DNA of 64,000 bases, from contig NZ_JNUP01000072.1 in NCBI RefSeq assembly GCF_000758165.1, forward strand, positions 102,496 through 166,495, in the 5' to 3' direction. Below the pieces are notes generated by a model. The model made no database searches, was not told the DNA's origin, and worked only from the letters and a program-made list of their open reading frames with translations. This DNA is from Spirochaeta lutea. Its GTDB lineage: Bacteria; Spirochaetota; Spirochaetia; DSM-27196; Salinispiraceae. The position numbers and the translations under genes are program-made. This document shows, in pieces, positions 1 through 64,000 of this stretch. How positions within the stretch are numbered: position 1 is the first letter of the stretch; every line of letters starts with the position of its first letter.

Positions 1-986
1 GACCCCGAACCGGAGTAGGATTTTACGATGATTTCTGCGTTTTCTCCCTCATCCAGGGGTACGGTTAGCATTGAGTTACTGCCCTCTCCTCCATCATCAT
101 CGGATAACCGGGTACCGCCGGCTAATGAAGCCTCGAGGAGGGTATCAAAATCCGAGCTGGATAGGCTAAACCGGTAATACCCGCTTTTCGGCGCGGTGAA
201 TTCATAGCGCAGCTCATCGCCGCTGCCCGAGGAAAAGACCTGTCCACGAAGAAGCTCTCCAAGCCGGAGAGCCGGGGGCGGCTCGGGTATCCGAGCATCT
301 AGGCTATAGGCTCCCTCCTCCCCGAAGAGAGCGCTTGCCCCCAGGAGCACCGACACCCCCGGCTCACCCCTCAGGGTAATTCGGGAATCCGTGCCTGAAC
401 CGTAGTCATCGTTGCTGTCTATCCTTCCATCGGGATAGTAGACGGTCAGCAGGGTATCCACATCGGAGCTATGCATACTAATGACAGCGGTGCCGGTTTC
501 AGGGATCTCAACCAGGTACCATTCAGATCGGTTTGATCCCGGAAGCATAAATGAATCCGGCGTAAGCCGGCCCTCTACCCCCTCGCCCATTCCCAGGCGG
601 TTTTCGGGTTGCAGAAGGGTCACCCGGACTTGTACCTCCCGGGGCGGCGAGCCCTGTCTGTCAGCGGACTCGATTAGCAGCCGGTAATCCCCCTGGGGGG
701 CATATACCAATCCCTGACTCCTCCCTTGACTCTCTTCCGCTTGGGCAGAAAATCCCCCTGGGCCTTCTAGGCTGAGTATGGGCTGTAGATCAATGCTCCC
801 GGCATCGAATAGAAGCAGCCCTGGAGATTCAACCTGGAACTGAACCCGGGTTGGGGTCCTTAATCCCGCCTCAAGAACCACGTTTTCTCTCACCAACTCT
901 TGAGCTTGTGCACCGACCAGGGCCGGCCACATGACCAGCAGGCCGGCTATGATCCCAAGCCCGGTATTTCGTTGAAAAATCTTCAT
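1..986 (-). CDS. Exported PPC-domain protein (C-terminus outside window)
   Basis: The frame is open from an ATG at 986 to the left edge, about 328 residues, so the 3' end is missing. GGAGGG lies 7 nt upstream of the ATG. The N-terminus is a signal peptide: KIF, a hydrophobic stretch, then Ala-Gln-Ala around residue 27. Two beta-sandwich repeats follow (about 150-225 and 240-325). Each has an aromatic strand, a Ser-Ser-Asp-x-Asp-Thr-Leu-Leu motif and an Asn/Ser-Asp-Asp turn, the pattern of bacterial pre-peptidase C-terminal (PPC) domains. PPC domains usually accompany secreted hydrolases, but no catalytic domain is visible in the part seen. The gene starts 23 bp downstream of the chemotaxis receptor gene on the same strand and is probably co-transcribed. 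Periplasmic or surface location is inferred; the function is unknown. Confidence 0.8.
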   Translation of the reverse strand, partial: MKIFQRNTGLGIIAGLLVMWPALVGAQAQELVRENVVLEAGLRTPTRVQFQVESPGLLLFDAGSIDLQPILSLEGPGGFSAQAEESQGRSQGLVYAPQGDYRLLIESADRQGSPPREVQVRVTLLQPENRLGMGEGVEGRLTPDSFMLPGSNRSEWYLVEIPETGTAVISMHSSDVDTLLTVYYPDGRIDSNDDYGSGTDSRITLRGEPGVSVLLGASALFGEEGAYSLDARIPEPPPALRLGELLRGQVFSSGSGDELRYEFTAPKSGYYRFSLSSSDFDTLLEASLAGGTRLSDDDGGEGSNSMLTVPLDEGENAEIIVKSYSGSG

Positions 987-1009
987 CTAGTCCCTCCGAA
1001 CCGGCCCGG

Positions 1010-3172
1010 TTAGCGGTCCGTTTCTGTTTTAAAGGTATGAACAAGCTGTCCCAGGGTGTCAATGACCCCGCTGAGATTAGTGTTCAGGGTTTGAATATGA
1101 TTCATCGCCTCATTGATCTCCTGTACTCCAATGGTTATTTCGCTCATACCATTGGATGATTCACTGGAGGAATGGGTGATCTGCTCCTGATTTCTGGTTA
1201 TTTCCTGGATACTCCCGGTCATTCCCTGGGCACCCTGTTTTATTTTGAGAGAGGCCTCCTGCAGAGCCGTCATTGCCTGGAGAATCTGCCGTCCCCCCTC
1301 GGTAAGCTCCATGGTAGAAGACTCAATCTCAGAGAAGGCATTCACCGTCTCGTTGACCTCCCGGATTACCGTAGAAAAATACTCCGAAACCTGATTTACC
1401 ATCTGCCCGGTCTTTTCGATATTCTCGATAATCAGACCGATGGTGGTCGAAATGGTATTTGAACTCTCGGCGGAATTCTCGGCCAATTTCCGAATTTCGT
1501 CGGATACCACGGCGAATCCCTTACCAGCCTCACCGGCATGGGCTGCTTCAATGGCAGCATTCATGGCCAGAAGATTCGTTTGGCTGGCAATTCCCTGAAT
1601 AGTTTCTACCATCTCCTTTATTTGATCAATATTAGCGGCCACCCCGGTTTTGAAAATGTCGTTGGTCATGTCCAACTGCTCGTTGGCTGCCTGGGAATTC
1701 TCCGCCAGTTGGGTGGTTATTTCCCGGCGCTGCCGGGTTATGGACGCCACGGATTCCAGGCTGGATAGCATCTGGTTCACCGATGCGGTGGACTCTTCCA
1801 CCATGGAACCCTGTTCATCCAGTTGTTCCGTGACGAGCCTTGCCTCTTCGCTCATGGAATGTACCGCCCCGGTGTTTATCTCAATCGCCCGGTCCAGGCT
1901 CCGGATCTGCTCTTTTATGGATGCCACATTGGCTGCAATCTGGTTCATCGCTGAGGTGGTTTCCTCGGTAGATGCGGTCAGTTCTTGGCGTACCCGGGTA
2001 CCTTCCTGGAGATTCTCCTTAATCTGGGTGATGATTCCGCCCAGGGTATCTACGAATTTATTGAAGTTGCTAGCCAGAACTCCGATCTCGTCCTTCCGGG
2101 AAATCATAATCCGCTGGGTCAGGTCGCCGTCTCCGGATGCTATCTCATTGAGCCGCCCCGAGGCCCTGAGAATGTTTGCTACCACAGTGCGCTGGAGGGT
2201 AATGAGTACAATAACAAGCACGCCGAGAAGGACCAGGGCAGTGAGACTGTTGAGACCCAGGATTTGCGCCGTGAGGGGACCGAAAACATCCGCTTCCCGC
2301 AGACTTGCGGCAATCCGCCAATTGGTTCCGGGCACCTGGCCGGTAACATAGAGATATGCTTCTCCCCCAGCCTGAATGGTGAAGGCGTGCTCCCCGGGTT
2401 CAATGAGTTGCGCAAAGGCCGCCTGGGGATCTTGTATCTCCTCCCGCTCAAGCTGTTGCAAAACGGATTGCAACTCCGTCGTGGTATCCAGGGTTGGATG
2501 GCTGATATACAGGCCCGAGCTGGTGTACAGGCTGATATTCGCTTGGTTTTCCTGGGCGATTTGGCTGATGATTTGAACCACCGGGTTGAGTCCGATATCG
2601 AAGGCTGCCACCCCCAAAAGTTCTCCGGACGCGGACCGGACGGGTCTAGAAATGGTAACCGCTGTGGGGTCGGTATTCTCTACCCCTTCGGGATTCAGGT
2701 AGGGATCGGTGAGATAAACCCGATTCAGGGCAACCGGCTGGGTATAATAATCATTCTGTCTGCCGTCATAATCCTCGGGGAGCTGGATCCATGAATTGAG
2801 CCCCAGGGTGCCGTTGACGGCAGACACGGTGTAGGCCAGACTCACTCCATCATCAACGAAGGCCTGAAGGGTTTCTCGGTAGTCAAGGTATCCGGGTACC
2901 GCCTCAAAGAGTTCCTGGTCGTATACCCCCGGAAAGGATCCGATCACCCGCCGAACCTGGGGCAGACGGGCCATGGCGAACAGCCTCCCTTCTAAGCGGC
3001 TGATTTCAGCAGCAACAGCATTCCCTGCCTCTGCAACCGTTCGTTGTTGAATATCCTCAATGAGACTGGAGATGATACCCTGCTGCTGTCGGACACTGAT
3101 CACCGTGCTCACCAAGAGAATTACCATGGGTAGTACCAGAACAATTAAAAAAAACCGTGTTGTTAATTTCAT
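1010..3172 (-). CDS. Methyl-accepting chemotaxis protein
   Basis: Transmembrane chemoreceptor that passes ligand binding to CheW/CheA and the flagellar motor. Order in the 720-residue protein: membrane helix (about 7-27), periplasmic double-Cache-like sensor (about 35-295), second membrane helix (about 307-330), HAMP linker with a DGDLTQRI segment (about 330-385), then a long cytoplasmic coiled coil. The receptor tip near residues 530-570 carries the highly conserved QTNLLAMNAAIEAAHAGE segment. The length is normal for this architecture. GAGG lies 8-9 nt upstream of the ATG. No C-terminal CheR-docking pentapeptide is visible, as the protein ends in ETDR. The ligand cannot be predicted; Cache sensors commonly bind amino acids or organic acids. 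A PPC-domain exported protein follows on the same transcript and might present a ligand, which is speculative. Confidence 0.96.
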   Translation of the reverse strand: MKLTTRFFLIVLVLPMVILLVSTVISVRQQQGIISSLIEDIQQRTVAEAGNAVAAEISRLEGRLFAMARLPQVRRVIGSFPGVYDQELFEAVPGYLDYRETLQAFVDDGVSLAYTVSAVNGTLGLNSWIQLPEDYDGRQNDYYTQPVALNRVYLTDPYLNPEGVENTDPTAVTISRPVRSASGELLGVAAFDIGLNPVVQIISQIAQENQANISLYTSSGLYISHPTLDTTTELQSVLQQLEREEIQDPQAAFAQLIEPGEHAFTIQAGGEAYLYVTGQVPGTNWRIAASLREADVFGPLTAQILGLNSLTALVLLGVLVIVLITLQRTVVANILRASGRLNEIASGDGDLTQRIMISRKDEIGVLASNFNKFVDTLGGIITQIKENLQEGTRVRQELTASTEETTSAMNQIAANVASIKEQIRSLDRAIEINTGAVHSMSEEARLVTEQLDEQGSMVEESTASVNQMLSSLESVASITRQRREITTQLAENSQAANEQLDMTNDIFKTGVAANIDQIKEMVETIQGIASQTNLLAMNAAIEAAHAGEAGKGFAVVSDEIRKLAENSAESSNTISTTIGLIIENIEKTGQMVNQVSEYFSTVIREVNETVNAFSEIESSTMELTEGGRQILQAMTALQEASLKIKQGAQGMTGSIQEITRNQEQITHSSSESSNGMSEITIGVQEINEAMNHIQTLNTNLSGVIDTLGQLVHTFKTETDR

Positions 3173-3261
3173 ACCGTACCTCGTTGGCTAGTATAGTACA
3201 TTGCATTTACTCCATGGGTAATCTTTGACACACCTGAAGCCCGCCCTTTGACCACAGAGCC

Positions 3262-3288
3262 GGTTATAGTTTATTGTTACAACTAACC
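3262..3288. promoter_or_regulatory. Imperfect inverted repeat upstream of the ROK regulator
   Basis: GGTTATAGTT at 3262-3271 faces AACTAACC at 3281-3288. The outer GGTT/AACC matches the outer bases of the palindrome at 9682-9702 in front of the GH94 operon. A shorter GTTG-GCA-CAAC repeat lies at about 3375-3385. I infer possible autoregulatory operator sites for the ROK protein; the match is weak. Confidence 0.3.
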
Positions 3289-3407
3289 GAGGTTCATGCA
3301 AACCCAGTGTTCAAGAGCCTGTGAAGAAACTCATTTCCAATTACCTGGCATGTCAATTGCGAATGACTAATACAGTTGGCACAACCAGTTTACCGTCAGG
3401 AGCCGCC

Positions 3408-4598
3408 ATGCCTCCCACAGCCGCTACCAGTAACATTACCATCAACCGGGTTCTCCGGGTCCTTTGGGAACAGGCGCCTATCAGCCGAATAGAAATTGCC
3501 CGTATACTTGATCTGGATAAATCCACTGTTACCAAAATTGTCAGCAACCTCATGGAGCAGGGTATCATTGTAGAAACCAGCCTCCGGGATTCCGGGCCGG
3601 CCGGGGGACGTAAGGCGGTGAATTTGAGTATGAATCCGGACTACGGGTTTATTCTCGGTATGGAGATCCAAACGGAGGGCATCCGAAGCACCCTGGTGGA
3701 CCTCACCGGCGCCATTCGGGAACAGGATACCGAGGCCTTGGAGCTGGACGGCCTGGGGATTTTTCCCGCACTTTCCCAGTGTATCCGGCGAAGAAAAATC
3801 TTATTGGAGAATCGAGGAATTCCCCTGATAGCCCTGGGTATAGGCATTTCGGGACTGATAGATCCAGGTAACGGAACCGTATTGCGTTCGAATCCCCTGG
3901 GAATAAAACATCCGATGAATCTTAAACAGGAACTCGAGGATAGCTTCGGATTACCGGTATTTATAGAAAACGATACGAAATGCTGTTGCTGGGCCGAAAT
4001 GGTAAAAACGAGACGGGATCCGCCCCGAAGTTTCATGTACATTCTCGGGGAGTTCCGTCGCATCAGCGAGTCCTTGCCGATCCGCACCCTGAGTGTAGGA
4101 TTCAGTTTTGTGATCAACGGAAGCATTCTCTACGGAGAAAACTTCACCACCGGTGAGTTTAGAAGCATTCTGAAGCGGGACCGCCACCATACCCAGTTTT
4201 CCGCTTCCACCATCGATGAAGGTGAACGATTTGAGGCCGACCCGGCAGTCCATGAACATGTATTAGATGAGCTGGCCCGCAACGGGGCGTTTTTGTTCAA
4301 TATGCTGAATCTGGGGTGGATCGGTCTGGCCGGGGACCTGGAGGAGTACCGGGATGAGCTAATCAGGGCCTTCCACCGAGAGATTCAAGAGAACTGGGTC
4401 TACCCGAATCAGTCGAAGATTGAGGTCGGGGTAACCAGTTTCGGAAAATGGGCGGTGGCCTACGGTGCAGGGGCGGTGGTATTAGAGAATCTCTTTGCAG
4501 TTCCCCAGATCGGCACGGACTGTAGTGCCCCGTGCCGATCCGGAATCGAACTGTTTCAATACATAGGAGAGGTCTGTAAGACCGGAGCGGCTGATTGA
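3408..4598 (+). CDS. ROK-family transcriptional regulator
   Basis: Predicted sugar-responsive repressor of the NagC/XylR/Mlc type. I chose the ATG at 3408 because AGGAG lies 5 nt upstream and the product (396 aa) has the usual length; a GTG at 3321 and an ATG at 3363 are in frame but have no comparable site. Residues about 10-65 form a winged helix-turn-helix with an ISRIEIARILDLDKSTVTKI recognition region. The rest is a ROK fold with the GIGISGLID and IENDT motifs. The zinc motif CxCGxxGC typical of the family is absent, the region reading TTGEFRSILKRDRHH instead. The gene is convergent, 14 bp apart, with the two GH94 phosphorylase genes, so the likely effector is cellobiose or a cello-oligosaccharide. 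That regulatory link is inferred from position and from a shared palindrome. Confidence 0.9.
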   Translation: MPPTAATSNITINRVLRVLWEQAPISRIEIARILDLDKSTVTKIVSNLMEQGIIVETSLRDSGPAGGRKAVNLSMNPDYGFILGMEIQTEGIRSTLVDLTGAIREQDTEALELDGLGIFPALSQCIRRRKILLENRGIPLIALGIGISGLIDPGNGTVLRSNPLGIKHPMNLKQELEDSFGLPVFIENDTKCCCWAEMVKTRRDPPRSFMYILGEFRRISESLPIRTLSVGFSFVINGSILYGENFTTGEFRSILKRDRHHTQFSASTIDEGERFEADPAVHEHVLDELARNGAFLFNMLNLGWIGLAGDLEEYRDELIRAFHREIQENWVYPNQSKIEVGVTSFGKWAVAYGAGAVVLENLFAVPQIGTDCSAPCRSGIELFQYIGEVCKTGAAD

Positions 4599-4612
4599 AC
4601 AATCATTGTCCG

Positions 4613-7024
4613 CTAAACTTCCACCTCTACCGTGATGGCGCCCGAACCTGCTGCCAGAGCGAGGGGTACCCGCGGTGAGGTGAGCTCTCTACCCCCGGCA
4701 CGAAGCCTCCTGGTTCCGGTTCGAGTTACACGGATGGAATACTCCACAGATTGGAATACCCGCCGGGCTGTAAAGCCCTGCCAGTGACTCGGAATAGCAG
4801 GATCAATAACCAGGGCATCTCCGTCTGCCCGGATTCCCAGAATGTACTCCGTGGCCGCCTGGTACATCCAGGAAGAGGTACCGGTAAGCCAGCTGTTCCG
4901 TCCTAGGCCGAACTGGGGATGCTCGGGACCGAGAATGTTTTGCGCGAATACGTAGGGCTCACATTCGTAGACCTCAATGCTGTCATTCTTTGCAGCCGGG
5001 TTGATCCGGCTGTAATAATCGAAGGCCCGGTCCGGGTTTCCGGCTATTACCTCGGCGATAATGACCCAGGGATTTGCATGGAGAAATATTCCCCCGTTCT
5101 CTTTTGCCCCCGGGGGATAGGTGGTAACACCTCCGATAACCGGGTCGTAACCATTGTATCCGGGAGCGCTCAGGACGATTCCGTGCTCCGAGGCCAGTTT
5201 GCCGTTTACTGCATTCAGGGCGCTGCGCTGCCGCTCAGGGTCTACAAATCCGGCCATGATGGGCCAAGATTGAGCATTGGCATACAATGCTCCGGCGGGG
5301 TTCTTCGAGCTGCCCATAGGCTTGCCTTGATGGTCCCGGTATCTGATGTACCACTCGCCGTCCCATGCCTGGGTGTTCACTACCTTTGCCATTTCGGCGT
5401 GCTGGGAGGCGAAGGTTTTTGCATCATCGGCCTTCCCAATATAGGAAGCAAGCCATTCCATAGCCTTGAGGGCCTTACCCAAAAGTGCGGCGATGAACAC
5501 GCTCTCCGCACCTGTCGGTAGATTCACGGTATCGTTCCAGTCTGCAAATCCCAGAAGCGGCAGGCCGGATTCACCGCAGTGAGTCAGGGTAAACTGGACA
5601 GCCCGGGTCAGATGCTCATAAACCGAAGCCTCTTCCTGGGGAACGCCGCCCTTCTGTTTTTCGTAGAAGGGAATCGTATCCTGGAGGAATCCGGTGTCTC
5701 CGGTCTCTTTTATATACTTCTCGGCGGCCAGCACCAGCCATAGGTGGTCATCGCCGTAGTAGTCAGGCCTATCCTCCATCTCAGCGGCATCCCCGATGGA
5801 TGCCTGAAGGGAAAGGGGATTCACCTGATGCATGGCCGATCCATCCCTGCGCTGGATAGAGAGCAGTAGACTCAGCAGTCTTCTGTTCTCCATGGGATCA
5901 AAGGGGGTGATCGCAAGAATGTCCTGGGCGGTATCCCGGCATCCGATGCCCCGGCTTCCGAACCCTAACTGGTAGAGGGATAGGTAGCGGCTCCAGTCCT
6001 TGGTAACCCGGCACTGTCGGGGGTTATGAATATTGACCATGGAGTTGAAGGCGGGATCCGGGGTTTCTACCTGGAAAGTCCCCAGGTACCGGTTCCAGGA
6101 CTGCTTCAAATCCTCAAAGGCCTCCTCGGCTTTTTGGGGATCGGCCCAGGTCTCAATCGCGGCGAGCCCTTCCTGCCAGGAGGCTGCCTGACTCAGCACC
6201 GTTACAAATTCCCGGGTTTCGCCGGGCTGCAAGGTGCCGAGGGCAACCTGCAGAGCTGCGATGGTATCCCCCCGGAGAGCCTGGGTATCGGCTAATGTGG
6301 CCGAGGTAACCCCTTCAGGGTGCTGCCAGGTGCCCCATCCGGCACCTCCTAAAAACTTGGCACGGTCGGTCTCAAAACTCGAGGGAGCAATTGAGGAGCC
6401 AAATACGTTCATGGCCCGTTCTTTATTCATGAAGGCGTACTGGAAGACGGCCTTTCGGCGTTTACTATCCTGGCGGACCTGGGCCTGCATCGTCTGGGGC
6501 ACCCAATCAGCGTTGGTAAACTGCTTTAAGGCATCAAAATGGCTGAACTCCACCACAGGATATACCTGGATCTGCACCGGTTGGGTACCCTGGTTTGTGA
6601 TCCGGTAGTGCCGTAGCATGACCTTGCCATCTTGTGGTACAAACGCTCGTACCCGGGTTAATACCGTGTGAGCCCTGTGGGTCCATTGGGTGTATCCCAG
6701 TCCGACCCTACACTCGTAGGAAACCATATCTTCCAGGGGCTCAAGGGTAGGTACCCAAAAGGGACTGGTAATCCGTACCGATCCATCCCCCTGCATCACC
6801 TTCACATAAGCGGTCTCTCCGTTAAATGATGACGGGGGCAGCTGGGCGATGTACCGCGTGATCCTATTGAGGGCAGGATCCTGTTTGCACAGGACACTGC
6901 CCCCGGTGTGGTCCACAAAACCGCCGAATTCAAGGTCACCCAGGTAATTGATCCACCGCACCGGGGTGCGGGGATCGGTAATCACATATTCCCGGGCTTC
7001 ATCATCAAAATGACCTAACTTCAT
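4613..7024 (-). CDS. GH94 phosphorylase, probably cellodextrin-type
   Basis: Inverting beta-glucoside phosphorylase of glycoside hydrolase family 94 (803 aa), cytoplasmic. It should cleave a beta-linked oligosaccharide with phosphate to give a sugar 1-phosphate. Visible parts are the N-terminal beta-sandwich beginning FDDEAREYVITDPRTP, the (alpha/alpha)6 barrel with GCRDTAQD (about 355) and the general-acid Asp in FADWNDTVNLP (about 495), and a C-terminal beta domain. Signature segments such as GGFVDHTGG and ADWNDTVNLPTGAES differ from the neighbouring cellobiose phosphorylase and recall, from memory, cellodextrin phosphorylases of ruminococcal type; other GH94 specificities such as laminaribiose remain possible. 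Its ATG shares one base with the stop of the upstream gene (TAATG), implying translational coupling. Together the pair would degrade imported cellodextrins stepwise to glucose and glucose 1-phosphate. Confidence 0.93.
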   Translation of the reverse strand: MKLGHFDDEAREYVITDPRTPVRWINYLGDLEFGGFVDHTGGSVLCKQDPALNRITRYIAQLPPSSFNGETAYVKVMQGDGSVRITSPFWVPTLEPLEDMVSYECRVGLGYTQWTHRAHTVLTRVRAFVPQDGKVMLRHYRITNQGTQPVQIQVYPVVEFSHFDALKQFTNADWVPQTMQAQVRQDSKRRKAVFQYAFMNKERAMNVFGSSIAPSSFETDRAKFLGGAGWGTWQHPEGVTSATLADTQALRGDTIAALQVALGTLQPGETREFVTVLSQAASWQEGLAAIETWADPQKAEEAFEDLKQSWNRYLGTFQVETPDPAFNSMVNIHNPRQCRVTKDWSRYLSLYQLGFGSRGIGCRDTAQDILAITPFDPMENRRLLSLLLSIQRRDGSAMHQVNPLSLQASIGDAAEMEDRPDYYGDDHLWLVLAAEKYIKETGDTGFLQDTIPFYEKQKGGVPQEEASVYEHLTRAVQFTLTHCGESGLPLLGFADWNDTVNLPTGAESVFIAALLGKALKAMEWLASYIGKADDAKTFASQHAEMAKVVNTQAWDGEWYIRYRDHQGKPMGSSKNPAGALYANAQSWPIMAGFVDPERQRSALNAVNGKLASEHGIVLSAPGYNGYDPVIGGVTTYPPGAKENGGIFLHANPWVIIAEVIAGNPDRAFDYYSRINPAAKNDSIEVYECEPYVFAQNILGPEHPQFGLGRNSWLTGTSSWMYQAATEYILGIRADGDALVIDPAIPSHWQGFTARRVFQSVEYSIRVTRTGTRRLRAGGRELTSPRVPLALAAGSGAITVEVEV

Positions 7025-9597
7025 TATCGGACCTCCGCAACCACTTCCACGGTCTGCCCTTCCTTGCCCAGGGGCAGCAGTGCCCAGGGCAGGGGATACT
7101 GTTCACCCGAATCGTCAACGGCTAGGGACTTACCATCCACCGTAAGACTGCAGAGGGTACCAGTAGGTGTCTTCCCCGATTCCCAAGACGTCTTCGCCTT
7201 GGTGACGGAAATATTGTACCGTACTCCCCGGAAAACCCGGCTGATGCTGGTGGAATTCCAATGGCTGGGCAGAATGGGTGCAAAGCGCAGGCCGTCGAAA
7301 TGGGGCTGCACACCCAGAATATGCTGGCTAACCACCACAAAGTTCCACGCTGCCGTACCGGTAAGCCAGGAGTTTTTTGCCTCACCATGGCTCGGAGCGT
7401 CTTTTCCCGCCACCATTTGGGCGTATACATAGGGCTCCAGCTTTCGGATTTCACTCTGATCCTCCAGGTAGGCAGGACAAATCGCCTTATAATACTCGAA
7501 TACCCGGTCACCTCGGCCCTCCAGGGCCTCTGCAATCATGATCCATGGATTGTTATGACAGAATATTCCGGCGTTCTCCTTGTAACCCGGGGGATAGGTA
7601 GAGATTTCACCGAGTTCCAGGTAGTACTGGGAATAGGCAGGCTGTTGCAGCACGATTCCATAGGGGGTATTGAGCCAAGCCCGGACACTGTCCAAGGCCT
7701 GACGGGGGTATTTGGATTCCGCACCGACCCTGGCCATTCCGCAGATTCCCTGGGACTCGATGAAAATTTTTCCTTCTTTATTTTGACGGCTTCCAACCGG
7801 ATTCCCCTGGGCGTCGTAGGCCCGGAGAAACCACTGACCGTCCCAACCGCTGGCTTCGATAGCCTTTTCCATAGCCGTTCGACTCTCGGCAACCTGATCC
7901 GCCAGGGTTGTGTCTCCCCGGCGTTTGGCAAGTTCTTCCAACTCCGGAGCCGCGTAGCAGAAGAGTCCTGCAATAAAGAGACTCTCTGCAACCTTTCCGG
8001 TGCCGTCTCCGGTGGTCTGGAAGCTCTCGTTAGGCTCCTTGGAGAAACAGTTCAGATTCAGACAATCGTTCCAATCCGCTCGGCCAATGAGGGGAAGGTC
8101 ATGGGGACCGCGGTTGTTGATAACGTGCTCCCAGCTCCGTACCAGGTGGTCGAAGAGGGGTGCCGCCGTCTCAGGCTTATGATCGAAGGGTACGGACTCG
8201 TCCAAAATAGACCAGTCTCCCGTTTCTTTTACGTAGGCGCTGACAGAAAGAATGAGCCACAGCGGATCATCGTGGAAATTGCCGCCGATGGCATTATTAC
8301 CCTTCTTGGTAAGGGGCTGGAACTGGTGGTAACAGCCCCCATCCTCAAACTGGGTCGCGGCCACATCGAGAATACGCTCCCGGGCACGCTGGGGAATCTG
8401 GTGGACGAATCCCAAAAGGTCCTGATTGGTGTCCCGGAATCCGAGTCCACGGCCGATACCCGACTCAAAATAGCTAGCGCTCCGGGCCAGGTTGTAGGTG
8501 ACCATACACTGGTATTGATTCCAGATATTCACCATCCGGTTTGTCTGTTCTTCCGGGGTGGTGGCCTGATAGGTCTCTAGCAGACCCTTCCAGAATGCAG
8601 CAAGCTCGTCAAAGGCCTTCTGCACGGAACCGTCCTGGGAAAACCGGTTCTGAACCTCTCGGGCAGGCGCCTTATTCACCAAATGCCGGTCTGTAGTTCC
8701 CAACCCGGACATCCAAAAACCCTCGGGCAGGGTCTGCCCCGCGGGAATGGTCGATTCGAATTTTTCGGCTTCGGGAACCTCCACGTATCCAAGGACAAAT
8801 ACAAAATCTCGGCTCTCCCCGGGTTTGAGGGTAAGCTCTTTCTGTAAACTTGCTATGGGAGACCAGCCGTTGGCCACCGAGGACTTCTTTTCACCGAATC
8901 CCTGGCCTGCTAATGCTTGAGGATCTCCTAGGTGATTGTACTGCCCGACAAAACTGGCACGGTCTGTATCAAAGCTGTCCGCCTGGAAATTCGCCCAGAG
9001 GTAGGAGTAGTGATTTCGCCGTTCTCGGTACTCCGTGCGATGGTACACCGCACTACCCTGACCATTTACCTCCACCTCAACCTCTCCGGTAGATAAATTC
9101 CGCTGGAAATTGGTGGTATCGTCCTGAGCGTTCCAGAGGGCGAACTCGGCAAAACTGGCCAGCCCCAGGGTGCGGGGAGTATTAGTGGTATTGGTAAGCC
9201 GCAGGGCATGAACCTCCGCCTTGGTTTCCAGGGGAACCAGGAGGGTTAATTGGGCCTCAATGCCGTTTTTGGCAGAGGAGATCCGGGTGTATCCTAAACC
9301 ATGACGGCACTCGTAGGAATCAAGTTCGGTTCGGCTGGGTGCCCAGCCGGGATTCCACACCGTATCGCCGTCTTTAATAAAGTAGTACCGTCCCCCCTCA
9401 TCGGTGGGGATATTATTATACCGGTACCGAGTGATCCGCCGATAGGTCGCATCCCGGTAAAAACTGTAGCCGCCAGCGGTGTTGCTCACCAATCCAAAAA
9501 AACCATCATTTCCGAGGTAATTTATCCACGGAAAGGGTGTCCGGGGGGTGGTAATCACATACTCCCGCGCTGAATCATCAAAAAAACCGTACTTCAT
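7024..9597 (-). CDS. Cellobiose phosphorylase (GH94)
   Basis: Cytoplasmic enzyme converting cellobiose plus phosphate to glucose and alpha-glucose 1-phosphate, which saves ATP compared with hydrolysis. The 857-aa sequence opens with [20 protein letters not shown] and [11 protein letters not shown], close to known cellobiose phosphorylases. GFRDTNQD lies near 385, the general-acid Asp in [14 protein letters not shown] near 511, and NPTVQ-like substrate segments follow. It is about 40 residues longer than typical family members (roughly 810-830), partly from a loop around 235-300. GGAGGA lies 6 nt upstream of the ATG. It is first in a two-gene operon whose promoter and operator-like palindrome are at 9682-9740. 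Specificity is more secure than for its downstream paralogue. Confidence 0.95.
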
Positions 9598-9681
9598 TGG
9601 TCCTCCATCTAAGGGGGTTATTCTATAGTCGCAGGCTCTCCGACCGGAACACCGGCCGCCTGCAGGGTTGCACGTCCCTTC

Positions 9682-9702
9682 TTGGTTGTACTAAACAACC
9701 AA
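9682..9702. promoter_or_regulatory. Operator-like palindrome of the GH94 operon
   Basis: Perfect 8-bp arms TTGGTTGT and ACAACCAA flank a 5-bp spacer. The palindrome sits just downstream of the predicted -10 box (9712-9717), at the expected transcription start, where a bound repressor would block initiation. The nearby ROK protein is the obvious candidate; binding is inferred. Confidence 0.6.
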
Positions 9703-9711
9703 CATAGTTTC

Positions 9712-9740
9712 ACACTACGACCGGTTTTCTGAATTGTCAA
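9712..9740 (-). promoter_or_regulatory. Sigma-70-type promoter of the GH94 operon
   Basis: On the minus strand a perfect TTGACA (9740-9735) is followed after 17 bp by TAGTGT (9717-9712), a weak -10 box. The start would fall near 9705, on the edge of the palindrome at 9682-9702, leaving a leader of about 110 nt before the cellobiose phosphorylase ATG. Confidence 0.55.
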
Positions 9741-9930
9741 GGAGTTTATTGGAAAGTCGAATTAATTTAATCCACAGAGGGAGGATAAACCGGTTCACCC
9801 GGGAACCGGAATAAACCGGATAAACAGCGGCCTCCAGCCGGACCTTCACGGAGCGCAGGATACGGGTGAGACCAAGGGAAAATACGGAAGGAAACCAATC
9901 CGCGGAATACCAAGGAAAGAAAGCAAAGAA

Positions 9931-10035
9931 TAGTGCGCAAAAGGTTGTAACATTGCACCCCGGCGACACCACCCATGTGTGGCCTTATAGATTGCACCGC
10001 TATATCCGGTGTCGTTTACAACCTTTTGCACACTA
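9931..10035. repeat. 105-bp element bounded by near-perfect 21-bp inverted repeats
   Basis: The left arm (9931-9951) and the reverse complement of the right arm (10015-10035) agree at 19 of 21 positions; the shared core is GCAAAAGGTTGTAA. A second inverted pair, CGACACC (9964-9970) and GGTGTCG (10008-10014), lies inside, and ATTGCACC occurs twice in direct orientation (9952 and 9991). The whole could fold into a branched hairpin. A related sequence lies near 40743. No transposase is near; it may be a small non-autonomous repeat or a structured RNA or DNA site. Confidence 0.6.
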
Positions 10036-10071
10036 CAAAAACAAAGCCCCGGGGATTACGGCCCGGGGCTT
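10036..10071 (-). terminator. Rho-independent terminator of parE-parC
   Basis: AAGCCCCGGG (10044-10053) pairs perfectly with CCCGGGGCTT (10062-10071) around an 8-nt loop. Read on the minus strand the stem is followed by TGTTTTTG. It lies 31 bp past the parC stop codon. Confidence 0.8.
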
Positions 10072-10102
10072 CGTACATGCCTGGAGAAATCAGCTCGGAG
10101 GA

Positions 10103-12013
10103 TCAGGTTTTAGTGATTCGAAGGCTGGATACATCCTTGGTGGTGAGCCGGACCCCTTGGGCATTGACCCCCTTTACGAGAAAATCCCCGATCTGGAATT
10201 CTTCTTCCAATACCCTGAGATTCGGTTTTTTCTTATACTTGAGGATTATTCTGCCCTTCTCCTGGGTGGTAAAGGCTATCAATTTTGCCGCATCGGGCAG
10301 CAGGGTGTAGGTTTTTTCAATTATAAACTGCGTGATGGTGGTACGCTTAACGTAGAAGTGTCCGGTTTCCGTATTCTTGTAGACGACGGTATAGATGAAC
10401 GTACCCAGCTCGTCCTTGTCGGCAATACAGCAATGCCGCATGTCTGCTCCCACATGGGTTTTATGCGGAACCGGAATCACGGAGTAATCACCCTGACTGC
10501 GAATTACTAACAGCCGGTCAAACTCATTCACTGCGAATAACTCATCACCGCCCGGCACCTCGGTTCCCAGGTATCCGGATGACCCGTCGTACCGCAGTTT
10601 CAGGGTTCGGGCAGCTGCCTCGCGGACATCCACCTTGTCAAACCGCTGTATCTTGGTTAGTCGGGGAAACCGCTTTTCTTCACTCTGGATCAGTCCGTCC
10701 AGATACCCCAGGGCATACTCTCGGAGATGTTTAAGGTGATGACGGATTTCCTTGAGCCGGCCTTCCATCTCCTCCATCTCCTTCCGTGCCTTGTTGATAT
10801 CGTAGAGAGAAATCCGCCTAATGGGGATTTTCAAGAGCCGCTCAATATCTTCATCGGTAATGGGCCGCCGAATTTCCGCCATAAAAGGCTCAAATCCGGT
10901 ACGAACCGCCTGGCTGACCTTGGCGGCGGTTTCCATTTCCTCAATCCGTTTGTAGATCCGCTCCTCAATGAAGATACGTTCCAGGGTCCTGGCGTGAAGT
11001 TTATCCTCCAGATGCCCCGCTTCAAGCTCCAACTCCCTCTTCAGGATTACCATGAGCTTTTCAGCATGGTAGGCAATTACATCCTCCACCCTCATGCTCA
11101 CCGGCATGTTATCCCGGATCACCAGGAGGTTCACCGAGATGCTCACCTCACAGTCGGTAAAGGCGTAAAGCGCATCCACGGTTTCCTGGGTGTAAACACC
11201 CCGGGCGAGGGAGACCTCAATCTCTACCTGGTCGGTGGTAAAGTCGTTAATGCCGGCAATCTTCAGCTTTCCCTTCCGGGCAGCGTTTTCGATGCTCGCG
11301 ATGAGACTCTCGGTGGTGGTGCCGAAGGGCAGTTCCCGGATGATGATGCGTTTGGGATCCGAGGTATCCAGGGTGGCCCGCACCAGCACCTTTCCCATAC
11401 CTCCGTCATAGCCCGAAGCATCCAGAACTCCGCCGGTAGGAAAGTCCGGAAGCAGGGTGAACGCCTGGCCCTGAAGCTGAGCCTTCACAGCCTTTAACAC
11501 CTCAATGAGATTATGGGGAAGGATCTTGGTAGACATCCCGACCGCGATGCCCTCAGCACCCATAACCAGAATGAGGGGAATCTTCGCCGGGAATACCACC
11601 GGTTCCTTATTTCTACCGTCGTAGCTGTCCTCATACTGGGTTAGCTCCGGGTTGTGCAGCACCTTTTTTGCGAAGGGCAGAATCCGGCACTCGATGTACC
11701 GCGCCGCGCTGGCCTCATCCCCCGTCAGGATATTCCCGAAGTTTCCCTGCTTATCGATGAAAATTTCTTTGTTTGCCAGAACAACCAAGGCGCTGTTTAT
11801 GGATTGATCACCATGGGGATGGTACTTCATACAGTGGCCGACAACATTCGCCACCTTATGAAACTTGCCGTCATCCATCTCTATGAGACTATGCAAGATC
11901 CGGCGCTGTACGGGTTTAAGACCGTCATCGATGTGGGGAATCGCCCGGTCCTTAATAACATAGCTTGCGTATTCCAGAAAATTCGTATTGAAAAGGTTAT
12001 TTACGTAGGCCAT
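10103..12013 (-). CDS. parC: Type IIA topoisomerase subunit A (ParC/GyrA-like)
   Basis: DNA breakage-reunion subunit of topoisomerase IV or a gyrase paralogue, 636 aa, working with the ParE-like product encoded just upstream. The start matches the family (FLEYASYVIKDRAIPHIDDGLKPVQRRIL). The active-site region has the Arg-Tyr pair in SAARYIECRIL near residues 110-117; the catalytic tyrosine is expected there. At 636 aa it is about 200 residues shorter than GyrA, with a reduced C-terminal region and no obvious GyrA-box, which favours a decatenating ParC over supercoiling gyrase. The ATG shares one base with the parE stop (TAATG). A strong terminator follows. Gyrase proper would be expected elsewhere in the genome. 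Confidence 0.92.
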   Translation of the reverse strand: MAYVNNLFNTNFLEYASYVIKDRAIPHIDDGLKPVQRRILHSLIEMDDGKFHKVANVVGHCMKYHPHGDQSINSALVVLANKEIFIDKQGNFGNILTGDEASAARYIECRILPFAKKVLHNPELTQYEDSYDGRNKEPVVFPAKIPLILVMGAEGIAVGMSTKILPHNLIEVLKAVKAQLQGQAFTLLPDFPTGGVLDASGYDGGMGKVLVRATLDTSDPKRIIIRELPFGTTTESLIASIENAARKGKLKIAGINDFTTDQVEIEVSLARGVYTQETVDALYAFTDCEVSISVNLLVIRDNMPVSMRVEDVIAYHAEKLMVILKRELELEAGHLEDKLHARTLERIFIEERIYKRIEEMETAAKVSQAVRTGFEPFMAEIRRPITDEDIERLLKIPIRRISLYDINKARKEMEEMEGRLKEIRHHLKHLREYALGYLDGLIQSEEKRFPRLTKIQRFDKVDVREAAARTLKLRYDGSSGYLGTEVPGGDELFAVNEFDRLLVIRSQGDYSVIPVPHKTHVGADMRHCCIADKDELGTFIYTVVYKNTETGHFYVKRTTITQFIIEKTYTLLPDAAKLIAFTTQEKGRIILKYKKKPNLRVLEEEFQIGDFLVKGVNAQGVRLTTKDVSSLRITKT

Positions 12014-13812
12014 TAAATCAAATTCTCCATAATAAAGCTGCGCCGGGTTGGGGTGTTCTTCCCCATAAAGAACTCCAGGGTCTCATGGATCGCCTTGAGG
12101 CTCTTGATATCCACCTTAATCAACCGGATGTCCGGACCGATAAACTGTCCGAACTCCTTGGGGCTGATCTCACCCAGGCCCTTGAACCGGGTTACCTCCG
12201 GGCTGGTTAATTCACCGATGGCCTGGTCCCGCTCCTTGGGGTTATAGCAGTACCGGGTTTCCTTCTTATTGCGGACCCGGAACAACGGGGTCTCCAGCAA
12301 ATAGACGTGCCCCTGCACTACCAGTTCCTCGAAGTAACTCAGAAAGAAGGTCAGCATAAGATTCCGGATATGAAACCCGTCGTGGTCGGCATCGGTGGCA
12401 ATAACAATCCGGTTGTACCGCAGGCCCTCAATATCGTTCTCAATCCCGAGGGCCATCATCATGTTGTATAATTCTTCGTTTTTGTAGATCTCCGCCCGTT
12501 TACGACCAAACATATTCTGGGGTTTACCCCTGAGGCTGAAAACCGCCTGGGTGTAGACATCCCGGCTTGAAACCATGGAGCCCGAGGCAGACTGTCCCTC
12601 GGTAATAAAGATGGTACTCTCGTCGCTGCCCTTCTTATCCCCGAAGTGGAATTTACAGTCTCTGAGATTTGGAATCTTCAGGGCGATTTTTTTTGCAGCC
12701 TCTTTGGCCTCTTTTTTAACCACCGCCAGCTCTTTCCTGAGCTTTTCGTTTTGTACAATCTTATCCAGGAGTTTTTTGCTGGCAGTAGTGTTCTTGTGGA
12801 GAAAATCGTCCACAGCCTGGCGGGTTTCGGCTACGATCCAGCTACGCACCTCGGTATTGCCCAGTTTATTCTTGGTCTGACTTTCGAAGATGGGATTCTC
12901 GAGTTTCACACTAACCGCTCCGGCGATACCCTCCCGGACATCCTGCCCGGTAAAGTTTTTCTTATAGAATTCGTTAATTCCCTTAAGAATCCCCTCCCGG
13001 AAGGCGGATAAATGGGTCCCCCCGTCGCTGGTATACTGACCGTTCACGAAACTCCAGTAGTTCTCGCCGTAATTACCCGCCGTATGAGTAAAGGCAAACT
13101 CCAAACGCTGGTCCTTATGGTGAACCGTCTCATACAACCCGTCTTCCCCTACCTCGCCGTCGAGTAGATCTCTCAGGCCGTTCTCACTTTTAAAGGCCTC
13201 CTTCCCCAGGTAGAGGGTAAGGCCGGTATTCAAATAGGCATAGTTCCACAGGCGTTCTTCTATAAATTCGCGATTGTAGGTGTAGTCGCCGAAAATCTCC
13301 GGGTCCGGCTCAAACTCCACATAGGTGCCGTCCGCTTCCTTGGGCGCCTTTCCCTTTTTTTCGCTTTGAAGCACCCCCTTGGCAAAGACGGCCTCGGCGT
13401 AACGACCCTCCCGGAAGGCAACCACCCGGAAAAAGCACGACAGGGCGTTAACGGCCTTGGTACCCACCCCGTTGAGCCCCACACTGAATTGGAATACCTC
13501 GGTATTATACTTCGCGCCGGTATTGATAATGGAAACACACTCTACCAGCTTCCCCAGGGGAATCCCGCGGCCGTAGTCCCGGACACGGATCCGCTTGTCT
13601 TCAAGACTAATCTTTATCTTGTTTCCGTGTCCCATGATGAACTCATCGATGCTATTATCAATCACCTCTTTCAACAGGATGTAAATCCCGTCGTCAGGAT
13701 TCGTCCCATCGCCCAACCGGCCGATGTACATCCCGCTGCGTAACCGTATATGCTCCAGGGAACTAAGGGTCTTTATTTTACTTTCGTCGTAAACCGTTTT
13801 CGATGTCGCCAT
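12013..13812 (-). CDS. parE: Type IIA topoisomerase subunit B (ParE/GyrB-like)
   Basis: ATPase subunit of topoisomerase IV or a paralogous gyrase, 599 aa from the ATG at 13812. It shows GHKL ATP-binding features (VIDNSIDEF, RDYGRGIPLG, NGVGTKAVNAL), a transducer domain, and a TOPRIM domain with the acidic EGQSASG and DADHDG segments. The frame stays open upstream to 14169, but that part overlaps the divergent lipoprotein gene and has no family similarity. Starts at 13848 and 13821 are possible. I prefer 13812 because MATSKTVYDESKIKTL matches ParE N-termini and TAGTAT (13825-13820) ends 7 nt upstream, fitting a leaderless start. It is translationally coupled to parC. Confidence 0.92.
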   Translation of the reverse strand: MATSKTVYDESKIKTLSSLEHIRLRSGMYIGRLGDGTNPDDGIYILLKEVIDNSIDEFIMGHGNKIKISLEDKRIRVRDYGRGIPLGKLVECVSIINTGAKYNTEVFQFSVGLNGVGTKAVNALSCFFRVVAFREGRYAEAVFAKGVLQSEKKGKAPKEADGTYVEFEPDPEIFGDYTYNREFIEERLWNYAYLNTGLTLYLGKEAFKSENGLRDLLDGEVGEDGLYETVHHKDQRLEFAFTHTAGNYGENYWSFVNGQYTSDGGTHLSAFREGILKGINEFYKKNFTGQDVREGIAGAVSVKLENPIFESQTKNKLGNTEVRSWIVAETRQAVDDFLHKNTTASKKLLDKIVQNEKLRKELAVVKKEAKEAAKKIALKIPNLRDCKFHFGDKKGSDESTIFITEGQSASGSMVSSRDVYTQAVFSLRGKPQNMFGRKRAEIYKNEELYNMMMALGIENDIEGLRYNRIVIATDADHDGFHIRNLMLTFFLSYFEELVVQGHVYLLETPLFRVRNKKETRYCYNPKERDQAIGELTSPEVTRFKGLGEISPKEFGQFIGPDIRLIKVDIKSLKAIHETLEFFMGKNTPTRRSFIMENLI

Positions 13813-13882
13813 GGCCGACATACTACCATACTTCTGTGTAGTCATCATATAGTTTTTTACCCCCCCGGCCGATGTATAGGCT

Positions 13883-14866
13883 ATGAAACGCTTTCCAATT
13901 CTGGCTTTTGTTATGGTGATTGTAACGGGCTGCGCCACTACCCAATCCGATGCTCCTCCCCCTGGGGAGCCCGGCCCCGACCATGAAACCATGTTGGCCC
14001 AGGCCGAAGAAACCCGCCAGCTCCTGGAGTCCAGAATCGAATCATTACAACAAGATATCCAAGAAAAAACGGAGACCATAACCGACCTGGAAGCCCAACT
14101 CGCCGAGGGCTCCAGGGCCAACCGCCTGTTGGAGGAAGAATTAACCCGGGCCCGCCAGGAAGGGGACACCTGGCGTACCAGGGCGTCAAAACTGGAGGAG
14201 CTGCTTCAACGCCTGAGTTTTGCCCTTAGTCTCGGCTCGATCTCCCCGGAAGATCCTCTCATTGACCAGGTTTCAAGCCTTTCCCCGGACACCCCCCTGC
14301 CCGAAACCGGACTCACCTCACCGCCAGCCGCGAATTCCACCGAGGGTCAGCAGGTTTCCGAGCTCTTTCCCTCCCGGCTTCCGGACCGCCGAAACCGCCG
14401 CGCCACGCCCTCAGACTCGGTTTTCCAGGAAGAGCAGGGTTCCCTCTCCTTCCTCTACCACCAGAGCGCATACTACGGCACCCGAGAGACGGTCTACCCT
14501 GAAATTCGATTCGACCGCGCCGCCCCGGGCCCCGGAACCCTCTACCTGGTACTCCAGGTTTCAAGCCCCCGTTCGGGAAGCCCGCTGAACATAGCTGAGC
14601 TCCGACCCCGGGATGTATGGGATGAAAGCCTTCCGGTAGAGGATAGCCGGGTGTACCATGACGACACCACCCGGCTTGAGCGCTTGTATGTTCCGATCTC
14701 CGGGACCGGGGGAGAAACCCTTCTTGAGCAGATCATCTCCGGGGCACCCCGGATAGGGGGAGGCACCGCCTCGGGAGGCCTGGTGTACCTGGATATATCC
14801 GAGAATGCCCGGAGAGCCATCCTCCAGTTTGTGCGTATATACAAAGAACGGGGCGGCCAATTCTGA
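13883..14866 (+). CDS. Coiled-coil lipoprotein of unknown function
   Basis: 327 aa. The N-terminus is a lipoprotein signal peptide with a VTGC lipobox; the predicted lipidated residue is Cys17. Residues about 35-105 are a charged heptad-rich coiled coil (HETMLAQAEETRQLLESRIE and onward). A proline/serine-rich linker follows to about 185, then a beta-rich domain to the C-terminus. I do not recognise a family. The gene is divergent from parE, with 70 bp between the chosen starts and no clear ribosome binding site. A GC hairpin overlaps its stop codon. Anchoring to the outer or inner membrane with a periplasmic coiled coil is inferred from the signal and helix pattern only. Confidence 0.82.
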   Translation: MKRFPILAFVMVIVTGCATTQSDAPPPGEPGPDHETMLAQAEETRQLLESRIESLQQDIQEKTETITDLEAQLAEGSRANRLLEEELTRARQEGDTWRTRASKLEELLQRLSFALSLGSISPEDPLIDQVSSLSPDTPLPETGLTSPPAANSTEGQQVSELFPSRLPDRRNRRATPSDSVFQEEQGSLSFLYHQSAYYGTRETVYPEIRFDRAAPGPGTLYLVLQVSSPRSGSPLNIAELRPRDVWDESLPVEDSRVYHDDTTRLERLYVPISGTGGETLLEQIISGAPRIGGGTASGGLVYLDISENARRAILQFVRIYKERGGQF

Positions 14867-14880
14867 CCCGCCCCGTTTCT
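14848..14880 (+). terminator. Terminator hairpin after the coiled-coil lipoprotein
   Basis: ACGGGGCGG (14848-14856) pairs with CCGCCCCGT (14868-14876), a 9-bp stem whose loop contains the stop codon, followed by TTTCT. It may also stop clpC transcription arriving from the other side. Confidence 0.6.
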
Positions 14881-14946
14881 CAACCTTCCTGAGCTCCTCG
14901 GAGCTCCCTTCCTATGCCATCCCGTCTCCGGCTCTGCGTTCCGGGT

Positions 14947-17589
14947 CTAGCTATCCGAGGAGGTGCTGGAGGATACAACCTCCGGATCTGATGAAGAACC
15001 CGAAGCGCCGCCCTCATCCTCCCGGCCGGAGGGATGACTGGAATTCTTAGCCGTCTTCTTGGCCGTCTGTTTACTCGAACCCGAGGCAGAACCCGATTCA
15101 TCCTTGGCTTCGGCGTTACGCTGCTTATTCCGCTCCTGGAAGAGAATACTCCCCTGACGGAGGGTTACGAAAATATGGCTGTCCGGTCCGAACCTGCCCT
15201 TGAGGATTTCCGTGGCCAAGGGATCTTCAATCTGACGCTGGATTGTCCGCCGGAGGGGCCGGGCTCCGTACTTCACGTCGTAGCCCTCTTCCACCAGGAA
15301 GGCCTTAGCCTTTTTACTCACCTCCAGAATCATCTCCCGTTCAGCCATCCGTTTTTGCACCTCTGCTAAATGGATTTCCAGGATACTTGTGAGATGTTCC
15401 CTCGTAAGGCTTTGGAAGACCACCACCTCATCTACCCGGTTGATGAACTCGGGTCTAAATTGACGTCGGAGCTCGTTCAAGGCGCTGTTTTTTATCTCCG
15501 TGTAGGAAAGCACATTCCCCATGGGCTGAAATCCCAGAGAAGTCTCCCGGGTAATCTCCCGGGCTCCGGCATTGCTGGTCATGATAAGAATGGTGTTTCG
15601 AAAACTGACCTTGTGTCCCAGATTGTCCTGGAGCTCACCCTCCTCCAGAACCTGGAGCAGGATATTAAAGACATCGGGATGGGCCTTCTCGATCTCGTCG
15701 AAGAGAACCACCGAATAGGGTTTTCTCCGGATTTTCTCTGTGAGAAGTCCCCCCTCCTCATAGCCGACATACCCCGGAGGGGCTCCTGTCAGCCGGCTGA
15801 CGTTATGTTTTTCCATAAAATCGGACATATCGATCCGTATTAACGCATCGCTGTTCCCGAAGAGAAATTCTGCCAAGGTTTTCGCCAACAGGGTTTTCCC
15901 TACCCCGGTGGGTCCCATAAAAATGAAGGACCCCATGGGCCGGTTGGGACTGGATAGACCGGTCCGGCTCCGACGGATAGCGGAAGCGATGACCGAAATA
16001 GCCTCATCCTGGGCAATAATCTTCTTATCAAGCTCCTTGTTGATATGCAGAAGTTTTTCGCTCTCGGTCTGGGCAATCCGGGTCATGGGAATGCCGGTAA
16101 TATCCGAGATCACCACCTGAATATCCTCAGCATCCACTATATTTTCTTCGGTCTTCAGGGTGGTTTTCCAAGCGGTTTTGATTTCATCCACCCGTTTTTT
16201 CAGCTTCTGCACCTCATCCCTCACCGCGGCAGCCCGCTCGTAGTTCTGGGAATTAACCAGGGTGACCTTCTCCTGCACCAGTGAGTCGATCTGTTTTTCC
16301 AGATCCTGAATCTCCGTGGGGCGTACGCTGTTTTTAATCCGCTTCCTGGCTCCAGCCTCATCGATGAGATCAATGGCTTTGTCGGGTAAAAACCGGTCGG
16401 CAATGTAGCGGTAGGAAAGCATGGCTGCTACCTCAATGCTGCCGGGGGTATAGCTTACATTATGGTGTTCCTCGTAGCGGTCCTTGATTCCCTGGAGAAT
16501 CTGAATGGTCTGTTCCACCGTCGGCTCGTCCACAATAACGGTCTGAAACCGCCGCTCCAGGGCTGCATCCCGTTCTACGTACTTCTTATACTCGTTCAGG
16601 GTGGTAGCGCCGATACACTGGATTTCTCCCCGGCTCAGGGCCGGTTTGAGCATATTGGAGGCATCAATGGCACCCTCGGCTCCCCCTGCCCCGATGATGG
16701 TATGAAGTTCATCGATGAACAGGATGATGTTGCCCGCTGCCTGAATTTCCTTCATTACACGCTTAAGGCGCTCCTCAAACTCACCCCGGTACTTGGTTCC
16801 GGCAATAACACTGGCCAGATCCAGGGTGAGCACCCGCTTATCCATGAGCACATCCGGGGCTTGGCCGTCAATAATTCGCTGGGCAAGCCCCTCTACAATA
16901 GCGGTTTTACCCACCCCGGGCTCGCCGATAAGAACCGGATTATTTTTGGTCCGCCGGGCAAGAATCTGCACTACCCGCTCAATCTCCCGTTCCCGGCCCA
17001 CCACGGGATCAAGGGTATTACTCTTGGCCATCATGGTTAGATCCCGGCTAAATTCATCCAGGGTCGGCGTGGTTCGTTTGCCTACCGTGGCAGTTCCACC
17101 GCTACGGCGGCGTCCCTGGGGAGAGGTTCCCGCAGACTCGGACGCAAAACCCGACCCGGAGAGTTCTAAGACGATCTGCCGCAGGTTTTCAACGCTTACA
17201 TCGTACTCTTCGAGAAAACGGTTTGTTTCTCCCCCGGGTTCCTTGGCACAGGCCAACAGCAGATGTTCGGTTCCGATGAACTCATGGCCAAGGCTCTTGG
17301 CCTCCTCGGAGCTGTCTTCGAGGACCTTCTTACCCCGCGGGGAGGGTGGAACATCTCCAAAACTGAATCCCCCGCGTTTCCGCGGAATGGCCTTTTCAAG
17401 CTCTATCTGCATTCGGGAAGGGTCAATCATAGACTTCACCAAGGCTTTATACCCTATCCCGCCCCCTTCCTTGAGCAGGGCTAGCATAATGTGCTCGGGT
17501 AATAGTTGATCGCTATGAAAGCGTTTCGCCTCATCTTGGGCAAGTATGGTTAGTACCTTCTGGGCTCGTTGGGTGAGTCCCTTAAACAT
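14947..17589 (-). CDS. clpC: AAA+ unfoldase ClpC
   Basis: Hsp100 unfoldase that feeds proteins to ClpP. The ATG at 17589 is preceded by GGAGG at 6 nt; the in-frame TTG at 17595 touches that site and cannot be the start. Domains of the 880-aa protein: Clp N repeats (1-150), AAA-1 with GEPGVGKT (about 221), a middle region with a UVR-like segment [14 protein letters not shown] (about 440), AAA-2 with GPTGVGKT (about 557), and a ClpP-docking LGF tripeptide (about 685). This layout is ClpC rather than ClpA or ClpB. Unlike most ClpC (about 810-840 aa) it ends in roughly 60 residues of Lys/Ala/Ser/Gly-rich low-complexity sequence. It follows mcsA and mcsB, as in Firmicutes, but no ctsR repressor gene is present. 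The ribosome binding site lies within the end of mcsB. Confidence 0.96.
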
Positions 17590-17591
17590 AT

Positions 17592-18680
17592 TCAACCTCC
17601 AGAAAAAATCCGGCGCAACAGCCGGGACCGCTCTTCTTCCAGTATCGTCACCTTAGCCCGGCCTGTCGATGGTTTTTCTCCATCCGCACCGGAGACGCCC
17701 TCCGACACCGGCATCCCGGACATCCACGATAATACCGCATCCTGGGTTTGAAAAAACGCCGCGCCAATCCTTCCCAGGGGAACATCCAGAATACGCATTC
17801 CCGAGCCCATCCGCACCCAAGAAAGCAGGGATAAACTCTCGGCTAAGGTCATACAACGGCTTTGAGAAATTGTTCCCAGGGATCTCCAAACCTGGTCATC
17901 AAACTCCAGGGCTCCCTGATCATGCCACTCTTCCCGCATCCGTCTCTCATAATGTACCAATTCCAATGCTAGATCAGCAAGGATTTCCAGAAACTCCTCC
18001 TCCTTCTGACCATGGAGGGCCTGACCGGTGAGTCTATACACCCCGGAGGGCAAATCCTGGGAAAAAATCCGGAAGTCGAGAGTCCGGGAACGCAGCACCG
18101 GCAGGAGCTCTTCGAATCCCCTCATACGGCTCATTGCGGGTAAATGCAGCAGAAGGCTGCAGCGCATTCCCAACCCCGCCTCCCGCACCCGGGTTGTCAA
18201 AAAACCGAAGGGGGAGTTAGCGGCGAGGCGAAAGCGGCTATCCAGGGTCGATTCCAGGGCCTTAATCCGGGAAAACGCCCCCTGGATCTGCAGCCCCGGC
18301 TCAAGGGCGAAGGGCTCCAGATGGTCCACATGGTTCACCACCAGCCCGGCGTCTCCAGCCTCCTCCCGGAGGAGAAGCGATTCCGCTGCTCCAGTCTTCC
18401 TGGGAAGCCAACCCAGCATGGCAAGCCATTCCCGTTCCCGCCCTGGGGAACCCAGGGGCTGCCAGGTCATACCGGAAAACATACCCCGCAGTTCAATATC
18501 CATCTCAGACAGAAAGGTCCGCCGCTGTTCCGGATCCATGGAACCCGGAAAGGGATAGGCCTCCAGGTTTCGCGACAGCCGGAGACGGGTGGAAATAACG
18601 ATATCTGACTCCGGTCCCGCCCCGGAAATCCACACCCCGGGTGCACCGGGCCGGCGCAATTGGTTCTCAAGGACTGTCAT
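17592..18680 (-). CDS. mcsB: McsB-like protein, predicted inactive arginine kinase
   Basis: Homologue of the protein-arginine kinase McsB (362 aa from the ATG at 18680; the frame runs further upstream only as a shadow of mcsA). The guanido-kinase fold is recognisable: SDIVISTRLRLSRN (about 25-38) and the RCSLLLHLPA segment are conserved. Key active-site motifs are not. From my memory of B. subtilis McsB, NEEDH with the catalytic Glu is NHVDH here (116-120), SCPTNVGTG with the essential Cys is TTRVREAGLG (about 162-171), and RGIYGEGSEA is FRIFSQDLPS (about 203-212). It probably cannot phosphorylate arginine and may act as a ClpC adaptor or regulator. It overlaps mcsA by 14 bp and ends just before the clpC start. 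Confidence 0.88.
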   Translation of the reverse strand: MTVLENQLRRPGAPGVWISGAGPESDIVISTRLRLSRNLEAYPFPGSMDPEQRRTFLSEMDIELRGMFSGMTWQPLGSPGREREWLAMLGWLPRKTGAAESLLLREEAGDAGLVVNHVDHLEPFALEPGLQIQGAFSRIKALESTLDSRFRLAANSPFGFLTTRVREAGLGMRCSLLLHLPAMSRMRGFEELLPVLRSRTLDFRIFSQDLPSGVYRLTGQALHGQKEEEFLEILADLALELVHYERRMREEWHDQGALEFDDQVWRSLGTISQSRCMTLAESLSLLSWVRMGSGMRILDVPLGRIGAAFFQTQDAVLSWMSGMPVSEGVSGADGEKPSTGRAKVTILEEERSRLLRRIFSGG

Positions 18681-19113
18681 GGTCGTCTCCTGGCAGATCG
18701 TGGGCCCTAAAAATATCCAGAACCATCTGCAATCGGGCCGGATAGGCTCCCCGGTGCACTGAACCCCTGTCCACCCCGTGGATGAGTCGCTGAATAAGGG
18801 GGCCGAATTCATGGTAACAGCCCTGGCATCCTGCCAACCCCGTCGCCCGGAGATGCAGCAGGGTGGTTCCGCATCCCGGACATTGACGATCCAGATCCTG
18901 TTCCTCTTCGGGGTTGAGAAGATCACCGAAGAGATCGCCCACCCGGGGAATAACGGCGCTATCCTCAGGCACGGCACCTGCCCTGATGCTACAGGCCTCA
19001 CAGAGATGAATCTCCCTGCGGGCTGTTCCCTCAACTATATGGATGATCCGCACCGCCGGAGCTGCTTGACAATGCTCGCAGACCCGGGACCGGTTCTCGT
19101 GTTCTTGGTTCAT
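18667..19113 (-). CDS. mcsA: McsA-like zinc-finger protein lacking the UVR domain
   Basis: 148 aa. Four CxxC pairs (C12/C15, C38/C41, C78/C81, C95/C98) match the two zinc-binding modules of McsA, the activator of McsB. The linker VHRGAYPAR corresponds to VHAGKIPKR of B. subtilis McsA as I remember it, but the protein ends about 20 residues later, so the C-terminal UVR domain is absent. AGGAG lies 7 nt upstream of the ATG. It lies between the second ABC permease gene and mcsB, with a 14-bp overlap into mcsB. Given the altered McsB, it more likely stabilises or recruits that protein or ClpC than activates a kinase; this is inference. Confidence 0.85.
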   Translation of the reverse strand: MNQEHENRSRVCEHCQAAPAVRIIHIVEGTARREIHLCEACSIRAGAVPEDSAVIPRVGDLFGDLLNPEEEQDLDRQCPGCGTTLLHLRATGLAGCQGCYHEFGPLIQRLIHGVDRGSVHRGAYPARLQMVLDIFRAHDLPGDDHDSP

Positions 19114-19122
19114 GGTTTTCTC

Positions 19123-20445
19123 CTAGGGTTTTTGAAAGACCTCGGCAGGGCGGAGCCGGGCAGCCCGCAGGGCAGGAAACAGCGAGGCCAGGACCGAAAC
19201 TCCCAGGGCCGCAGCCAGCAGCAGAAGGGTATCCCCCACCAAGGGCGTTACCGGAATACGTTCGAGGTAGAACTCGGGGTTGATAATCTGAATGCTCTCC
19301 TGCCAGAACAGGGCGGTATTGATAACCCATTCAATTCCCCGGAGAATTTCGTTGATCCAGAGGGAGCACAACATTCCCGCCGTTCCGCCCAGAATGATGC
19401 CCAGACCACCCGAAACCCCGCCGCCGAGGAGCACCACCCCCATAACCCAGGCCGGGGAGGCTCCCAGGGATTTGAGGGTAATCAGCTCCTTCCTCCGTTC
19501 TTCCACCAGGTTGATCATGGTGGAACTGACATTAACTGCCGCAACCAGAAGAATGACCACCATGATCACCAGGAGCATGTTTTTGGTTGCGATGAAGTTC
19601 ATAATCTGCGCCCTCTCGGCATCGTACCAGGTGACCATCCGCCATTGGGGGGACAGTACCCGGGCAATCTCCTCCAACACACTCTGCCCGGCCTGGCTAT
19701 TCCGGCTCAACAGGGGATTAGGGAGGGTAAAGGGATCATCAATTTTCAGGGTGATTTGATCGCTGCTACTGCTCTCATGGAGGATTTCTAACCCCCGCTG
19801 GCGTTGGATGAATACCCAAAGTCTGTCCAGCTCCCGATATCCGCTGGAAACCAGCCCCCGGACCACGAACCGGCTGACCCGGGGCAACAACGCCCCCGTA
19901 GCTCCCCGCCGGACCGTCAGAAGCCGGACCTCGTCTCCAACCCCCACGCCGAGTTCCCGGGCCAGGGCGGTACCTATGAGCAGGTCATCCTCGCCGAGAC
20001 GGAACTCCCCCTCTTCGAGACTCAAGTACTGGCGGACCCCGGGGTCATCCCGGTACCACTCGGGTTCAACTCCCCGGATCTGGACACCGCTATTGCCCAG
20101 ATCCCCCCGGAGAAGACCAAGCCCCCTACGCTCGGGCTGGGCACGAACCACCCCCGGAATCCCGGCAAGAGAATCCAGGGTAGCGGAGAGTTCCTGGGGT
20201 TCCACGGCGAATCGCGACTGGAGCTGGATATGCCCGGATCCCACCTCAATGTACCGGGCGGTGATGCCCTGAATCATCCCATCTGAAACGTGCAGGACCA
20301 CAATCAGGGGTACAATACTCAGCCCTACCCCGATAACCCCGCCCCGGAGCCGGGTGAGGCTGCCCTTCCTCCTGGCCCCGCTTCCCAGGGTGATTCGCAG
20401 GGCGGTAAACGAGAAGGCGAACAACCTGCCGAGCCGGGCCCTCAT
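19123..20445 (-). CDS. FtsX-type ABC permease (LolE/LolC-like)
   Basis: 440 aa inner-membrane protein. An N-terminal membrane helix follows a basic segment (about 30-50). A large periplasmic domain of the MacB/LolCE core type spans about 50-285. Three helices follow (about 285-310, 335-365, 405-430), the FtsX layout. Its ATG overlaps the stop of the ATPase gene (ATGA). With the ATPase and a second permease it forms a set resembling LolCDE, which releases lipoproteins from the inner membrane. The substrate is inferred; spirochaetes carry many lipoproteins, and two lipoprotein genes lie in this window. A MacB-like efflux role cannot be excluded. Confidence 0.9.
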   Translation of the reverse strand: MRARLGRLFAFSFTALRITLGSGARRKGSLTRLRGGVIGVGLSIVPLIVVLHVSDGMIQGITARYIEVGSGHIQLQSRFAVEPQELSATLDSLAGIPGVVRAQPERRGLGLLRGDLGNSGVQIRGVEPEWYRDDPGVRQYLSLEEGEFRLGEDDLLIGTALARELGVGVGDEVRLLTVRRGATGALLPRVSRFVVRGLVSSGYRELDRLWVFIQRQRGLEILHESSSSDQITLKIDDPFTLPNPLLSRNSQAGQSVLEEIARVLSPQWRMVTWYDAERAQIMNFIATKNMLLVIMVVILLVAAVNVSSTMINLVEERRKELITLKSLGASPAWVMGVVLLGGGVSGGLGIILGGTAGMLCSLWINEILRGIEWVINTALFWQESIQIINPEFYLERIPVTPLVGDTLLLLAAALGVSVLASLFPALRAARLRPAEVFQKP

Positions 20446-21125
20446 GGCACCTCCTGGCGGATGACACCCTTACTCAACTCCAGGTGCAGATCGCCGAATC
20501 CGGCGAGTTTTGGGTTGTGGGTTACCAACACCAGGGTCTTACCCAGATCCCTGGCAAGGGAAAACAGCAGTTCCTCAACCTCCCGGGAATGGTACTCATC
20601 GAGATTTCCCGTGGGCTCATCGGCGAGGACAACCTGGGGGTTGTTTACCAGCGCCCGGGCTACCGCGGTCCGTTGGCGTTCACCTCCGGACATTTGGCCG
20701 GGAAAGGCGTTCATCCGGTGGGCGACCCCGACCCGTTCAAGCAGCTCCCGGGCCCGGTCGAGGGCGCCCCGTTTATCACCCCTTGCCATGTAACAGGGCA
20801 GCATAACGTTTTCCAGGGCAGTAAAATCACGCAGTAAATGGTGAAACTGGAAGATGAATCCCACGGTGGAGGTTCGGAAGGGGCCCAGCTCGGTTTCAGA
20901 CAACCGTGAAACCTCCACGCCGGCCACCATGACCCGTCCCCGGCTCGGGCGGTCCATGCCACCCAAGAGATTCAGCAGGGTACTTTTACCCGAGCCGCTC
21001 TCCCCGGTGATCACCACGATGCCCGGGCTAATACTCAGACTGACCTCCCGGATTACCTCCAGGGTCTCCGAGCCGTTGCGGTATTCCTTTTGAACCTGAA
21101 TTAGGTCGATCGTACTGGACTCCAT
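20442..21125 (-). CDS. lolD: ABC transporter ATPase (LolD-like)
   Basis: 227-aa cytoplasmic ATPase of the LolD/MacB/FtsE branch. It has Walker A GESGSGKST (about 39-47), the Q-loop in FIFQFHHLL, the signature MSGGERQR, Walker B VVLADEP with a D-loop GNLD, and the switch histidine in LVTHNP. The length is normal. AAGGAA lies 5 nt upstream of the ATG. It sits between two FtsX-type permease genes and overlaps the second by 4 bp. It should energise that pair, most likely for lipoprotein release. Confidence 0.93.
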   Translation of the reverse strand: MESSTIDLIQVQKEYRNGSETLEVIREVSLSISPGIVVITGESGSGKSTLLNLLGGMDRPSRGRVMVAGVEVSRLSETELGPFRTSTVGFIFQFHHLLRDFTALENVMLPCYMARGDKRGALDRARELLERVGVAHRMNAFPGQMSGGERQRTAVARALVNNPQVVLADEPTGNLDEYHSREVEELLFSLARDLGKTLVLVTHNPKLAGFGDLHLELSKGVIRQEVP

Positions 21126-21159
21126 GGTTATTCCTTCATTCCTATTCCCGCTACTCCCG

Positions 21160-22431
21160 TTATTCCCGCCCCAGGGCTTCCAGGGGATTTATTTGCAGCA
21201 CCGACCGGGAGGCTGCCAGACCTGCGAACACCGCCGACCATAGCCCGAAGAGGGCTACCCATACAACCTCCTGGGGGATGATGTGGACGGGAATCCGGGT
21301 GACAAAGAACATCTGGGGAGAAATTCCTCCGCCGAAGAGGGCGGAAATACCCGAGACGATGGTATTGATATGGTAGCCCAGGAGCAACCCCAATGCCGTC
21401 CCAGCGGAACTGCCCAGCACACCAATGGCCGCCCCCTCCAGAACAAAGATCCGTCGGATCTGCCTGGGCCGGGCTCCCATGGCCTTGAACATTCCGATAT
21501 CCAGGCTGCGTTCATGGATGATACGTCGGAGGCCCTGGAATATATTGACCCCGACCACTAAAAATATCAGGCTGACCAACAGGAACATTATTCCCTTCTC
21601 CACCCGGAGGGCCCCGAAAATTGCCCTGTTCATCTGGCGCCAGCTGAGGATCTGGGTTTGTTCCGGGGTGCCCCCTGGTTTCGCGAGCAGGGAAACAAGC
21701 CCCTCAGACCGGTTTATAAAGACCCGGTCCTGATAACGGTCCCGCAGTTTTATGCCCACGGAAAGAGCACTGTCCCAGCCCAGGTAATCCCGCATGGTTT
21801 GCAGACTCACCAAGGCTATGTTGCGGTCATACTGGTAGTACCCGCTTTCCAGGGTCCCCGCTACCTCCAGGGTTACCTCCTGGGGGTTTCTCAGATCAAG
21901 ATCGGCGGCGCTGATGCTGACCACCGAGATGGAATCTCCGGTTTTCACCCCCAGGAAGCGGGCCAGTTCGTTGCCGAGAACGATGGTTCCGGGGCGGGAA
22001 AAATCCGGGAACCCGGGACGGAGGGTAATCATATCCTGGAGCACCTCGTCCTGCCAGAAATCCCGGGGATCAATTCCCCGGATCTGCATTCCCTGGAGGT
22101 CTGAGAAGTTCCCCTGCACCAGGGCCTGAATGTCCGTGAAGGGAAACCAATGACGAACCAGGGGATCCTCGTCCAAGGCCGCCTGGACCGATTCGGGCAG
22201 TACCTGAGCCCTGCCCCCTGCCCGGCGTATTTGAACATGGAAGCTGCTCAGTTCCAGAATATCCTGGATGGTCCCAACCTGAAACCCGTTCATCACCCCC
22301 AGCACGACGATCAGGGCCATCACACCCACCGCGATGCCGATGATGGAGAGCAGGCTCGTACTGATGCTCCCCTCCCGGCGTCTTGTCCGTAAAAATCTTC
22401 GGGCTATAAACAGCACCCAACTTTCAGCCAT
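21160..22431 (-). CDS. FtsX-type ABC permease (LolC/LolE-like)
   Basis: 423 aa. The N-terminus has the family motif ARRFLRTRRREG before the first membrane helix (about 24-48, ending VLGVMNGFQ). A periplasmic core domain (about 50-280) follows, then three helices (about 285-305, 330-360, 385-410). This matches LolC/LolE more closely than MacB, which has its ATPase fused. It is encoded upstream of the ATPase gene, so permease-ATPase-permease is the gene order. The ATG overlaps the preceding stop by one base (TGATG). The two permeases are divergent paralogues, suggesting a heterodimer. Confidence 0.92.
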   Translation of the reverse strand: MAESWVLFIARRFLRTRRREGSISTSLLSIIGIAVGVMALIVVLGVMNGFQVGTIQDILELSSFHVQIRRAGGRAQVLPESVQAALDEDPLVRHWFPFTDIQALVQGNFSDLQGMQIRGIDPRDFWQDEVLQDMITLRPGFPDFSRPGTIVLGNELARFLGVKTGDSISVVSISAADLDLRNPQEVTLEVAGTLESGYYQYDRNIALVSLQTMRDYLGWDSALSVGIKLRDRYQDRVFINRSEGLVSLLAKPGGTPEQTQILSWRQMNRAIFGALRVEKGIMFLLVSLIFLVVGVNIFQGLRRIIHERSLDIGMFKAMGARPRQIRRIFVLEGAAIGVLGSSAGTALGLLLGYHINTIVSGISALFGGGISPQMFFVTRIPVHIIPQEVVWVALFGLWSAVFAGLAASRSVLQINPLEALGRE

Positions 22432-23636
22432 CAGTTTTGCTCCCCGGAGGAAATCTCGTATCTCCGGGTCCGTACAACCCTGCCCTGGGAGATATCCTCC
22501 TCCATGTATCGGCGCCCGTCCCGATAGTAGATCCGCAGTACCAGGGCCGATCCGCGGAAAATCTCTTCAATCCGCACCGATGTCTCCCCATCCGGATAGC
22601 TCACCCTCATGACAAGCTCCCCGTTCTCCCGGATCTCTTCTCCCCGGAGCTCATCTCCGGCGTATAGATAGTCGGTACGCTGGACAAACCCCTTCTGGGT
22701 AATGATGCGGGACAGTATATCCTGGCTTTCTTCCCGGTATTGGATCTGCTCCCTCCGAACAACCGCGGTTCCGCGGTACTCTTCCTGGGAAACCAGGGCT
22801 CCCTGGGCAGAATACTGGGACACCCGCCGGTCCACCGGTGCATCCTTGGCGGTGTAGATCCGTTCCACCTCATATCCCTGGTCGTTTCCGGGTACGGGAT
22901 AGCTCCAGGTCTCCTGCCAGACCAGGATACCACCGCGGTAATACAGCTGCCCCGTCTGCCTGCCCTCAGCATCGTAGTTGCGCAGGGTAAGATCACCCCC
23001 TGACGCTTCGGCAATCTGGCTCAATCTATCCCCCTGCCAGCGGTACCTGAGCTCTGAGCTGCTGCCGCCGTTCTCCCGGCGGTACTCTCCCATAGAAACC
23101 AGTCGTCCGTCGGCCCGGTACCCGAAGATGCGCCGGGAGGTTTGGACACCCCCGGGGTCAAAAAAATACTGGGCCAACACCCCCAGGGGCCCGGTGATTT
23201 CGATACGAAGCTCCCGCAGCTCCCCATCCTCATAGCGCCCCCCCGCTTCCATTCCCCGGGCATCCGGGAGTGAGGCGGCGGCGTCAGCGGCAAGGGCTGC
23301 CAGGGGGAGGGAAAAAAGCGCAACCTGCTGGGGGGCTGAGTCCCCGCTGCCCGAAAGCGGGCTGCCCAGGTCCCGGGGCCGCCAGGTAAGCAGATTGGAG
23401 ATAGGGAATCGTTGGGTCTGTCGGGGTGATTCGACTGTCCCTGAGACGATGAAATCACCCTGACTGCCGTACAATCCCACCAGGGTCGCGTTCCGCTGTC
23501 CCTCCAGGAGATCCAGGAGTTGGACCTGGTCCCGGGGGATTTCCGGCGGCTCGGTTTGGGCCCGGAGCGCCGGGGCGGCGGATAGGATGAGGAGGATACA
23601 GCCTAATGCCTGGGTTGGACCGGGGCGGGATTTCAT
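22431..23636 (-). CDS. Exported beta-strand-repeat protein, unknown function
   Basis: 401 aa with a cleavable signal peptide (KSRPGPTQ, hydrophobic core, ALRAQ near 26). The rest is dominated by short repeats of the type YxxxGxLxxxxxYR and YDAEGRQTGQLYYRGG, resembling toxin_WG/MORN-like or YD-type beta repeats that form extended sheets. No catalytic motif is seen. It lies between ftsY (6 bp upstream) and the LolC-like permease (1-bp overlap), so it is in the same transcript as the ABC exporter. A periplasmic partner of that exporter would fit, but this is position-based inference. Confidence 0.75.
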   Translation of the reverse strand: MKSRPGPTQALGCILLILSAAPALRAQTEPPEIPRDQVQLLDLLEGQRNATLVGLYGSQGDFIVSGTVESPRQTQRFPISNLLTWRPRDLGSPLSGSGDSAPQQVALFSLPLAALAADAAASLPDARGMEAGGRYEDGELRELRIEITGPLGVLAQYFFDPGGVQTSRRIFGYRADGRLVSMGEYRRENGGSSSELRYRWQGDRLSQIAEASGGDLTLRNYDAEGRQTGQLYYRGGILVWQETWSYPVPGNDQGYEVERIYTAKDAPVDRRVSQYSAQGALVSQEEYRGTAVVRREQIQYREESQDILSRIITQKGFVQRTDYLYAGDELRGEEIRENGELVMRVSYPDGETSVRIEEIFRGSALVLRIYYRDGRRYMEEDISQGRVVRTRRYEISSGEQN

Positions 23637-23642
23637 ACAGGG

Positions 23643-24599
23643 CTATCCGATTCTCTCGACAAGATCCTGGATGAACTGATCCGGATTAAACACGTGAAAA
23701 TCGTCATAGCGCTCCCCGGTCCCAAGAAACAAGAAGGGAATACCCAGCTGCCGGGAAATGCTGACCGCCAGACCACCCTTGGCGGTGGAATCGTACTTGC
23801 TGAGGATGATTCCGTCGATTCCCAGGGCTTCGTGGAACACCTGAGCCTGTTGCAGACCGTTTTGCCCGGTGGTAGCATCAATTACAAGGATTTTTTTATA
23901 GTTCCCGGCCTCAACCTTGGAGCGGACGATCTTATCCACCTTCTGAAGCTCCTTAACCAGGTGGGCCTTATTGTGCAGACGTCCTGCGGTGTCGGCGATC
24001 ACCAGCTCCTCACCCCGGGAGGCAGCGCTGTTCAAGCCGTCGAAGATGACCGCCCCGGAGTCGGATCCGGTGTTCTGGCGTACGCACCGTACGCCCAGGC
24101 GTTCCCCATGGGTTTGCAGCTGTTCCACCGCAGCCGCCCGGAAGGTATCTCCGGCTGCCAATACAATGCCCTTATCGTAGCCCCGGCTCTTGTAAAAATG
24201 GGCCAATTTGGCAATGGAGGTGGTTTTTCCGACCCCGTTAACCCCCAGCACCAAAAAACAGTTCAAGCTGCCGGACTCGGGTGAGAGACCATCGGTTTTC
24301 ACACTGCCCCGGAGCAGTTCAACCAAGGCGCTACGCAGGTCGTCTTCGTTTTTCAATCGCTGTTTTTTTGCAAGCCCGGAGAGTTCATCCACCAACTCAG
24401 CGGCAAACCGGGGACCGAGGTCGGCCTCGATCAGCATATCTTCCAGGTCTTCGTAAAACTGCTCGGTGTCCGGGCCGAGGGAAAAGAGCTTCGCGAATAG
24501 CGAGCCCCTGCTGCGCTGGGAGGTGCGGGCCCTGGGGTTTGGAGATTCCTCGGCATTCTGAGCCTTCTGGGTCCGTTCCTTTTTACCAAAACCAAACAT
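23643..24599 (-). CDS. ftsY: Signal recognition particle receptor FtsY
   Basis: SRP-GTPase that docks ribosome-SRP complexes at the membrane. 318 aa: a short basic/acidic N-terminal segment, the helical N domain (about 30-95), and the G domain. G1 is GVNGVGKTTSIAKL (about 120-133), followed by the DTAGR motif, and the G4/closing-loop region reads SKYDSTAKGG where TKLDGTAKGG is usual. The long acidic A domain of E. coli FtsY is absent, as in many bacteria. AAGGAG lies 7 nt upstream of the ATG. It is the first gene of the operon that continues through the Lol-like exporter to mcsA, mcsB and clpC, grouping membrane targeting with quality control. Confidence 0.96.
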   Translation of the reverse strand: MFGFGKKERTQKAQNAEESPNPRARTSQRSRGSLFAKLFSLGPDTEQFYEDLEDMLIEADLGPRFAAELVDELSGLAKKQRLKNEDDLRSALVELLRGSVKTDGLSPESGSLNCFLVLGVNGVGKTTSIAKLAHFYKSRGYDKGIVLAAGDTFRAAAVEQLQTHGERLGVRCVRQNTGSDSGAVIFDGLNSAASRGEELVIADTAGRLHNKAHLVKELQKVDKIVRSKVEAGNYKKILVIDATTGQNGLQQAQVFHEALGIDGIILSKYDSTAKGGLAVSISRQLGIPFLFLGTGERYDDFHVFNPDQFIQDLVERIG

Positions 24600-24668
24600 T
24601 CGTTCTCCTTATATCGTACCAACATCTTGTACCGGTATCGAGTACCGGCCCTTCACAACCCGGATGGG

Positions 24669-26411
24669 TTACCGGGTCTGAGCCAGCCTGGCGGCATTTC
24701 CATAGTCTATAATATGCACGATTGCATTAACAATTGATGCCCCTGCAAGGCCGATTCCCAAATTTCTTGCGGTGTAGAGGCTGTTTGCCCGGTTCCGAAG
24801 GGAGGTCGTAAGGGGATCAGCGGCCCCCGTGTCTGGCCGGGACTGGAGGGTCCTGGCCGCCTCGTCGTAGAAGCCGTTCAGGATCAGGGGTACCGCCACC
24901 CCGACAATGGTGAAACCCAGGGCACCGTAGAGACGGTCCCGCTTATACTTCACCTGGGCCTCCCAGTCTATCCGGTCATCCAGGAGGCTCACCTGAACAT
25001 CTACCGGTTTCTGGGGTTCTACCTGATCCCTCGTCAGCACCAGGGTCCGGGGGTGATAGCCTTGGTGTCCCAGGGTTAGCACACTGGGAAGAGAGGGCAG
25101 GTCAACGTATCCCGGAGCGGTTCCTGCGGGGTGGGAGTTGTTCAAAATCCAGGCTTCACCGGGCAGGGAGTCGATCCTGGCGGCGGCAATGAGCCGGGGT
25201 TGGAGGATGATCCGGAGCTGGGGAAAACCATCTTCTTGAACCGTGATACTCCGTCGGCTGGGGCGAAACTCCTGGCGGGACACCTCAATTTCGTGGGTTC
25301 CAGGGGGTAAAAACCGGGTTTGGTAGGACCCGATACCCACCTCCTCGCCGTTTATCTTGATACGCCCCCCCCGGGGAATGGATTGGATGGAGATCCCTGC
25401 CCAGGGCAGTCCGCTGATTACCCGCGCCGGCAGGTATGCCCGCTCCCTGGCCAGGCTGGGAATCTCATCCAATAATCCGTCTATCTCGTCGTAATAGACT
25501 ATCCGGTTCTCCAGGGCGTTATACAGGGCCACCCGGGCGGAGTAATAGGGGCTTCCTCTGAAAAACGGTTCAAGGCTTCCTAGCAGTATCCACCACACCC
25601 CCTGCTTCTCCGACAATCGGGCAAGGGCATCCAATAGAATGGTCGAATCCTGGGAGAATCCCTGGCTCTCCAAAATCGATGCAATGTCGCCGGGTATCTC
25701 CCGAAGCAGGTCCGCTTCCCCCTGCACCAGGGGGATGGCCTTCATCAGATCCCGGGCCATGGTCCTCCCCTCCCGGTTCAGAACCCACAGCTGGGCCAGG
25801 GCATCACGGATCTGCTTTTCCAGGTTCTCCTGGTTCCCCGGGGCTGTTCCGAGACGGATCTGCTCAGTTTGGGAATACAGGCGGTCAAGGTTTCCAATAA
25901 TGCTCCGCCTCAGGGATGCGCAAAGCCGGTCTGCCAGAGCTTCCTGCCAGGCGGGCTGGGCCCCGGGCGAAACCAGGGGGATCTGATCTACCTCGGAGAG
26001 CAGTACCTCTGGAACGCGCAGGGAGGTGTATGCCCGGGTTGCGGTGCGGGTCATCCACTCATCGGGGTACCGCGGGGGTTGAAAGAGGGGCAGGGATAGA
26101 ATACGCAGGCTGGCGGTGAGGGGGTGTTTTGCCCATTCCTGGGCCAGGCTTTTCTCCAGGGCTGCACGAGCCTGTTCCATCCGGGGTTCATCACCGGGAT
26201 GGGCTCCCTGGTAGTACCTCTGTGGAAGGGAGGACTCAGAGGCTTGGGATACATCCTGAGGGGGCGGTGCGGCTTCCGGTGCTTCAGCTAGGCCGGGGGA
26301 ATCCGAGCCCCCGGGGACCGTCGCTTCCGGCTGGTCGGCTGATACCAGGGGCATTGAAATCACCATAACACCAAAAACCCACAGGGCTGATAGGAAATAC
26401 CGAACCCTCAT
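24669..26411 (-). CDS. PEGA-domain exported protein with C-terminal membrane helices
   Basis: 580 aa from the ATG at 26411, which overlaps the response-regulator stop (ATGA); the frame is open further upstream but only across that gene. A signal peptide (residues 1-26, ending SADQ) leads into a Pro/Glu-rich segment, a helical region of about 250 residues, and a PEGA domain (about 345-410: GRIKINGEEVGIG, PPGTHEIEVSRQEFRPS). PEGA domains are surface or periplasmic beta-sandwiches. Two hydrophobic stretches (about 490-512 and 550-572) suggest anchoring near the C-terminus. No enzymatic motif is visible. Related multi-part exported proteins with PEGA domains are common in spirochaetes. Co-expression with a CheY-like protein is clear from the overlap; a functional link is unknown. 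Confidence 0.82.
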   Translation of the reverse strand: MRVRYFLSALWVFGVMVISMPLVSADQPEATVPGGSDSPGLAEAPEAAPPPQDVSQASESSLPQRYYQGAHPGDEPRMEQARAALEKSLAQEWAKHPLTASLRILSLPLFQPPRYPDEWMTRTATRAYTSLRVPEVLLSEVDQIPLVSPGAQPAWQEALADRLCASLRRSIIGNLDRLYSQTEQIRLGTAPGNQENLEKQIRDALAQLWVLNREGRTMARDLMKAIPLVQGEADLLREIPGDIASILESQGFSQDSTILLDALARLSEKQGVWWILLGSLEPFFRGSPYYSARVALYNALENRIVYYDEIDGLLDEIPSLARERAYLPARVISGLPWAGISIQSIPRGGRIKINGEEVGIGSYQTRFLPPGTHEIEVSRQEFRPSRRSITVQEDGFPQLRIILQPRLIAAARIDSLPGEAWILNNSHPAGTAPGYVDLPSLPSVLTLGHQGYHPRTLVLTRDQVEPQKPVDVQVSLLDDRIDWEAQVKYKRDRLYGALGFTIVGVAVPLILNGFYDEAARTLQSRPDTGAADPLTTSLRNRANSLYTARNLGIGLAGASIVNAIVHIIDYGNAARLAQTR

Positions 26412-26806
26412 AGCCCCAATCCCGGTCCGGTTTTCCCTCGAGCCCGCTCCAGGGCACTGACGACCCGTTGGGGGCGGAATGGTTTTACGATGTAATCCCT
26501 GGCTCCTATCTGAAGGGCCCGAATGATGAGGGATTCCTCGGAGAGGGTTGAGCACATGACCACCCTGGCGGCGGGATCGTAGGCGAGGATTTTCTTCAGG
26601 GCGGTAATTCCATCCATAACAGGCATGGTAATGTCGAGAAGCACCAAATCCGGTTCAAGCATGACGTAACTTCGCACGCCTTCCCTACCGTTGGATGCGG
26701 TTCCGGCTATGGCAAACCCGCCTGACTCAGCAGCCTTGGCCATTAAATCACGCATAAAACCGAGATCATCAATGATAAGCACCCCTGGTTGCTTCTCTTC
26801 TGCCAT
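26408..26806 (-). CDS. Stand-alone CheY-like response regulator
   Basis: 132 aa, a single receiver domain with no output domain. The acidic pocket is IIDD (12-13), the phosphoacceptor Asp is in LVLLDITMPVMDG (about 58), the switch Ser/Thr is in MCSTLSEES (about 86) and the Lys is in VKPF (about 108). No histidine kinase gene is nearby. Its stop overlaps the start of the PEGA-protein gene by 4 bp. The sequence resembles chemotaxis or twitching-type CheY proteins rather than DNA-binding regulators. The target is unknown; flagellar switch, a remote kinase cascade or a diguanylate cyclase are all possible. Confidence 0.92.
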   Translation of the reverse strand: MAEEKQPGVLIIDDLGFMRDLMAKAAESGGFAIAGTASNGREGVRSYVMLEPDLVLLDITMPVMDGITALKKILAYDPAARVVMCSTLSEESLIIRALQIGARDYIVKPFRPQRVVSALERARGKTGPGLGL

Positions 26807-26936
26807 CTGAGCGTGTTCCTTTCTCCTGAGAGGTTTCCGGGACCCCTAGGTACCGCTTTCCCAATCCCGTACCGCGAAGCCCTGAAGATCTTTCCCCGTC
26901 CGGTTCATTGTTGACCGGTCCGGCACCGGGCTTGGT

Positions 26937-28065
26937 CTACTGGTTCGATCGAACGCTTCCGCCGGTTTTACGGGCCCATTCCTGCTTGAGAAATGCCTCG
27001 ATAAAGGGATCAAGATCCCCGTCCATTACGGCTTGGATGTTCCCGGTTTCGGTCTTGGTACGGGCATCCTTGACCATGGTATAGGGTTGAAACACATAGG
27101 ATCGGATTTGGTTACCCCAGGAAATATCCTTCTTCTCTGCGGCGGATTCCTGGCGTTCTTTATCCCGCTGCTCCTCGTAATACTCGTACAGCCGGCTGCG
27201 GAGCATCTTCATGGCAAAATCGCGGTTTTTATGCTGACTACGTTCGTTTTGACATTGAACCACGATTCCCGTCTCAAGATGGGTTATCCGCACCGCCGAA
27301 TCGGTTTTATTAACATGCTGTCCTCCGGCTCCTCCGGCCCGGTAGGTATCAACCCGGATATCCTCCGGCTTGATAGTCACATCAATGTCGTCATCCAATA
27401 CGGGCGAGACATACACCGATGCAAAGGAGGTATGCCTGCGTCCCCCGGAGTCGAAGGGACTGATACGAACCAGTCTATGCACCCCCGTCTCGCCTCGGAG
27501 GTAGCCGAAGGCGTAGTTCCCGGTAAGCTGGAGGGTGACGGATTTAACCCCGCCCTCGGCCTCCTGGTAATCCAGGGTCTGAATTCCATAGCCGTGCTGT
27601 TCTGCCCACCGGCTGTACATCCGAAGCAGCATGGCTGCCCAATCGTTTGCCTCGGTTCCGCCTGCACCCGCATGGACGGTCAGGAATACTGGATTATCAT
27701 CCTGGGGGCCGTTAAGAAGCTCCAGGATCCGCAGCTTTTCATAGCCCATCCGGGCTTCGTCATAGAGCTGCCGGATTTCTTCTTCCTGATCCCGGTCATT
27801 TTCGGAAACGGCCAGGTCGTAGAGGGTTCGGAGGTCTTCCATATCCCGGGTCAGGGCTTCCCAGGGTTCAATGCGGTCGCGGTGACGCTTTATATCCTGG
27901 AGAATTTTTTCTGCCCGTTCCCTGGAATCCCAGAATGCGGGATCTGCTGTTTTTGATTCTAACTCTGCAATGGTATGCCGTATCCCCGCGGGGTCAAAGA
28001 TCCCTCCAGGTGCTGGTAATCTGCTGGTCTAGCTCAGCGATGGGGGCTTGAAGATCCTCAAGCAT
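26937..28065 (-). CDS. prfB: Peptide chain release factor 2, +1 programmed frameshift
   Basis: Releases nascent chains at UGA and UAA. The reading frame begins at the ATG at 28065 (MLEDLQAPIAELDQQI) and meets an in-frame TGA at 27996-27994 after 23 codons. Shifting +1 at CTT-TGA-C continues as DPAGIRHTIAELESKTADP and on to 26937, giving about 375 aa, the normal RF2 length. Domain motifs include ISPFDSGGRRHTSF, which contains the SPF stop-codon tripeptide, and the catalytic GGQ in RAGGAGGQHVNKT (about 246-248). GAGGAG lies upstream of the ATG, with a promoter at 28125-28153. UGA recognition by RF2 itself allows autoregulation, as in E. coli. Confidence 0.97.
27994..28007 (-). promoter_or_regulatory. 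prfB +1 recoding site
   Basis: On the minus strand GGAGGGAT is followed by CTT TGA C. The Shine-Dalgarno-like GGAGGG lies immediately upstream of the slippery CTT, as in E. coli prfB, and the internal TGA is the regulatory stop. Confidence 0.95.
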
Positions 28066-28124
28066 GGTAGTCTCCTCGTAGGTGATGATTTCGGCGTCGG
28101 ATTTTGAACTGAGCCGGCCCTGGT

Positions 28125-28153
28125 AGTATACAATCCTCAACTTGTCTCGACAA
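28125..28153 (-). promoter_or_regulatory. Promoter of prfB, overlapped by a palindrome
   Basis: TTGTCG (28153-28148), 17 bp, TATACT (28130-28125) on the minus strand, leaving a leader of about 55 nt before the prfB ATG with its own ribosome binding site. The palindrome CTTGTC-TC-GACAAG (28141-28154) covers the -35 box and could be an operator for prfB or for the divergent gene. Confidence 0.6.
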
Positions 28154-28159
28154 GACATG

Positions 28160-28188
28160 TAGAAAAATCGAGAAATGCCGATTATTAT
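28160..28188 (+). promoter_or_regulatory. Promoter of the exported protein at 28196 (leaderless)
   Basis: TAGAAA (28160-28165), 17 bp, TATTAT (28183-28188). The ATG at 28196 lies 7 nt after the -10 box, where transcription should begin, and no ribosome binding site is present. Confidence 0.5.
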
Positions 28189-28195
28189 GGGTATG

Positions 28196-29566
28196 ATGAA
28201 GCGGGAACCTCTCCTATTAGTAATTACCATGGTGCTCTTGGTTGGTCTGCAGGCCGGTGCCCAGACCGAAACGGGCAGCACCCGAAGCATAGACGACCAA
28301 ACCAGGGTCTTCGCACCCTTCGTAAGTAAACTTCGGGTGGGCATCCGGGATCCTCAGGTTCGGCTGACATGGCAGGATATTCCTGATGTTACCACCACCT
28401 ATCGAGTGTACCGTCATACCCAGGAAATTCAGGATTCCACCTTCCCTCAAGCAGAATATTTAGAAACCGTTGAACCGGGGGTTCAGACCTACATTGACAC
28501 CCCACCGGAAAACGGCACCTACTACTATGCGGTTCTGGCTGAATCGCCCCAGGGCCAGCCCTACGAGCTGTTCATCCCCTTTCGGAATAAGAGCATCACC
28601 CCCATTACCATAGCCAGTTACGCCGCTCCGGAGCCTGAAAGCGCCCCAGTTCCGGAAATCGTCCAAGAACCGGAGACCCCGGAGGAACAACCCGAACCCC
28701 CGGCAGAGCCTGAGGCGCCGCCGAAACCCAGCCTGGCAGCCGCTCCCTCAGATCAGATGCCCGCTATAACCCTGGAGTTCTCCCATCCGGAGACCGGGCA
28801 GCTCGCAATCTACCGATCCACCTCCCCCATCACCTCCCTGGAGGTGATGAGCGAATCGGCGCTCTTGGTGGATACCGTCCAGGCCCAGGACGAACGCTAC
28901 CTCGACTACGGAGTTCCCGGGATTCCATACTATTATGCCGTGGTTAACACCCAAGACCTTCAACAAGGAACCATCGCCTTTGTGCCCGGAGAAACTATTA
29001 TCACCCAGCCGGTGACCATTCCCCTGGGAACCAGAATCTCCGGCCTCAGTCTTGCATCAGCCGATCCGGTACGGGAACAGGGCCTGCCCATTCTCAATCC
29101 GCGCCAGTCGTTTTTAACCGGAGGAGATTTTACCGATCCCGCAGCCATCCTCATGCCCCTGGCTGAACCCCTAGCGATCAGCCCTGCCACCCGAGACGCC
29201 ATGACCAGTATGCTCCAGGCCTATAAACCAAACCCAACCAGACCCCTGGAACCCCTCATCCTACCCGAGGACCTCCAGGTACAGCCCGAGCAGTCCAAGG
29301 GCTTGGATCGGGTACTGGCAACCGTATTGGATCACTATTTCAGACAACGGGATTGGCAGGAAGCGGAATCACTGCTTACCAACCTGTTAACCCTTCCCCT
29401 GGAACAGGATAAACGAACCAAGGCGCTTTTTTACCGCGCCCAAGCCCGGTATTTTCAGGGGAATCTCCAGGTTAGTATTCTTGATTTCCTGTTGGTACGT
29501 GATGATTTGTATCTGGAAAGTTCGGCCTTCATCGACTCGGCTCTCATGACCCTCAGCGAGAGTTGA
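28196..29566 (+). CDS. Exported protein with Fn3-like domains
   Basis: About 456 aa. In-frame ATGs occur at 28175, 28187, 28193 and 28196; I prefer 28196 because a promoter -10 box ends 7 nt before it and none has a good ribosome binding site. The signal peptide is KREPLLLVITMVLLVGLQAGAQ. Residues about 45-125 look like a fibronectin-III-type sandwich (LRVGIRDPQVRLTWQDIPDV, YRVYR, TYYYAVLAE). A Pro/Glu linker (about 135-175) follows, then a second similar domain (about 180-255, YYYAVVNT). The C-terminal 110 residues are helical and TPR-like. No enzyme motif is seen. It is divergent from prfB and convergent with the GH57-like gene. Likely periplasmic; the function is unknown. Confidence 0.78.
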   Translation: MKREPLLLVITMVLLVGLQAGAQTETGSTRSIDDQTRVFAPFVSKLRVGIRDPQVRLTWQDIPDVTTTYRVYRHTQEIQDSTFPQAEYLETVEPGVQTYIDTPPENGTYYYAVLAESPQGQPYELFIPFRNKSITPITIASYAAPEPESAPVPEIVQEPETPEEQPEPPAEPEAPPKPSLAAAPSDQMPAITLEFSHPETGQLAIYRSTSPITSLEVMSESALLVDTVQAQDERYLDYGVPGIPYYYAVVNTQDLQQGTIAFVPGETIITQPVTIPLGTRISGLSLASADPVREQGLPILNPRQSFLTGGDFTDPAAILMPLAEPLAISPATRDAMTSMLQAYKPNPTRPLEPLILPEDLQVQPEQSKGLDRVLATVLDHYFRQRDWQEAESLLTNLLTLPLEQDKRTKALFYRAQARYFQGNLQVSILDFLLVRDDLYLESSAFIDSALMTLSES

Positions 29567-29600
29567 GCATCTCCGTGGCACGCGCCTCGCGCCGTCGGCT

Positions 29601-31655
29601 CTACCGTTTGTCCCGTTTGTCCCTGGAAAATCGCAGCGCATAGGTACCCTGCCAGGTTTCACCGGCCTGTAGGTTGAGCTCGGTCCGAATAACCAGGGTG
29701 GAGGATTGGTAGGAGAGATGGGTTCCGTGTTTATCCCGGTGTCTGGTTAAGGAGGGAAAGCTCCAAATCGGGGCTGCCTTATCAAGCTCTACACGGATGG
29801 AATTCTTGTTATGCAGGTCGTCAAATACCATGCTCTGGGTATGTTCCAGAGATATGGGATCCGGGCCGACCTCTTCTTTCTGACCACCGGCTGCAATCCT
29901 GAAGATGCGAAGATCCGATACATCCCGGGAGGCAAAGGCGAGATTGAGCTCCGGAGCGAACACCGTCGATAAGGTATCCGTGCCGGTGTTGGTGAGGCTG
30001 TATTGCACCGAGAGCTTACCCTTTTCGAAGCTGTAGCTCTTGCGCATTTCTAACCCCCGTTGATCTCCCGAAGAGGACTCTACCAGCCCCTCTGTAACAA
30101 GCTCAAGCTTGAGGGTTTTTGCCACATCCGTGGTCCGATCTTGGATGGTGAAGATCTGATGTATCAGACGGGACTTGGGTTCGAAGCTGCCGTTCCGGAA
30201 GGATTCAAAATCCTGGCTCGGGGAAATAAAATGATCTACGAAACATTTTTTCGGGTACACATCGTACCCGAATTGTTCATCCTGGCTGGTATGGTTCGGT
30301 TCAGGATGGCGAGCGAGGGTGTCAAGGTAGTTCCAGTGGACGGGAAGATGATCCAACTCGAACAGAATGCCCCCCCGAAGATGTACATAGGCGTTGAGGT
30401 CATTTCCCTGAAACAGACATTCCTCCAGGCCGTCCATATCTAAGTCGTTGGTGACGATGGACGGGGCGAAGATCCCCTGCTCCCGGGTCAGGAGCTCGGC
30501 TGAGATTAATGCCGCATAACTGGGTTTCCGGTAGGAAGGATTGTAGATGCCGCCGCTGGGACCGAACCAGAACGGGACATTGCTCTGTCCCTTCCAAAGC
30601 TCTTCCTTGGCGGCCTGCTTTCTATATCGGTCGCCCCGCACCTGATTGACCAGGCTATGAATGAACTGCATCTTTCCGTAGAGGAGATTCCCCTCCTGAT
30701 AGCGTGCCAGGGCCTGGCGGAACATCCCGCTGTAGTAAAAACCGGTGCGGCCAAGTCCGGGCATGGAGAGGTTTTCATAGGCCGCTAAATCACCCTCAGA
30801 CTTATAGCGCCGGAGAAGGGTCTTAAACGCCGTGGGAGGAAAATACACCCTGCCCCGGGCCTCGGATAGCCGGGATAACCTGCTGGGGTGCCAGGTGGAT
30901 ACATCTCCCCGGTTCTGCGCCTCAATGATTCCCTCAAACAACTGCTCCAGCCAACGGCTGCGGTCTTCATCCCCCAGGGAATCTCCTGCTTGGCCATCCC
31001 ATAACAGGGTAATAACCGGATCCCCGGGCTGATCAAGATAGGAGGGGAAGGATCCCAGCATAGTTTCTATGAATTCATCCACACCGGTAGTAAAAAGCTG
31101 ATTCGTAACAGCGGTGTGAAGGGGAAACACCAATAGGGTCTTGCCTTGGTACTCGGTTAACAGAGGCGCATAGATCCCCCGGTGCTCAACTCCGGCTTCG
31201 ATGAACTGCTCCTCCCCCAGAAAACTAAACTCCATTCCTGCCGAACGAAAGGCCGATGGATAGTCGGGTTCCCAAATCTGTTCCGGGATCCATACTCCCC
31301 GGGGACGGCTGCCGAACTGCCGCCGAATGTAGGTAGTCAGCATCTCGATTTGCCCAATGGTATCGGTCTTCGGAATGAGGGAGTAAATGGGTTCGTAGTA
31401 TCCACCCCCCAGCAATTCAACCTGGCGCCGTTTTACAAGCTCCCCGAGAACATCTAGGAACTCGGAATGATTCTTCTCGATCCAGCCTAGCAGGATCCCG
31501 GAATAGTACAGGGTTGCCTTCAACCTTGGAAAGCGGTAGATAGCCTTGATGAAGGGGCGGTAGTAGCGTTGGTATATTTCTTCTAGTTCCGAATCACTCT
31601 TACCAAGCGGTACTGTGTTTACGGTTCCCATGAGTAGCTGAATCGATTTCCTCAT
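29601..31655 (-). CDS. GH57-like protein with degenerate catalytic motifs
   Basis: 684 aa, similar along its length to GH57 4-alpha-glucanotransferases (N-terminal (beta/alpha)7 barrel, then DUF1925/DUF1926-type regions such as AELNLAFASR and RVELDKAAPIWSFP). Compared from memory with the Thermococcus litoralis enzyme, motif I HNHQP is VNTVP (about 12-16). The nucleophile region GFYEP is kept as GYYEP (about 85). HDDGEKFG is LWDGQAGD (about 215), keeping an Asp but losing Glu-Lys, and the late YWHG is FWFG. The nucleophile Glu and a candidate acid remain, but substrate-binding histidines are gone. It may act on an unusual glucan, bind glycan, or be inactive. TTATAT-17-AATCAT ends 6 nt before the ATG and there is no ribosome binding site, so a leaderless start is possible. 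Confidence 0.85.
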   Translation of the reverse strand: MRKSIQLLMGTVNTVPLGKSDSELEEIYQRYYRPFIKAIYRFPRLKATLYYSGILLGWIEKNHSEFLDVLGELVKRRQVELLGGGYYEPIYSLIPKTDTIGQIEMLTTYIRRQFGSRPRGVWIPEQIWEPDYPSAFRSAGMEFSFLGEEQFIEAGVEHRGIYAPLLTEYQGKTLLVFPLHTAVTNQLFTTGVDEFIETMLGSFPSYLDQPGDPVITLLWDGQAGDSLGDEDRSRWLEQLFEGIIEAQNRGDVSTWHPSRLSRLSEARGRVYFPPTAFKTLLRRYKSEGDLAAYENLSMPGLGRTGFYYSGMFRQALARYQEGNLLYGKMQFIHSLVNQVRGDRYRKQAAKEELWKGQSNVPFWFGPSGGIYNPSYRKPSYAALISAELLTREQGIFAPSIVTNDLDMDGLEECLFQGNDLNAYVHLRGGILFELDHLPVHWNYLDTLARHPEPNHTSQDEQFGYDVYPKKCFVDHFISPSQDFESFRNGSFEPKSRLIHQIFTIQDRTTDVAKTLKLELVTEGLVESSSGDQRGLEMRKSYSFEKGKLSVQYSLTNTGTDTLSTVFAPELNLAFASRDVSDLRIFRIAAGGQKEEVGPDPISLEHTQSMVFDDLHNKNSIRVELDKAAPIWSFPSLTRHRDKHGTHLSYQSSTLVIRTELNLQAGETWQGTYALRFSRDKRDKR

Positions 31656-31747
31656 ATCACAATGATTGTATATTCATTACAGAAATATAACCAGGGTTTT
31701 TCCTCAGAGAAATCTCGAGATCCCTGGATTGCTTCATAAAATATCAT

Positions 31748-32317
31748 TTACATAAATAGCGGCACAAAAACCAGAGAGTCTAATAGAGAGAATACCAGGG
31801 AGAGCAGCCCCAGGGTGATCAGCTCTCCGGGCAGCCCTGCCATGGAAGACGGCAGTCTCTGTAAGCGCATCCGCTCCTTGATCGTATGGAGAATAAAATT
31901 CACAAACCCCAACCCCAGGGCGGTAGAAACCGCGCCGATTACCATACCACCGTAGGTTAGCTCCTGGTATTGCACGAGGAGAGAAAACCCCAGAACCAGC
32001 ATGGCAAGACTTCGGGGATACCGCAGAATCCGGGGCAGGGCATCTATCCAGCGGGTCTGGGCTGCATATAACCCGGTAACGCCGGGCAGCAACACAATCA
32101 GGGACATGCCCCCGATTCCCAGGGGTGTTAATATCAAACTGGTTATTACCCAGGATAGGGACCCGAAGGCTATGAGCACTACGGTTACAGAGCCCATCAG
32201 GATGGCGAGGGATCGCAGACTCCAATTTGTTCTCAATCCGAAATCCGCCCCCAGGCCGAAGGAGAGCAGGATGTTTTCTATGAGGATGAAGTAAAGCAAT
32301 AATGCGAGGTAACTCAT
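31748..32317 (-). CDS. rnfA: RnfA-like membrane protein without cluster cysteines
   Basis: 189 aa, six predicted membrane helices, matching RnfA/NqrE by its C-terminal signature (KERMRLQRLPSSMAGLPGELITLGLLSL) and overall layout. In classical RnfA one Cys in GLCP and one in TNCAVLG bind, with RnfE, a [2Fe-2S] cluster inside the membrane. Here the first site reads GLGADFG and the second region reads VQYQELTYG, and the protein contains no cysteine anywhere. The ATG overlaps rnfE by 4 bp. It is the last gene of the operon; rnfB, which follows rnfA in many clostridial-type operons, is missing, and a GH57-like gene comes next. It probably still assembles with RnfE and RnfD as a scaffold or ion path. 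Confidence 0.9.
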   Translation of the reverse strand: MSYLALLLYFILIENILLSFGLGADFGLRTNWSLRSLAILMGSVTVVLIAFGSLSWVITSLILTPLGIGGMSLIVLLPGVTGLYAAQTRWIDALPRILRYPRSLAMLVLGFSLLVQYQELTYGGMVIGAVSTALGLGFVNFILHTIKERMRLQRLPSSMAGLPGELITLGLLSLVFSLLDSLVFVPLFM

Positions 32318-32937
32318 TTCTCCTCCTGATTTTCGCTTCGGTCTTCGCTGTCAGCAGGTGTTGGTCTGGTGGTGAACCGTCGATGCAGAGCAAGTCCGAC
32401 CCCCAATAGCAGGAAGATGCTCCCGGGAATTAGAAAGACTCCGAGCCGGGGATTCACAGCCTCAGGAATCACGGTCAGGGACTCCTCAGCCAACCCGGGA
32501 AACGATATCGTCCCCAGGGCCAATACCTCCCGAAGGAACCCAAAGAGCAAACTCAGTCCGCTGATCTTGAGCAGGGCAGGAACCACTACCCCGATCCGGG
32601 ACATGAATCCGTTCTGCCACCCAGGGCCTCGGTCCCGGGGCTGAAACAGCATCAACACTACCAGAGCGCTGAGGGGAAGGGCGATCCCCAGCCCCCCGAC
32701 GATTCCGGGACTCACAATCTCGAGCACCGCCATCCATTGCACATGGACGAGACTCAGAATAATGGAATCGCTGATCATTCCGCTCTGTCGGGGAAATAAG
32801 CGGTAAAACAGGTAACTCAATAGGAGCCCGAACACACCCGAAAGGAGCATGACGAGGCTCAGGGTGAGGGCGTACCCAAAGCCAACCTCCAGGAGAAGGA
32901 TGGGAAGAAGAACCGTTATCCAGGAAATTGAAACCAT
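32314..32937 (-). CDS. rnfE: RnfE-like membrane protein without cluster cysteines
   Basis: 207 aa with about six membrane helices and the RnfE/NqrD landmark FGFLREVLALGTISF (about 135-150; classical GAIREFLGxGT). The two family cysteines are absent: the first helix reads LLLEVGFGY and the second site reads LPLSALVVLMLF, and no cysteine occurs in the whole protein. The N-terminus is shorter than usual, and the C-terminus has a charged tail (TPADSEDRSENQEEK). It overlaps rnfG by one base and rnfA by 4 bp. With RnfA it would form the usual inverted-repeat dimer but without a [2Fe-2S] cluster. Confidence 0.87.
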   Translation of the reverse strand: MVSISWITVLLPILLLEVGFGYALTLSLVMLLSGVFGLLLSYLFYRLFPRQSGMISDSIILSLVHVQWMAVLEIVSPGIVGGLGIALPLSALVVLMLFQPRDRGPGWQNGFMSRIGVVVPALLKISGLSLLFGFLREVLALGTISFPGLAEESLTVIPEAVNPRLGVFLIPGSIFLLLGVGLALHRRFTTRPTPADSEDRSENQEEK

Positions 32938-33488
32938 TACCGCACCTCCCGGAGTTGGGACACCACAGTATCCCGGAGAATACCAATCCTCCGATAGAGC
33001 ACCTGAACCGGCCGCTCCGCCAGTGCAGGAAGCAGCTCCGGCAGCTGCCCCCGGGGCCCCAGGATCCGATCGATCTGGGGAGGAACCACCCCTCCGAGGA
33101 ATTCAACCCGAGTCAAGCTGCCCTCGGGGGTGAACCCCAGGAATACCTGGACCGGGTACCGGTTCAAGAGGATCCGGCTTAGGACAATCAGCTGTCCGTC
33201 GGCTCGGCGGAACACCCGTTGTATGGAATCATCGAATCCCTGAAGGCTGGAGGTCAGCTCTTGCACTGCCTGTCCCTCGGTTACGGACATAAGACTCTGT
33301 TGCTCCAGCTCCTGGCTGCTCTGGTGAGCCAAGGGTAAGAGCACTACCCCGGCGAGGATAATCAGGAGGATTCCTAATCCCCCGGCCGAAATAATCCGGA
33401 GTACCAGAAAAATCTGCTCCCGCTGTACCCCCGGCGGAGACGATGAACCACCGCTCCCCGTTTCCTTGGTACCTGTAGAACCGCTCAT
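32937..33488 (-). CDS. rnfG: Reduced RnfG-like protein without the flavin-attachment motif
   Basis: 183 aa. A Ser/Gly-rich cytoplasmic N-terminus (1-25) is followed by one membrane helix (about 28-52) and a small extracytoplasmic domain. Position between rnfD and rnfE and this topology identify it as RnfG/NqrC-like. The SGAT motif, whose Thr carries covalent FMN in the family, is absent: the corresponding C-terminal region ends in LYRRIGILRDTVVSQL. The domain is also shorter than usual. Sequence similarity alone is weak, so the assignment relies on context. It may serve only as an assembly subunit. It overlaps rnfD by 4 bp. Confidence 0.72.
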   Translation of the reverse strand: MSGSTGTKETGSGGSSSPPGVQREQIFLVLRIISAGGLGILLIILAGVVLLPLAHQSSQELEQQSLMSVTEGQAVQELTSSLQGFDDSIQRVFRRADGQLIVLSRILLNRYPVQVFLGFTPEGSLTRVEFLGGVVPPQIDRILGPRGQLPELLPALAERPVQVLYRRIGILRDTVVSQLREVR

Positions 33489-34600
33489 ACCATCCTCCGG
33501 GTTTGTACACCGAAGACCCGGGGTACCACATAAATATCAAGCATCGGAACCAGAATCATGGCCACTAACGCGGCAAACCCCGCCCCTACTCCCGGGCTCC
33601 CGAATAACCGGAATACCAGGGTGAGGCCGGCGGCTACTACCGCGTAGATTACCTGTCCCAACCTTGTCTGGGGTGCACTGGTTAAATCCGGTAGAAATAT
33701 GAATCCAATGAACAGCACACCCCCGTTTATCAGATGAAACAGGACATCCCCGGTGAACAGCCGTCCCGTGGATTCCAATCCCCCAAAAACGAACATGCCA
33801 AGGCCGAAGGTAAGAAGGTACCAGGCAGACACCCTGCCGTATACAGCCCTCCGGCTGATAAGAAGTATGGAACATACCAGTATCAATAGAATGGATATCT
33901 CACCCATGGCTCCGCCCTGGAATCCTAAAAATCTTCCTGCGTACCCTTCAGGCAGGTTTATACCGAGATCATTCAGTAATCCCCTGTTCAGCCATTCGGT
34001 CACCGAGGCATCCACCCCGTGGGTTTCACCGCTGGCCGTCATGGCCTGAAGAGGACTTCGGCTAATCGTTCCGGAGAGTCCGACCTGCCTCAGGTACGAA
34101 AGGGTGGTTCCGCCGGTCACGGCATCGACTCCCCCGGAACTTCCCAGGATGGTTCCGCCCGGGAAGGTCCATTGCGAAAAAGCCAGAGGCCAGGCGATCA
34201 TGGCAATAGCCTGGCCGCCCAGTTGGGGACTCATCCACATCCCGGTGCTGCCGCCGAAGCCCCAGCGTATAATAACCTGGGCGAACACCCCGGCAGCCAA
34301 GGGAATCAGGGGATGAATCCCCGGGGAAAAGAGCAGTCCCAGGAGCAAACCGCCCGAAAGGCTCTCCATCCATGCTATCCGGGAAGGTGAACCCCTCCGT
34401 AACCGAGCTAGGACCACCTCGCTACCCGTGTACCCTAGGACCGCTGCACCCAGCACCCAGAGGGCCTGCAATCCAAACAGGACAAGCCCCCAGGTAGAGA
34501 GCAGACCGGCCACCAGGAGCCGGGTCAGGAAAAGTCCGGACTTTGCCAGGGTTCCGTTGATTTGGGGGCTGGTAAAAAACGATTGTCGTATGTCGCCCAC
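33485..34600 (-). CDS. rnfD: RnfD-like membrane protein
   Basis: 371 aa, about ten membrane helices, RnfD/NqrB family. The flavinylation region reads DAVTGGTTLSYL (about 159-170), where classical members have DAVSGATPLS; the Thr corresponding to the FMN-bearing residue is present but the surrounding motif is altered. The later GAMGEIS segment (about 225) matches the family GSxGExS. It is the only membrane subunit here that could still hold a flavin. Whether an ApbE-type transferase would accept GGTT is uncertain, and no apbE gene lies in the window. The gene starts 2 bp after rnfC and overlaps rnfG by 4 bp. Confidence 0.92.
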   Translation of the reverse strand: MGDIRQSFFTSPQINGTLAKSGLFLTRLLVAGLLSTWGLVLFGLQALWVLGAAVLGYTGSEVVLARLRRGSPSRIAWMESLSGGLLLGLLFSPGIHPLIPLAAGVFAQVIIRWGFGGSTGMWMSPQLGGQAIAMIAWPLAFSQWTFPGGTILGSSGGVDAVTGGTTLSYLRQVGLSGTISRSPLQAMTASGETHGVDASVTEWLNRGLLNDLGINLPEGYAGRFLGFQGGAMGEISILLILVCSILLISRRAVYGRVSAWYLLTFGLGMFVFGGLESTGRLFTGDVLFHLINGGVLFIGFIFLPDLTSAPQTRLGQVIYAVVAAGLTLVFRLFGSPGVGAGFAALVAMILVPMLDIYVVPRVFGVQTRRMV

Positions 34601-34602
34601 TG

Positions 34603-35949
34603 TTAGTCCTTCCTTTCACCCAGACTGTCCCGGCCCCGGATGAGATTTTGGGTCAGGGATATGTCGGCGGGACAAATATAGGAACAGATACCGCAGCCGG
34701 TACAGGCGTGAAGTCCCTCCCGCCAAGCGCGCTCGGGGTTTCCGTGGTCCAGCAGTTTATACAGCCGCATAGGATTCAGACGCATCGGGCAGTGCAGGGC
34801 GCATAACCCGCATTGAAAACAAGCCTCGGCACCCGGGGGTTCCGCCTGTCCCGGCCGGGGAAAAAGCCGTGATTCAGTCAATAGGATGAGGGAGTCATAG
34901 CCCTTGGTCAGGGGAGTATCTGCGCTTTCCATACCGACTCCCCGGAGAGGTCCACCGTACACCACCCGGGCGGGAGTTTCCTTCACCCCTCCGGCGTCAC
35001 CCACAATATCACCTACCCTGGTGCCGATCCGAGCTTTTACTACCCTGCTGGCTGAAAGGGCGTCACCCGCCAGGGTCACATACCGCTCGATCATGGGTTT
35101 TCGTAGTGCTACCGCTTCATAAATACCGAACAGTACCGGAACATCCAAAATGAACACCCCGTGTTGCTCAAGGTTTACCGACCGATGAAACTCTTTTCCC
35201 AGAATCGCCTGGGTCAGGAGGACGGGTTCAGCCTGGGGATAATCCTCCCGGACCCGGCGGATCTTTACCGCGAGCCCCCGAGCCCTCAGCTCAGCCTTTA
35301 AGGACCGCAGTTCCCGCCCCAACCCCGAGGGTACGGCAGCATGAATCCGCGCCCTGGGAAAGAGTTTTGACAAGATGCTGCATCCCTGGGCCAGGGCTGC
35401 GGGCTTCGTTTTAAGCAGCTGCTCATGGGTTTTGGAAAGCGGTTCATTTGGGCTGAAGTTGATAATCACCGCACCCTGGCCCTGGAACCCGCTCATATGC
35501 CGGAGGCGGGTTATGAACGACCGGTCCTGATCCCGTATATCCTCTACGCCCATTTCAACCAGGGTGTTGATCAGCTCTGCTGGTTCAAGACTCTGCCAGT
35601 CCACAGGCTCGGGAACCCTGCCGAGGATATCAAACTCACCTCCGGTTTTAATAACCACACCCTGGGAGGGAATGTTACCTGGAAGAGTGATCTCGGTAAT
35701 CGCCAATACCCGCCCGGGCACCGGGGCATGAACTGCCACCCCATCCGGCGGGGGCGAACCGATAATGGCCCCCTCCCGCACCTGGTCTCCCGGGGAGACC
35801 AGGCATCGGGCATGTCCAGCATGAAGCTGATACAGGGGAACGACAACCTGATCGGGAAGTGACGTTTCCCAATCCTGAGCCACCTCATGTTCTCCTGGCA
35901 ATATTGTACCGGAAAGGCCGCGCCAGCCCATTCCTAAAACCACACTCAT
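34603..35949 (-). CDS. rnfC: RnfC-like iron-sulfur protein lacking the NADH/FMN loop
   Basis: 448 aa, peripheral cytoplasmic subunit. The N-terminal barrel-sandwich region (APVPGRVLAI), the central SLBB-like segment (RVVTLAG-type IERYVTLAGD) and two ferredoxin-type motifs are clear: CFQCGLCALHCP (about 374-385) and CTGCGICSYICP (about 414-425), each able to bind a [4Fe-4S] cluster. The glycine-rich GLGGAGFPT loop that binds NADH/FMN is absent (the region reads MGVEDIRDQDRSF), NGAECEPY is replaced by NFSPNEPL, and the YPxGGAK segment reads YPQAEPV. It therefore probably does not oxidise NADH; another donor such as ferredoxin is conceivable. The ATG directly follows the stop of the upstream gene. 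Confidence 0.92.
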   Translation of the reverse strand: MSVVLGMGWRGLSGTILPGEHEVAQDWETSLPDQVVVPLYQLHAGHARCLVSPGDQVREGAIIGSPPPDGVAVHAPVPGRVLAITEITLPGNIPSQGVVIKTGGEFDILGRVPEPVDWQSLEPAELINTLVEMGVEDIRDQDRSFITRLRHMSGFQGQGAVIINFSPNEPLSKTHEQLLKTKPAALAQGCSILSKLFPRARIHAAVPSGLGRELRSLKAELRARGLAVKIRRVREDYPQAEPVLLTQAILGKEFHRSVNLEQHGVFILDVPVLFGIYEAVALRKPMIERYVTLAGDALSASRVVKARIGTRVGDIVGDAGGVKETPARVVYGGPLRGVGMESADTPLTKGYDSLILLTESRLFPRPGQAEPPGAEACFQCGLCALHCPMRLNPMRLYKLLDHGNPERAWREGLHACTGCGICSYICPADISLTQNLIRGRDSLGERKD

Positions 35950-37491
35950 TTATACCCTCACCTGACCAGCTAACCCGTGTCTATACCTGTAGGAAGGTTC
36001 GGCTAACCGTCTGACAATCCTCCAGAGCATGGGCAGCCAGAGCAGAGTCATCCATACCAGCCCCCACATCCTGAACAGATTTCCCGTGGAGTATACCCTC
36101 TCCATTCCCGGCAGGACAACCCGGAGACTTCCCCCGTTTTGCAGGATCAGATTACCCGGCATCAGGGGATTCGAACGGATGAACCCCTCGGCAGCTACCA
36201 CCCACTGATCATCAAACCGGTCAATTTCCTGGGTCCTTTCCTCGTAACCCTCGTCGGTCAGGGTGAACCGCGGCACCGTAAGGGTGTAGCCCGGAGTAAC
36301 AGCCCGGTAATCCGCCCCGTAGAGGTACCACTGCTGAAAGAAGTAATGGGCCACCATTTCATCCTGGTCTAGGGTGATTTGACCGCCTGAGAGCTCGGGC
36401 TCAGCCGAACTATCCGTCCCCCGAGGCGCGGACAGTAGAATCACCCCCAACACCATAAGCACCACCACTCCGCCTCCTGAAAGCAGCCGTCCCCAGGAAC
36501 CTCGGTCCGGCACGAGGCGAAGGTACTCAAAGGGCCGGTGCTCCCGGCGCTGCCACATCCGAAACCGCAGGAGATACACCGCCCCCAGGCAGCCGGGGGT
36601 TACCAGTATCCAGGCTGCCACCGCCAGGACCTGGGCTGCCCCGCCCAGGGCAGCCAGAACCAACCCGGCCAACACCCCGGCAAGCCCGGGGAACCACAGG
36701 GGCACCACCCGGCTGCTCAGGGACATCCTGGACATCCGGGTGATGAGACCGAAAAGAAACACACCGGGGCTGCGATGACGGCTCCTCCACCAGGAACGGG
36801 AGGCCCTGCCGCGGGAGAAGCCCTGTTCAATACCCGAAATCCAGACTCCCAGCCAAAAGGCCCCGGCAGCAAGACTGAGGAGCCCGGACGCACCCACCAC
36901 CACGGATAGGGGCAGAAGCAGGATAAGGGGAAGCAGGGGCTCGGGTCTACCGATCCCGGTAAACCCCCAGAGTCCGGCTGCAGCTCCCAGAATCAGCAGT
37001 ACCATGGGCACCCCTCCGGGGGTGCTTGTACCCGGCATCACCGGCGCCCAGCCGTTCCAGGGCTGGGAAACCCTGGTCTCCCGGGGAAGGGTCCGGTTAA
37101 TTATTCGATTGGCCTGGGGCCAGACCGATTCAGGCACAAACAACCGGCGGACGCCGGAGGCGGGATGGACAAACAGGTTTTGGAGTTTGCTCAGATAGGG
37201 TGTCCACCGGGGATCGTCGGTTCCGAGAACAGCGACCTCCCGAAGGGGCCGAAGACCTACCTGGGTAAAGGTATTGAAATACACCTGGGCGGTGGAATAG
37301 GACAAGACATTCCCTAGTCCTGCCTTGGAAAGGGCCCCGTTTATGGCATGCTCCTGTTCGGCATCAGCTGCCAGGTACATCTCCCAGCCCTGGAGCTCCG
37401 GGGCTTCCTGGGCTCGGATGCCGGAAACCGGTAGGATGAGAAGAGTTAGTAAAAGCAGGAGACTGCAAGACCTCAGGGAGCAGCGATTCAC
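35950..37491 (-). CDS. Polytopic membrane protein encoded ahead of rnfC
   Basis: 513 aa, GTG start at 37491, 12 bp after the DUF212-like gene. A signal peptide (about 1-27, ending IRAQ) precedes an extracytoplasmic domain of about 140 residues. Five or six membrane helices lie between about 165 and 365, then a second beta-rich extracytoplasmic domain (about 375-470), and a final helix (about 475-495). I do not recognise a family; no redox, nucleotide or metal motif is visible. Its stop codon abuts the rnfC start, so co-expression is nearly certain. It could be an extra subunit or assembly factor of the atypical Rnf-like complex, which is inference from position. Confidence 0.8.
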   Translation of the reverse strand: MNRCSLRSCSLLLLLTLLILPVSGIRAQEAPELQGWEMYLAADAEQEHAINGALSKAGLGNVLSYSTAQVYFNTFTQVGLRPLREVAVLGTDDPRWTPYLSKLQNLFVHPASGVRRLFVPESVWPQANRIINRTLPRETRVSQPWNGWAPVMPGTSTPGGVPMVLLILGAAAGLWGFTGIGRPEPLLPLILLLPLSVVVGASGLLSLAAGAFWLGVWISGIEQGFSRGRASRSWWRSRHRSPGVFLFGLITRMSRMSLSSRVVPLWFPGLAGVLAGLVLAALGGAAQVLAVAAWILVTPGCLGAVYLLRFRMWQRREHRPFEYLRLVPDRGSWGRLLSGGGVVVLMVLGVILLSAPRGTDSSAEPELSGGQITLDQDEMVAHYFFQQWYLYGADYRAVTPGYTLTVPRFTLTDEGYEERTQEIDRFDDQWVVAAEGFIRSNPLMPGNLILQNGGSLRVVLPGMERVYSTGNLFRMWGLVWMTLLWLPMLWRIVRRLAEPSYRYRHGLAGQVRV

Positions 37492-37503
37492 CGGTACATC
37501 ATC

Positions 37504-37992
37504 CTAGAGTATACTGAAGCCCAGAGCGATGAATAATCCCAGGAGCATTCCCACTATGACTTCCAGGGCAGTATGACCGTGCACCTCTTTGACGGGAGCA
37601 AACTCCGCCCGGCCCTCTTCCTGGAGCTGCTGTCCCAGGGCATTTAGGGCTCGGGCCTGCAGACCCGCAGCCCTGCGGACCCCCAGAGCATCCCGAATGG
37701 TGAGTATGCCGTAGAACAGGGCCAACCCGAAGAGGGACGAGTTAATCCCCTCCTGAAATCCGATGGCTACAGCCAGGGCGGTAACAAGGGAGGAATGGCT
37801 GGAGGGCATGCCACCGGTTTTCCACAGAAGGGTCTCAACCAGAAGCCCCCCCCTGGTGCGCTTACGGCGGAATATGTCTATAATAGTCTTGAGCAGCTGA
37901 GCGATGAACCAGCTGAAGAAGGCAGCGAGGAAGACTGGACTTGCGAATAAACTGAAGGCGTTCGCCTCTGTTCGAGCAACCATGATCACCAA
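37504..37992 (-). CDS. DUF212/YuiD-like divergent PAP2 membrane protein
   Basis: 162 aa (ATG at 37992; an ATG at 37980 is also possible), four or so membrane helices. GGMPSSHSSLVTALAV (about 60-75) and EVHGHTALEV (about 138-147) are the conserved segments of this divergent acid-phosphatase/haloperoxidase-related family, whose activity is not established. A cytoplasmic helical loop (about 105-130) separates them. It is the first gene of a run that continues, after 12 bp, through the polytopic protein into rnfCDGEA. It is divergent from the P-loop protein gene, with only 58 bp between them. A lipid-phosphate role is possible but unproven. Confidence 0.85.
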   Translation of the reverse strand: MVIMVARTEANAFSLFASPVFLAAFFSWFIAQLLKTIIDIFRRKRTRGGLLVETLLWKTGGMPSSHSSLVTALAVAIGFQEGINSSLFGLALFYGILTIRDALGVRRAAGLQARALNALGQQLQEEGRAEFAPVKEVHGHTALEVIVGMLLGLFIALGFSIL

Positions 37993-38050
37993 GGATGGTA
38001 TGCTACCGCGTATTTGTCAATAAGGAACAGAAAGAGAGTAAATCACAGCC

Positions 38051-38941
38051 ATGGGTATACGACAGCTATTTGAGACGGTAAATCGCGATTGGACTCGGTT
38101 GGTTTGGCACATGCGGGGGTTGAAGGTCTACGCCCTGGTGGGAAAAAGTGGCACGGGAAAGAGTTTCCGGGCCCGGCTCCTCGCAGAGAAGCTCAAGATT
38201 GACGCCCTTATTGACGACGGCCTTCTCATCAAAGACCAGAAGATCATTGCCGGAAAGTCGGCAAAAAAAGAAGCGGCCTATCTGGCTGCGGTAAAGACCG
38301 CCCTCTTCACCGATCCAAACCACCGGGCACAGGTCAAAAAAGCCCTGGAATCCAGCAAGATAAAGCGGGTCCTGCTCCTTGGAACCAGCGACCGGATGAT
38401 TCAAAAGATCTGCGAGATCCTCCAGCTGCCAAAACCCACAAAGATCATTCAAATTGAGGATATCGCCACCGCCGACGAGATAAATACAGCCATCCACTAC
38501 CGCAAACATCACGGAAAACACGTAATCCCCGTACCGGCCATTGAGGTGAAAAAAAACTACCCGAAAATTATGGCGGATTCCCTGAAGATCATGCTGCGCA
38601 GCGGATTCGGGATGTTCAAACGCAGCAAACTCTACGAAAAAACCGTTGTCCGACCGGAGTTCAGCAACCGGGGTGTAATCAACATATCCGAAGCGGCCCT
38701 TTCCCAAATGATCATGCACTGTGTGGCCGAACATAGCCCGGGCTTTAAAATCCACAAGCTGGTGGTCCGCCAGGACGGTACCGGCTACTCCATGAATCTC
38801 CACCTGGACGTACCCTTCGGCCGTGAACTGGCTGCCTCCATCCACGATCTGCATACCTACATAATAGAGAAGCTTGAACAATACACGGGAATCATTGTGG
38901 ACGAGCTGAACATTACGGTGAATAAGATCATTGATAAATGA
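38051..38941 (+). CDS. P-loop protein with an Asp23-like C-terminal domain
   Basis: 296 aa. Residues about 25-165 contain Walker A GKSGTGKS (about 31-38) in an AAA/kinase-like fold with VLLLGTSD. The C-terminal 90 residues (GVINISEAALSQMIMHCVAE, then LHLDVPFGRELAASIHDLH, VDELNITVNKII) have the beta-alpha pattern of Asp23/Gls24 envelope-stress proteins. The combination is unusual and I know no named family; a spirochaetal family is likely. There is no signal peptide or membrane helix. TTGTCA (38014-38019), 18 bp and GTAAAT end 7 nt before the ATG, and there is no ribosome binding site, fitting leaderless translation. Nucleotide binding is likely; catalysis is unknown. Confidence 0.82.
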   Translation: MGIRQLFETVNRDWTRLVWHMRGLKVYALVGKSGTGKSFRARLLAEKLKIDALIDDGLLIKDQKIIAGKSAKKEAAYLAAVKTALFTDPNHRAQVKKALESSKIKRVLLLGTSDRMIQKICEILQLPKPTKIIQIEDIATADEINTAIHYRKHHGKHVIPVPAIEVKKNYPKIMADSLKIMLRSGFGMFKRSKLYEKTVVRPEFSNRGVINISEAALSQMIMHCVAEHSPGFKIHKLVVRQDGTGYSMNLHLDVPFGRELAASIHDLHTYIIEKLEQYTGIIVDELNITVNKIIDK

Positions 38942-39257
38942 GGTGCCCCCTGTCCAGACCCTCGGTCATGGGTGCAGAAGGATTCGGTACCGGCGGTGAG
39001 GTGCAGGAGGACCGGGTATCCGCTGACCTGCCGGCCCGTCCTTACCGCAGGCTGGTACCCTGCCTAACCCTCCCAGCCCGTCCTTACCATAAACCGATCT
39101 TTATCCGGCCCCCTATGACCCCGCCTGGTTGAACGCCGGGGATGTCGAGATCCGAGTCCAGCTGCGTTTCGGTTCTGGAGTTTTACCCCAGTGGGAATCG
39201 GTTAAATTTGACAGTACAACGGTTATCCAGGATACTATCTATGGAGGTAAGGAACCA
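38942..39257. other. 316-bp intergenic region before the TPR-protein gene
   Basis: No gene seen. Two direct copies of GCCCGTCCTTACC lie near 39031 and 39079, about 48 bp apart, of unknown meaning. The promoter of the next gene is at 39208-39236. The open frame that runs back to 39129 lacks a ribosome binding site at its start and is not used. Confidence 0.6.
39208..39236 (+). promoter_or_regulatory. Promoter of the TPR-protein gene
   Basis: Perfect TTGACA (39208-39213), 17 bp, GATACT (39231-39236). Transcription would start near 39243, leaving a 15-nt leader containing GGAGG. Confidence 0.65.
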
Positions 39258-40445
39258 ATGAAACGGATTTTGTTGTTTTCGTTAATCTGTCTGCTGATGG
39301 GAGGGTTAGCGGCAGCCCAGGATAATACATTTGTATACGAAAGCACGCATTACCGCGTGCGGTCGAATGTGAGTGCGGACCATGCCCAGAGTACTGCAGA
39401 TCAACTGGAGGCACTGGCCGTTCTCTTTAATGATTTCTTCCACTTTGATTTGGATGAATTGGATAACCCCTTGCGGGTTCAGGTCTTCCGGGAACAGCCC
39501 CAGTTTGACCGCTACCTGGAACGCCTCATCGGTGAGACCAGGGATGAGTTTGTATACCTACATTACAGCGACCCGTCCAGAAGCGAGTTGGTAGGCTTTT
39601 TAGGTACGAACCAGGAGCTGGGGAAGTCCATGACCCACCAGGCCTTTATTCAGTTTATCCGAGCCTTCGTACCCAATCCTCCCCTCTGGCTCCGGGAAGG
39701 GTTTGCCGTGTACTTCGAAGAGGCGCAGTACGAACCCGGGTTCGGTGCAGCCGTTGCCAAGGAAAACCTCAGCTGGCTTGAAACCCTGAAGACCATCCTG
39801 TTCGGGGAACGTATCGGTGAGGCCCTGACCCCGGAACAGATTCTGGCCATCGATACCGAGGCGGCCCGGGAACAGATCCAGGTCTTCTACCCCGAGGCCT
39901 GGGGAGTGGTAAACTACCTGGTGAATACCGACATCAAGGCGCATAACCGGATTCTCTGGGATTCCATCGCCGCCCTGTCACCCGAAGCAAGCCTCGCAGA
40001 AAACAGCGCCCGGGTATTACAGGCAGCCTTCCGCTGGGTACCCGAAGAAGATCTTTTGGAAAGCTTTTTATCCTACTTTGATGGGAAAAAGACCTACCGG
40101 GAACTCATCGAGGGTGGTGTCGCAGCCTACGAAGGCAAAGCATTGGATGATGCGGAGTACTATTTCCAACAGGCCATCAACCGCCGTGATACCAGTTATA
40201 TTCCCTACTACTACCTGGGACTCATCAACTATGATCGGGGGAACCACAGCCTTGCCGGTCTGAATTACCAACAAGCCCTGGAAAAAGGCGCAACCCCGGC
40301 TCTAACCTACTATGCCCTGGGGGTCAATGCCTTCGCAGCAACGGAGTACGAAGAGGCCCGGGAGTACCTGGAAACCACCGTACGCCTGGACCCCGACAGC
40401 TTCACCGACAAGGCAGGAGAAATCCTGGCCCGCATTGAGGGATAA
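39258..40445 (+). CDS. Exported gluzincin-like protein with TPR repeats
   Basis: 395 aa. The ATG at 39258 is chosen for its ribosome binding site (GGAGG about 10 nt upstream), an upstream promoter, and an immediate signal peptide (KRILLFSLICLLMGGLAAAQ). Residues about 25-260 resemble the peptidase-MA/DUF1570 group: NPLRVQVF, then LWLREGFAVYFEE (about 143-155), which normally follows an HExxH helix. In that helix the sequence is THQAFIQFI (about 126-134), so the Glu and second His are missing and zinc-protease activity is unlikely. The C-terminal part (about 275-390) holds three tetratricopeptide repeats (YEGKALDDAEYYFQQAI, YDRGNHSLAGLNYQQAL, FAATEYEEAREYLETTV). Probably a periplasmic protein-interaction factor. 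A very strong terminator follows. Confidence 0.87.
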   Translation: MKRILLFSLICLLMGGLAAAQDNTFVYESTHYRVRSNVSADHAQSTADQLEALAVLFNDFFHFDLDELDNPLRVQVFREQPQFDRYLERLIGETRDEFVYLHYSDPSRSELVGFLGTNQELGKSMTHQAFIQFIRAFVPNPPLWLREGFAVYFEEAQYEPGFGAAVAKENLSWLETLKTILFGERIGEALTPEQILAIDTEAAREQIQVFYPEAWGVVNYLVNTDIKAHNRILWDSIAALSPEASLAENSARVLQAAFRWVPEEDLLESFLSYFDGKKTYRELIEGGVAAYEGKALDDAEYYFQQAINRRDTSYIPYYYLGLINYDRGNHSLAGLNYQQALEKGATPALTYYALGVNAFAATEYEEAREYLETTVRLDPDSFTDKAGEILARIEG

Positions 40446-40591
40446 ACCGGTAGAGGAATACCGCCGGGAGGCACCCGCATCCCTGGCCTGGGGCGGCTCA
40501 GCTGCGACCAAGCCCACAGGCGCCTGCCCGGAGTAGAATCCGGAAACAACCGGTGAAAGCCCGGGGTCAGCCCGGCAAAGAATGATCATTA

Positions 40592-40634
40592 AACCAGCCC
40601 CGGACTTGGCTGCAAGTCCGGGGCTGGTTTTTTC
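40592..40634 (+). terminator. Strong rho-independent terminator
   Basis: A perfect 16-bp stem: AACCAGCCCCGGACTT (40592-40607) pairs with its complement at 40614-40629 around a 6-nt loop, followed by TTTTTTCTC. It terminates the TPR-protein transcript and probably also limits read-through toward pcnB. Confidence 0.93.
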
Positions 40635-40640
40635 TCTATG

Positions 40641-40718
40641 GAGGCTCGTTCAACAGGGGGCTCGTTTACAAAGAGGCTCTATAAAAAGAGGCCCGTTCAA
40701 ACCGAGGTTATGCACGGG
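40641..40718. repeat. Five imperfect 16-bp tandem repeats
   Basis: GAGGCTCGTTCAACA begins at 40641, and related copies begin at 40657, 40673, 40688 and 40704, a period of 16, 16, 15 and 16 bp. The consensus is roughly GAGGCTCGTTCAAAAA. The array lies between the terminator and the 3' end of pcnB. It may be a protein-binding array or part of the pcnB 3' untranslated region. Confidence 0.6.
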
Positions 40719-40742
40719 CCATGGGCGAGGCTAGGATCAGTC

Positions 40743-40763
40743 GATAGTGCGCAAAGGCTTGTA
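40743..40763. repeat. Third copy of the 9931/10015 repeat arm
   Basis: The sequence shares TAGTGCGCAAA and the following GG-TTGTA with the left arm at 9931, with one base deleted and a substitution. A TCGTTTACAA matching the 10012-10021 segment lies near 40663, so this may be a decayed copy of the same element. Confidence 0.45.
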
Positions 40764-40788
40764 CAATCGCCCGGGGAAGCGTTCTACA

Positions 40789-42048
40789 TCAGGATGGCGC
40801 ATCGGGTTTTTGGCTCCCCGGTTTGGAGGGCTTCGAGCCGGATTTCGGTGCTGATGCCGGCCGGGATTTTCGCCGGGAACGCCGAGATCGGCCCCCGGAA
40901 CCCTTGGATACGGTACCCGATGCCGGGTCTCCACCGTTCTTTGCACCCCCGCCCCGGGAGGGCCGGGAAGCCTTTTCCAGGGTATTGAGCAGGACGCCAC
41001 TCTGGCGGTACCGCTTTTTCTGACGCATGAGGAAGACCACGGCCTGTTCTACATCGCGGTTAGCCGGGGTGAGGGGTTTAATGCATTCCTTGATCCCCTG
41101 GTATGCCAGGGGAAACACGTTCCGTCCCTCATCCTTCCAGGGGCTGCGATTGTAGAAATAATCGGCGCAGAGAAACGCGATAAACCGGCTGCGCCGGACC
41201 TCTCCATCGTTTTGTACATGTTGGTCCAGGGTATCCAGGAACGAGAAGAAGGAGGTTTGCACACCTTCCCCCTGCTCCTCAAAGAGGGTCTGAAACCCCG
41301 GAAGGAGGTACTGGAAGAGCCGGTAATCCATGAGACGGGAAAAGATGGCCCGGGAATTTCCCGACTGGAGGATCTTGAATAACTCCTCGGAGAGCCTGCT
41401 GGCAGAAATCTCCTGAAGCAGGGGGGATTCCCGGCGGATCCGCCGGCCGAGATTCCAGCCGATACTGCAACCCGTGGTAACGGCATACTTCACCGCCCGG
41501 ATCATCCGCACCGGATCCTCCCGAAAAATCCGCTTTAGGGGAATAATAGGAACCAGCCGCCGGTTCCGGATATCCTGAAACCCGGTGTGAAAATCCAGCA
41601 CCTGCTCCTTAACCGGATCATAGTACAACCCGTTCATGGTAAAATCACGACGGAAGGCATCTTCCTCTACATCGCCGTACACATTATTAAAGCCTTCGGC
41701 CTCAGCGGCCCTGAAGGTGGCGACCTCGATAATTTTTTGGTTCTGGAAGAAGATATGCACCAACCGAAAACGCTTACCGATAATCCGGGAGTTCCGGAAT
41801 AACTTGCGGATCTGGTTGGGCTCCGCTGAAGTAGCAATATCAAAATCCTTGGGTTGACGCCGGAACAGTAAATCCCGAACCGCACCGCCTACGACGTAGG
41901 CCTCGTAGCCCTGACGCTGGAGCCGGCGGATTATCTTTACCGCATCAAAGTCGATGCCGTCCCGGGAAATAGAATGCTCTTCTTTTACATAGATTCTGGC
42001 CTGGGGAACGGGCTTTCCCCGGGGGCCGGTTTTATACCGAATTAACAA
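40789..42048 (-). CDS. pcnB: Poly(A) polymerase I
   Basis: Class II nucleotidyltransferase, 419 aa, that adds 3' poly(A) tails to RNA and promotes decay. It shows GGAVRDLLFRRQPKDFDIAT (about 53-72) with the two metal-binding Asp residues, the FRRDFTMNGLYYD segment, and the RIFREDPVRMIRAVKYA helix that distinguishes PcnB-type enzymes. The RNA-binding C-terminus (from about 350) is very rich in Ser, Arg, Lys, Gly and Pro, as in other PcnB proteins. A CCA-adding activity cannot be excluded from sequence alone. The apparent start at 42048 is TTG without a clear ribosome binding site, so the exact N-terminus is uncertain. It is convergent with the TPR-protein gene and divergent from pabB. Confidence 0.9.
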   Translation of the reverse strand: MLIRYKTGPRGKPVPQARIYVKEEHSISRDGIDFDAVKIIRRLQRQGYEAYVVGGAVRDLLFRRQPKDFDIATSAEPNQIRKLFRNSRIIGKRFRLVHIFFQNQKIIEVATFRAAEAEGFNNVYGDVEEDAFRRDFTMNGLYYDPVKEQVLDFHTGFQDIRNRRLVPIIPLKRIFREDPVRMIRAVKYAVTTGCSIGWNLGRRIRRESPLLQEISASRLSEELFKILQSGNSRAIFSRLMDYRLFQYLLPGFQTLFEEQGEGVQTSFFSFLDTLDQHVQNDGEVRRSRFIAFLCADYFYNRSPWKDEGRNVFPLAYQGIKECIKPLTPANRDVEQAVVFLMRQKKRYRQSGVLLNTLEKASRPSRGGGAKNGGDPASGTVSKGSGGRSRRSRRKSRPASAPKSGSKPSKPGSQKPDAPS

Positions 42049-42111
42049 TGCTGCTCTGCCTTTTGTTTCTGAGATACATTAACCATTCCATGGTATCGAA
42101 AAAACTCCGCG

Positions 42112-42140
42112 CTGACAATCCTTGAAAATCAGGCTATGGT
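42112..42140 (+). promoter_or_regulatory. Promoter of pabB (leaderless)
   Basis: CTGACA (42112-42117), 17 bp, TATGGT (42135-42140). The ATG at 42149 begins 8 nt after the -10 box and has no ribosome binding site, so transcription should start at or next to the initiation codon. Confidence 0.5.
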
Positions 42141-42148
42141 ACTGCTCC

Positions 42149-43309
42149 ATGGTAGTAGGAAGTAAAGAAGAGGCAAGAATCTATCTCAATGCTCTCGGAC
42201 GGGGTGATCGTCCCTTCTTTTTTTTAAGTGATTTTCATGCCACCCGCTGGTTTATCTGCCCCCTGGATAGTCTCAAGGATTGGAAGGTCCGGGCTGAATT
42301 GCAGCTGGAAACCGGCCCCCTCAGCCTGGGAGGAGCACCCGCCTCTCCGGGACAGCCCCGGAACGCCCCGGAAGCCCCGGGCATTCGAATCACCTCAAAA
42401 ACCCCCCTAGACTTCCGCCAATACAGCCGGGGGTTTGAGATCGTCCAGGACCATCTGCGCCGGGGAAACAGCTTCCTGGTAAATTTGACCTACCCCACCC
42501 CCATCACCCTTTCCGGGGCCTCCCGGCCCCTGGATGCCCTGGTCCGCCAGAGTGGGGCGCCATGCAGGCTGACGGTGGGGGATCTGCGAATTAGTTCCCG
42601 GAGTTTTTCGGTTTTCAGCCCCGAACGCTTCGTGACCATCCGGGGCAACCGGATATCCAGCTTTCCCATGAAGGGTACCCGCAGAATCCCCGGGCCGGGA
42701 GCCGACCCCCAGATTACTGATCCGGACACCCTGCGGTGCTCCGCCCTGGGGAGCCTCATGACAAGCCCCAAGGAACAGGCGGAACACCGGACGGTGGTGG
42801 ATCTGATCCGCAACGATCTCGGGATTTCCGCCCACCGGGTTTGGGTTGATTCCTACCGGTTCTCCCAGGTCATCCGAACGGGGGATTCCGAGCTGGTTAC
42901 CACCAGTTCCCGGATCTGCGGTGCCCTGGAGGAGGGGTGGTCCGCCCGGGCGGGGGATATTCTGACCAGTCAGCTGCCCGCGGGTTCGGTTTCCGGGGCA
43001 CCCAAGGCAAAGACCCTGGAGATCATCCGGGCGGCGGAGCTGGATGACCGGGGATTCTACTGCGGGGTTGCCGGGGTTTGGCTTCCCCCAGACCGGGGAG
43101 CCGGGAGGCGCTCCGGCCCCGGGGGCGGACTGGCCCCGGCCGAGGGAGAAGGGACCGGGCCGAGCCTGGAGAGTTGGGTGCTCATCCGGTATATTGAGCA
43201 GGTGGGTGATGCCTACGCCTTCCGCTCCGGGGGCGGCATTACGATCTACAGCGATGTCTGGGAGGAATACCGTGAGCTTGTCGATAAAATCGCCATCCCT
43301 GTTAGTTGA
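42149..43309 (+). CDS. pabB: Aminodeoxychorismate synthase component I
   Basis: Makes 4-amino-4-deoxychorismate from chorismate for folate synthesis. 386 aa from the ATG at 42149; the in-frame TTG at 42122 lies between the promoter elements. The chorismate-binding domain is clear: FPMKGTRRI (the Lys of the PIKGT-type motif marks PabB rather than TrpE), DLIRNDLG, LPAGSVSGAPKAKTLEII and RSGGGITIYSD. The N-terminal region is short. A Gly/Pro-rich insert of about 30 residues (PPDRGAGRRSGPGGG and onward) interrupts the domain near residue 315. The next gene encodes the lyase. The glutaminase PabA is not in the window and may be shared with anthranilate synthase, or ammonia may be used. Confidence 0.9.
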   Translation: MVVGSKEEARIYLNALGRGDRPFFFLSDFHATRWFICPLDSLKDWKVRAELQLETGPLSLGGAPASPGQPRNAPEAPGIRITSKTPLDFRQYSRGFEIVQDHLRRGNSFLVNLTYPTPITLSGASRPLDALVRQSGAPCRLTVGDLRISSRSFSVFSPERFVTIRGNRISSFPMKGTRRIPGPGADPQITDPDTLRCSALGSLMTSPKEQAEHRTVVDLIRNDLGISAHRVWVDSYRFSQVIRTGDSELVTTSSRICGALEEGWSARAGDILTSQLPAGSVSGAPKAKTLEIIRAAELDDRGFYCGVAGVWLPPDRGAGRRSGPGGGLAPAEGEGTGPSLESWVLIRYIEQVGDAYAFRSGGGITIYSDVWEEYRELVDKIAIPVS

Positions 43310-43952
43310 AAGCATTTGCATTCGGGACGGCCGGGTTCTGGCCCTGGAGTACCACCAGGAACGCTTGGACCGGAGCCGGAGGGAACTAGGGTTTTCCGGA
43401 GCCCTGCCCCTCGCGCCGGCGGTGCAGGAGGCCTACCGGTCCTGGCAGGCTGGGGAACATCCACCGGCCGGAGGGTCGGATGACAGGCATCCCGGGAATG
43501 CCGGAGCAGGTCTTGCCGCTGGAGGAGTCGTGAAGTGCCGGGTGCTCTACGACCGGTCGATTCAGGAAATAGAGTTTGAAGTCTACAAACCCAGGAAATT
43601 CACGGCTTGCCGGCCCGTTGAATCACCCTACCCCCTGGATTACCACCTGAAGTACCGGGACCGGAGCTGTTTCGAGGGGGTGAATGAGCTGGTGCCTCCG
43701 GGAATCTGTCCCCTGATCTGCCGCCACGGCTGGCTCACCGATGCCCTGCATGCCAATATCGCCCTGTTGGTGAAGGGGGAATGGCTCACCCCGGAAACCC
43801 CGCTCCTGGGGGGTACCATGCGGCGGCGGCTGCTGGAGCAAAAAAAAATCAGACCGGCCGCCCTGCGCCGGGAATGGTTACCCCTGGCAGAGCGAATCAG
43901 CCTGATTAATGCCCTCAATCCTCTGGATGCCCAGGTATTGCCCCTGGGTTAG
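43272..43952 (+). CDS. pabC: Class IV aminotransferase-like 4-amino-4-deoxychorismate lyase
   Basis: PLP enzyme that releases pyruvate to give 4-aminobenzoate. The GTG at 43272 is chosen because GGAGGA lies 6 nt upstream and the protein begins as the family does; the same frame stays open upstream inside pabB but codes nothing recognisable. The gene overlaps pabB by 38 bp. The 226-aa product is shorter than usual (about 270). LDYHLKYRDRS (about 118-128) contains the PLP-lysine candidate; DALHANIALLVKGEWLTPE and LLGGTMRRRLLEQ match fold-type IV. A Gly/Pro/Ala-rich insert lies at about 50-75. A branched-chain aminotransferase is excluded by context. Confidence 0.85.
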   Translation: MSLSIKSPSLLVESICIRDGRVLALEYHQERLDRSRRELGFSGALPLAPAVQEAYRSWQAGEHPPAGGSDDRHPGNAGAGLAAGGVVKCRVLYDRSIQEIEFEVYKPRKFTACRPVESPYPLDYHLKYRDRSCFEGVNELVPPGICPLICRHGWLTDALHANIALLVKGEWLTPETPLLGGTMRRRLLEQKKIRPAALRREWLPLAERISLINALNPLDAQVLPLG

Positions 43953-43954
43953 AT

Positions 43955-44548
43955 TCAGGGACTGACCACCTTGGCGAGGGAGGTTATTACCGATGCCAGG
44001 CGGATGGCCTCCCATACCTGGTCCTCCGTCGCGCCGGCTTGAAGCACCGAGGCTTCATGGCTCTTCACACACATCTCGCAGCCGTTCACCGCTGACACTA
44101 CCAGACTCGCCAGTTCGAAGAACATCTTCCCGGTTACCGGGCGCATCATGATATTCATCCGCATCCGTGCGGGTTTTTTCTCGTAATCGGGCTTGTCAAC
44201 AAAGTGCCGGAAGCGGTAGAGAACATTGTTCGCCGAGAGCAGGGAGGCACAGCCAGCCATTTCAGCGATCTCTCCCGGCTCGGCACCCTGGCCGGCGGAT
44301 GAGTCCTCGAACGCCCGGATGAGGACCGGATTTCCCGCGTTTACCGCCAGGGCGTAGGCCAGCAGATGAGCCTGTTTGGCGCTTAGTGTCTGGGTATTCA
44401 GGGCCGTCTTGAGGTTCATCCGGAGATCCTTGATGTAACTGCTTTCCCCGGATAGCAGGGTCTCCGCCACGGGCATGGATTGGAAAGTCCCCTGGTTAAC
44501 CCCGAGATCCTGGAGCAGATCCTGGAAGGTCTCGTGCATTTCGCTCAT
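43955..44548 (-). CDS. ahpD: Alkylhydroperoxidase AhpD
   Basis: 197 aa, carboxymuconolactone decarboxylase/AhpD family. The active site NGCEMCVKSHE (about 153-163) has the CxxC and downstream His of AhpD, with an upstream Glu in the helix before it. In mycobacteria AhpD reduces AhpC using lipoamide-linked electrons; the same pairing is likely here because the gene starts 8 bp after ahpC on the same strand and no ahpF-type reductase is nearby. It is convergent, 2 bp apart, with pabC. Expression should follow the PerR-like control at 45116-45130. Confidence 0.93.
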   Translation of the reverse strand: MSEMHETFQDLLQDLGVNQGTFQSMPVAETLLSGESSYIKDLRMNLKTALNTQTLSAKQAHLLAYALAVNAGNPVLIRAFEDSSAGQGAEPGEIAEMAGCASLLSANNVLYRFRHFVDKPDYEKKPARMRMNIMMRPVTGKMFFELASLVVSAVNGCEMCVKSHEASVLQAGATEDQVWEAIRLASVITSLAKVVSP

Positions 44549-44556
44549 GACTCCCC

Positions 44557-45105
44557 CTAGGCGCTGAGGGTATCTTCACCCTTGGTCCAGTTGCAGGGGC
44601 AAAGCTCGTCGGTTTGCAGGGCGTCCAGGGTTCGGAGAACCTCTTCCACGTTCCGGCCCACATTCAGATCGTTAACACTAACCCAGCGAATGATACCGTC
44701 GGGATCTACAATAAAGGTGGCACGGTAGGCTACCTTTTCTTCCTTTTCAAGGATTCCCAGGGATTCAGCCAGACTCTTGGATGTATCGGCAATCATGGGA
44801 AAGCGTAATCCCCGTAGATCGTCGTGGTCCTTTCTCCAGGCGAGGTGGACGAACTCGCTGTCTGTGGAAGCCGCATAGAGTACGGTATCCCTATCCCGGA
44901 ATTCCGGGTACTGGCTGTTAAACTCCGCAATCTCTGTGGGACAAACGAAGGTAAAATCCTTGGGATACCAGAACATTACCATCCACTTACCGTCCTTTTT
45001 ATGATCCTCATGGGTTACGGTTTCGAATTCCTTTCCCTTCTCCAGGGAAACTGTTGCCAATTTAGAAAACTCAGGAAAGCTGTCACCAATGGTTAGCATA
45101 TCCAC
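44557..45105 (-). CDS. ahpC: Peroxiredoxin AhpC
   Basis: 182-aa typical 2-Cys peroxiredoxin that reduces hydrogen peroxide and organic peroxides. The peroxidatic Cys is in DFTFVCPTE (about 51-59) and the resolving Cys in ELCPCNW near the C-terminus (about 170); the extra Cys there is shared with other AhpC proteins that use AhpD. Start codons at 45105 and 45099 are both possible; GAGGAG lies upstream of both. A promoter and an overlapping 15-bp palindrome precede it, pointing to peroxide-responsive repression. Confidence 0.95.
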   Translation of the reverse strand: MDMLTIGDSFPEFSKLATVSLEKGKEFETVTHEDHKKDGKWMVMFWYPKDFTFVCPTEIAEFNSQYPEFRDRDTVLYAASTDSEFVHLAWRKDHDDLRGLRFPMIADTSKSLAESLGILEKEEKVAYRATFIVDPDGIIRWVSVNDLNVGRNVEEVLRTLDALQTDELCPCNWTKGEDTLSA

Positions 45106-45115
45106 TCCTCTTTAT

Positions 45116-45130
45116 TAAGAATTATTCTTA
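45116..45130. promoter_or_regulatory. PerR/Fur-like 7-1-7 operator
   Basis: TAAGAAT-T-ATTCTTA is a perfect 7-1-7 inverted repeat, the geometry of PerR boxes (TTATAATnATTATAA). It covers the predicted -10 box of ahpC. The bases differ at some positions from the Bacillus consensus, so a PerR- or Fur-family regulator is inferred. Confidence 0.65.
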
Positions 45131-45149
45131 CTAACAAGGAGCCTATCAA
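45121..45149 (-). promoter_or_regulatory. Promoter of ahpC-ahpD
   Basis: TTGATA (45149-45144), 17 bp, AATAAT (45126-45121) on the minus strand; the -10 box lies within the palindrome. A short leader with AGAGGAG follows. Confidence 0.65.
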
Positions 45150-45235
45150 ATCATCCGAAGCTGTACAAGCCCCGGGAATCTTAATACAATGGCCAGCACC
45201 GACAAAACCGAACTCCACGCGAAAGGAAGTAGATT

Positions 45236-46543
45236 ATGGGTGACCTCATTCAGCCCCGGGTACTAAAGGGATTCAGGGATGTTCTTCCCGATCAGGAAGC
45301 AGCACGACGGAAGATTCTGGAAACCATCGAGGAGGTCTGCACGACCTTCGGGTTTGTTCCCATCGATACCCCAGCTCTGGAGTACTCCGAAGTACTTCTG
45401 GGAAAAGGAGGGGGCGAGACGGATAAGCAGGTGTACCAGTTCAGCGATCATGGAGGCAGGGATGTGGCCCTACGGTTCGACCTTACCGTACCCTTTGCCC
45501 GGTACATGGCCGCCCATAGCCGGGAGCTCTATCTTCCCTTTAAACGCTACCACTTTGGCAAGGTGTACCGGGGAGAAAACACCCAGAAGGGACGATACCG
45601 GGAATTCATGCAATGCGATTTTGATTGTGTGGGGGTAGATTCCCCTGCAGCGGATATGGAGATTCTCCTGATGATGCACCGGGCCTTTACCCAACTGGGT
45701 ATCCGGGGTGTGGAGATTCGCCTGAGCCACCGGGGCATATTCAACCGGTTCCTGGATCACCTGGGAGTCCGGGAAAATTCCGTAGAAATCCTTCGCAGCG
45801 TTGATAAGCTGAAAAAAATCGGCCGGGAAAAGACCCTGGACCTGCTCCGGAGCCTGGTTTCCGCCGAACAGGCCGAGTCCATCCTTTCCTTTATAACCCC
45901 CCGGGATTCGAACGCAGAAACCCTCGCTGCCATGGAGGATCTGGCCGGAGGACCGGGAGAAGACAGCGGCCGGGTATCGACCATCCTATCCTGGGCAGAT
46001 TCCCTCGGCCTGGGTAGTTCATTCATCCTGGATCCGTCCATCACCCGGGGACTGGATTATTACACCGGTATCGTCTACGAGACCTTCCTCCAGGAGATTC
46101 CGGAGATCGGGTCGGTGTGCTCAGGGGGACGGTACAATAACCTTGCGGGATTGTATACCAAGGAACAGCTTCCCGGGGTAGGAAGCAGCATCGGCCTGGA
46201 CCGCCTGGTAGCCGCCCTGGAGGAGCTTGGCCGGCTGGAGGATCAGAGCAGCGCAGCCGATGTTATCGTCTTCTGCATGGATGATTCCCTGATGGCCCAA
46301 TACCTCGGGGTGGCTCAGGCCTTTCGGGATGCCGGGTTCCGGGCCGAGGTATACCCAGAAAACCGGAAGCTCGGTCCGCAGTTTTCCTACGCAGAAAAGA
46401 AACACATCCCCCTGGGTATAATCCTCGGCGAAGAGGAACACAGCCGGGGTACCCTGCAGCTTCGGGATCTGCGACAGCGCCAGAGTATCCCCGGCCTCTC
46501 CCTGGAAGAAGCATTAGCCCGGGCAACGGAGCTTATTTCCTAG
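45236..46543 (+). CDS. hisS: Histidyl-tRNA synthetase
   Basis: Class II synthetase charging tRNA-His, 435 aa. Motif 1 lies in the region ending DTPALEYSEVLLGKGG, motif 2 is around FGKVYRGENTQKGRYREFMQCDFD (in parts), and the histidine-binding segment GLDYYTGIVYE is present near 285. Motif 3 is GVGSSIGLDRL (about 318). The C-terminal anticodon-binding domain follows. AAGGAAG lies about 8 nt upstream of the ATG, so unlike several neighbours this gene has a conventional leader. It is divergent from ahpC. The length and motif 2 rule out HisZ, the synthetase-like regulatory subunit of histidine synthesis. Confidence 0.96.
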   Translation: MGDLIQPRVLKGFRDVLPDQEAARRKILETIEEVCTTFGFVPIDTPALEYSEVLLGKGGGETDKQVYQFSDHGGRDVALRFDLTVPFARYMAAHSRELYLPFKRYHFGKVYRGENTQKGRYREFMQCDFDCVGVDSPAADMEILLMMHRAFTQLGIRGVEIRLSHRGIFNRFLDHLGVRENSVEILRSVDKLKKIGREKTLDLLRSLVSAEQAESILSFITPRDSNAETLAAMEDLAGGPGEDSGRVSTILSWADSLGLGSSFILDPSITRGLDYYTGIVYETFLQEIPEIGSVCSGGRYNNLAGLYTKEQLPGVGSSIGLDRLVAALEELGRLEDQSSAADVIVFCMDDSLMAQYLGVAQAFRDAGFRAEVYPENRKLGPQFSYAEKKHIPLGIILGEEEHSRGTLQLRDLRQRQSIPGLSLEEALARATELIS

Positions 46544-46658
46544 GGCGGTGCCCGGTATCCTCGGTAGATCCCCGGAAACACCGGTTTCAGGGCAGCTTCG
46601 ACCCTAATACTCTTAATAGTTCTTGACGGATGCCTCAGAACACCTCAAAGTAGAGGTA

Positions 46659-48458
46659 ATGGAAAAAAAAGTTTCAGGGGTTCACCCCCCGGGGAAGGTA
46701 ATCCGGGCTCTCCGGCTGATGCTGCCCTGGGGGATACTGATTATCCTCAGTCTACCCCTCGCCGGCCAAGCCGGTGACGGGGCTGAAGCCCGGGGGGCAG
46801 AGATCGTAACCCTTTCGGGATACGATCAGGTCTACGATTTTGGTTCCTTTTCGGGAGTGCGCTGGAACACCGGTGATGAACCGGCGTACCGGCAACCCGG
46901 ATACGACGATTCCGCCTGGACGACCGTTACCCTTCCGCATCAATGGGACAGCCATGATGAACAAAGCACTACAGCATGGTACCGGTTCTGGTTCCTCCCT
47001 CCTCAGGGTCCTCAAACCGCATCCATCTATTTAGAGTTGGGTAGAATCGCCGACTTCGATACTATCTATCTGAACGGTCATCGGGTGGGGGAAAACGGCG
47101 GTTTTCAGGATCCCGGGGCAGATGAACTCTACGATGTGGTCCGCCGCTACGAGCTCCCCCCGGCCTTCCTGAAACCAGGGGAGCCAAACCTCATCGCCCT
47201 GGAGGTGTCCTCGGGGAACCATAGCCGGGGAGGCCTGTTAACCGGCCCCTTCACCTTCGGCCCCCTGCGCCGCTTCGGCCGTACCACCAGCCCGGCGGAC
47301 ATCATCCAGATAGCCCTAACCAGCATGTACCTGCTCACGGGATTTTTTTTCCTCCTCCTGTTTTTCAAGAACCCCAAGGAGCTGAGCGTACTGGTATTCG
47401 GACTGTTTACCCTGGCGATTACCGTGTACTTTTTTCATAACTACGATGTAAAATTCCTGCTCTACCAGTCTCACTACAACCTCATGCGGCGCCTGCAGTT
47501 TGCCTCCCTCTGGGCAAGCTTCCCCCTATTTATGGTCTTCATTCTGACCTATTTTTCCGCCCCACTAAACAAACTCCACCTCGGGTATCTGGGTGTTTCC
47601 GGGTTAACCGTACTGACGGCCTTCCTGATTCCCGATGTTCACTATCTAAACTGGGTGAATCTCCGGTTTGTACAGATAACCTGGCTTGTCCCCATTGTGG
47701 TCATCCTGCGGACCATCCGCCAAAACTGGTACTCCTCCCCGGATACCCGGCCCCTCATCCGGATATTTTTAATCACCGTTCCTTTTATTGTCTTTGACAT
47801 TCTCAAGGCCCAGGAAATTACCCTGCTGCAGCCCCTCCCCTACCTCAGCGCCTACGGGTTTGCGGTGTTCATCCTCGGCAGCGCGATAATCGTGCTCCAC
47901 CGCTTCGCCCGGCTGGAGCTGGAGGTCCACCGTCTCGGACACCTGGCCAGGGTGGACCAACTCACCGGAACCTTCCAACGCAGCCATTTCCTGGAACAAC
48001 TGGAGCGCTCCCTGGCCGGGGCAGTGTCCCTGAAACAACCCCTGTCCCTGCTACTCATCGACCTGGACCATTTCAAACACACCAACGATAGCCTCGGCCA
48101 CCAGGCGGGAGATCAGGTGCTCCAGGAACTAGGAGCCATTTTCCAGTCCATGATCCGTACCCAGGATGCGGTGGGGCGGATCGGCGGGGAGGAATTTTTA
48201 ATCATGCTGCCCAGCACCCCCCTGGAGGGAGGACGTCTCCTTGCAGAACGCCTCCGCGCCAGGGTCGAGGCCTCCCCGGTGCTCTGGCAGGAGCAGTCCA
48301 TTCCCATAACCATCAGCATCGGAGTTTCCGGGTATCCCGGATGCGGATCCACCCCCCGGCAACTCATAGGGGCAGCGGACAGGGCTATGTACCAGGCCAA
48401 ACAACAGGGCAGAAACAGGATAATCGTTGCCGAATGTGGGGATGACCGGCTACACTGA
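46659..48458 (+). CDS. Membrane diguanylate cyclase with sugar-binding-like sensor
   Basis: 599 aa from the ATG at 46659. The in-frame TTG at 46623 coincides with a TTGACG -35 box, with CAAAGT ending 7 nt before 46659, so I read the latter as a leaderless start. A signal or first membrane segment (about 18-38) leads to an extracytoplasmic jelly-roll domain like the sugar-binding domain of GH2 enzymes (SGVRWNTGDEPAYRQPGYDD, WYRFWFLPP, LYLELGR-type), about 45-195. Seven membrane helices follow (about 205-420), the 7TMR-DISM arrangement. The GGDEF domain has an intact GGEEF (about 508) and an RTQD inhibitory site upstream, so it should make cyclic di-GMP under product inhibition. The stop is 5 bp before the helicase gene. 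Confidence 0.92.
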   Translation: MEKKVSGVHPPGKVIRALRLMLPWGILIILSLPLAGQAGDGAEARGAEIVTLSGYDQVYDFGSFSGVRWNTGDEPAYRQPGYDDSAWTTVTLPHQWDSHDEQSTTAWYRFWFLPPQGPQTASIYLELGRIADFDTIYLNGHRVGENGGFQDPGADELYDVVRRYELPPAFLKPGEPNLIALEVSSGNHSRGGLLTGPFTFGPLRRFGRTTSPADIIQIALTSMYLLTGFFFLLLFFKNPKELSVLVFGLFTLAITVYFFHNYDVKFLLYQSHYNLMRRLQFASLWASFPLFMVFILTYFSAPLNKLHLGYLGVSGLTVLTAFLIPDVHYLNWVNLRFVQITWLVPIVVILRTIRQNWYSSPDTRPLIRIFLITVPFIVFDILKAQEITLLQPLPYLSAYGFAVFILGSAIIVLHRFARLELEVHRLGHLARVDQLTGTFQRSHFLEQLERSLAGAVSLKQPLSLLLIDLDHFKHTNDSLGHQAGDQVLQELGAIFQSMIRTQDAVGRIGGEEFLIMLPSTPLEGGRLLAERLRARVEASPVLWQEQSIPITISIGVSGYPGCGSTPRQLIGAADRAMYQAKQQGRNRIIVAECGDDRLH

Positions 48459-48463
48459 GAACC

Positions 48464-50968
48464 ATGGATCCTAAACAGCTGCCCGTATACGCCCAGAGGG
48501 CCAAAATTCTTCAAGCCCTATCCGAACATCAGGTCATAGTCGTCGAAAGTCCCACCGGGTCGGGGAAAACCACCCAACTCCCCATCATCCTCCACGAGGC
48601 GGAATACGATCAGGGAGGACTCATCGGTATAACCCAGCCCCGGCGGATCGCCGCGGTATCGGTCTCTACCTATATCCAAAAACAACTTGCCGACCGGCCG
48701 GAGGGCTTTGCCGCCTATAAGATGCGATTTGAGGATCACACCACCCCCGATACCAAAATAAAGGTCATGACCGACGGGATTCTGCTTCAGGAGATGAAGG
48801 CGGATCCGATGCTCTCCCACTACCGGGTTATCATGGTAGACGAGGCCCACGAGCGCAGCCTGAACATCGATTTCATCCTGGGACTGTTGAAACGGGTCCT
48901 TCAGGCCAGGAAGGATTTTAAGGTCATAGTCAGCTCGGCTACCATCAACGCCCAGGTATTCAGCGACTATTTCGAAAACTGCCCAATTGTCCGAATCGAC
49001 ACCGTTAGTTACCCCGTACAGACCATCTACGCCCCTCCGGCAACCGACGGCGACCCCGAAGCCCTCATTCTCCGAGTGGTGGATATCGTTACCCATGTGC
49101 TGGAGGAACGAAGGGACGGCGACATTCTGATTTTTCTAAGCGGCGAGAAGACGATAAAGGATGTGATCAACCGTCTGTACGGCCTAACCTTTAGGAAAAA
49201 ACTCGAAATCATTCCCCTCTATGGCCGGTTGTCCAAGGAGGAACAGGATCTGGTATTTCCGCCTCCCGCCAAGGGTAAAACCAAGGTGGTGGTAGCCACG
49301 AATATCGCTGAAACGAGTATCACCATCGACGGCATAACAACCATCATCGATTCAGGGCTGGCAAAGATTAACTACTATAACCCCCGCAGTTTTACCTCAA
49401 GCCTGGTGGAGAAACCCGTATCCAAGGCATCGGCAAATCAGCGCCTGGGCCGGGCAGGCCGCACCCAACCGGGCACCTGCTACCGCCTGTATACCCGGGA
49501 GGATTTTGAATCCCGTCCCCTCTACACCCAGGAAGAGATCTACCGCACCGACCTATCCGAGGTTGTCCTCCGGATGGCAGAACTGGGAATCCGGGACTTC
49601 ACCTCCTTCGATTTTATCTCCAGCCCCGGCTCCCAGGGGATTGCAGGGGCAGTTGAAACCCTCTTCCTCCTGGATGCCCTGACTGAGGAAAACGAGCTCT
49701 CAAAAACAGGCCAGATGATGGCCCGGTTTCCCCTGCTGCCCCGGCATAGCAGAATCCTGGTGGAAGGAATCCTAGGCTACCCGTCGGTTCTGGAAGAGCT
49801 GATCATTGCCACATCCTTTTTGACGACCTCAAATCCCTTCCTTCTGCCCCAGGGGGAAGAGATGGAGGCCCGCCGGGCACACCACAGTTTCCGGGTGGCC
49901 GGGGGAGATTTTCTCACCTACCTCAAGCTCTACTATGCCTACCTGGAGAGTAAAAAACGTAGTACCTTCTGTGAACGCTACTACCTGGACCAGCAGACCA
50001 TGGATGAAATCTTGAATGTCGCTGATCAGTTGAGTCAGATCGTCAGCGATTTCGGGGTGCCCATCGGCTCGGGAGGGCCGGTAAAACAGTATCTCTGCGG
50101 AATATCCAAGGGGCTGATCCAATTCATCTGTATCCGCAGCGGCCGATCCGGGTACCGCAGCCTTACGGCGGATCACATCGATATTCATCCGGGATCGGTA
50201 TTATTCCGGGAGAACCCGGACTATATCGTGGCGGGGGAGATTGTAAAAACCAGCCGGACCTTCGCCCGGTCCGTGAGCCCCCTGGAGGCCCAGTGGCTCC
50301 CGGAGATCAACCCCGACCTGGCCTCGGCCCTGGCCGCCCTGGCCAAAAAAAATAAACAGGTCGATTCCCGGAGCGCCCGATCCCAGGACAGCCGTAAAAG
50401 CCGTGACACCACCTGGCAGGTCGTCCTGGGCGGAAGCATCTATCAGCTTCAGCAGCTCAAGGGGAAGAAGAAGATCCTCATTCTGCCCTGGGAAGATGCC
50501 CACCGCCTGGCGGAAAATCCCAACTACACCCTACCGCCCCAGCACCAGGCACTCCGGACCACCCTCACCTGGGGACGGTACCGCATCATGCAGGCCGAAA
50601 AACTATCTGCCGTACTCGGAATTGCCGGACGTTTGAATCCCCCTAAAGACATTTTAACCAGCGCCAACGGAACCGGGGATCTCCAGCTCTACGCCGATCA
50701 AAACCGGACGGCAAAACAGCTGGCCCTGATCGGAAAACTCGTGCCGATCAAAAAAAAGTCCAAGGATCTGGGCATGCTGGCCCTCTACAGCAACGGCGCC
50801 GGGGCCTATTGGATCAAACCGGCCCGGAACATCCTCCAGGGCCTCACCGAGAGCCTGGCCAGCCTGGATTCCCTGGCCGACGAACTGAACCCCCGGGAAC
50901 ACCGGGCCATCATCGATACCATCAACAGCCGGTATAGATGGCTCACCAGCCTCCTGGAGGAGCGCTGA
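48464..50968 (+). CDS. hrpA: DEAH-box ATP-dependent helicase (HrpA-like)
   Basis: 834-aa RNA helicase of superfamily 2. Motifs: I SPTGSGKTTQ (about 29), Ia TQPRRIAAVSV, II DEAH (about 126), III SSATI, IV region FLSGEKTI, V NIAETSITIDG, VI QRLGRAGRTQPG. After the helicase core come winged-helix, ratchet (HA2) and OB-fold (DUF1605-like) regions. The protein is closer to HrpA than HrpB in the core but lacks the long C-terminal extension of the 1300-aa E. coli HrpA. HrpA resolves stalled ribosomes in E. coli and cleaves fha mRNA; the role here is unknown. It follows the diguanylate cyclase by 5 bp and is probably co-transcribed. Confidence 0.92.
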   Translation: MDPKQLPVYAQRAKILQALSEHQVIVVESPTGSGKTTQLPIILHEAEYDQGGLIGITQPRRIAAVSVSTYIQKQLADRPEGFAAYKMRFEDHTTPDTKIKVMTDGILLQEMKADPMLSHYRVIMVDEAHERSLNIDFILGLLKRVLQARKDFKVIVSSATINAQVFSDYFENCPIVRIDTVSYPVQTIYAPPATDGDPEALILRVVDIVTHVLEERRDGDILIFLSGEKTIKDVINRLYGLTFRKKLEIIPLYGRLSKEEQDLVFPPPAKGKTKVVVATNIAETSITIDGITTIIDSGLAKINYYNPRSFTSSLVEKPVSKASANQRLGRAGRTQPGTCYRLYTREDFESRPLYTQEEIYRTDLSEVVLRMAELGIRDFTSFDFISSPGSQGIAGAVETLFLLDALTEENELSKTGQMMARFPLLPRHSRILVEGILGYPSVLEELIIATSFLTTSNPFLLPQGEEMEARRAHHSFRVAGGDFLTYLKLYYAYLESKKRSTFCERYYLDQQTMDEILNVADQLSQIVSDFGVPIGSGGPVKQYLCGISKGLIQFICIRSGRSGYRSLTADHIDIHPGSVLFRENPDYIVAGEIVKTSRTFARSVSPLEAQWLPEINPDLASALAALAKKNKQVDSRSARSQDSRKSRDTTWQVVLGGSIYQLQQLKGKKKILILPWEDAHRLAENPNYTLPPQHQALRTTLTWGRYRIMQAEKLSAVLGIAGRLNPPKDILTSANGTGDLQLYADQNRTAKQLALIGKLVPIKKKSKDLGMLALYSNGAGAYWIKPARNILQGLTESLASLDSLADELNPREHRAIIDTINSRYRWLTSLLEER

Positions 50969-51025
50969 CCACTAGGAGCATCCGCAACTGGCCGTCACCT
51001 TCACAAAATGAGACACTCGGGGCGC

Positions 51026-52090
51026 CTAGCAGCCCTCCCGGAGACACTGCATGACCACCGGATCCGGAACCGGCTGCACCATGGTCTTGGCCAACCGCCG
51101 CTGGAGAACGAACCGCACCGTCCCCGACTGCTTCTTTTTGTCCTGTTTCATGGCTTCAAAGAGCGCGGCGGGATCTACCCCCCGGGCAGCCAGGCGGTAC
51201 CCGTAGCGGTTCAACACATCCTCCACCCGCCGAGCGTACTGCTCATCGGTGACCCCCAGCAGGATACCCAGACGCATGGCCCGCTGGATCCCCCATGCCA
51301 CCGCCTCGCCGTGGGTCCAGGTTCCGAATCCGGTCACCGCCTCCAGGGCATGACCGAAGGTATGACCCAGATTCAGGTAGGCCCGGATACCCGTTTCGGT
51401 AAGGTCTGCTTCCACTATCCGGCCCTTCACCGCGATGCTCCGGCGCACCAGCTCGTCAAGAACCCCGGGATTACGGGCCATGACCTGGTCATGACGGTCT
51501 TCGAGGATCTCCAGCAGCTGGGGATCATCCAGTAAGGCGCTCTTAATGACCTCCGCCAGGCCGCTCCGGTATTCGGACTCGGGTAGGGTGCGTAAAAATT
51601 CCGGAGCAATCCGTACCTCTTCGGCGGGATAAAAGGTCCCCACCATGTTCTTATACCCCCCGAAGTTCATACCCGTTTTACCCCCGAAGGCGGCATCCAC
51701 CATGGCCAACAAGGTGGTGGGAACCAGAATAACCCGGCAGCCCCGCATGTACACCGAGGCTGCAAAGGCGGTCAGGTCCGTAACCACCCCGCCTCCGAGA
51801 CCGATAAACAGGGCATCCCGGCCGAGGCCGATATCAAACCCTCGCTGAAGAACCCCGGCAATACTCTGCCACTCCTTCGCCTTCTCTCCGCTGGCTACCC
51901 GGTACAGATACGCCCCCCGATTCACCACCAGACCCCGGTACGCCTGATCAAAGGAACTCGACAGAACGTCATAGACATTCTGATCCGTTACCACCAGTGG
52001 CAGGTCCTCGGGAACCTCCAAACAGCCTGCAATATCCGTAAATACTACCCGGCTGGTCTTTCCCGCCAGATTAAAATCTAAATGCTCCAT
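51026..52090 (-). CDS. aroB: 3-dehydroquinate synthase
   Basis: Second step of the shikimate pathway: NAD- and metal-dependent cyclisation of DAHP. 354 aa with IGLGGGVVTDLTAF (NAD loop, about 97-110), the segment VPTTLLAMVDAAFGGKTGMN and the metal-binding region SGLAEVIKSALL (Glu near 185), plus NLGHTFGHALE (two metal His, about 247-257). It supplies chorismate for the pabB/pabC branch found 8 kb away. TATAGT (52104-52099) ends 8 nt before the ATG with no ribosome binding site, suggesting a leaderless mRNA from a promoter back-to-back with that of the export-like gene. Confidence 0.95.
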   Translation of the reverse strand: MEHLDFNLAGKTSRVVFTDIAGCLEVPEDLPLVVTDQNVYDVLSSSFDQAYRGLVVNRGAYLYRVASGEKAKEWQSIAGVLQRGFDIGLGRDALFIGLGGGVVTDLTAFAASVYMRGCRVILVPTTLLAMVDAAFGGKTGMNFGGYKNMVGTFYPAEEVRIAPEFLRTLPESEYRSGLAEVIKSALLDDPQLLEILEDRHDQVMARNPGVLDELVRRSIAVKGRIVEADLTETGIRAYLNLGHTFGHALEAVTGFGTWTHGEAVAWGIQRAMRLGILLGVTDEQYARRVEDVLNRYGYRLAARGVDPAALFEAMKQDKKKQSGTVRFVLQRRLAKTMVQPVPDPVVMQCLREGC

Positions 52091-52110
52091 AACCCAAGAC
52101 TATAGCCGAA

Positions 52111-52139
52111 TTGACCGCCCTGGGCCAGTCTGCTACTAT
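52111..52139 (+). promoter_or_regulatory. Promoter of the polysaccharide-export-like gene (leaderless)
   Basis: TTGACC (52111-52116), 17 bp, TACTAT (52134-52139), with the ATG at 52147, 7 nt after the -10 box. The upstream in-frame TTG at 52111 is the -35 box, not a start codon. Confidence 0.65.
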
Positions 52140-52146
52140 TCCAACC

Positions 52147-53682
52147 ATGAAAATGACCCGCTTCCTTGTCTTTGGGGGGATTCTAATGCTCCTCCTTAGC
52201 TCCCTTCACCTGGGAGCCCAGGCCGATTCCGATGCTCAGAGCGCCTTCTCCGCCGCTGTGGAACGGCGTATCATGCATATCCAGGATTTTGAGCCCGTTC
52301 CCGGAGATATTTACCGCCTGCTCATCGACTTCGGTTCCAGCATCGGCGAGGCAAGCAACTCATCCGCCTACGATCTAATCCTCCAAGAGGACCACACCCT
52401 CAAGCTGCCCTTTATCGGCACCATGAATGTCCAAGGCCGGTCCTTCAGTGACATACGCAGCCGGATAATCACCCAGATAGAGCAGAAGGTTCCTGCGGTG
52501 CATGTTGATTTCGCCCTCCGGGCTCCGGCCCTCTTCGAAGTGTTTGTTTTCGGCGCCGTGAGCCAATCGGGCCTGATTCCGGCCTCGTCCCTCACCCGGG
52601 TCAACGAGGTACTCCAGCGGGCCGGCCTTATTCCGGGAACCTCTTCCACCCGAACCCTGGAGCTCCAGCGAAACGGCCAAAAACAAACCCTGGACCTCTT
52701 CCAATTCAGCGAGTATGCCCGGCGGAATCAGAATCCATTCCTGCGTCCGGGTGATCAGATCTTTGTCCGCCGGGCTGAACACCAGATCAGTATCACCGGG
52801 GAGATCGCAGTTCCCGGACAGATGGAGTTTGTCCCCGGAGAAACCCTTGCTCAGATCATCCGCTACGCCGGGGGCCTGAAGCCCACGGCGGACACGGGGT
52901 ACATCACCCGGAAACGGCTGACCCCCCAGGGAACCTATGAGATCCAGCGGATCGAAAACCCGGACCTGGAGGATATTGACCTCCAAAATGGCGACCAGAT
53001 AATCATCCCCTCCACCGCCGGAGACAGCGCTCCGGTCATAGTCCACGGCGCCGTGGCAGGCAAGGAAGCCAGCGGATCGGATCTGCGCAGCCTCAGCTCC
53101 ACTTCCCTTGCCCTGGAGGTTTCCTACCGCCCGGGCATGAGTCTGCTAACAGCCCTGGAGCTCGTGGGAGGTCCCACGGTATTCGCGGACTACGAACGGG
53201 CCTATTACATCTCAGGAGATGATAAAACCCGTCAGCCCCTGACCGATCTTCGGGAGATATGGGAAACCCGGGACAGCTCCAGGGACTTCCAGCTCCACCC
53301 CGGAGATACCCTGGTTATTCCCATGAAGGTTCTCCGGGTCTTCGTTACCGGAGAAACGGTTCTGACCACCGGGGGCGGCCGGGAATCCTTTCAATGGATA
53401 GAAGGGTTTACCGTCAGGGATTATCTGGATTTCGCCGGCGGGGTAAATCCCGAGACGGGGAACCGGAACAATGTGGGCTTTCTTCAGCCCGACGGTTCGG
53501 TAGAACGGGTGAACCTGGAGACCAGTGTTCCCCCGGGGGCCATTATCTTCGTTCAAAAGAACGGGTGGGAGAATTTTAAGAACTTCATGGCAAGCGACAT
53601 CATGACCACCATCGGCTGGATTACCACCATTCTCTCTGCAACTGCGTTGGTTATTAATACCATCGACCTGATAATCAACTGA
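52147..53682 (+). CDS. Polysaccharide-export-like SLBB protein with C-terminal membrane helix
   Basis: 511 aa. A signal peptide (KMTRFLVFGGILMLLLSSLHLGAQA) precedes a poly_export domain (about 45-145: GDIYRLLIDFG, LPFIGTMNVQGRSFSDI). Three or more SLBB-type repeats follow (FEVFVFGAVSQSGLIPA, QISITGEIAVPGQMEFVPG, RVFVTGETVLTTGG). A C-terminal hydrophobic helix (about 488-508) comes last. Wza-type proteins move capsule or exopolysaccharide across the outer membrane; a C-terminal helix recalls Wza's outer-membrane barrel helix, though this one is very hydrophobic. No tyrosine kinase, polymerase or glycosyltransferase genes flank it, so its partner system lies elsewhere. Spirochaetes lack classical capsules in many lineages, so the exported polymer is unknown. 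The start is set by the promoter 7 nt upstream. Confidence 0.88.
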   Translation: MKMTRFLVFGGILMLLLSSLHLGAQADSDAQSAFSAAVERRIMHIQDFEPVPGDIYRLLIDFGSSIGEASNSSAYDLILQEDHTLKLPFIGTMNVQGRSFSDIRSRIITQIEQKVPAVHVDFALRAPALFEVFVFGAVSQSGLIPASSLTRVNEVLQRAGLIPGTSSTRTLELQRNGQKQTLDLFQFSEYARRNQNPFLRPGDQIFVRRAEHQISITGEIAVPGQMEFVPGETLAQIIRYAGGLKPTADTGYITRKRLTPQGTYEIQRIENPDLEDIDLQNGDQIIIPSTAGDSAPVIVHGAVAGKEASGSDLRSLSSTSLALEVSYRPGMSLLTALELVGGPTVFADYERAYYISGDDKTRQPLTDLREIWETRDSSRDFQLHPGDTLVIPMKVLRVFVTGETVLTTGGGRESFQWIEGFTVRDYLDFAGGVNPETGNRNNVGFLQPDGSVERVNLETSVPPGAIIFVQKNGWENFKNFMASDIMTTIGWITTILSATALVINTIDLIIN

Positions 53683-53825
53683 TGTGTTCTCCCTCTAGGC
53701 AGAACACGGGTATAGGCACAACACCGTGTGTTAGTCGACATTGGCCGCTACAACCCTGGGATAGTATACGCCGGCATCATCACTCACCGGTTCATTCTAA
53801 TTCCCACAGCCCAAACCTGATCGGA

Positions 53826-53857
53826 TATAAAAATGCCCCGGTCCTGGGCGACCGGGG
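53826..53857 (-). terminator. Terminator of fmdB-arsR
   Basis: CCCCGGTC (53836-53843) pairs with GACCGGGG (53850-53857); on the minus strand the hairpin is followed by CATTTTTAT. It lies about 90 bp past the ArsR-family gene stop. The rest of the 53683-53948 gap shows no gene. Confidence 0.75.
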
Positions 53858-53948
53858 TCTGGTTCTATGCTGCTAACCCTAGGGGGTATTCCATGGGGTG
53901 CCCGGGCATTTCAGCTTCAGCCGGGGTTTAGAGTCCTCGGCTGGGGTA

Positions 53949-54305
53949 CTACATAGCCTTTTCTGCCACGGGTAAAATGGAATCCACAATCCGCTGCACG
54001 AAGGGGTCTACTATCGAGTAGGTCCTCTTGTTTCCCTTTACCTCGGATTGCACAATCCCCTTATCCTTGAGAACCGCCAGGTGCTGACTGATAACGGGTT
54101 GAGGTTGATTCAGACATACCCAGAGTTCGCTTACGCAGGGATCCTCCTGTTTGGAAATCATACAAAGAAGCTTCAGGCGGATGGGATGTCCGCAGACCTT
54201 GAGCTTCTGAGAATAATCATCCATAAGCTCCTCGGGACAGAGTGAACCAACGGATTCATCCTGCTGATCAACGTGGTATTCTGAAATCGATTCAACCTTA
54301 GACAT
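53949..54305 (-). CDS. ArsR-family transcriptional regulator
   Basis: 118 aa. Winged helix-turn-helix with the ArsR/SmtB recognition helix QPVISQHLAVLKDKGIVQSE (about 67-87) and wing GNKRTYSIVD. The Cys residues (SLCPEE, KVCGHP, EDPCVSELWVC) are more frequent than usual; C-V-S-E-L-W corresponds to the position of the ELCVCDL metal site of ArsR, so thiol or metal sensing is possible, but redox or other ligands cannot be excluded. It follows fmdB by 8 bp on the same strand under the promoter at 54652-54681. No metal exporter gene is adjacent. Confidence 0.9.
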   Translation of the reverse strand: MSKVESISEYHVDQQDESVGSLCPEELMDDYSQKLKVCGHPIRLKLLCMISKQEDPCVSELWVCLNQPQPVISQHLAVLKDKGIVQSEVKGNKRTYSIVDPFVQRIVDSILPVAEKAM

Positions 54306-54313
54306 AACAACCC

Positions 54314-54637
54314 CTAAGAAACTGCGGCCTTTTCCGACGTTTTAGCATCCGACGCCCCGGTCCCTGAATCAGAACCTGATCCGGCGGTTGAGGCCGTGCC
54401 TTCCTTGGCAGACCCTTCTTTGCCGGTGCGGCTACTCCCCGAGGAGGATTTCCCCGCCTTATTATCCGTTACATAAAATCCGCTGCCCTTGAAGATAACC
54501 CCCAGACCGCCGCCGATGAGCCGCTTGAGTCCATCGGTTCCGCAGGAAGGACACTCGGTCAATACCGGATCGCTCATAGACTGGAATTCCTCAAATACGT
54601 GGCCGCACTGTGTACATTCATAATCGTAGCTTGGCAT
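54314..54637 (-). CDS. FmdB-family zinc-ribbon protein
   Basis: 107 aa. The N-terminal FmdB zinc ribbon is complete: YDYECTQCGHVFE and ECPSCGT supply two CxxC pairs (C8/C11 and C29/C32), followed by the RLIGGGLGVIFKGSGFYVTD segment. The second half is a low-complexity Ser/Gly/Thr/Lys tail. FmdB proteins are small, widespread and of uncertain function; a regulatory role was suggested for the founding member. GGAG precedes the ATG by 7 nt. It is co-transcribed with the ArsR-like gene. Confidence 0.92.
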   Translation of the reverse strand: MPSYDYECTQCGHVFEEFQSMSDPVLTECPSCGTDGLKRLIGGGLGVIFKGSGFYVTDNKAGKSSSGSSRTGKEGSAKEGTASTAGSGSDSGTGASDAKTSEKAAVS

Positions 54638-54651
54638 AATCCTACTCCCAT

Positions 54652-54681
54652 ATTATATATAGGATTTATTGTATATATCAA
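54652..54681 (-). promoter_or_regulatory. Promoter of fmdB-arsR
   Basis: TTGATA (54681-54676), 18 bp, TATAAT (54657-54652) on the minus strand, in an AT-rich patch. A leader of about 10 nt with a ribosome binding site precedes the fmdB ATG. Confidence 0.75.
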
Positions 54682-54780
54682 TAGCTCCCGCTTAAATATA
54701 CACAGAAAGGGGCCCTTCGGGCAAGTAGAGACCGGGGTTTTTACATGAACCCCCACCGGAATGAGGAAGATACAGCCCCC

Positions 54781-55554
54781 TCACCCCCAGTCCATCCGGA
54801 CCGGTATACCCCGGGACCGAAGGTGTTCCTTTATCTGGGTGACCGAATAGTCTCCGAAGTGCACCATCGAGGCAACCAGAGCCGCGTCAGCCTTCCCGGA
54901 GGTCAAGACCTCCGCGAGGTGCTCGGGGGTTCCCGCTCCCCCGCTGGCCACCACGGGAATTCCCACTGCCTGAGAGATTTTTCTGGTTACCTCCAGGTCG
55001 TATCCGTCCTTGGTACCATCGGCGTCAATGGAATTCACCACGATTTCTCCGGCTCCCAGCTGCTCGGCTTCCTGTGCCCAGGTTACAGCGTCAAGGTCTG
55101 TTTTCACCCGGCCGCCGTTAATCATGACCCCGTAGCCCGAGGGTTTATGGGGATCAGCGAAAACGTCCATTCCCAGGACAATACACTGAACCCCGAAGGC
55201 ATCAGCCCCCTGGCGGATAATTTCCGGCTTCTTGACCGCCTGGGAGTTAACCGAAACCTTCTCTGCGCCGGCCAATATAACCCGCCGCATATCTTCCAGA
55301 CTCCCAATTCCGCCCCCGACCGCGAAGGGAATAAAAATTTCCCGGGCTACCCGGCTCACGACCTCCACCATGATGCCCCGGTCCTCGCTGCTGGCGGTAA
55401 TATCATAAAATACCAGCTCATCCACCCCGGCCTGATAATACATCCTGGCCATCTCCACCGGATCTCCGATATCTACGTTCCCCTGGAACTTAACACCCTT
55501 GGTTGTCTTACCGGCCCGGACATCCAGGCACACCACAACGCGTTTTTCTAACAT
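54781..55554 (-). CDS. hisF: Imidazole glycerol phosphate synthase, cyclase subunit HisF
   Basis: 257-aa TIM barrel that, with HisH, turns PRFAR plus ammonia into IGP and AICAR (histidine and purine link). CLDV (catalytic Asp about 11), [19 protein letters not shown], the second catalytic Asp in [10 protein letters not shown] (about 130) and [12 protein letters not shown] are all present. The standard catalytic residues indicate the histidine-pathway enzyme rather than the LPS-type HisF paralogue. AAGGAG precedes the ATG by 8 nt. It follows hisH by 10 bp. No other his biosynthetic gene is in the window. Confidence 0.96.
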
Positions 55555-55564
55555 GGCACTCTCC

Positions 55565-56203
55565 TTAAAATGAGGGACCGCAGAAGTTTCCCAAGAGCCG
55601 CAACCCGTACTCCCCGGATTTTTCCGGGTGGAACTGAACGGCCACCAGATTTTCCCGGCTCACCCCGGAAGAAAAGGGAAACCCGTATTCGGTGGTGCAG
55701 AGAACCGAATCCGCCTCTTCAGCCTGGGGATAGTAGGAGTGTACGAAATAGAAGCTTCGATCCTGGGGTATACCGTGAAAAAGTCTCTCCGCCAGGGGAT
55801 TCCCGGTGTTCCATCTCACCTGATTCCATCCGATCTGGGGTACCTTGAGATCGGAGATCCTCCGGTCCGTGAATTCCTGGGAAAAGCTCCTGGCACGCCC
55901 GGGGACCAAACCGAGGCAGGCCGTGTTACGCTCGTCACTGCCGGAAAGCACGATCTGGCACCCAAGACAGATACCCAGGAGGGGTTTTCCGGTTGCAAAG
56001 AAGTCCCTGATCCCCTCATCCAGCCCCGTGGAATGCAGTTCATCCATGGCTGACCGCGCCTCCCCCACTCCCGGAAAAATCAGTTTATCAAAATCCGCCA
56101 ATTCTTCTGGGTTGTTTGAAATCCGGTAGGATACTCCGAGGTGGCCCAATGCAGTTTCCACACTCCGAAGATTACCGGCCTTGTAGTCAATTACGCCAAT
56201 CAT
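55565..56203 (-). CDS. hisH: Imidazole glycerol phosphate synthase, glutaminase subunit HisH
   Basis: 212-aa class I glutamine amidotransferase supplying ammonia to HisF. The nucleophile Cys is in [12 protein letters not shown] (about 78), and the His-Glu pair is in VQFHPEKSG near residue 195. The start [15 protein letters not shown] is typical. The ATG lies inside the end of the preceding lipoprotein gene (17-bp overlap) with AAGGAG 8 nt upstream, so expression is tied to the ileS-lipoprotein transcript. Confidence 0.96.
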
Positions 56204-57458
56204 GTGACAACTCCTTTACGAGGTGCATCAGGTTATCCGGGCCCGCGGGCACCCCAAGGGCGAAGACCCCCTGAACTCCCCGGGTCTCAAAGAGTACCCG
56301 GTTTCTCAACTGTTGGGAAGTAAGGGGCAAAAGTCCCCGCCGGGTCAGGGAGGAGAGCAACAGCCGGAGGGAGGCAGAACGGGAACGCTGCCAGGCATCG
56401 ATTACCGCCTGTCCCGATTCTTGGCCCGAAGATTCATCAAGAGGTGATTCTTTGGCAGACCATTCAAACCGGGGTTGTACCCAGATATCCAGGAACCAGG
56501 GGGAGGCTCCGTCATCGGATGGTCCATCCGACCCGTCAGTGGTTGCGCCGCTTCCCCGGGGGAGGACCTGGACCGTGGAATCACCCCAGGCGCTCCGGAG
56601 AGAAAAAACAGCCCACTCCTCTACCAGTCCGGAGGATCCCTGTCCCGAAGCGGGATTTGAAATCTGCATTCCCAGCCGGAAGCTAACATCATCCTGGGTG
56701 TCCAGGAAGCGTGTAATACCGCCCACCGGCCCTGCATTCCTAGCAAGTACGGTAGAACCCCGGGACTCCCGGGTGCCGCCTCGGCTTTCCGTCTCCCGGA
56801 AGGGATCCACCGCCAACACCCCGGTTTCCAGGATACGGATTCTTATCCCCTGGGACGGACCCAGAGTCCCCGCGCTCCCCCGACTTTCGTCGGAACCAGA
56901 GGTCTGAGGGGCCGAAGAGGGACTATAAAAGGTTCTTGCCCAGGGGTAACCGTCAAGCCCCGCAGGCCCCTCCTCCCATCCCTGGGAAGCCAGGTACGCC
57001 CCAACCCAGACCCGGGGAATATCCCCGAGGATGACCATCTGGAATCCCTGCTCAGGAAATCCTGTGGCTTCGTTCAGGCGGATACCGGAGATCAAAAACA
57101 CCTCGTGAATACGCTGCCGCAGACCGGGATCGGTCATTACCTGGGTCAGGGAATCGGCCACCGGGCCGGTATCCAGTCCGGCGGAGGAAAGAAGCCCCGA
57201 CTCGGGGGTTAGGCTCCGAAGCAGCAGGGACCATAACCCCGGATCCTGCTTCAAATCCGCCTTCAAGGCGATCTTCGGCAGGCCCCCGTCCCAGGACTGC
57301 TCAATAAAATCCAGGTACTCCCGGGACTCGCCCCGGGGCAGACTCGCGCACCCGGTCCAGAGCAAAGCTACCATGGTCAATGCCAAAATCGGTCCCACCC
57401 TCGGGCCGGCCATAAAAAAAGCCGGGCGCCCCTTCCCGGCCCCGGCCTTCTTCTTCAT
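56187..57458 (-). CDS. Lipoprotein of unknown function between ileS and hisH
   Basis: 423 aa with a basic N-terminus, a hydrophobic core and a lipobox LLWTGCAS (Cys about 37); an ATG at about 57413 would give a more conventional signal length. The mature protein begins with a helical region (about 40-130) and a mixed domain, and contains Ser/Gly/Asp/Arg-rich low-complexity stretches (SDESRGSAGTLGPS, ESRGGTRESRGS, ATTDGSDGPSDDG). No family is recognised. It starts 3 bp after the ileS stop and overlaps hisH, so it is an embedded member of a housekeeping operon, which is odd for a surface or periplasmic protein. It could be a substrate of the Lol-like exporter in this window. Confidence 0.8.
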   Translation of the reverse strand: MKKKAGAGKGRPAFFMAGPRVGPILALTMVALLWTGCASLPRGESREYLDFIEQSWDGGLPKIALKADLKQDPGLWSLLLRSLTPESGLLSSAGLDTGPVADSLTQVMTDPGLRQRIHEVFLISGIRLNEATGFPEQGFQMVILGDIPRVWVGAYLASQGWEEGPAGLDGYPWARTFYSPSSAPQTSGSDESRGSAGTLGPSQGIRIRILETGVLAVDPFRETESRGGTRESRGSTVLARNAGPVGGITRFLDTQDDVSFRLGMQISNPASGQGSSGLVEEWAVFSLRSAWGDSTVQVLPRGSGATTDGSDGPSDDGASPWFLDIWVQPRFEWSAKESPLDESSGQESGQAVIDAWQRSRSASLRLLLSSLTRRGLLPLTSQQLRNRVLFETRGVQGVFALGVPAGPDNLMHLVKELSHDWRN

Positions 57459-57461
57459 ACC

Positions 57462-60400
57462 CTAGAGCCTTTCCATAGAGAGGGTGCACACCGCGTCACC
57501 GCTCTCCAGGCTGGTGGACTGGACCTTGTCGGTGAGGATCAGGCGCTCACAGAGTACCTCCTCCTTGAGGTAATCCTCGAAGGATTCCAGGGCCTCGGAT
57601 AATTCCCCTTGGGCTTGCAGGGTGATTCCGATGCGGTCGCTCACCTCGTACCCCGCTTCCTTACGGAGGTTTTGTATGCCCCGGACCAGGTCCCGGACCA
57701 ATCCTTCCTGGCGCAGCTCTTCGGTCACCACGGGATCCAAGGCTACCGTCAGACTGCCCTCGTTGAGAACCTTCAGACCCTGCTTCTCTTCCCGCTGAAC
57801 CAGGATGGAATCAATGGTTATGTCTATGCTCCGGCTGCCAAGATCCAGGTTCAGGGTGGCGCCGTCCATGAGCCCCTGAATATCCTCGGGTGTTAATCCG
57901 GAGATTTTATCCGCCGCCGCCTTCATATCCTTGCCGAGTTCTTTTCCCAGCTCCCGATAGTTGGCCTTGGCGCTGTATTCCACCAGATCCTCCTCGTTAT
58001 CCCGGAAGATCACTTCCTTTACGTTCAGTTCGTCCCGGATGATGTCTTCCATCTCGATGAGGACATTCTTTTCGTCCCGATCCTTGGTAACCAGGTGCAA
58101 TCCGTTCAGGGGCTGGCGGATCTTCAGGTTATGCATGCTCCGGATCGCCCTGCCCATGCTCACCGCCTGCTGGGTGAGGTGCATTTTCCGTTCCAGGGCG
58201 GGATCACGGCGACCGGCAATGACCTGGGGATAATCGCAGAGATGCACGCTCATGGGCATCTCCTGGGTGCGCAGATTCTGATAAATTTCCTCGGTAATAA
58301 AGGGAATTACCGGAGCTGCCACCTGCATGAGCCTGAGCAGCACCGTATGCAGGGTCTGGTAGGCCTGGAGTTTATCGCTGTCATTCTCGCTCCGCCAGAA
58401 CCGCCGGCGGCTCCGCCGGATATACCAGTTGTTTAGCTGGTCGATAAATGCTACCAGGGGCTCCACGGCCTTTTGCAGATCGTAGCCGTCCAGGTGGTGG
58501 GTTACGGTTTCGACCAGGGTTTCCATCTCCGATAGCACCCAGGTATCCAGGGGGTTTGCCGGCAGATCCGGCGCCCCTTCGGGTTGGATGTCGTCAATAT
58601 TGGCGTAGGTCACAAAGAAACTGTAGGCGTTCCACAGGGGCAGGATTACCGATTTCAGGACCTCCCGGACCCCCTCATCGGTGTACTTCAGGTCTTCTGC
58701 CCGGACCACCGCCGAGTTCATTAAAAACAAACGCAGGGCATCAGCCCCGAAGGTATTGATAACCTCCACGGGATCGCTGTAGTTCCGTGCGCTCTTGGAC
58801 ATCTTCCGACCGTCCTCGGCGAGCACCAAGCCGTTCACAATTACGTTCTGAAAGGCCGGTTTATCAAAGAGCGCGGCGGCCAGAACGGTTAGGGTATAAA
58901 ACCATCCCCGGGTCTGATCCAAGCCCTCGGATATAAACTGGGCGGGGAAATTCTGCTCGAAGAACTCTTTATTCTCGAAGGGATAGTGGTTCTGCGCATA
59001 GGGCATGGCCCCGGATTCAAACCAGCAGTCCAAAACCTCGGGAATCCGATGTTTTGTACCGCCGCAGCTGCATTTCCAGGTTAGGGGGTCTACGAAATGT
59101 TTATGGAGATCCGATACGGTCTGCCCGGTTTTCTCCTCAAGCTCCTGGATGCTGCCCAGGCACTCCACATCCTCGCAGGTATCGCATTTCCAGACGGGAA
59201 TAGGATTTCCCCAGAAGCGGTTCCGGCTGATTGCCCAGTCCCGGGCGTTCTCCAGCCATTTTCCGAAGCGTCCCTTCTGGAGGTGAGAGGGAACCCAGGA
59301 TATCTGATCGTTGGCATTGAGCATGGAATCCTTAATGCGGTCGATTCTAACGAACCAGCTGGATATAGCCCGGTAGATGAGGGGTTTTCCGGTACGGTAA
59401 CAGTGAGGATAGCTATGCAAATAGTTCTCCCGCTTGACCAGCTTCCCCTTGTCTTTGAGCCACTGAATGATAGGCTTATCCGCATCCTTTACAAAGAGTC
59501 CCTGGAAATCCGGGATTTCCGGAAGGAATTTACATTCGGCATCGATGGGACAGATGACCGGCAGTCCGGAATCCTTGAGCACCTGGTAGTCATCCTCACC
59601 GAACCCTGGGGCGATGTGGACAATACCGGTACCGTCCTCGGTGGTCACATAGTCCGCGAGATAGGTGGTGAAGGCACCCTGGTCATGGAGCTCGGAGAAA
59701 TAGGGGAAGAGGGGTTCATAGCGCCAGCCGGCGAGATCGGTCCCGCTGTACCTGGCTACCACCTCGTAGTCCGCTTCATCCTTGTAGTAGGCAGAGAGGC
59801 GTTCCTCAGCCATGATGTAATAATCCTCCCCATCCCGCACCCTGACGTACTGGATCTCGGGTCCGAAGGCCAGAGCCAGGTTGCTGGGCAGGGTCCAGGG
59901 GGTAGTGGTCCAAGCCAGGAAGTAGGTAGTACCGCCGCCGGAATCCAGGCTGTTCCCCTGGGCATCTTCCTGCACCGTGAATCGTACGGTTACTGCCGGA
60001 TCGTGGACGTCCTTGTACCCGCCGAGATTAACCTCAAAATTGGACAGAGGGGTGGCCAGGGCCGGGCTGTAAGGAAGAATGTAGTGCCCCTCGTAAATCA
60101 AGTCCTTTTCCCACAAACTCTTGAACACCCACCAAATGGACTCCATGTATTGGGGATCCATGGTTTTATAATCATGCTTGAAATCCACCCACCGGCCCAT
60201 CCGGGTAACCGTTTTTTCCCATTCGCTGGTATAGCGCAGGACAATCCCCCGGCATGCCTCATTGAACTTATCAATCCCATAGGCTTCGATTTCGCTTTTT
60301 CCGCTGATTCCCAGTTCCTTTTCCATTTCGTACTCAACAGGCAGACCATGACAGTCCCAACCGAAGCGGCGAACTACCCGTTTGCCCCGCATGGTCTGGT

Positions 60401-60638
60401 ACCGGGGAATAATGTCCTTGATAGTACCGGGGACGAAGTGGCCGAAATGGGGAAGACCTGTGGCGAAGGGAGGACCATCGTAAAATACATAGTCTCCCGA
60501 ATCTGCGTTTTTATCTAACGATTGTTCAAAAACCTTATGTTGTTCCCAAAAAGCAAGAATTCCTTCCTCCATTGCCGGGAAGCTGACCTTAGGGTCGACG
60601 GGCTTATACAAAGCATCCTCCTCATTGTTGTGCACCAT
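57462..60638 (-). CDS. ileS: Isoleucyl-tRNA synthetase, eukaryotic-like type
   Basis: Class I synthetase, 1058 aa. The HIGH signature is HFGH in FATGLPHFGHFVPG (about 64-67) and the KMSKS loop is GRKMSKSARN (about 611). The editing (CP1) domain lies between, with a TTPWTLPSN segment. The length and segments such as WDCHGLPVEYEMEKELGI and DGTGIVHIAPGFGEDD point to the IleS2/eukaryotic-like class, often less sensitive to mupirocin. The C-terminus lacks the zinc-binding tail of E. coli IleS. TACTATACA lies upstream (about 60690), and no T-box-like leader is visible. Lipoprotein, hisH and hisF genes follow in the same operon. Confidence 0.96.
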   Translation of the reverse strand: MVHNNEEDALYKPVDPKVSFPAMEEGILAFWEQHKVFEQSLDKNADSGDYVFYDGPPFATGLPHFGHFVPGTIKDIIPRYQTMRGKRVVRRFGWDCHGLPVEYEMEKELGISGKSEIEAYGIDKFNEACRGIVLRYTSEWEKTVTRMGRWVDFKHDYKTMDPQYMESIWWVFKSLWEKDLIYEGHYILPYSPALATPLSNFEVNLGGYKDVHDPAVTVRFTVQEDAQGNSLDSGGGTTYFLAWTTTPWTLPSNLALAFGPEIQYVRVRDGEDYYIMAEERLSAYYKDEADYEVVARYSGTDLAGWRYEPLFPYFSELHDQGAFTTYLADYVTTEDGTGIVHIAPGFGEDDYQVLKDSGLPVICPIDAECKFLPEIPDFQGLFVKDADKPIIQWLKDKGKLVKRENYLHSYPHCYRTGKPLIYRAISSWFVRIDRIKDSMLNANDQISWVPSHLQKGRFGKWLENARDWAISRNRFWGNPIPVWKCDTCEDVECLGSIQELEEKTGQTVSDLHKHFVDPLTWKCSCGGTKHRIPEVLDCWFESGAMPYAQNHYPFENKEFFEQNFPAQFISEGLDQTRGWFYTLTVLAAALFDKPAFQNVIVNGLVLAEDGRKMSKSARNYSDPVEVINTFGADALRLFLMNSAVVRAEDLKYTDEGVREVLKSVILPLWNAYSFFVTYANIDDIQPEGAPDLPANPLDTWVLSEMETLVETVTHHLDGYDLQKAVEPLVAFIDQLNNWYIRRSRRRFWRSENDSDKLQAYQTLHTVLLRLMQVAAPVIPFITEEIYQNLRTQEMPMSVHLCDYPQVIAGRRDPALERKMHLTQQAVSMGRAIRSMHNLKIRQPLNGLHLVTKDRDEKNVLIEMEDIIRDELNVKEVIFRDNEEDLVEYSAKANYRELGKELGKDMKAAADKISGLTPEDIQGLMDGATLNLDLGSRSIDITIDSILVQREEKQGLKVLNEGSLTVALDPVVTEELRQEGLVRDLVRGIQNLRKEAGYEVSDRIGITLQAQGELSEALESFEDYLKEEVLCERLILTDKVQSTSLESGDAVCTLSMERL

Positions 60639-60707
60639 GGATTAGGCGTGCCTGTATAGTACCGGTTCGGAGAAAGGGTGGTCAAGGATGGCCGGGGGGC
60701 GGGCCAG

Positions 60708-60801
60708 AGCTGACCGGGAGCAGACGGGGTTACTCCCGGTAGCTGACCGGGGGAGGATGAGGTTTCTCCCGGGGGCCGGAGCTGACCGGGAGCGCTCCCG
60801 G
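60708..60801. repeat. Three tandem hairpin units sharing AGCTGACCGGG
   Basis: AGCTGACCGGG starts at 60708, 60741 and 60780. Each copy is followed by its own inverted CTCCCGG, giving three consecutive GC hairpins: ACCGGGAG/CTCCCGGT, CCGGGGGAG/CTCCCGGG, and CCGGGAG/CTCCCGG. They occupy the space between the ileS start and the end of the cyclase gene and may act together as a transcription stop for the cyclase gene. Confidence 0.65.
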
Positions 60802-60809
60802 CACCGCCC

Positions 60810-62771
60810 CTACCGCAGGAACCGGTACACACCGCCCCAGCGTTCTGGGGACAGGGCGCCTTGATCCACCTGATCCCGGAGTTCCCGGCAGCGATCGATA
60901 TAAAAAAGCACCACCGGATCAGCAGAAAGCTCGGTATCCAGGCTATGGGGCCCAACCTCTCGGTAGATATGGGCATAGAGGGATACAGCCCGGTGAAAAT
61001 CGCCCATCTTGTACACCCGGTATGCAAGATCGTACCGGGGCTGAAACCGCTGTTTCATGGCCTTAACCCAATCGGGATCCGCATCGTAGACCTCATAGAT
61101 GCTCACCGGCAGGGCCTTCCCTTTTACCTGAACCCGGTCGATAAACCGCAGGGTTCGGGGTTGCTCTAACCGGTTCAGAACATCCTCGGAGATGATGCAC
61201 CGCACCTTGTAGTGTCGGGTAAGACTCTCAAGCCGGCTGGCCACATTCACCGTATCTCCTACAATGGTATAATCCATCCGGGAATGACTGCCGATATTCC
61301 CCTGAACCACCGGTCCGAAACTAATCCCGATACCGATATCCAGACGGGGCAGTTCCCGGGCGATACGATCCCTATTCAGATCCTGGAGGGCTTTTTCCAT
61401 GGCTACCGCCGCATCCACTGCCTGGTCGACCGACTCAAACTGCGCCATGAGACAGTCCCCCATGAGTTTATCGATATCACCCCGGTGTTCACGGATACGA
61501 TCGTTCATGGTCCGGAAGAAGGTATTCAAGAGCCCGACCACCTCCTTGGCTGAGAGCCTCTCGGACAACTGGGTAAAGTTCCGGATATCGCAGAACAGCA
61601 CAGCAAGCTCCTTCCCTTGGGGCAGCCAGAGGGTGGGATCATCCCCGGAATCCACCCCCTGGGCTAGGCCGTCCTTGGTATACATGCGGAAGATCTTGGA
61701 TTGCTGCCGGGTTGTCTGGTGCAGACGAACCATCTCAAAATAGCGCTCCGTACCCCGGGCTACCTCACTCTGGAGCTCCTGGATGAGCTTGGGCAGCCCC
61801 CTTCGGCGGCGCCGGCTATTCACCAGCCGGGATATCAACCCCGGCTGCCTCCAGACGAAGTCGATCCGGCTGAAGGGTGCGTTGTAGATCTCGCCTGCTC
61901 GGAAAACTACCTGATCCTCCAGGAACACATCCCTTAGAACCTCCAGACACCGGATGCTCCGGGCATTCGAATCACCCTGCCCGCCCTGGAAGGCCCTGCC
62001 GTCCCCCAGCCCGCCCCCGCCGATCCCCCGCAGCTCCGACTCCCGGGGGGTACAGGGAATTCCCCGCAGCTCCAGCTCCCGGCGAGTACAGGAAATCCGC
62101 CGAGCCAGGGGCGAACCCTGAAGGAACAGTACATCATCCCGCCAACCGGTTTTCCACCCCTGGTGACCGTATGCCCGGTGAATCAGCATCTCAAGATCGA
62201 ATCCGAACACGGCCTGGTCCGCCCTCAGAACCGAATACCCCTGGGCCTGAAGATCCGCCGTCAGAAGACCCTGGATGAACATGTCCATGGGACCGGGAAA
62301 CAGCTCCAGGGCCTGGGGATACCAACCCAGCACGATGGACGCCCCGCTCCGGGAATAAGCCAGACACTCAGCCTGAAAAAACTGGGTCACCCGAGAAACA
62401 TGGGCCGAAATATCCCGGACCACCTCCCCAGCAGGAATCAGGGAATAGAGGGCCCCCAGGCTGCTGTGGGGCAAAAACCGGAACTGCCGTCCCGCCGGAC
62501 CGAAGATACGGTGGGTACCACCGGGCCCGCTCTGAGCCATCAGGTTCCGGAATAGCACCGCGGTATCTCCGGTCGAAATCCAATGTCCCGGTTCATCCAA
62601 ATCATCCCGGGACACCGATACCCCGTGGAATAGATCCTCCCGGGCTATCCCGAGGTGGGTTAGGGCATAATCGGCCAGGTGGGCCCCGCACTCCCCCGCT
62701 AGCCCCGGGTTCTGCCCAAGGATGCCGGGCTGGGTTGTAGAATCAGAAAGAAGGTCCTTCGGTAAAATCAT
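60810..62771 (-). CDS. Class III adenylate/guanylate cyclase
   Basis: 653 aa, probably cytoplasmic as no membrane helix is evident. The N-terminal 230 residues form a domain I do not recognise (possibly of the heme-NO/V4R or DUF2378 type). A basic linker (about 320-335) follows, then the cyclase homology domain (about 385-560) with both metal Asp residues (VLFCDIRNFTQ about 394; KLMGDCLMAQF about 437), GISFGPVVQGNIG and VGDTVNVASRLE. Lys in KLMGD and Thr in GDTVN favour ATP as substrate. A helical C-terminal region of about 90 residues resembles TPR. A 36-bp tandem duplication (62026-62097) encodes two copies of an RxSELRGIPCTP-like unit. TATACT ends 9 nt before the ATG, without a ribosome binding site. 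Confidence 0.9.
   Translation of the reverse strand: MILPKDLLSDSTTQPGILGQNPGLAGECGAHLADYALTHLGIAREDLFHGVSVSRDDLDEPGHWISTGDTAVLFRNLMAQSGPGGTHRIFGPAGRQFRFLPHSSLGALYSLIPAGEVVRDISAHVSRVTQFFQAECLAYSRSGASIVLGWYPQALELFPGPMDMFIQGLLTADLQAQGYSVLRADQAVFGFDLEMLIHRAYGHQGWKTGWRDDVLFLQGSPLARRISCTRRELELRGIPCTPRESELRGIGGGGLGDGRAFQGGQGDSNARSIRCLEVLRDVFLEDQVVFRAGEIYNAPFSRIDFVWRQPGLISRLVNSRRRRRGLPKLIQELQSEVARGTERYFEMVRLHQTTRQQSKIFRMYTKDGLAQGVDSGDDPTLWLPQGKELAVLFCDIRNFTQLSERLSAKEVVGLLNTFFRTMNDRIREHRGDIDKLMGDCLMAQFESVDQAVDAAVAMEKALQDLNRDRIARELPRLDIGIGISFGPVVQGNIGSHSRMDYTIVGDTVNVASRLESLTRHYKVRCIISEDVLNRLEQPRTLRFIDRVQVKGKALPVSIYEVYDADPDWVKAMKQRFQPRYDLAYRVYKMGDFHRAVSLYAHIYREVGPHSLDTELSADPVVLFYIDRCRELRDQVDQGALSPERWGGVYRFLR
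62026..62097. repeat. 36-bp in-frame tandem duplication in the cyclase gene
   Basis: CCCCGCAGCTCC starts at 62026 and again at 62062; the two 36-bp units differ at several positions. The duplication adds 12 codons and gives a protein segment with two LELRGI/SELRGI repeats between the N-terminal domain and the linker. Confidence 0.75.
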
Positions 62772-62894
62772 ACTTATAACAGTATAGCCATTTATCGAGA
62801 CTTTAGGGTAATTCTAGGGTGATTTTAATGCCCCAACCCGGTTCATGTTCCCGGTGATCCGGATGCCCCCAGGTCCCCTCCATGGCGGTTTAAT

Positions 62895-62923
62895 TTGCTG
62901 AAATCACTCGGGCGTAGTATAGT
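62895..62923 (+). promoter_or_regulatory. Promoter of the GT28 gene (leaderless)
   Basis: TTGCTG (62895-62900), 17 bp, TATAGT (62918-62923). The ATG at 62931 lies 7 nt downstream of the -10 box and there is no ribosome binding site. Confidence 0.6.
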
Positions 62924-62930
62924 GACCTCC

Positions 62931-64000
62931 ATGGCAGAAAAAGAGCGTATCCTGTTTCTATACCTACCCACCGGCGGCGGACATATAGCCGCTGCCCGGG
63001 CCCTCCAGCGGGAGATAACCAGCAGCTATTCCCCCGATGAGGTGGAGCTGTTTCTCCTCGACGGATTGAATCCCAACAGCAGGGTTCAGCGCGCTCTGGT
63101 GGAGCAGGGGTATCAGTTTTCAACCTTCACAGTCCCGATTTTATGGCCTCTGATATATCAGATGAGTCTGATTCCCTGGGTTATGCACGTCCACACCTTT
63201 GCTATGGTCCTGTACTCCACAGGACATATCCGTCGCTTCATCCGGGAACATAAGATCACCAAGGTGGTAAACCTGCATTTTCTACTCACCCGGCCCCTCT
63301 ACCGGGCCTTGAGTCAACTGAAAAAACGCGGAATGCCCAGCCTTACCATCGTTTTGGACCCCTTCTCCTGCCACCCCATGTGGTTCTTCTACCAATTCAT
63401 GAACATGATTGTATTCAGCACCAGGGCGTGGAAGGAGGCCAAGATTGACCTCTTTTTCTACCGTAAACGGGGTATCCTCACCAATCTTAAAAAACCGAAG
63501 GTCATGCGCTACCCGCCCATCCTGAATTCCCGGTTTAACCGGGCCATGGATCCGGGAGACATCCCCGCGGTCAAGGAGCACCTGGGGTTCACCCCCCATG
63601 AGCCCCTGGTGCTCATCGCCGGGGGCGGAGAGGGATTGCCCCAGGGTGAAGAGGTGCTCCAGGAGCTCCTCCAGGCACGGCTTCCAGTGCAGATCGCCAT
63701 GGTCTGCGGAAAAAATGCTCACCAGAAACAGCGGGCCGAGGAAATCGCCGGTGCCTACCCGGATGCCCGCATTCGAATATTCGGATTCATCGATTTTATG
63801 TATGAACTGATGAACAGTGCGGACCTGGTAATTACCAAGGCCGGACCGGCTACCATCTTTGAATGCCTGCTCCTGTGCAAACCCGTTCTCCTGAGTCAGC
63901 GCCTCTACGGCCAGGAGCAGGGGAATGTAAGCTTCGTGGTTCGGAACGGTTTTGGATGGTTCCTGCCCGAACCCCGGGATCTGGTCGATCAGGTCCGCCG
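62931..64000 (+). CDS. GT28 diacylglycerol glycosyltransferase (3' end outside window)
   Basis: At least 356 aa, open to the right edge. The N-terminus ERILFLYLPTGGGHIAAARAL matches the MGDG-synthase/UgtP group: a Gly-rich loop with GGGH for acceptor binding. The C-terminal half has VLIAGGGEGLP, a Rossmann-type segment, and DLVITKAGPATIFECLLLCKPVLL (in parts), the nucleotide-sugar site of family GT28. The enzyme should transfer glucose or galactose from a UDP-sugar to diacylglycerol, making the glycolipids abundant in spirochaete membranes. MurG is less likely because of the N-terminal motif. The donor sugar cannot be told. Confidence 0.88.
   Translation, partial: MAEKERILFLYLPTGGGHIAAARALQREITSSYSPDEVELFLLDGLNPNSRVQRALVEQGYQFSTFTVPILWPLIYQMSLIPWVMHVHTFAMVLYSTGHIRRFIREHKITKVVNLHFLLTRPLYRALSQLKKRGMPSLTIVLDPFSCHPMWFFYQFMNMIVFSTRAWKEAKIDLFFYRKRGILTNLKKPKVMRYPPILNSRFNRAMDPGDIPAVKEHLGFTPHEPLVLIAGGGEGLPQGEEVLQELLQARLPVQIAMVCGKNAHQKQRAEEIAGAYPDARIRIFGFIDFMYELMNSADLVITKAGPATIFECLLLCKPVLLSQRLYGQEQGNVSFVVRNGFGWFLPEPRDLVDQVR

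Follow-up and report, generated by a model that had tools for sequence, protein, structure and literature searches.

Rnf is a bacterial membrane machine that normally pumps sodium driven by electrons, and to our knowledge any annotated Rnf has been assumed to conserve energy as a redox pump. What, then, does an rnf operon do when its genes are kept and nearly all of its electron-carrying parts are gone? The question is raised by the window analysed here, a 64,000-nucleotide stretch of Spirochaeta lutea (contig NZ_JNUP01000072.1), which holds an intact rnfC-D-G-E-A with all five ORFs on the minus strand (Table 1). Our best explanation (probability about 0.6) is an Rnf that has been repurposed repeatedly, is not a redox-driven pump now, and persists in the membrane as an assembly in which RnfC and RnfD are joined by a further membrane protein, the product of gene X.

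Table 1. Features of the rnf-derived locus (positions are those of the window).
Feature	Position	Strand	Evidence or state
DUF212 (divergent PAP2) gene	37504..37992	-	PF02681 E=6.5e-42; first gene of the conserved locus
Gene X, 513-aa membrane protein	35950..37491	-	no Pfam/NCBIfam family
rnfC, 448 aa	34603..35949	-	TIGR01945 5.7e-63, PF13375, PF01512, Fer4
RnfC FMN/NADH glycine-loop position, here VEDIRDQDRSFITR	35506..35547	-	lost; GMGGATFPTH in relatives
RnfC ECEPY-loop position, here IINFSPNEPLSK	35431..35466	-	lost
RnfC first [4Fe-4S] motif CFQCGLCALHCP, aa 377-388	34786..34821	-	retained
RnfC second [4Fe-4S] motif CTGCGICSYICP, aa 416-427	34669..34704	-	retained
rnfD, 371 aa	33485..34600	-	PF03116 9.8e-44; TIGR01946 1e-25
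RnfD riboflavin-site segment FGGSTGMWMSPQLGG	34214..34258	-	two ligand Asn replaced by Met, Ser
RnfD FMN-attachment motif DAVTGGTTLS (RnfD 159-168)	34097..34126	-	threonine retained
RnfG-position protein, 183 aa, without SGAT	32937..33488	-	position; predicted fold RnfG/NqrC-like
rnfE-like, 207 aa, without cysteine	32314..32937	-	8e-16 to stripped-RnfE profile
rnfA-like, 189 aa, without cysteine	31748..32317	-	TIGR01943 1.8e-10; 3.5e-13 to intact RnfA profile
GH57 glycosidase/glucanotransferase	29601..31655	-	PF03065/PF09094/PF09095; conserved downstream neighbour
prfB (peptide-chain release factor)	26937..27842	-	PF03462/PF00472; synteny marker common to Borrelia

The Rnf ancestry claimed in a preliminary description, from the C-D-G-E-A order and family landmarks, holds: the profile matches of C (TIGR01945, E=6e-63), D (PF03116, 1e-43; TIGR01946, 1e-25) and A (TIGR01943, 2e-10) are far above chance, and the landmarks FLREVLALGT (RnfE 134-143) and ERMRLQRLP (RnfA 148-156) are present. 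The C, D, E and A proteins are homologous to those of the Rnf complexes of A. woodii, C. tetanomorphum and A. vinelandii, and G is assigned tentatively, by position and predicted fold. RnfE matches Pfam weakly (E=0.5), but when a profile is made from the stripped RnfE proteins of other loci, leaving out the window, the match reaches E=8e-16. For the RnfG-position protein the RnfG profile gives no sequence match (E=4.7); among known folds, RnfG/NqrC comes nearest to its predicted one (a VIA Z of 8.8 with A. woodii RnfG across 166 residues), a match that is partly circular because the input alignment included intact RnfG rows. The frames are intact and tightly coupled, as had been described: D and G overlap by 4 nt, E and A by 4 nt and G and E by 1 nt, and C and D are separated by 2 nt.

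To read the cofactor sites, the window was aligned with 109 other loci, and the reported losses (RnfC loop, RnfA and RnfE cysteines, SGAT) were confirmed at aligned positions, none of them shifted. According to this 110-locus matrix, the RnfC residues GGF and E.E have become RDR and P.E, and the [2Fe-2S] cysteine columns read D/M in RnfA and L/V in RnfE. RnfA, RnfE and the RnfG-position protein contain no cysteine anywhere, so that cysteines or SGAT at shifted positions are ruled out, and the SGAT flavinylation motif with its RnfG threonine is absent from the RnfG-position protein. The gap between rnfA and the GH57 gene holds no ORF; rnfB occurs only with the other operon of the genome, an intact rnfBCDGEA. 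The genome has an intact nqrBCDE operon as well; both operons come in addition to the preliminary description, which missed gene X. ApbE is also present in this genome. Both RnfC [4Fe-4S] motifs remain, as first noted, with 8/8 cysteines kept. As to the possible RnfD flavin noted earlier, the putative flavinylation threonine of TGGT is aligned in the window, but the riboflavin ligands N,N,D (roles according to PMC10643135 and PMC11889175) read M,S,D, a loss of two asparagines that the earlier list did not include. In A. woodii, a Na+-gating ion pair has been mapped to R67, E115 and E88 of RnfE/RnfA (PMC11889175); the window has G/R/T at these positions.

The window shares with Rnf the CDGEA order, the two [4Fe-4S] motifs of RnfC and the FMN threonine of RnfD, and many orthologous loci are complete Rnf; it differs in that RnfB, the [2Fe-2S] cysteines, the RnfG FMN site and the RnfC NADH/FMN loops are all missing, the riboflavin site is broken, the Na+-gating pair is lost, and X is a candidate extra subunit. 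Judging from the residues present, a continuous transmembrane electron path cannot be drawn from known cofactors; non-canonical cofactors, if present, would not show in the sequence. A precedent for remodelling is Na+-NQR (NqrABCDEF), an rnf duplicate without rnfB in which RnfC became the cofactor-free NqrA (PMC4014512). However, Nqr gained NqrF and kept the B/C flavins and the D/E [2Fe-2S] cluster, whereas the window has lost these with no recognisable replacement, and no NqrF-type ORF is found among its operon genes.

Gene X belongs to the same operon as rnfC-D-G-E-A, and is an undescribed, class-restricted membrane protein: its homologues (about 510 aa) gave matches confined to the class of the window, Spirochaetia. 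An AF2 model predicts a signal/TM helix, about six TM helices and two confident non-membrane domains (residues 35-142 and 370-460), which probably face the periplasm. There was no significant PDB match for its fold (Foldseek best E=0.5), and VIA Z values of up to 8.4 may reflect just a common arrangement. A homologue directly precedes rnfC in most relatives, and X is present at most loci, whether intact or stripped. X does not occur everywhere: T. pallidum has C-D-E-A without a detectable X, and one genome (locus L191) has X without rnf genes. No strict link therefore exists between X and RnfC-D.

Using the GH57 alignment as a marker (a contig search with RnfD alone recovered no loci), we found that the locus DUF212-X-rnfCDGEA(B)-GH57 recurs throughout the class Spirochaetia, and the DUF212 gene is syntenic in most relatives, Borrelia included. 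Its states vary: many loci are fully cofactored (cofactor sites are intact in about 30 of the 110), others lack G and B, some retain only X-C-D, and some are stripped like the window, including those of T. pallidum and of a Salinispira-like sister genome (G002), where the ORFs are intact and the same sites are missing; a few hold only fragments (L101) or no rnf (L191). Some lineages lack both RnfE and RnfA. Outside Borrelia, every full-length RnfC read has all eight Fe-S cysteines. The FMN Thr/Ser of RnfD is often kept, but many Treponema lack the threonine, and the X-C-D-only lineages keep this Thr/Ser together with the last riboflavin Asn and the Asp. ApbE was found in most genomes tested. 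On the tree of the neighbouring GH57 gene, stripping maps as about 8 changes, at least 5 of which are forced by well-supported branches; this is a quick tree with some long branches, and loci carrying warnings (L210, L211, L189 and L056) were unused for the main conclusion. The ancestral locus probably encoded a complete Rnf preceded by X, and the results show separate losses of RnfB, the RnfA/RnfE [2Fe-2S] site, the RnfG flavin and the RnfC NADH/FMN site in several lineages, the family of the window included. Stripping is therefore not the one-off that the preliminary description took it for; it recurs across the class and is extreme in Borrelia.

In 36/36 Borreliaceae genomes RnfC and RnfD are fused, and the Fe-S columns hold 0/8 cysteines in all nine copies read; in Borrelia the fusion is without any recognised electron-carrier site. 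RnfB, FMN_bind and ApbE were absent from the two Borreliaceae genomes checked. The neighbouring prfB matches that of the window (2e-113), with the same order and strand. Borrelia is reported not to need iron. The T. pallidum locus (L199; DUF212-C-D-E-A-GH57) is orthologous and stripped like the window: RnfB, the operon G gene, the RnfA/E cysteines and the RnfD SGAT motif are missing, and X was not found. Neither T. pallidum nor Borrelia has RnfB or a recognisable second RnfA/RnfE set.

Such losses might be read as a redundant operon in the course of decaying, or as an assembly error. The gene losses do run in parallel, and a few loci are reduced to fragments (L101) or have no rnf (L191). In the window, however, the ORFs are intact and coupled and the gene order is conserved; the sister genome is likewise stripped, not intact, and all 36 Borreliaceae keep the fusion. 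The dN/dS of the Borreliaceae fusion is 0.11-0.16 as compared to 0.08-0.11 for prfB, and rnf genes in other reduced lineages give 0.05-0.34 (relatives in the lineage of the window are too divergent for direct dN/dS), showing that the stripped proteins stay under purifying selection. Decay or error is thus disfavoured to the point of being scarcely credible, and the earlier view of a maintained complex stands.

Since nearly all electron-carrying parts are lost and the genes are nevertheless kept, a different job is implied. Some redox use may survive in the members outside Borrelia, as suggested by the invariant RnfC cysteines and the often kept RnfD Thr/Ser, and one could picture a shortened electron conduit that pumps no ions and runs from the RnfC Fe-S clusters through the RnfD flavins to a periplasmic acceptor linked to X. 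The kept cysteines, the residues that X-C-D-only lineages retain in RnfD, and the wide occurrence of ApbE fit such a conduit, yet with two riboflavin ligands replaced and the RnfC NADH/FMN site lost in the window, the donor entry and the membrane crossing are hard to place; the threonine missing from many Treponema, and the Borrelia proteins, retained although recognised sites and ApbE are both missing, also speak against it, and we regard it as possible but unlikely. The ion transporter suggested in the preliminary description is more doubtful. If RnfD, whose fold is related to urea/ammonium transporters (a likeness reported for NqrB; PMC10643135), formed a non-redox ion channel or secondary transporter together with RnfE/RnfA, the retention of all membrane subunits in the window would agree with this, but the Na+-gating residues are not kept, RnfE and RnfA are dispensable in some lineages, and A. 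woodii RnfD is reported not to transport Na+ (PMC11889175). It is very improbable that a hybrid pump arises in which the window proteins are completed by RnfB, RnfG or RnfA/E of the intact rnfBCDGEA: the genome does supply intact rnf, nqr and ApbE, but the RnfA/E cysteines must sit in the very dimer that is stripped, and T. pallidum and Borrelia keep a stripped locus with no such partner set.

Under the preferred reading of a repurposed assembly, ferredoxin/NADH-driven ion pumping would have been given up, and RnfC and RnfD, accompanied by RnfE and RnfA in the lineages that have them, would be retained in the membrane with X, whose conserved, probably periplasmic domains would carry the selected function. 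Our best guess at a mechanism gives RnfC-RnfD the part of anchoring X, setting its position and coupling a cytoplasmic state to it through conformation; the role in the envelope would be one of structure, gating or transport. Folding or redox sensing may be why the Fe-S domain of RnfC is kept; this domain is dispensable, because Borrelia has lost it. It seems to us somewhat better than an even bet that a non-redox membrane machine arose from Rnf by repeated cofactor loss, with X in the lineage of the window, without X in T. pallidum, and as a cofactor-free RnfC-RnfD fusion in all Borreliaceae.

Rnf genes can thus outlast the components needed for pumping, as has happened separately in several lineages, and the loci offer a natural series from a full pump to a cofactor-free complex. 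The results bear directly on the 'noncanonical RNF-type redox pump' published for T. pallidum, a flavin-driven ion pump (PMC7512555, PMC11717252) whose rnfD is tp0151 (PMC11371664), and make its proposed generation of the ion gradient open to direct test: RnfB, the operon RnfG and the RnfA/E cysteines are absent there. In Borrelia, hypothetical genes (the X lipoprotein, a 773-aa protein and its 186-aa neighbour) are identified as Rnf-derived; the literature covered, in part, on BB0072/BB0073 and Borrelia Rnf describes no Rnf-derived complex. The BB0071 region differs from the window in that RnfC and RnfD are fused and the Fe-S motif is absent, and X corresponds to the lipoprotein-like gene preceding the fusion, which by our inferred gene-number mapping is the 'putative lipoprotein' BB0071; larval ticks yielded no bb0071 transposon mutants (PMC6516651).

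The genes from X, which encodes a 513-aa membrane protein, through rnfA form a compact run in the window, in which neighbouring genes touch or overlap by their ORF coordinates. In family searches the window RnfC and RnfD matched far beyond chance and RnfA was also clearly recognised, with all three scores below the curated NCBIfam cut-offs for true RnfABCDGE subunits. The window RnfE matched a profile built from stripped RnfE proteins of relatives (which likewise lack most cofactor sites) at 8e-16, versus a weak match to the intact-RnfE profile. For the protein at the RnfG position, the profile search gave no sequence match to RnfG; its AF2 model, whose input alignment included intact RnfG rows, resembles RnfG/NqrC chains most closely (Z 8.8 against 9eri_G). 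Elsewhere in the same genome are two further operons, an intact rnfBCDGEA on contig C46 and nqr on contig C42.

Features of the window, with the locus in gene order and other genes below
Feature	Position	Strand	Place
DUF212 gene	37504-37992	minus	first in order
X	35950-37491	minus	after DUF212 gene
rnfC	34603-35949	minus	after X
rnfD	33485-34600	minus	after rnfC
RnfG-position gene	32937-33488	minus	after rnfD
rnfE	32314-32937	minus	after RnfG-position gene
rnfA	31748-32317	minus	after rnfE
GH57 gene	29601-31655	minus	after rnfA
PEGA-domain protein	24669-26555		just downstream of prfB
296-aa protein	38051-38941		divergent neighbour
ATP:guanido phosphotransferase catalytic-domain protein	17592-19034		beside Clp-type ATPase
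Clp-type ATPase with UVR motif	14947-17595
Gyrase/topoisomerase IV B-type subunit	12013-14169	minus	adjoins A-type subunit
Gyrase/topoisomerase IV A-type subunit	10103-12013	minus
GH94 phosphorylase-type genes (two)	4613-9597		side by side

Most cofactor sites are gone from these proteins. RnfA, RnfE and the G-position protein contain zero cysteines over their whole sequences, and alignment with relatives found the four [2Fe-2S] cysteines, the RnfG SGAT motif and the RnfC GGATFP and ECEP loops absent from the window, together with two of the three riboflavin ligands of RnfD (ligand roles from PMC10643135 and PMC11889175). In the same alignment RnfC retains its two [4Fe-4S] motifs, and RnfD its FMN threonine and the aspartate of the riboflavin site. 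The ion pair that gates Na+ in A. woodii (RnfE R67 and E115; RnfA E88) reads G/R/T in the window.

Loci in relatives were located via RnfD, and via GH57 with organism names, followed by gene calling, which revealed a single conserved neighbourhood in spirochaete relatives. About 30 of the loci carry a complete, fully cofactored set, in most cases preceded by X (X-C-D-G-E-A-B); others are without B, or without G and B, and in L040, L051, L065, L076 and L081 X-C-D alone is left beside GH57. The stripped state recurs in the window, its Salinispira-like sister L053, Alkalispirochaeta (L108 and relatives) and Treponemataceae. In Treponema, a one-helix protein of 140-160 aa takes the G position and weakly matches only the N-terminal part of RnfG. 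Three loci of the Alkalispirochaeta group (L108, L110 and L207) are mosaic, having lost the RnfA/E cysteines while keeping a shortened RnfG with SGAT, so the order of site loss is not fixed. On the GH57 tree (built by a quick method, with long branches flagged), which pairs the window with L053 (support 99), the stripped state takes 8 changes, at least 5 of them forced by starred branches; because GH57 is a neighbour and not an rnf gene, this count is independent of rnf divergence, and it assumes that GH57 and the rnf genes travelled together.

Reduction also extends to Borrelia, where the genes follow the order and strand seen in the window: DUF212 and X, then a fused RnfC-RnfD protein about 770 aa long (36 of 36 Borreliaceae genomes searched), an RnfA-like protein (matches at E 1e-3 to 1e-10) and prfB. 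A PEGA-domain protein just downstream of prfB (L175:9451-10860 in Borrelia) lengthens the shared synteny. In the nine copies of the fusion that were read, the RnfC profile match stops at the expected start of the Fe-S domain, RnfD follows, and there is no cysteine at the Fe-S columns; FMN_bind, ApbE and RnfB were not found in the two Borreliaceae genomes checked. These proteins persist with no recognised cofactor site, and they are under purifying selection: dN/dS is 0.11-0.16 in the fusion, 0.11-0.19 in the A-like gene and 0.08-0.17 in X, compared with 0.08-0.11 in prfB. Borrelia reportedly needs no iron (Posey and Gherardini 2000).

Genome G119, which we take to be T. pallidum, carries ApbE and two FMN_bind proteins away from the locus (L199), and RnfB was not found in it. 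Its rnfD sits at the tp0151 position (placed from PMC7162541). At L199, RnfC has 8 Fe-S cysteines, RnfD is without SGAT, no G ORF >100 aa is present, and RnfE and RnfA are without aligned cysteines. The T. pallidum Rnf is still drawn as an ion pump in papers up to 2025 (PMC7512555, PMC11717252).

With no RnfB, RnfA/E cluster or RnfG flavin, and with a damaged riboflavin site, the window complex has no known electron route in or across, and we infer that it is probably not a redox-driven pump. A precedent for part of this loss is Nqr, an rnf copy without rnfB and without RnfC cofactors (PMC4014512); Nqr, however, remained a redox pump despite those losses. Literature searches of partial coverage returned no description of a cofactor-free Rnf. 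We put the probability that the Rnf-derived complex is a non-redox machine slightly above even, at roughly 0.55; most likely, a function of X and the RnfC-D platform would have outlived the pump. X lies ahead of rnfC even in complete operons, so its association with Rnf is probably older than the stripping. Two cases speak against a strict link between them: T. pallidum, where X was not found at L199, and L191 (G007:C1:1209500-1222500), where DUF212-X-GH57 (3789-7907) has no rnf genes in between and X survives without RnfC-D. The non-membrane domains of X, its lipobox on a Borrelia chromosome that we take to be B. burgdorferi B31 and its DUF212 neighbour give no more than a hint of an envelope role. 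The X on that chromosome presumably corresponds to BB0071, by an inferred gene-number mapping. Larval ticks yielded no transposon mutants of BB0071 (PMC6516651).

Elsewhere in the window, the phosphotransferase-domain protein and the adjacent Clp-type ATPase resemble a McsB/ClpC pair, and the divergent 296-aa protein has weak AAA/ABC ATPase and Asp23 matches, all below curated cut-offs.
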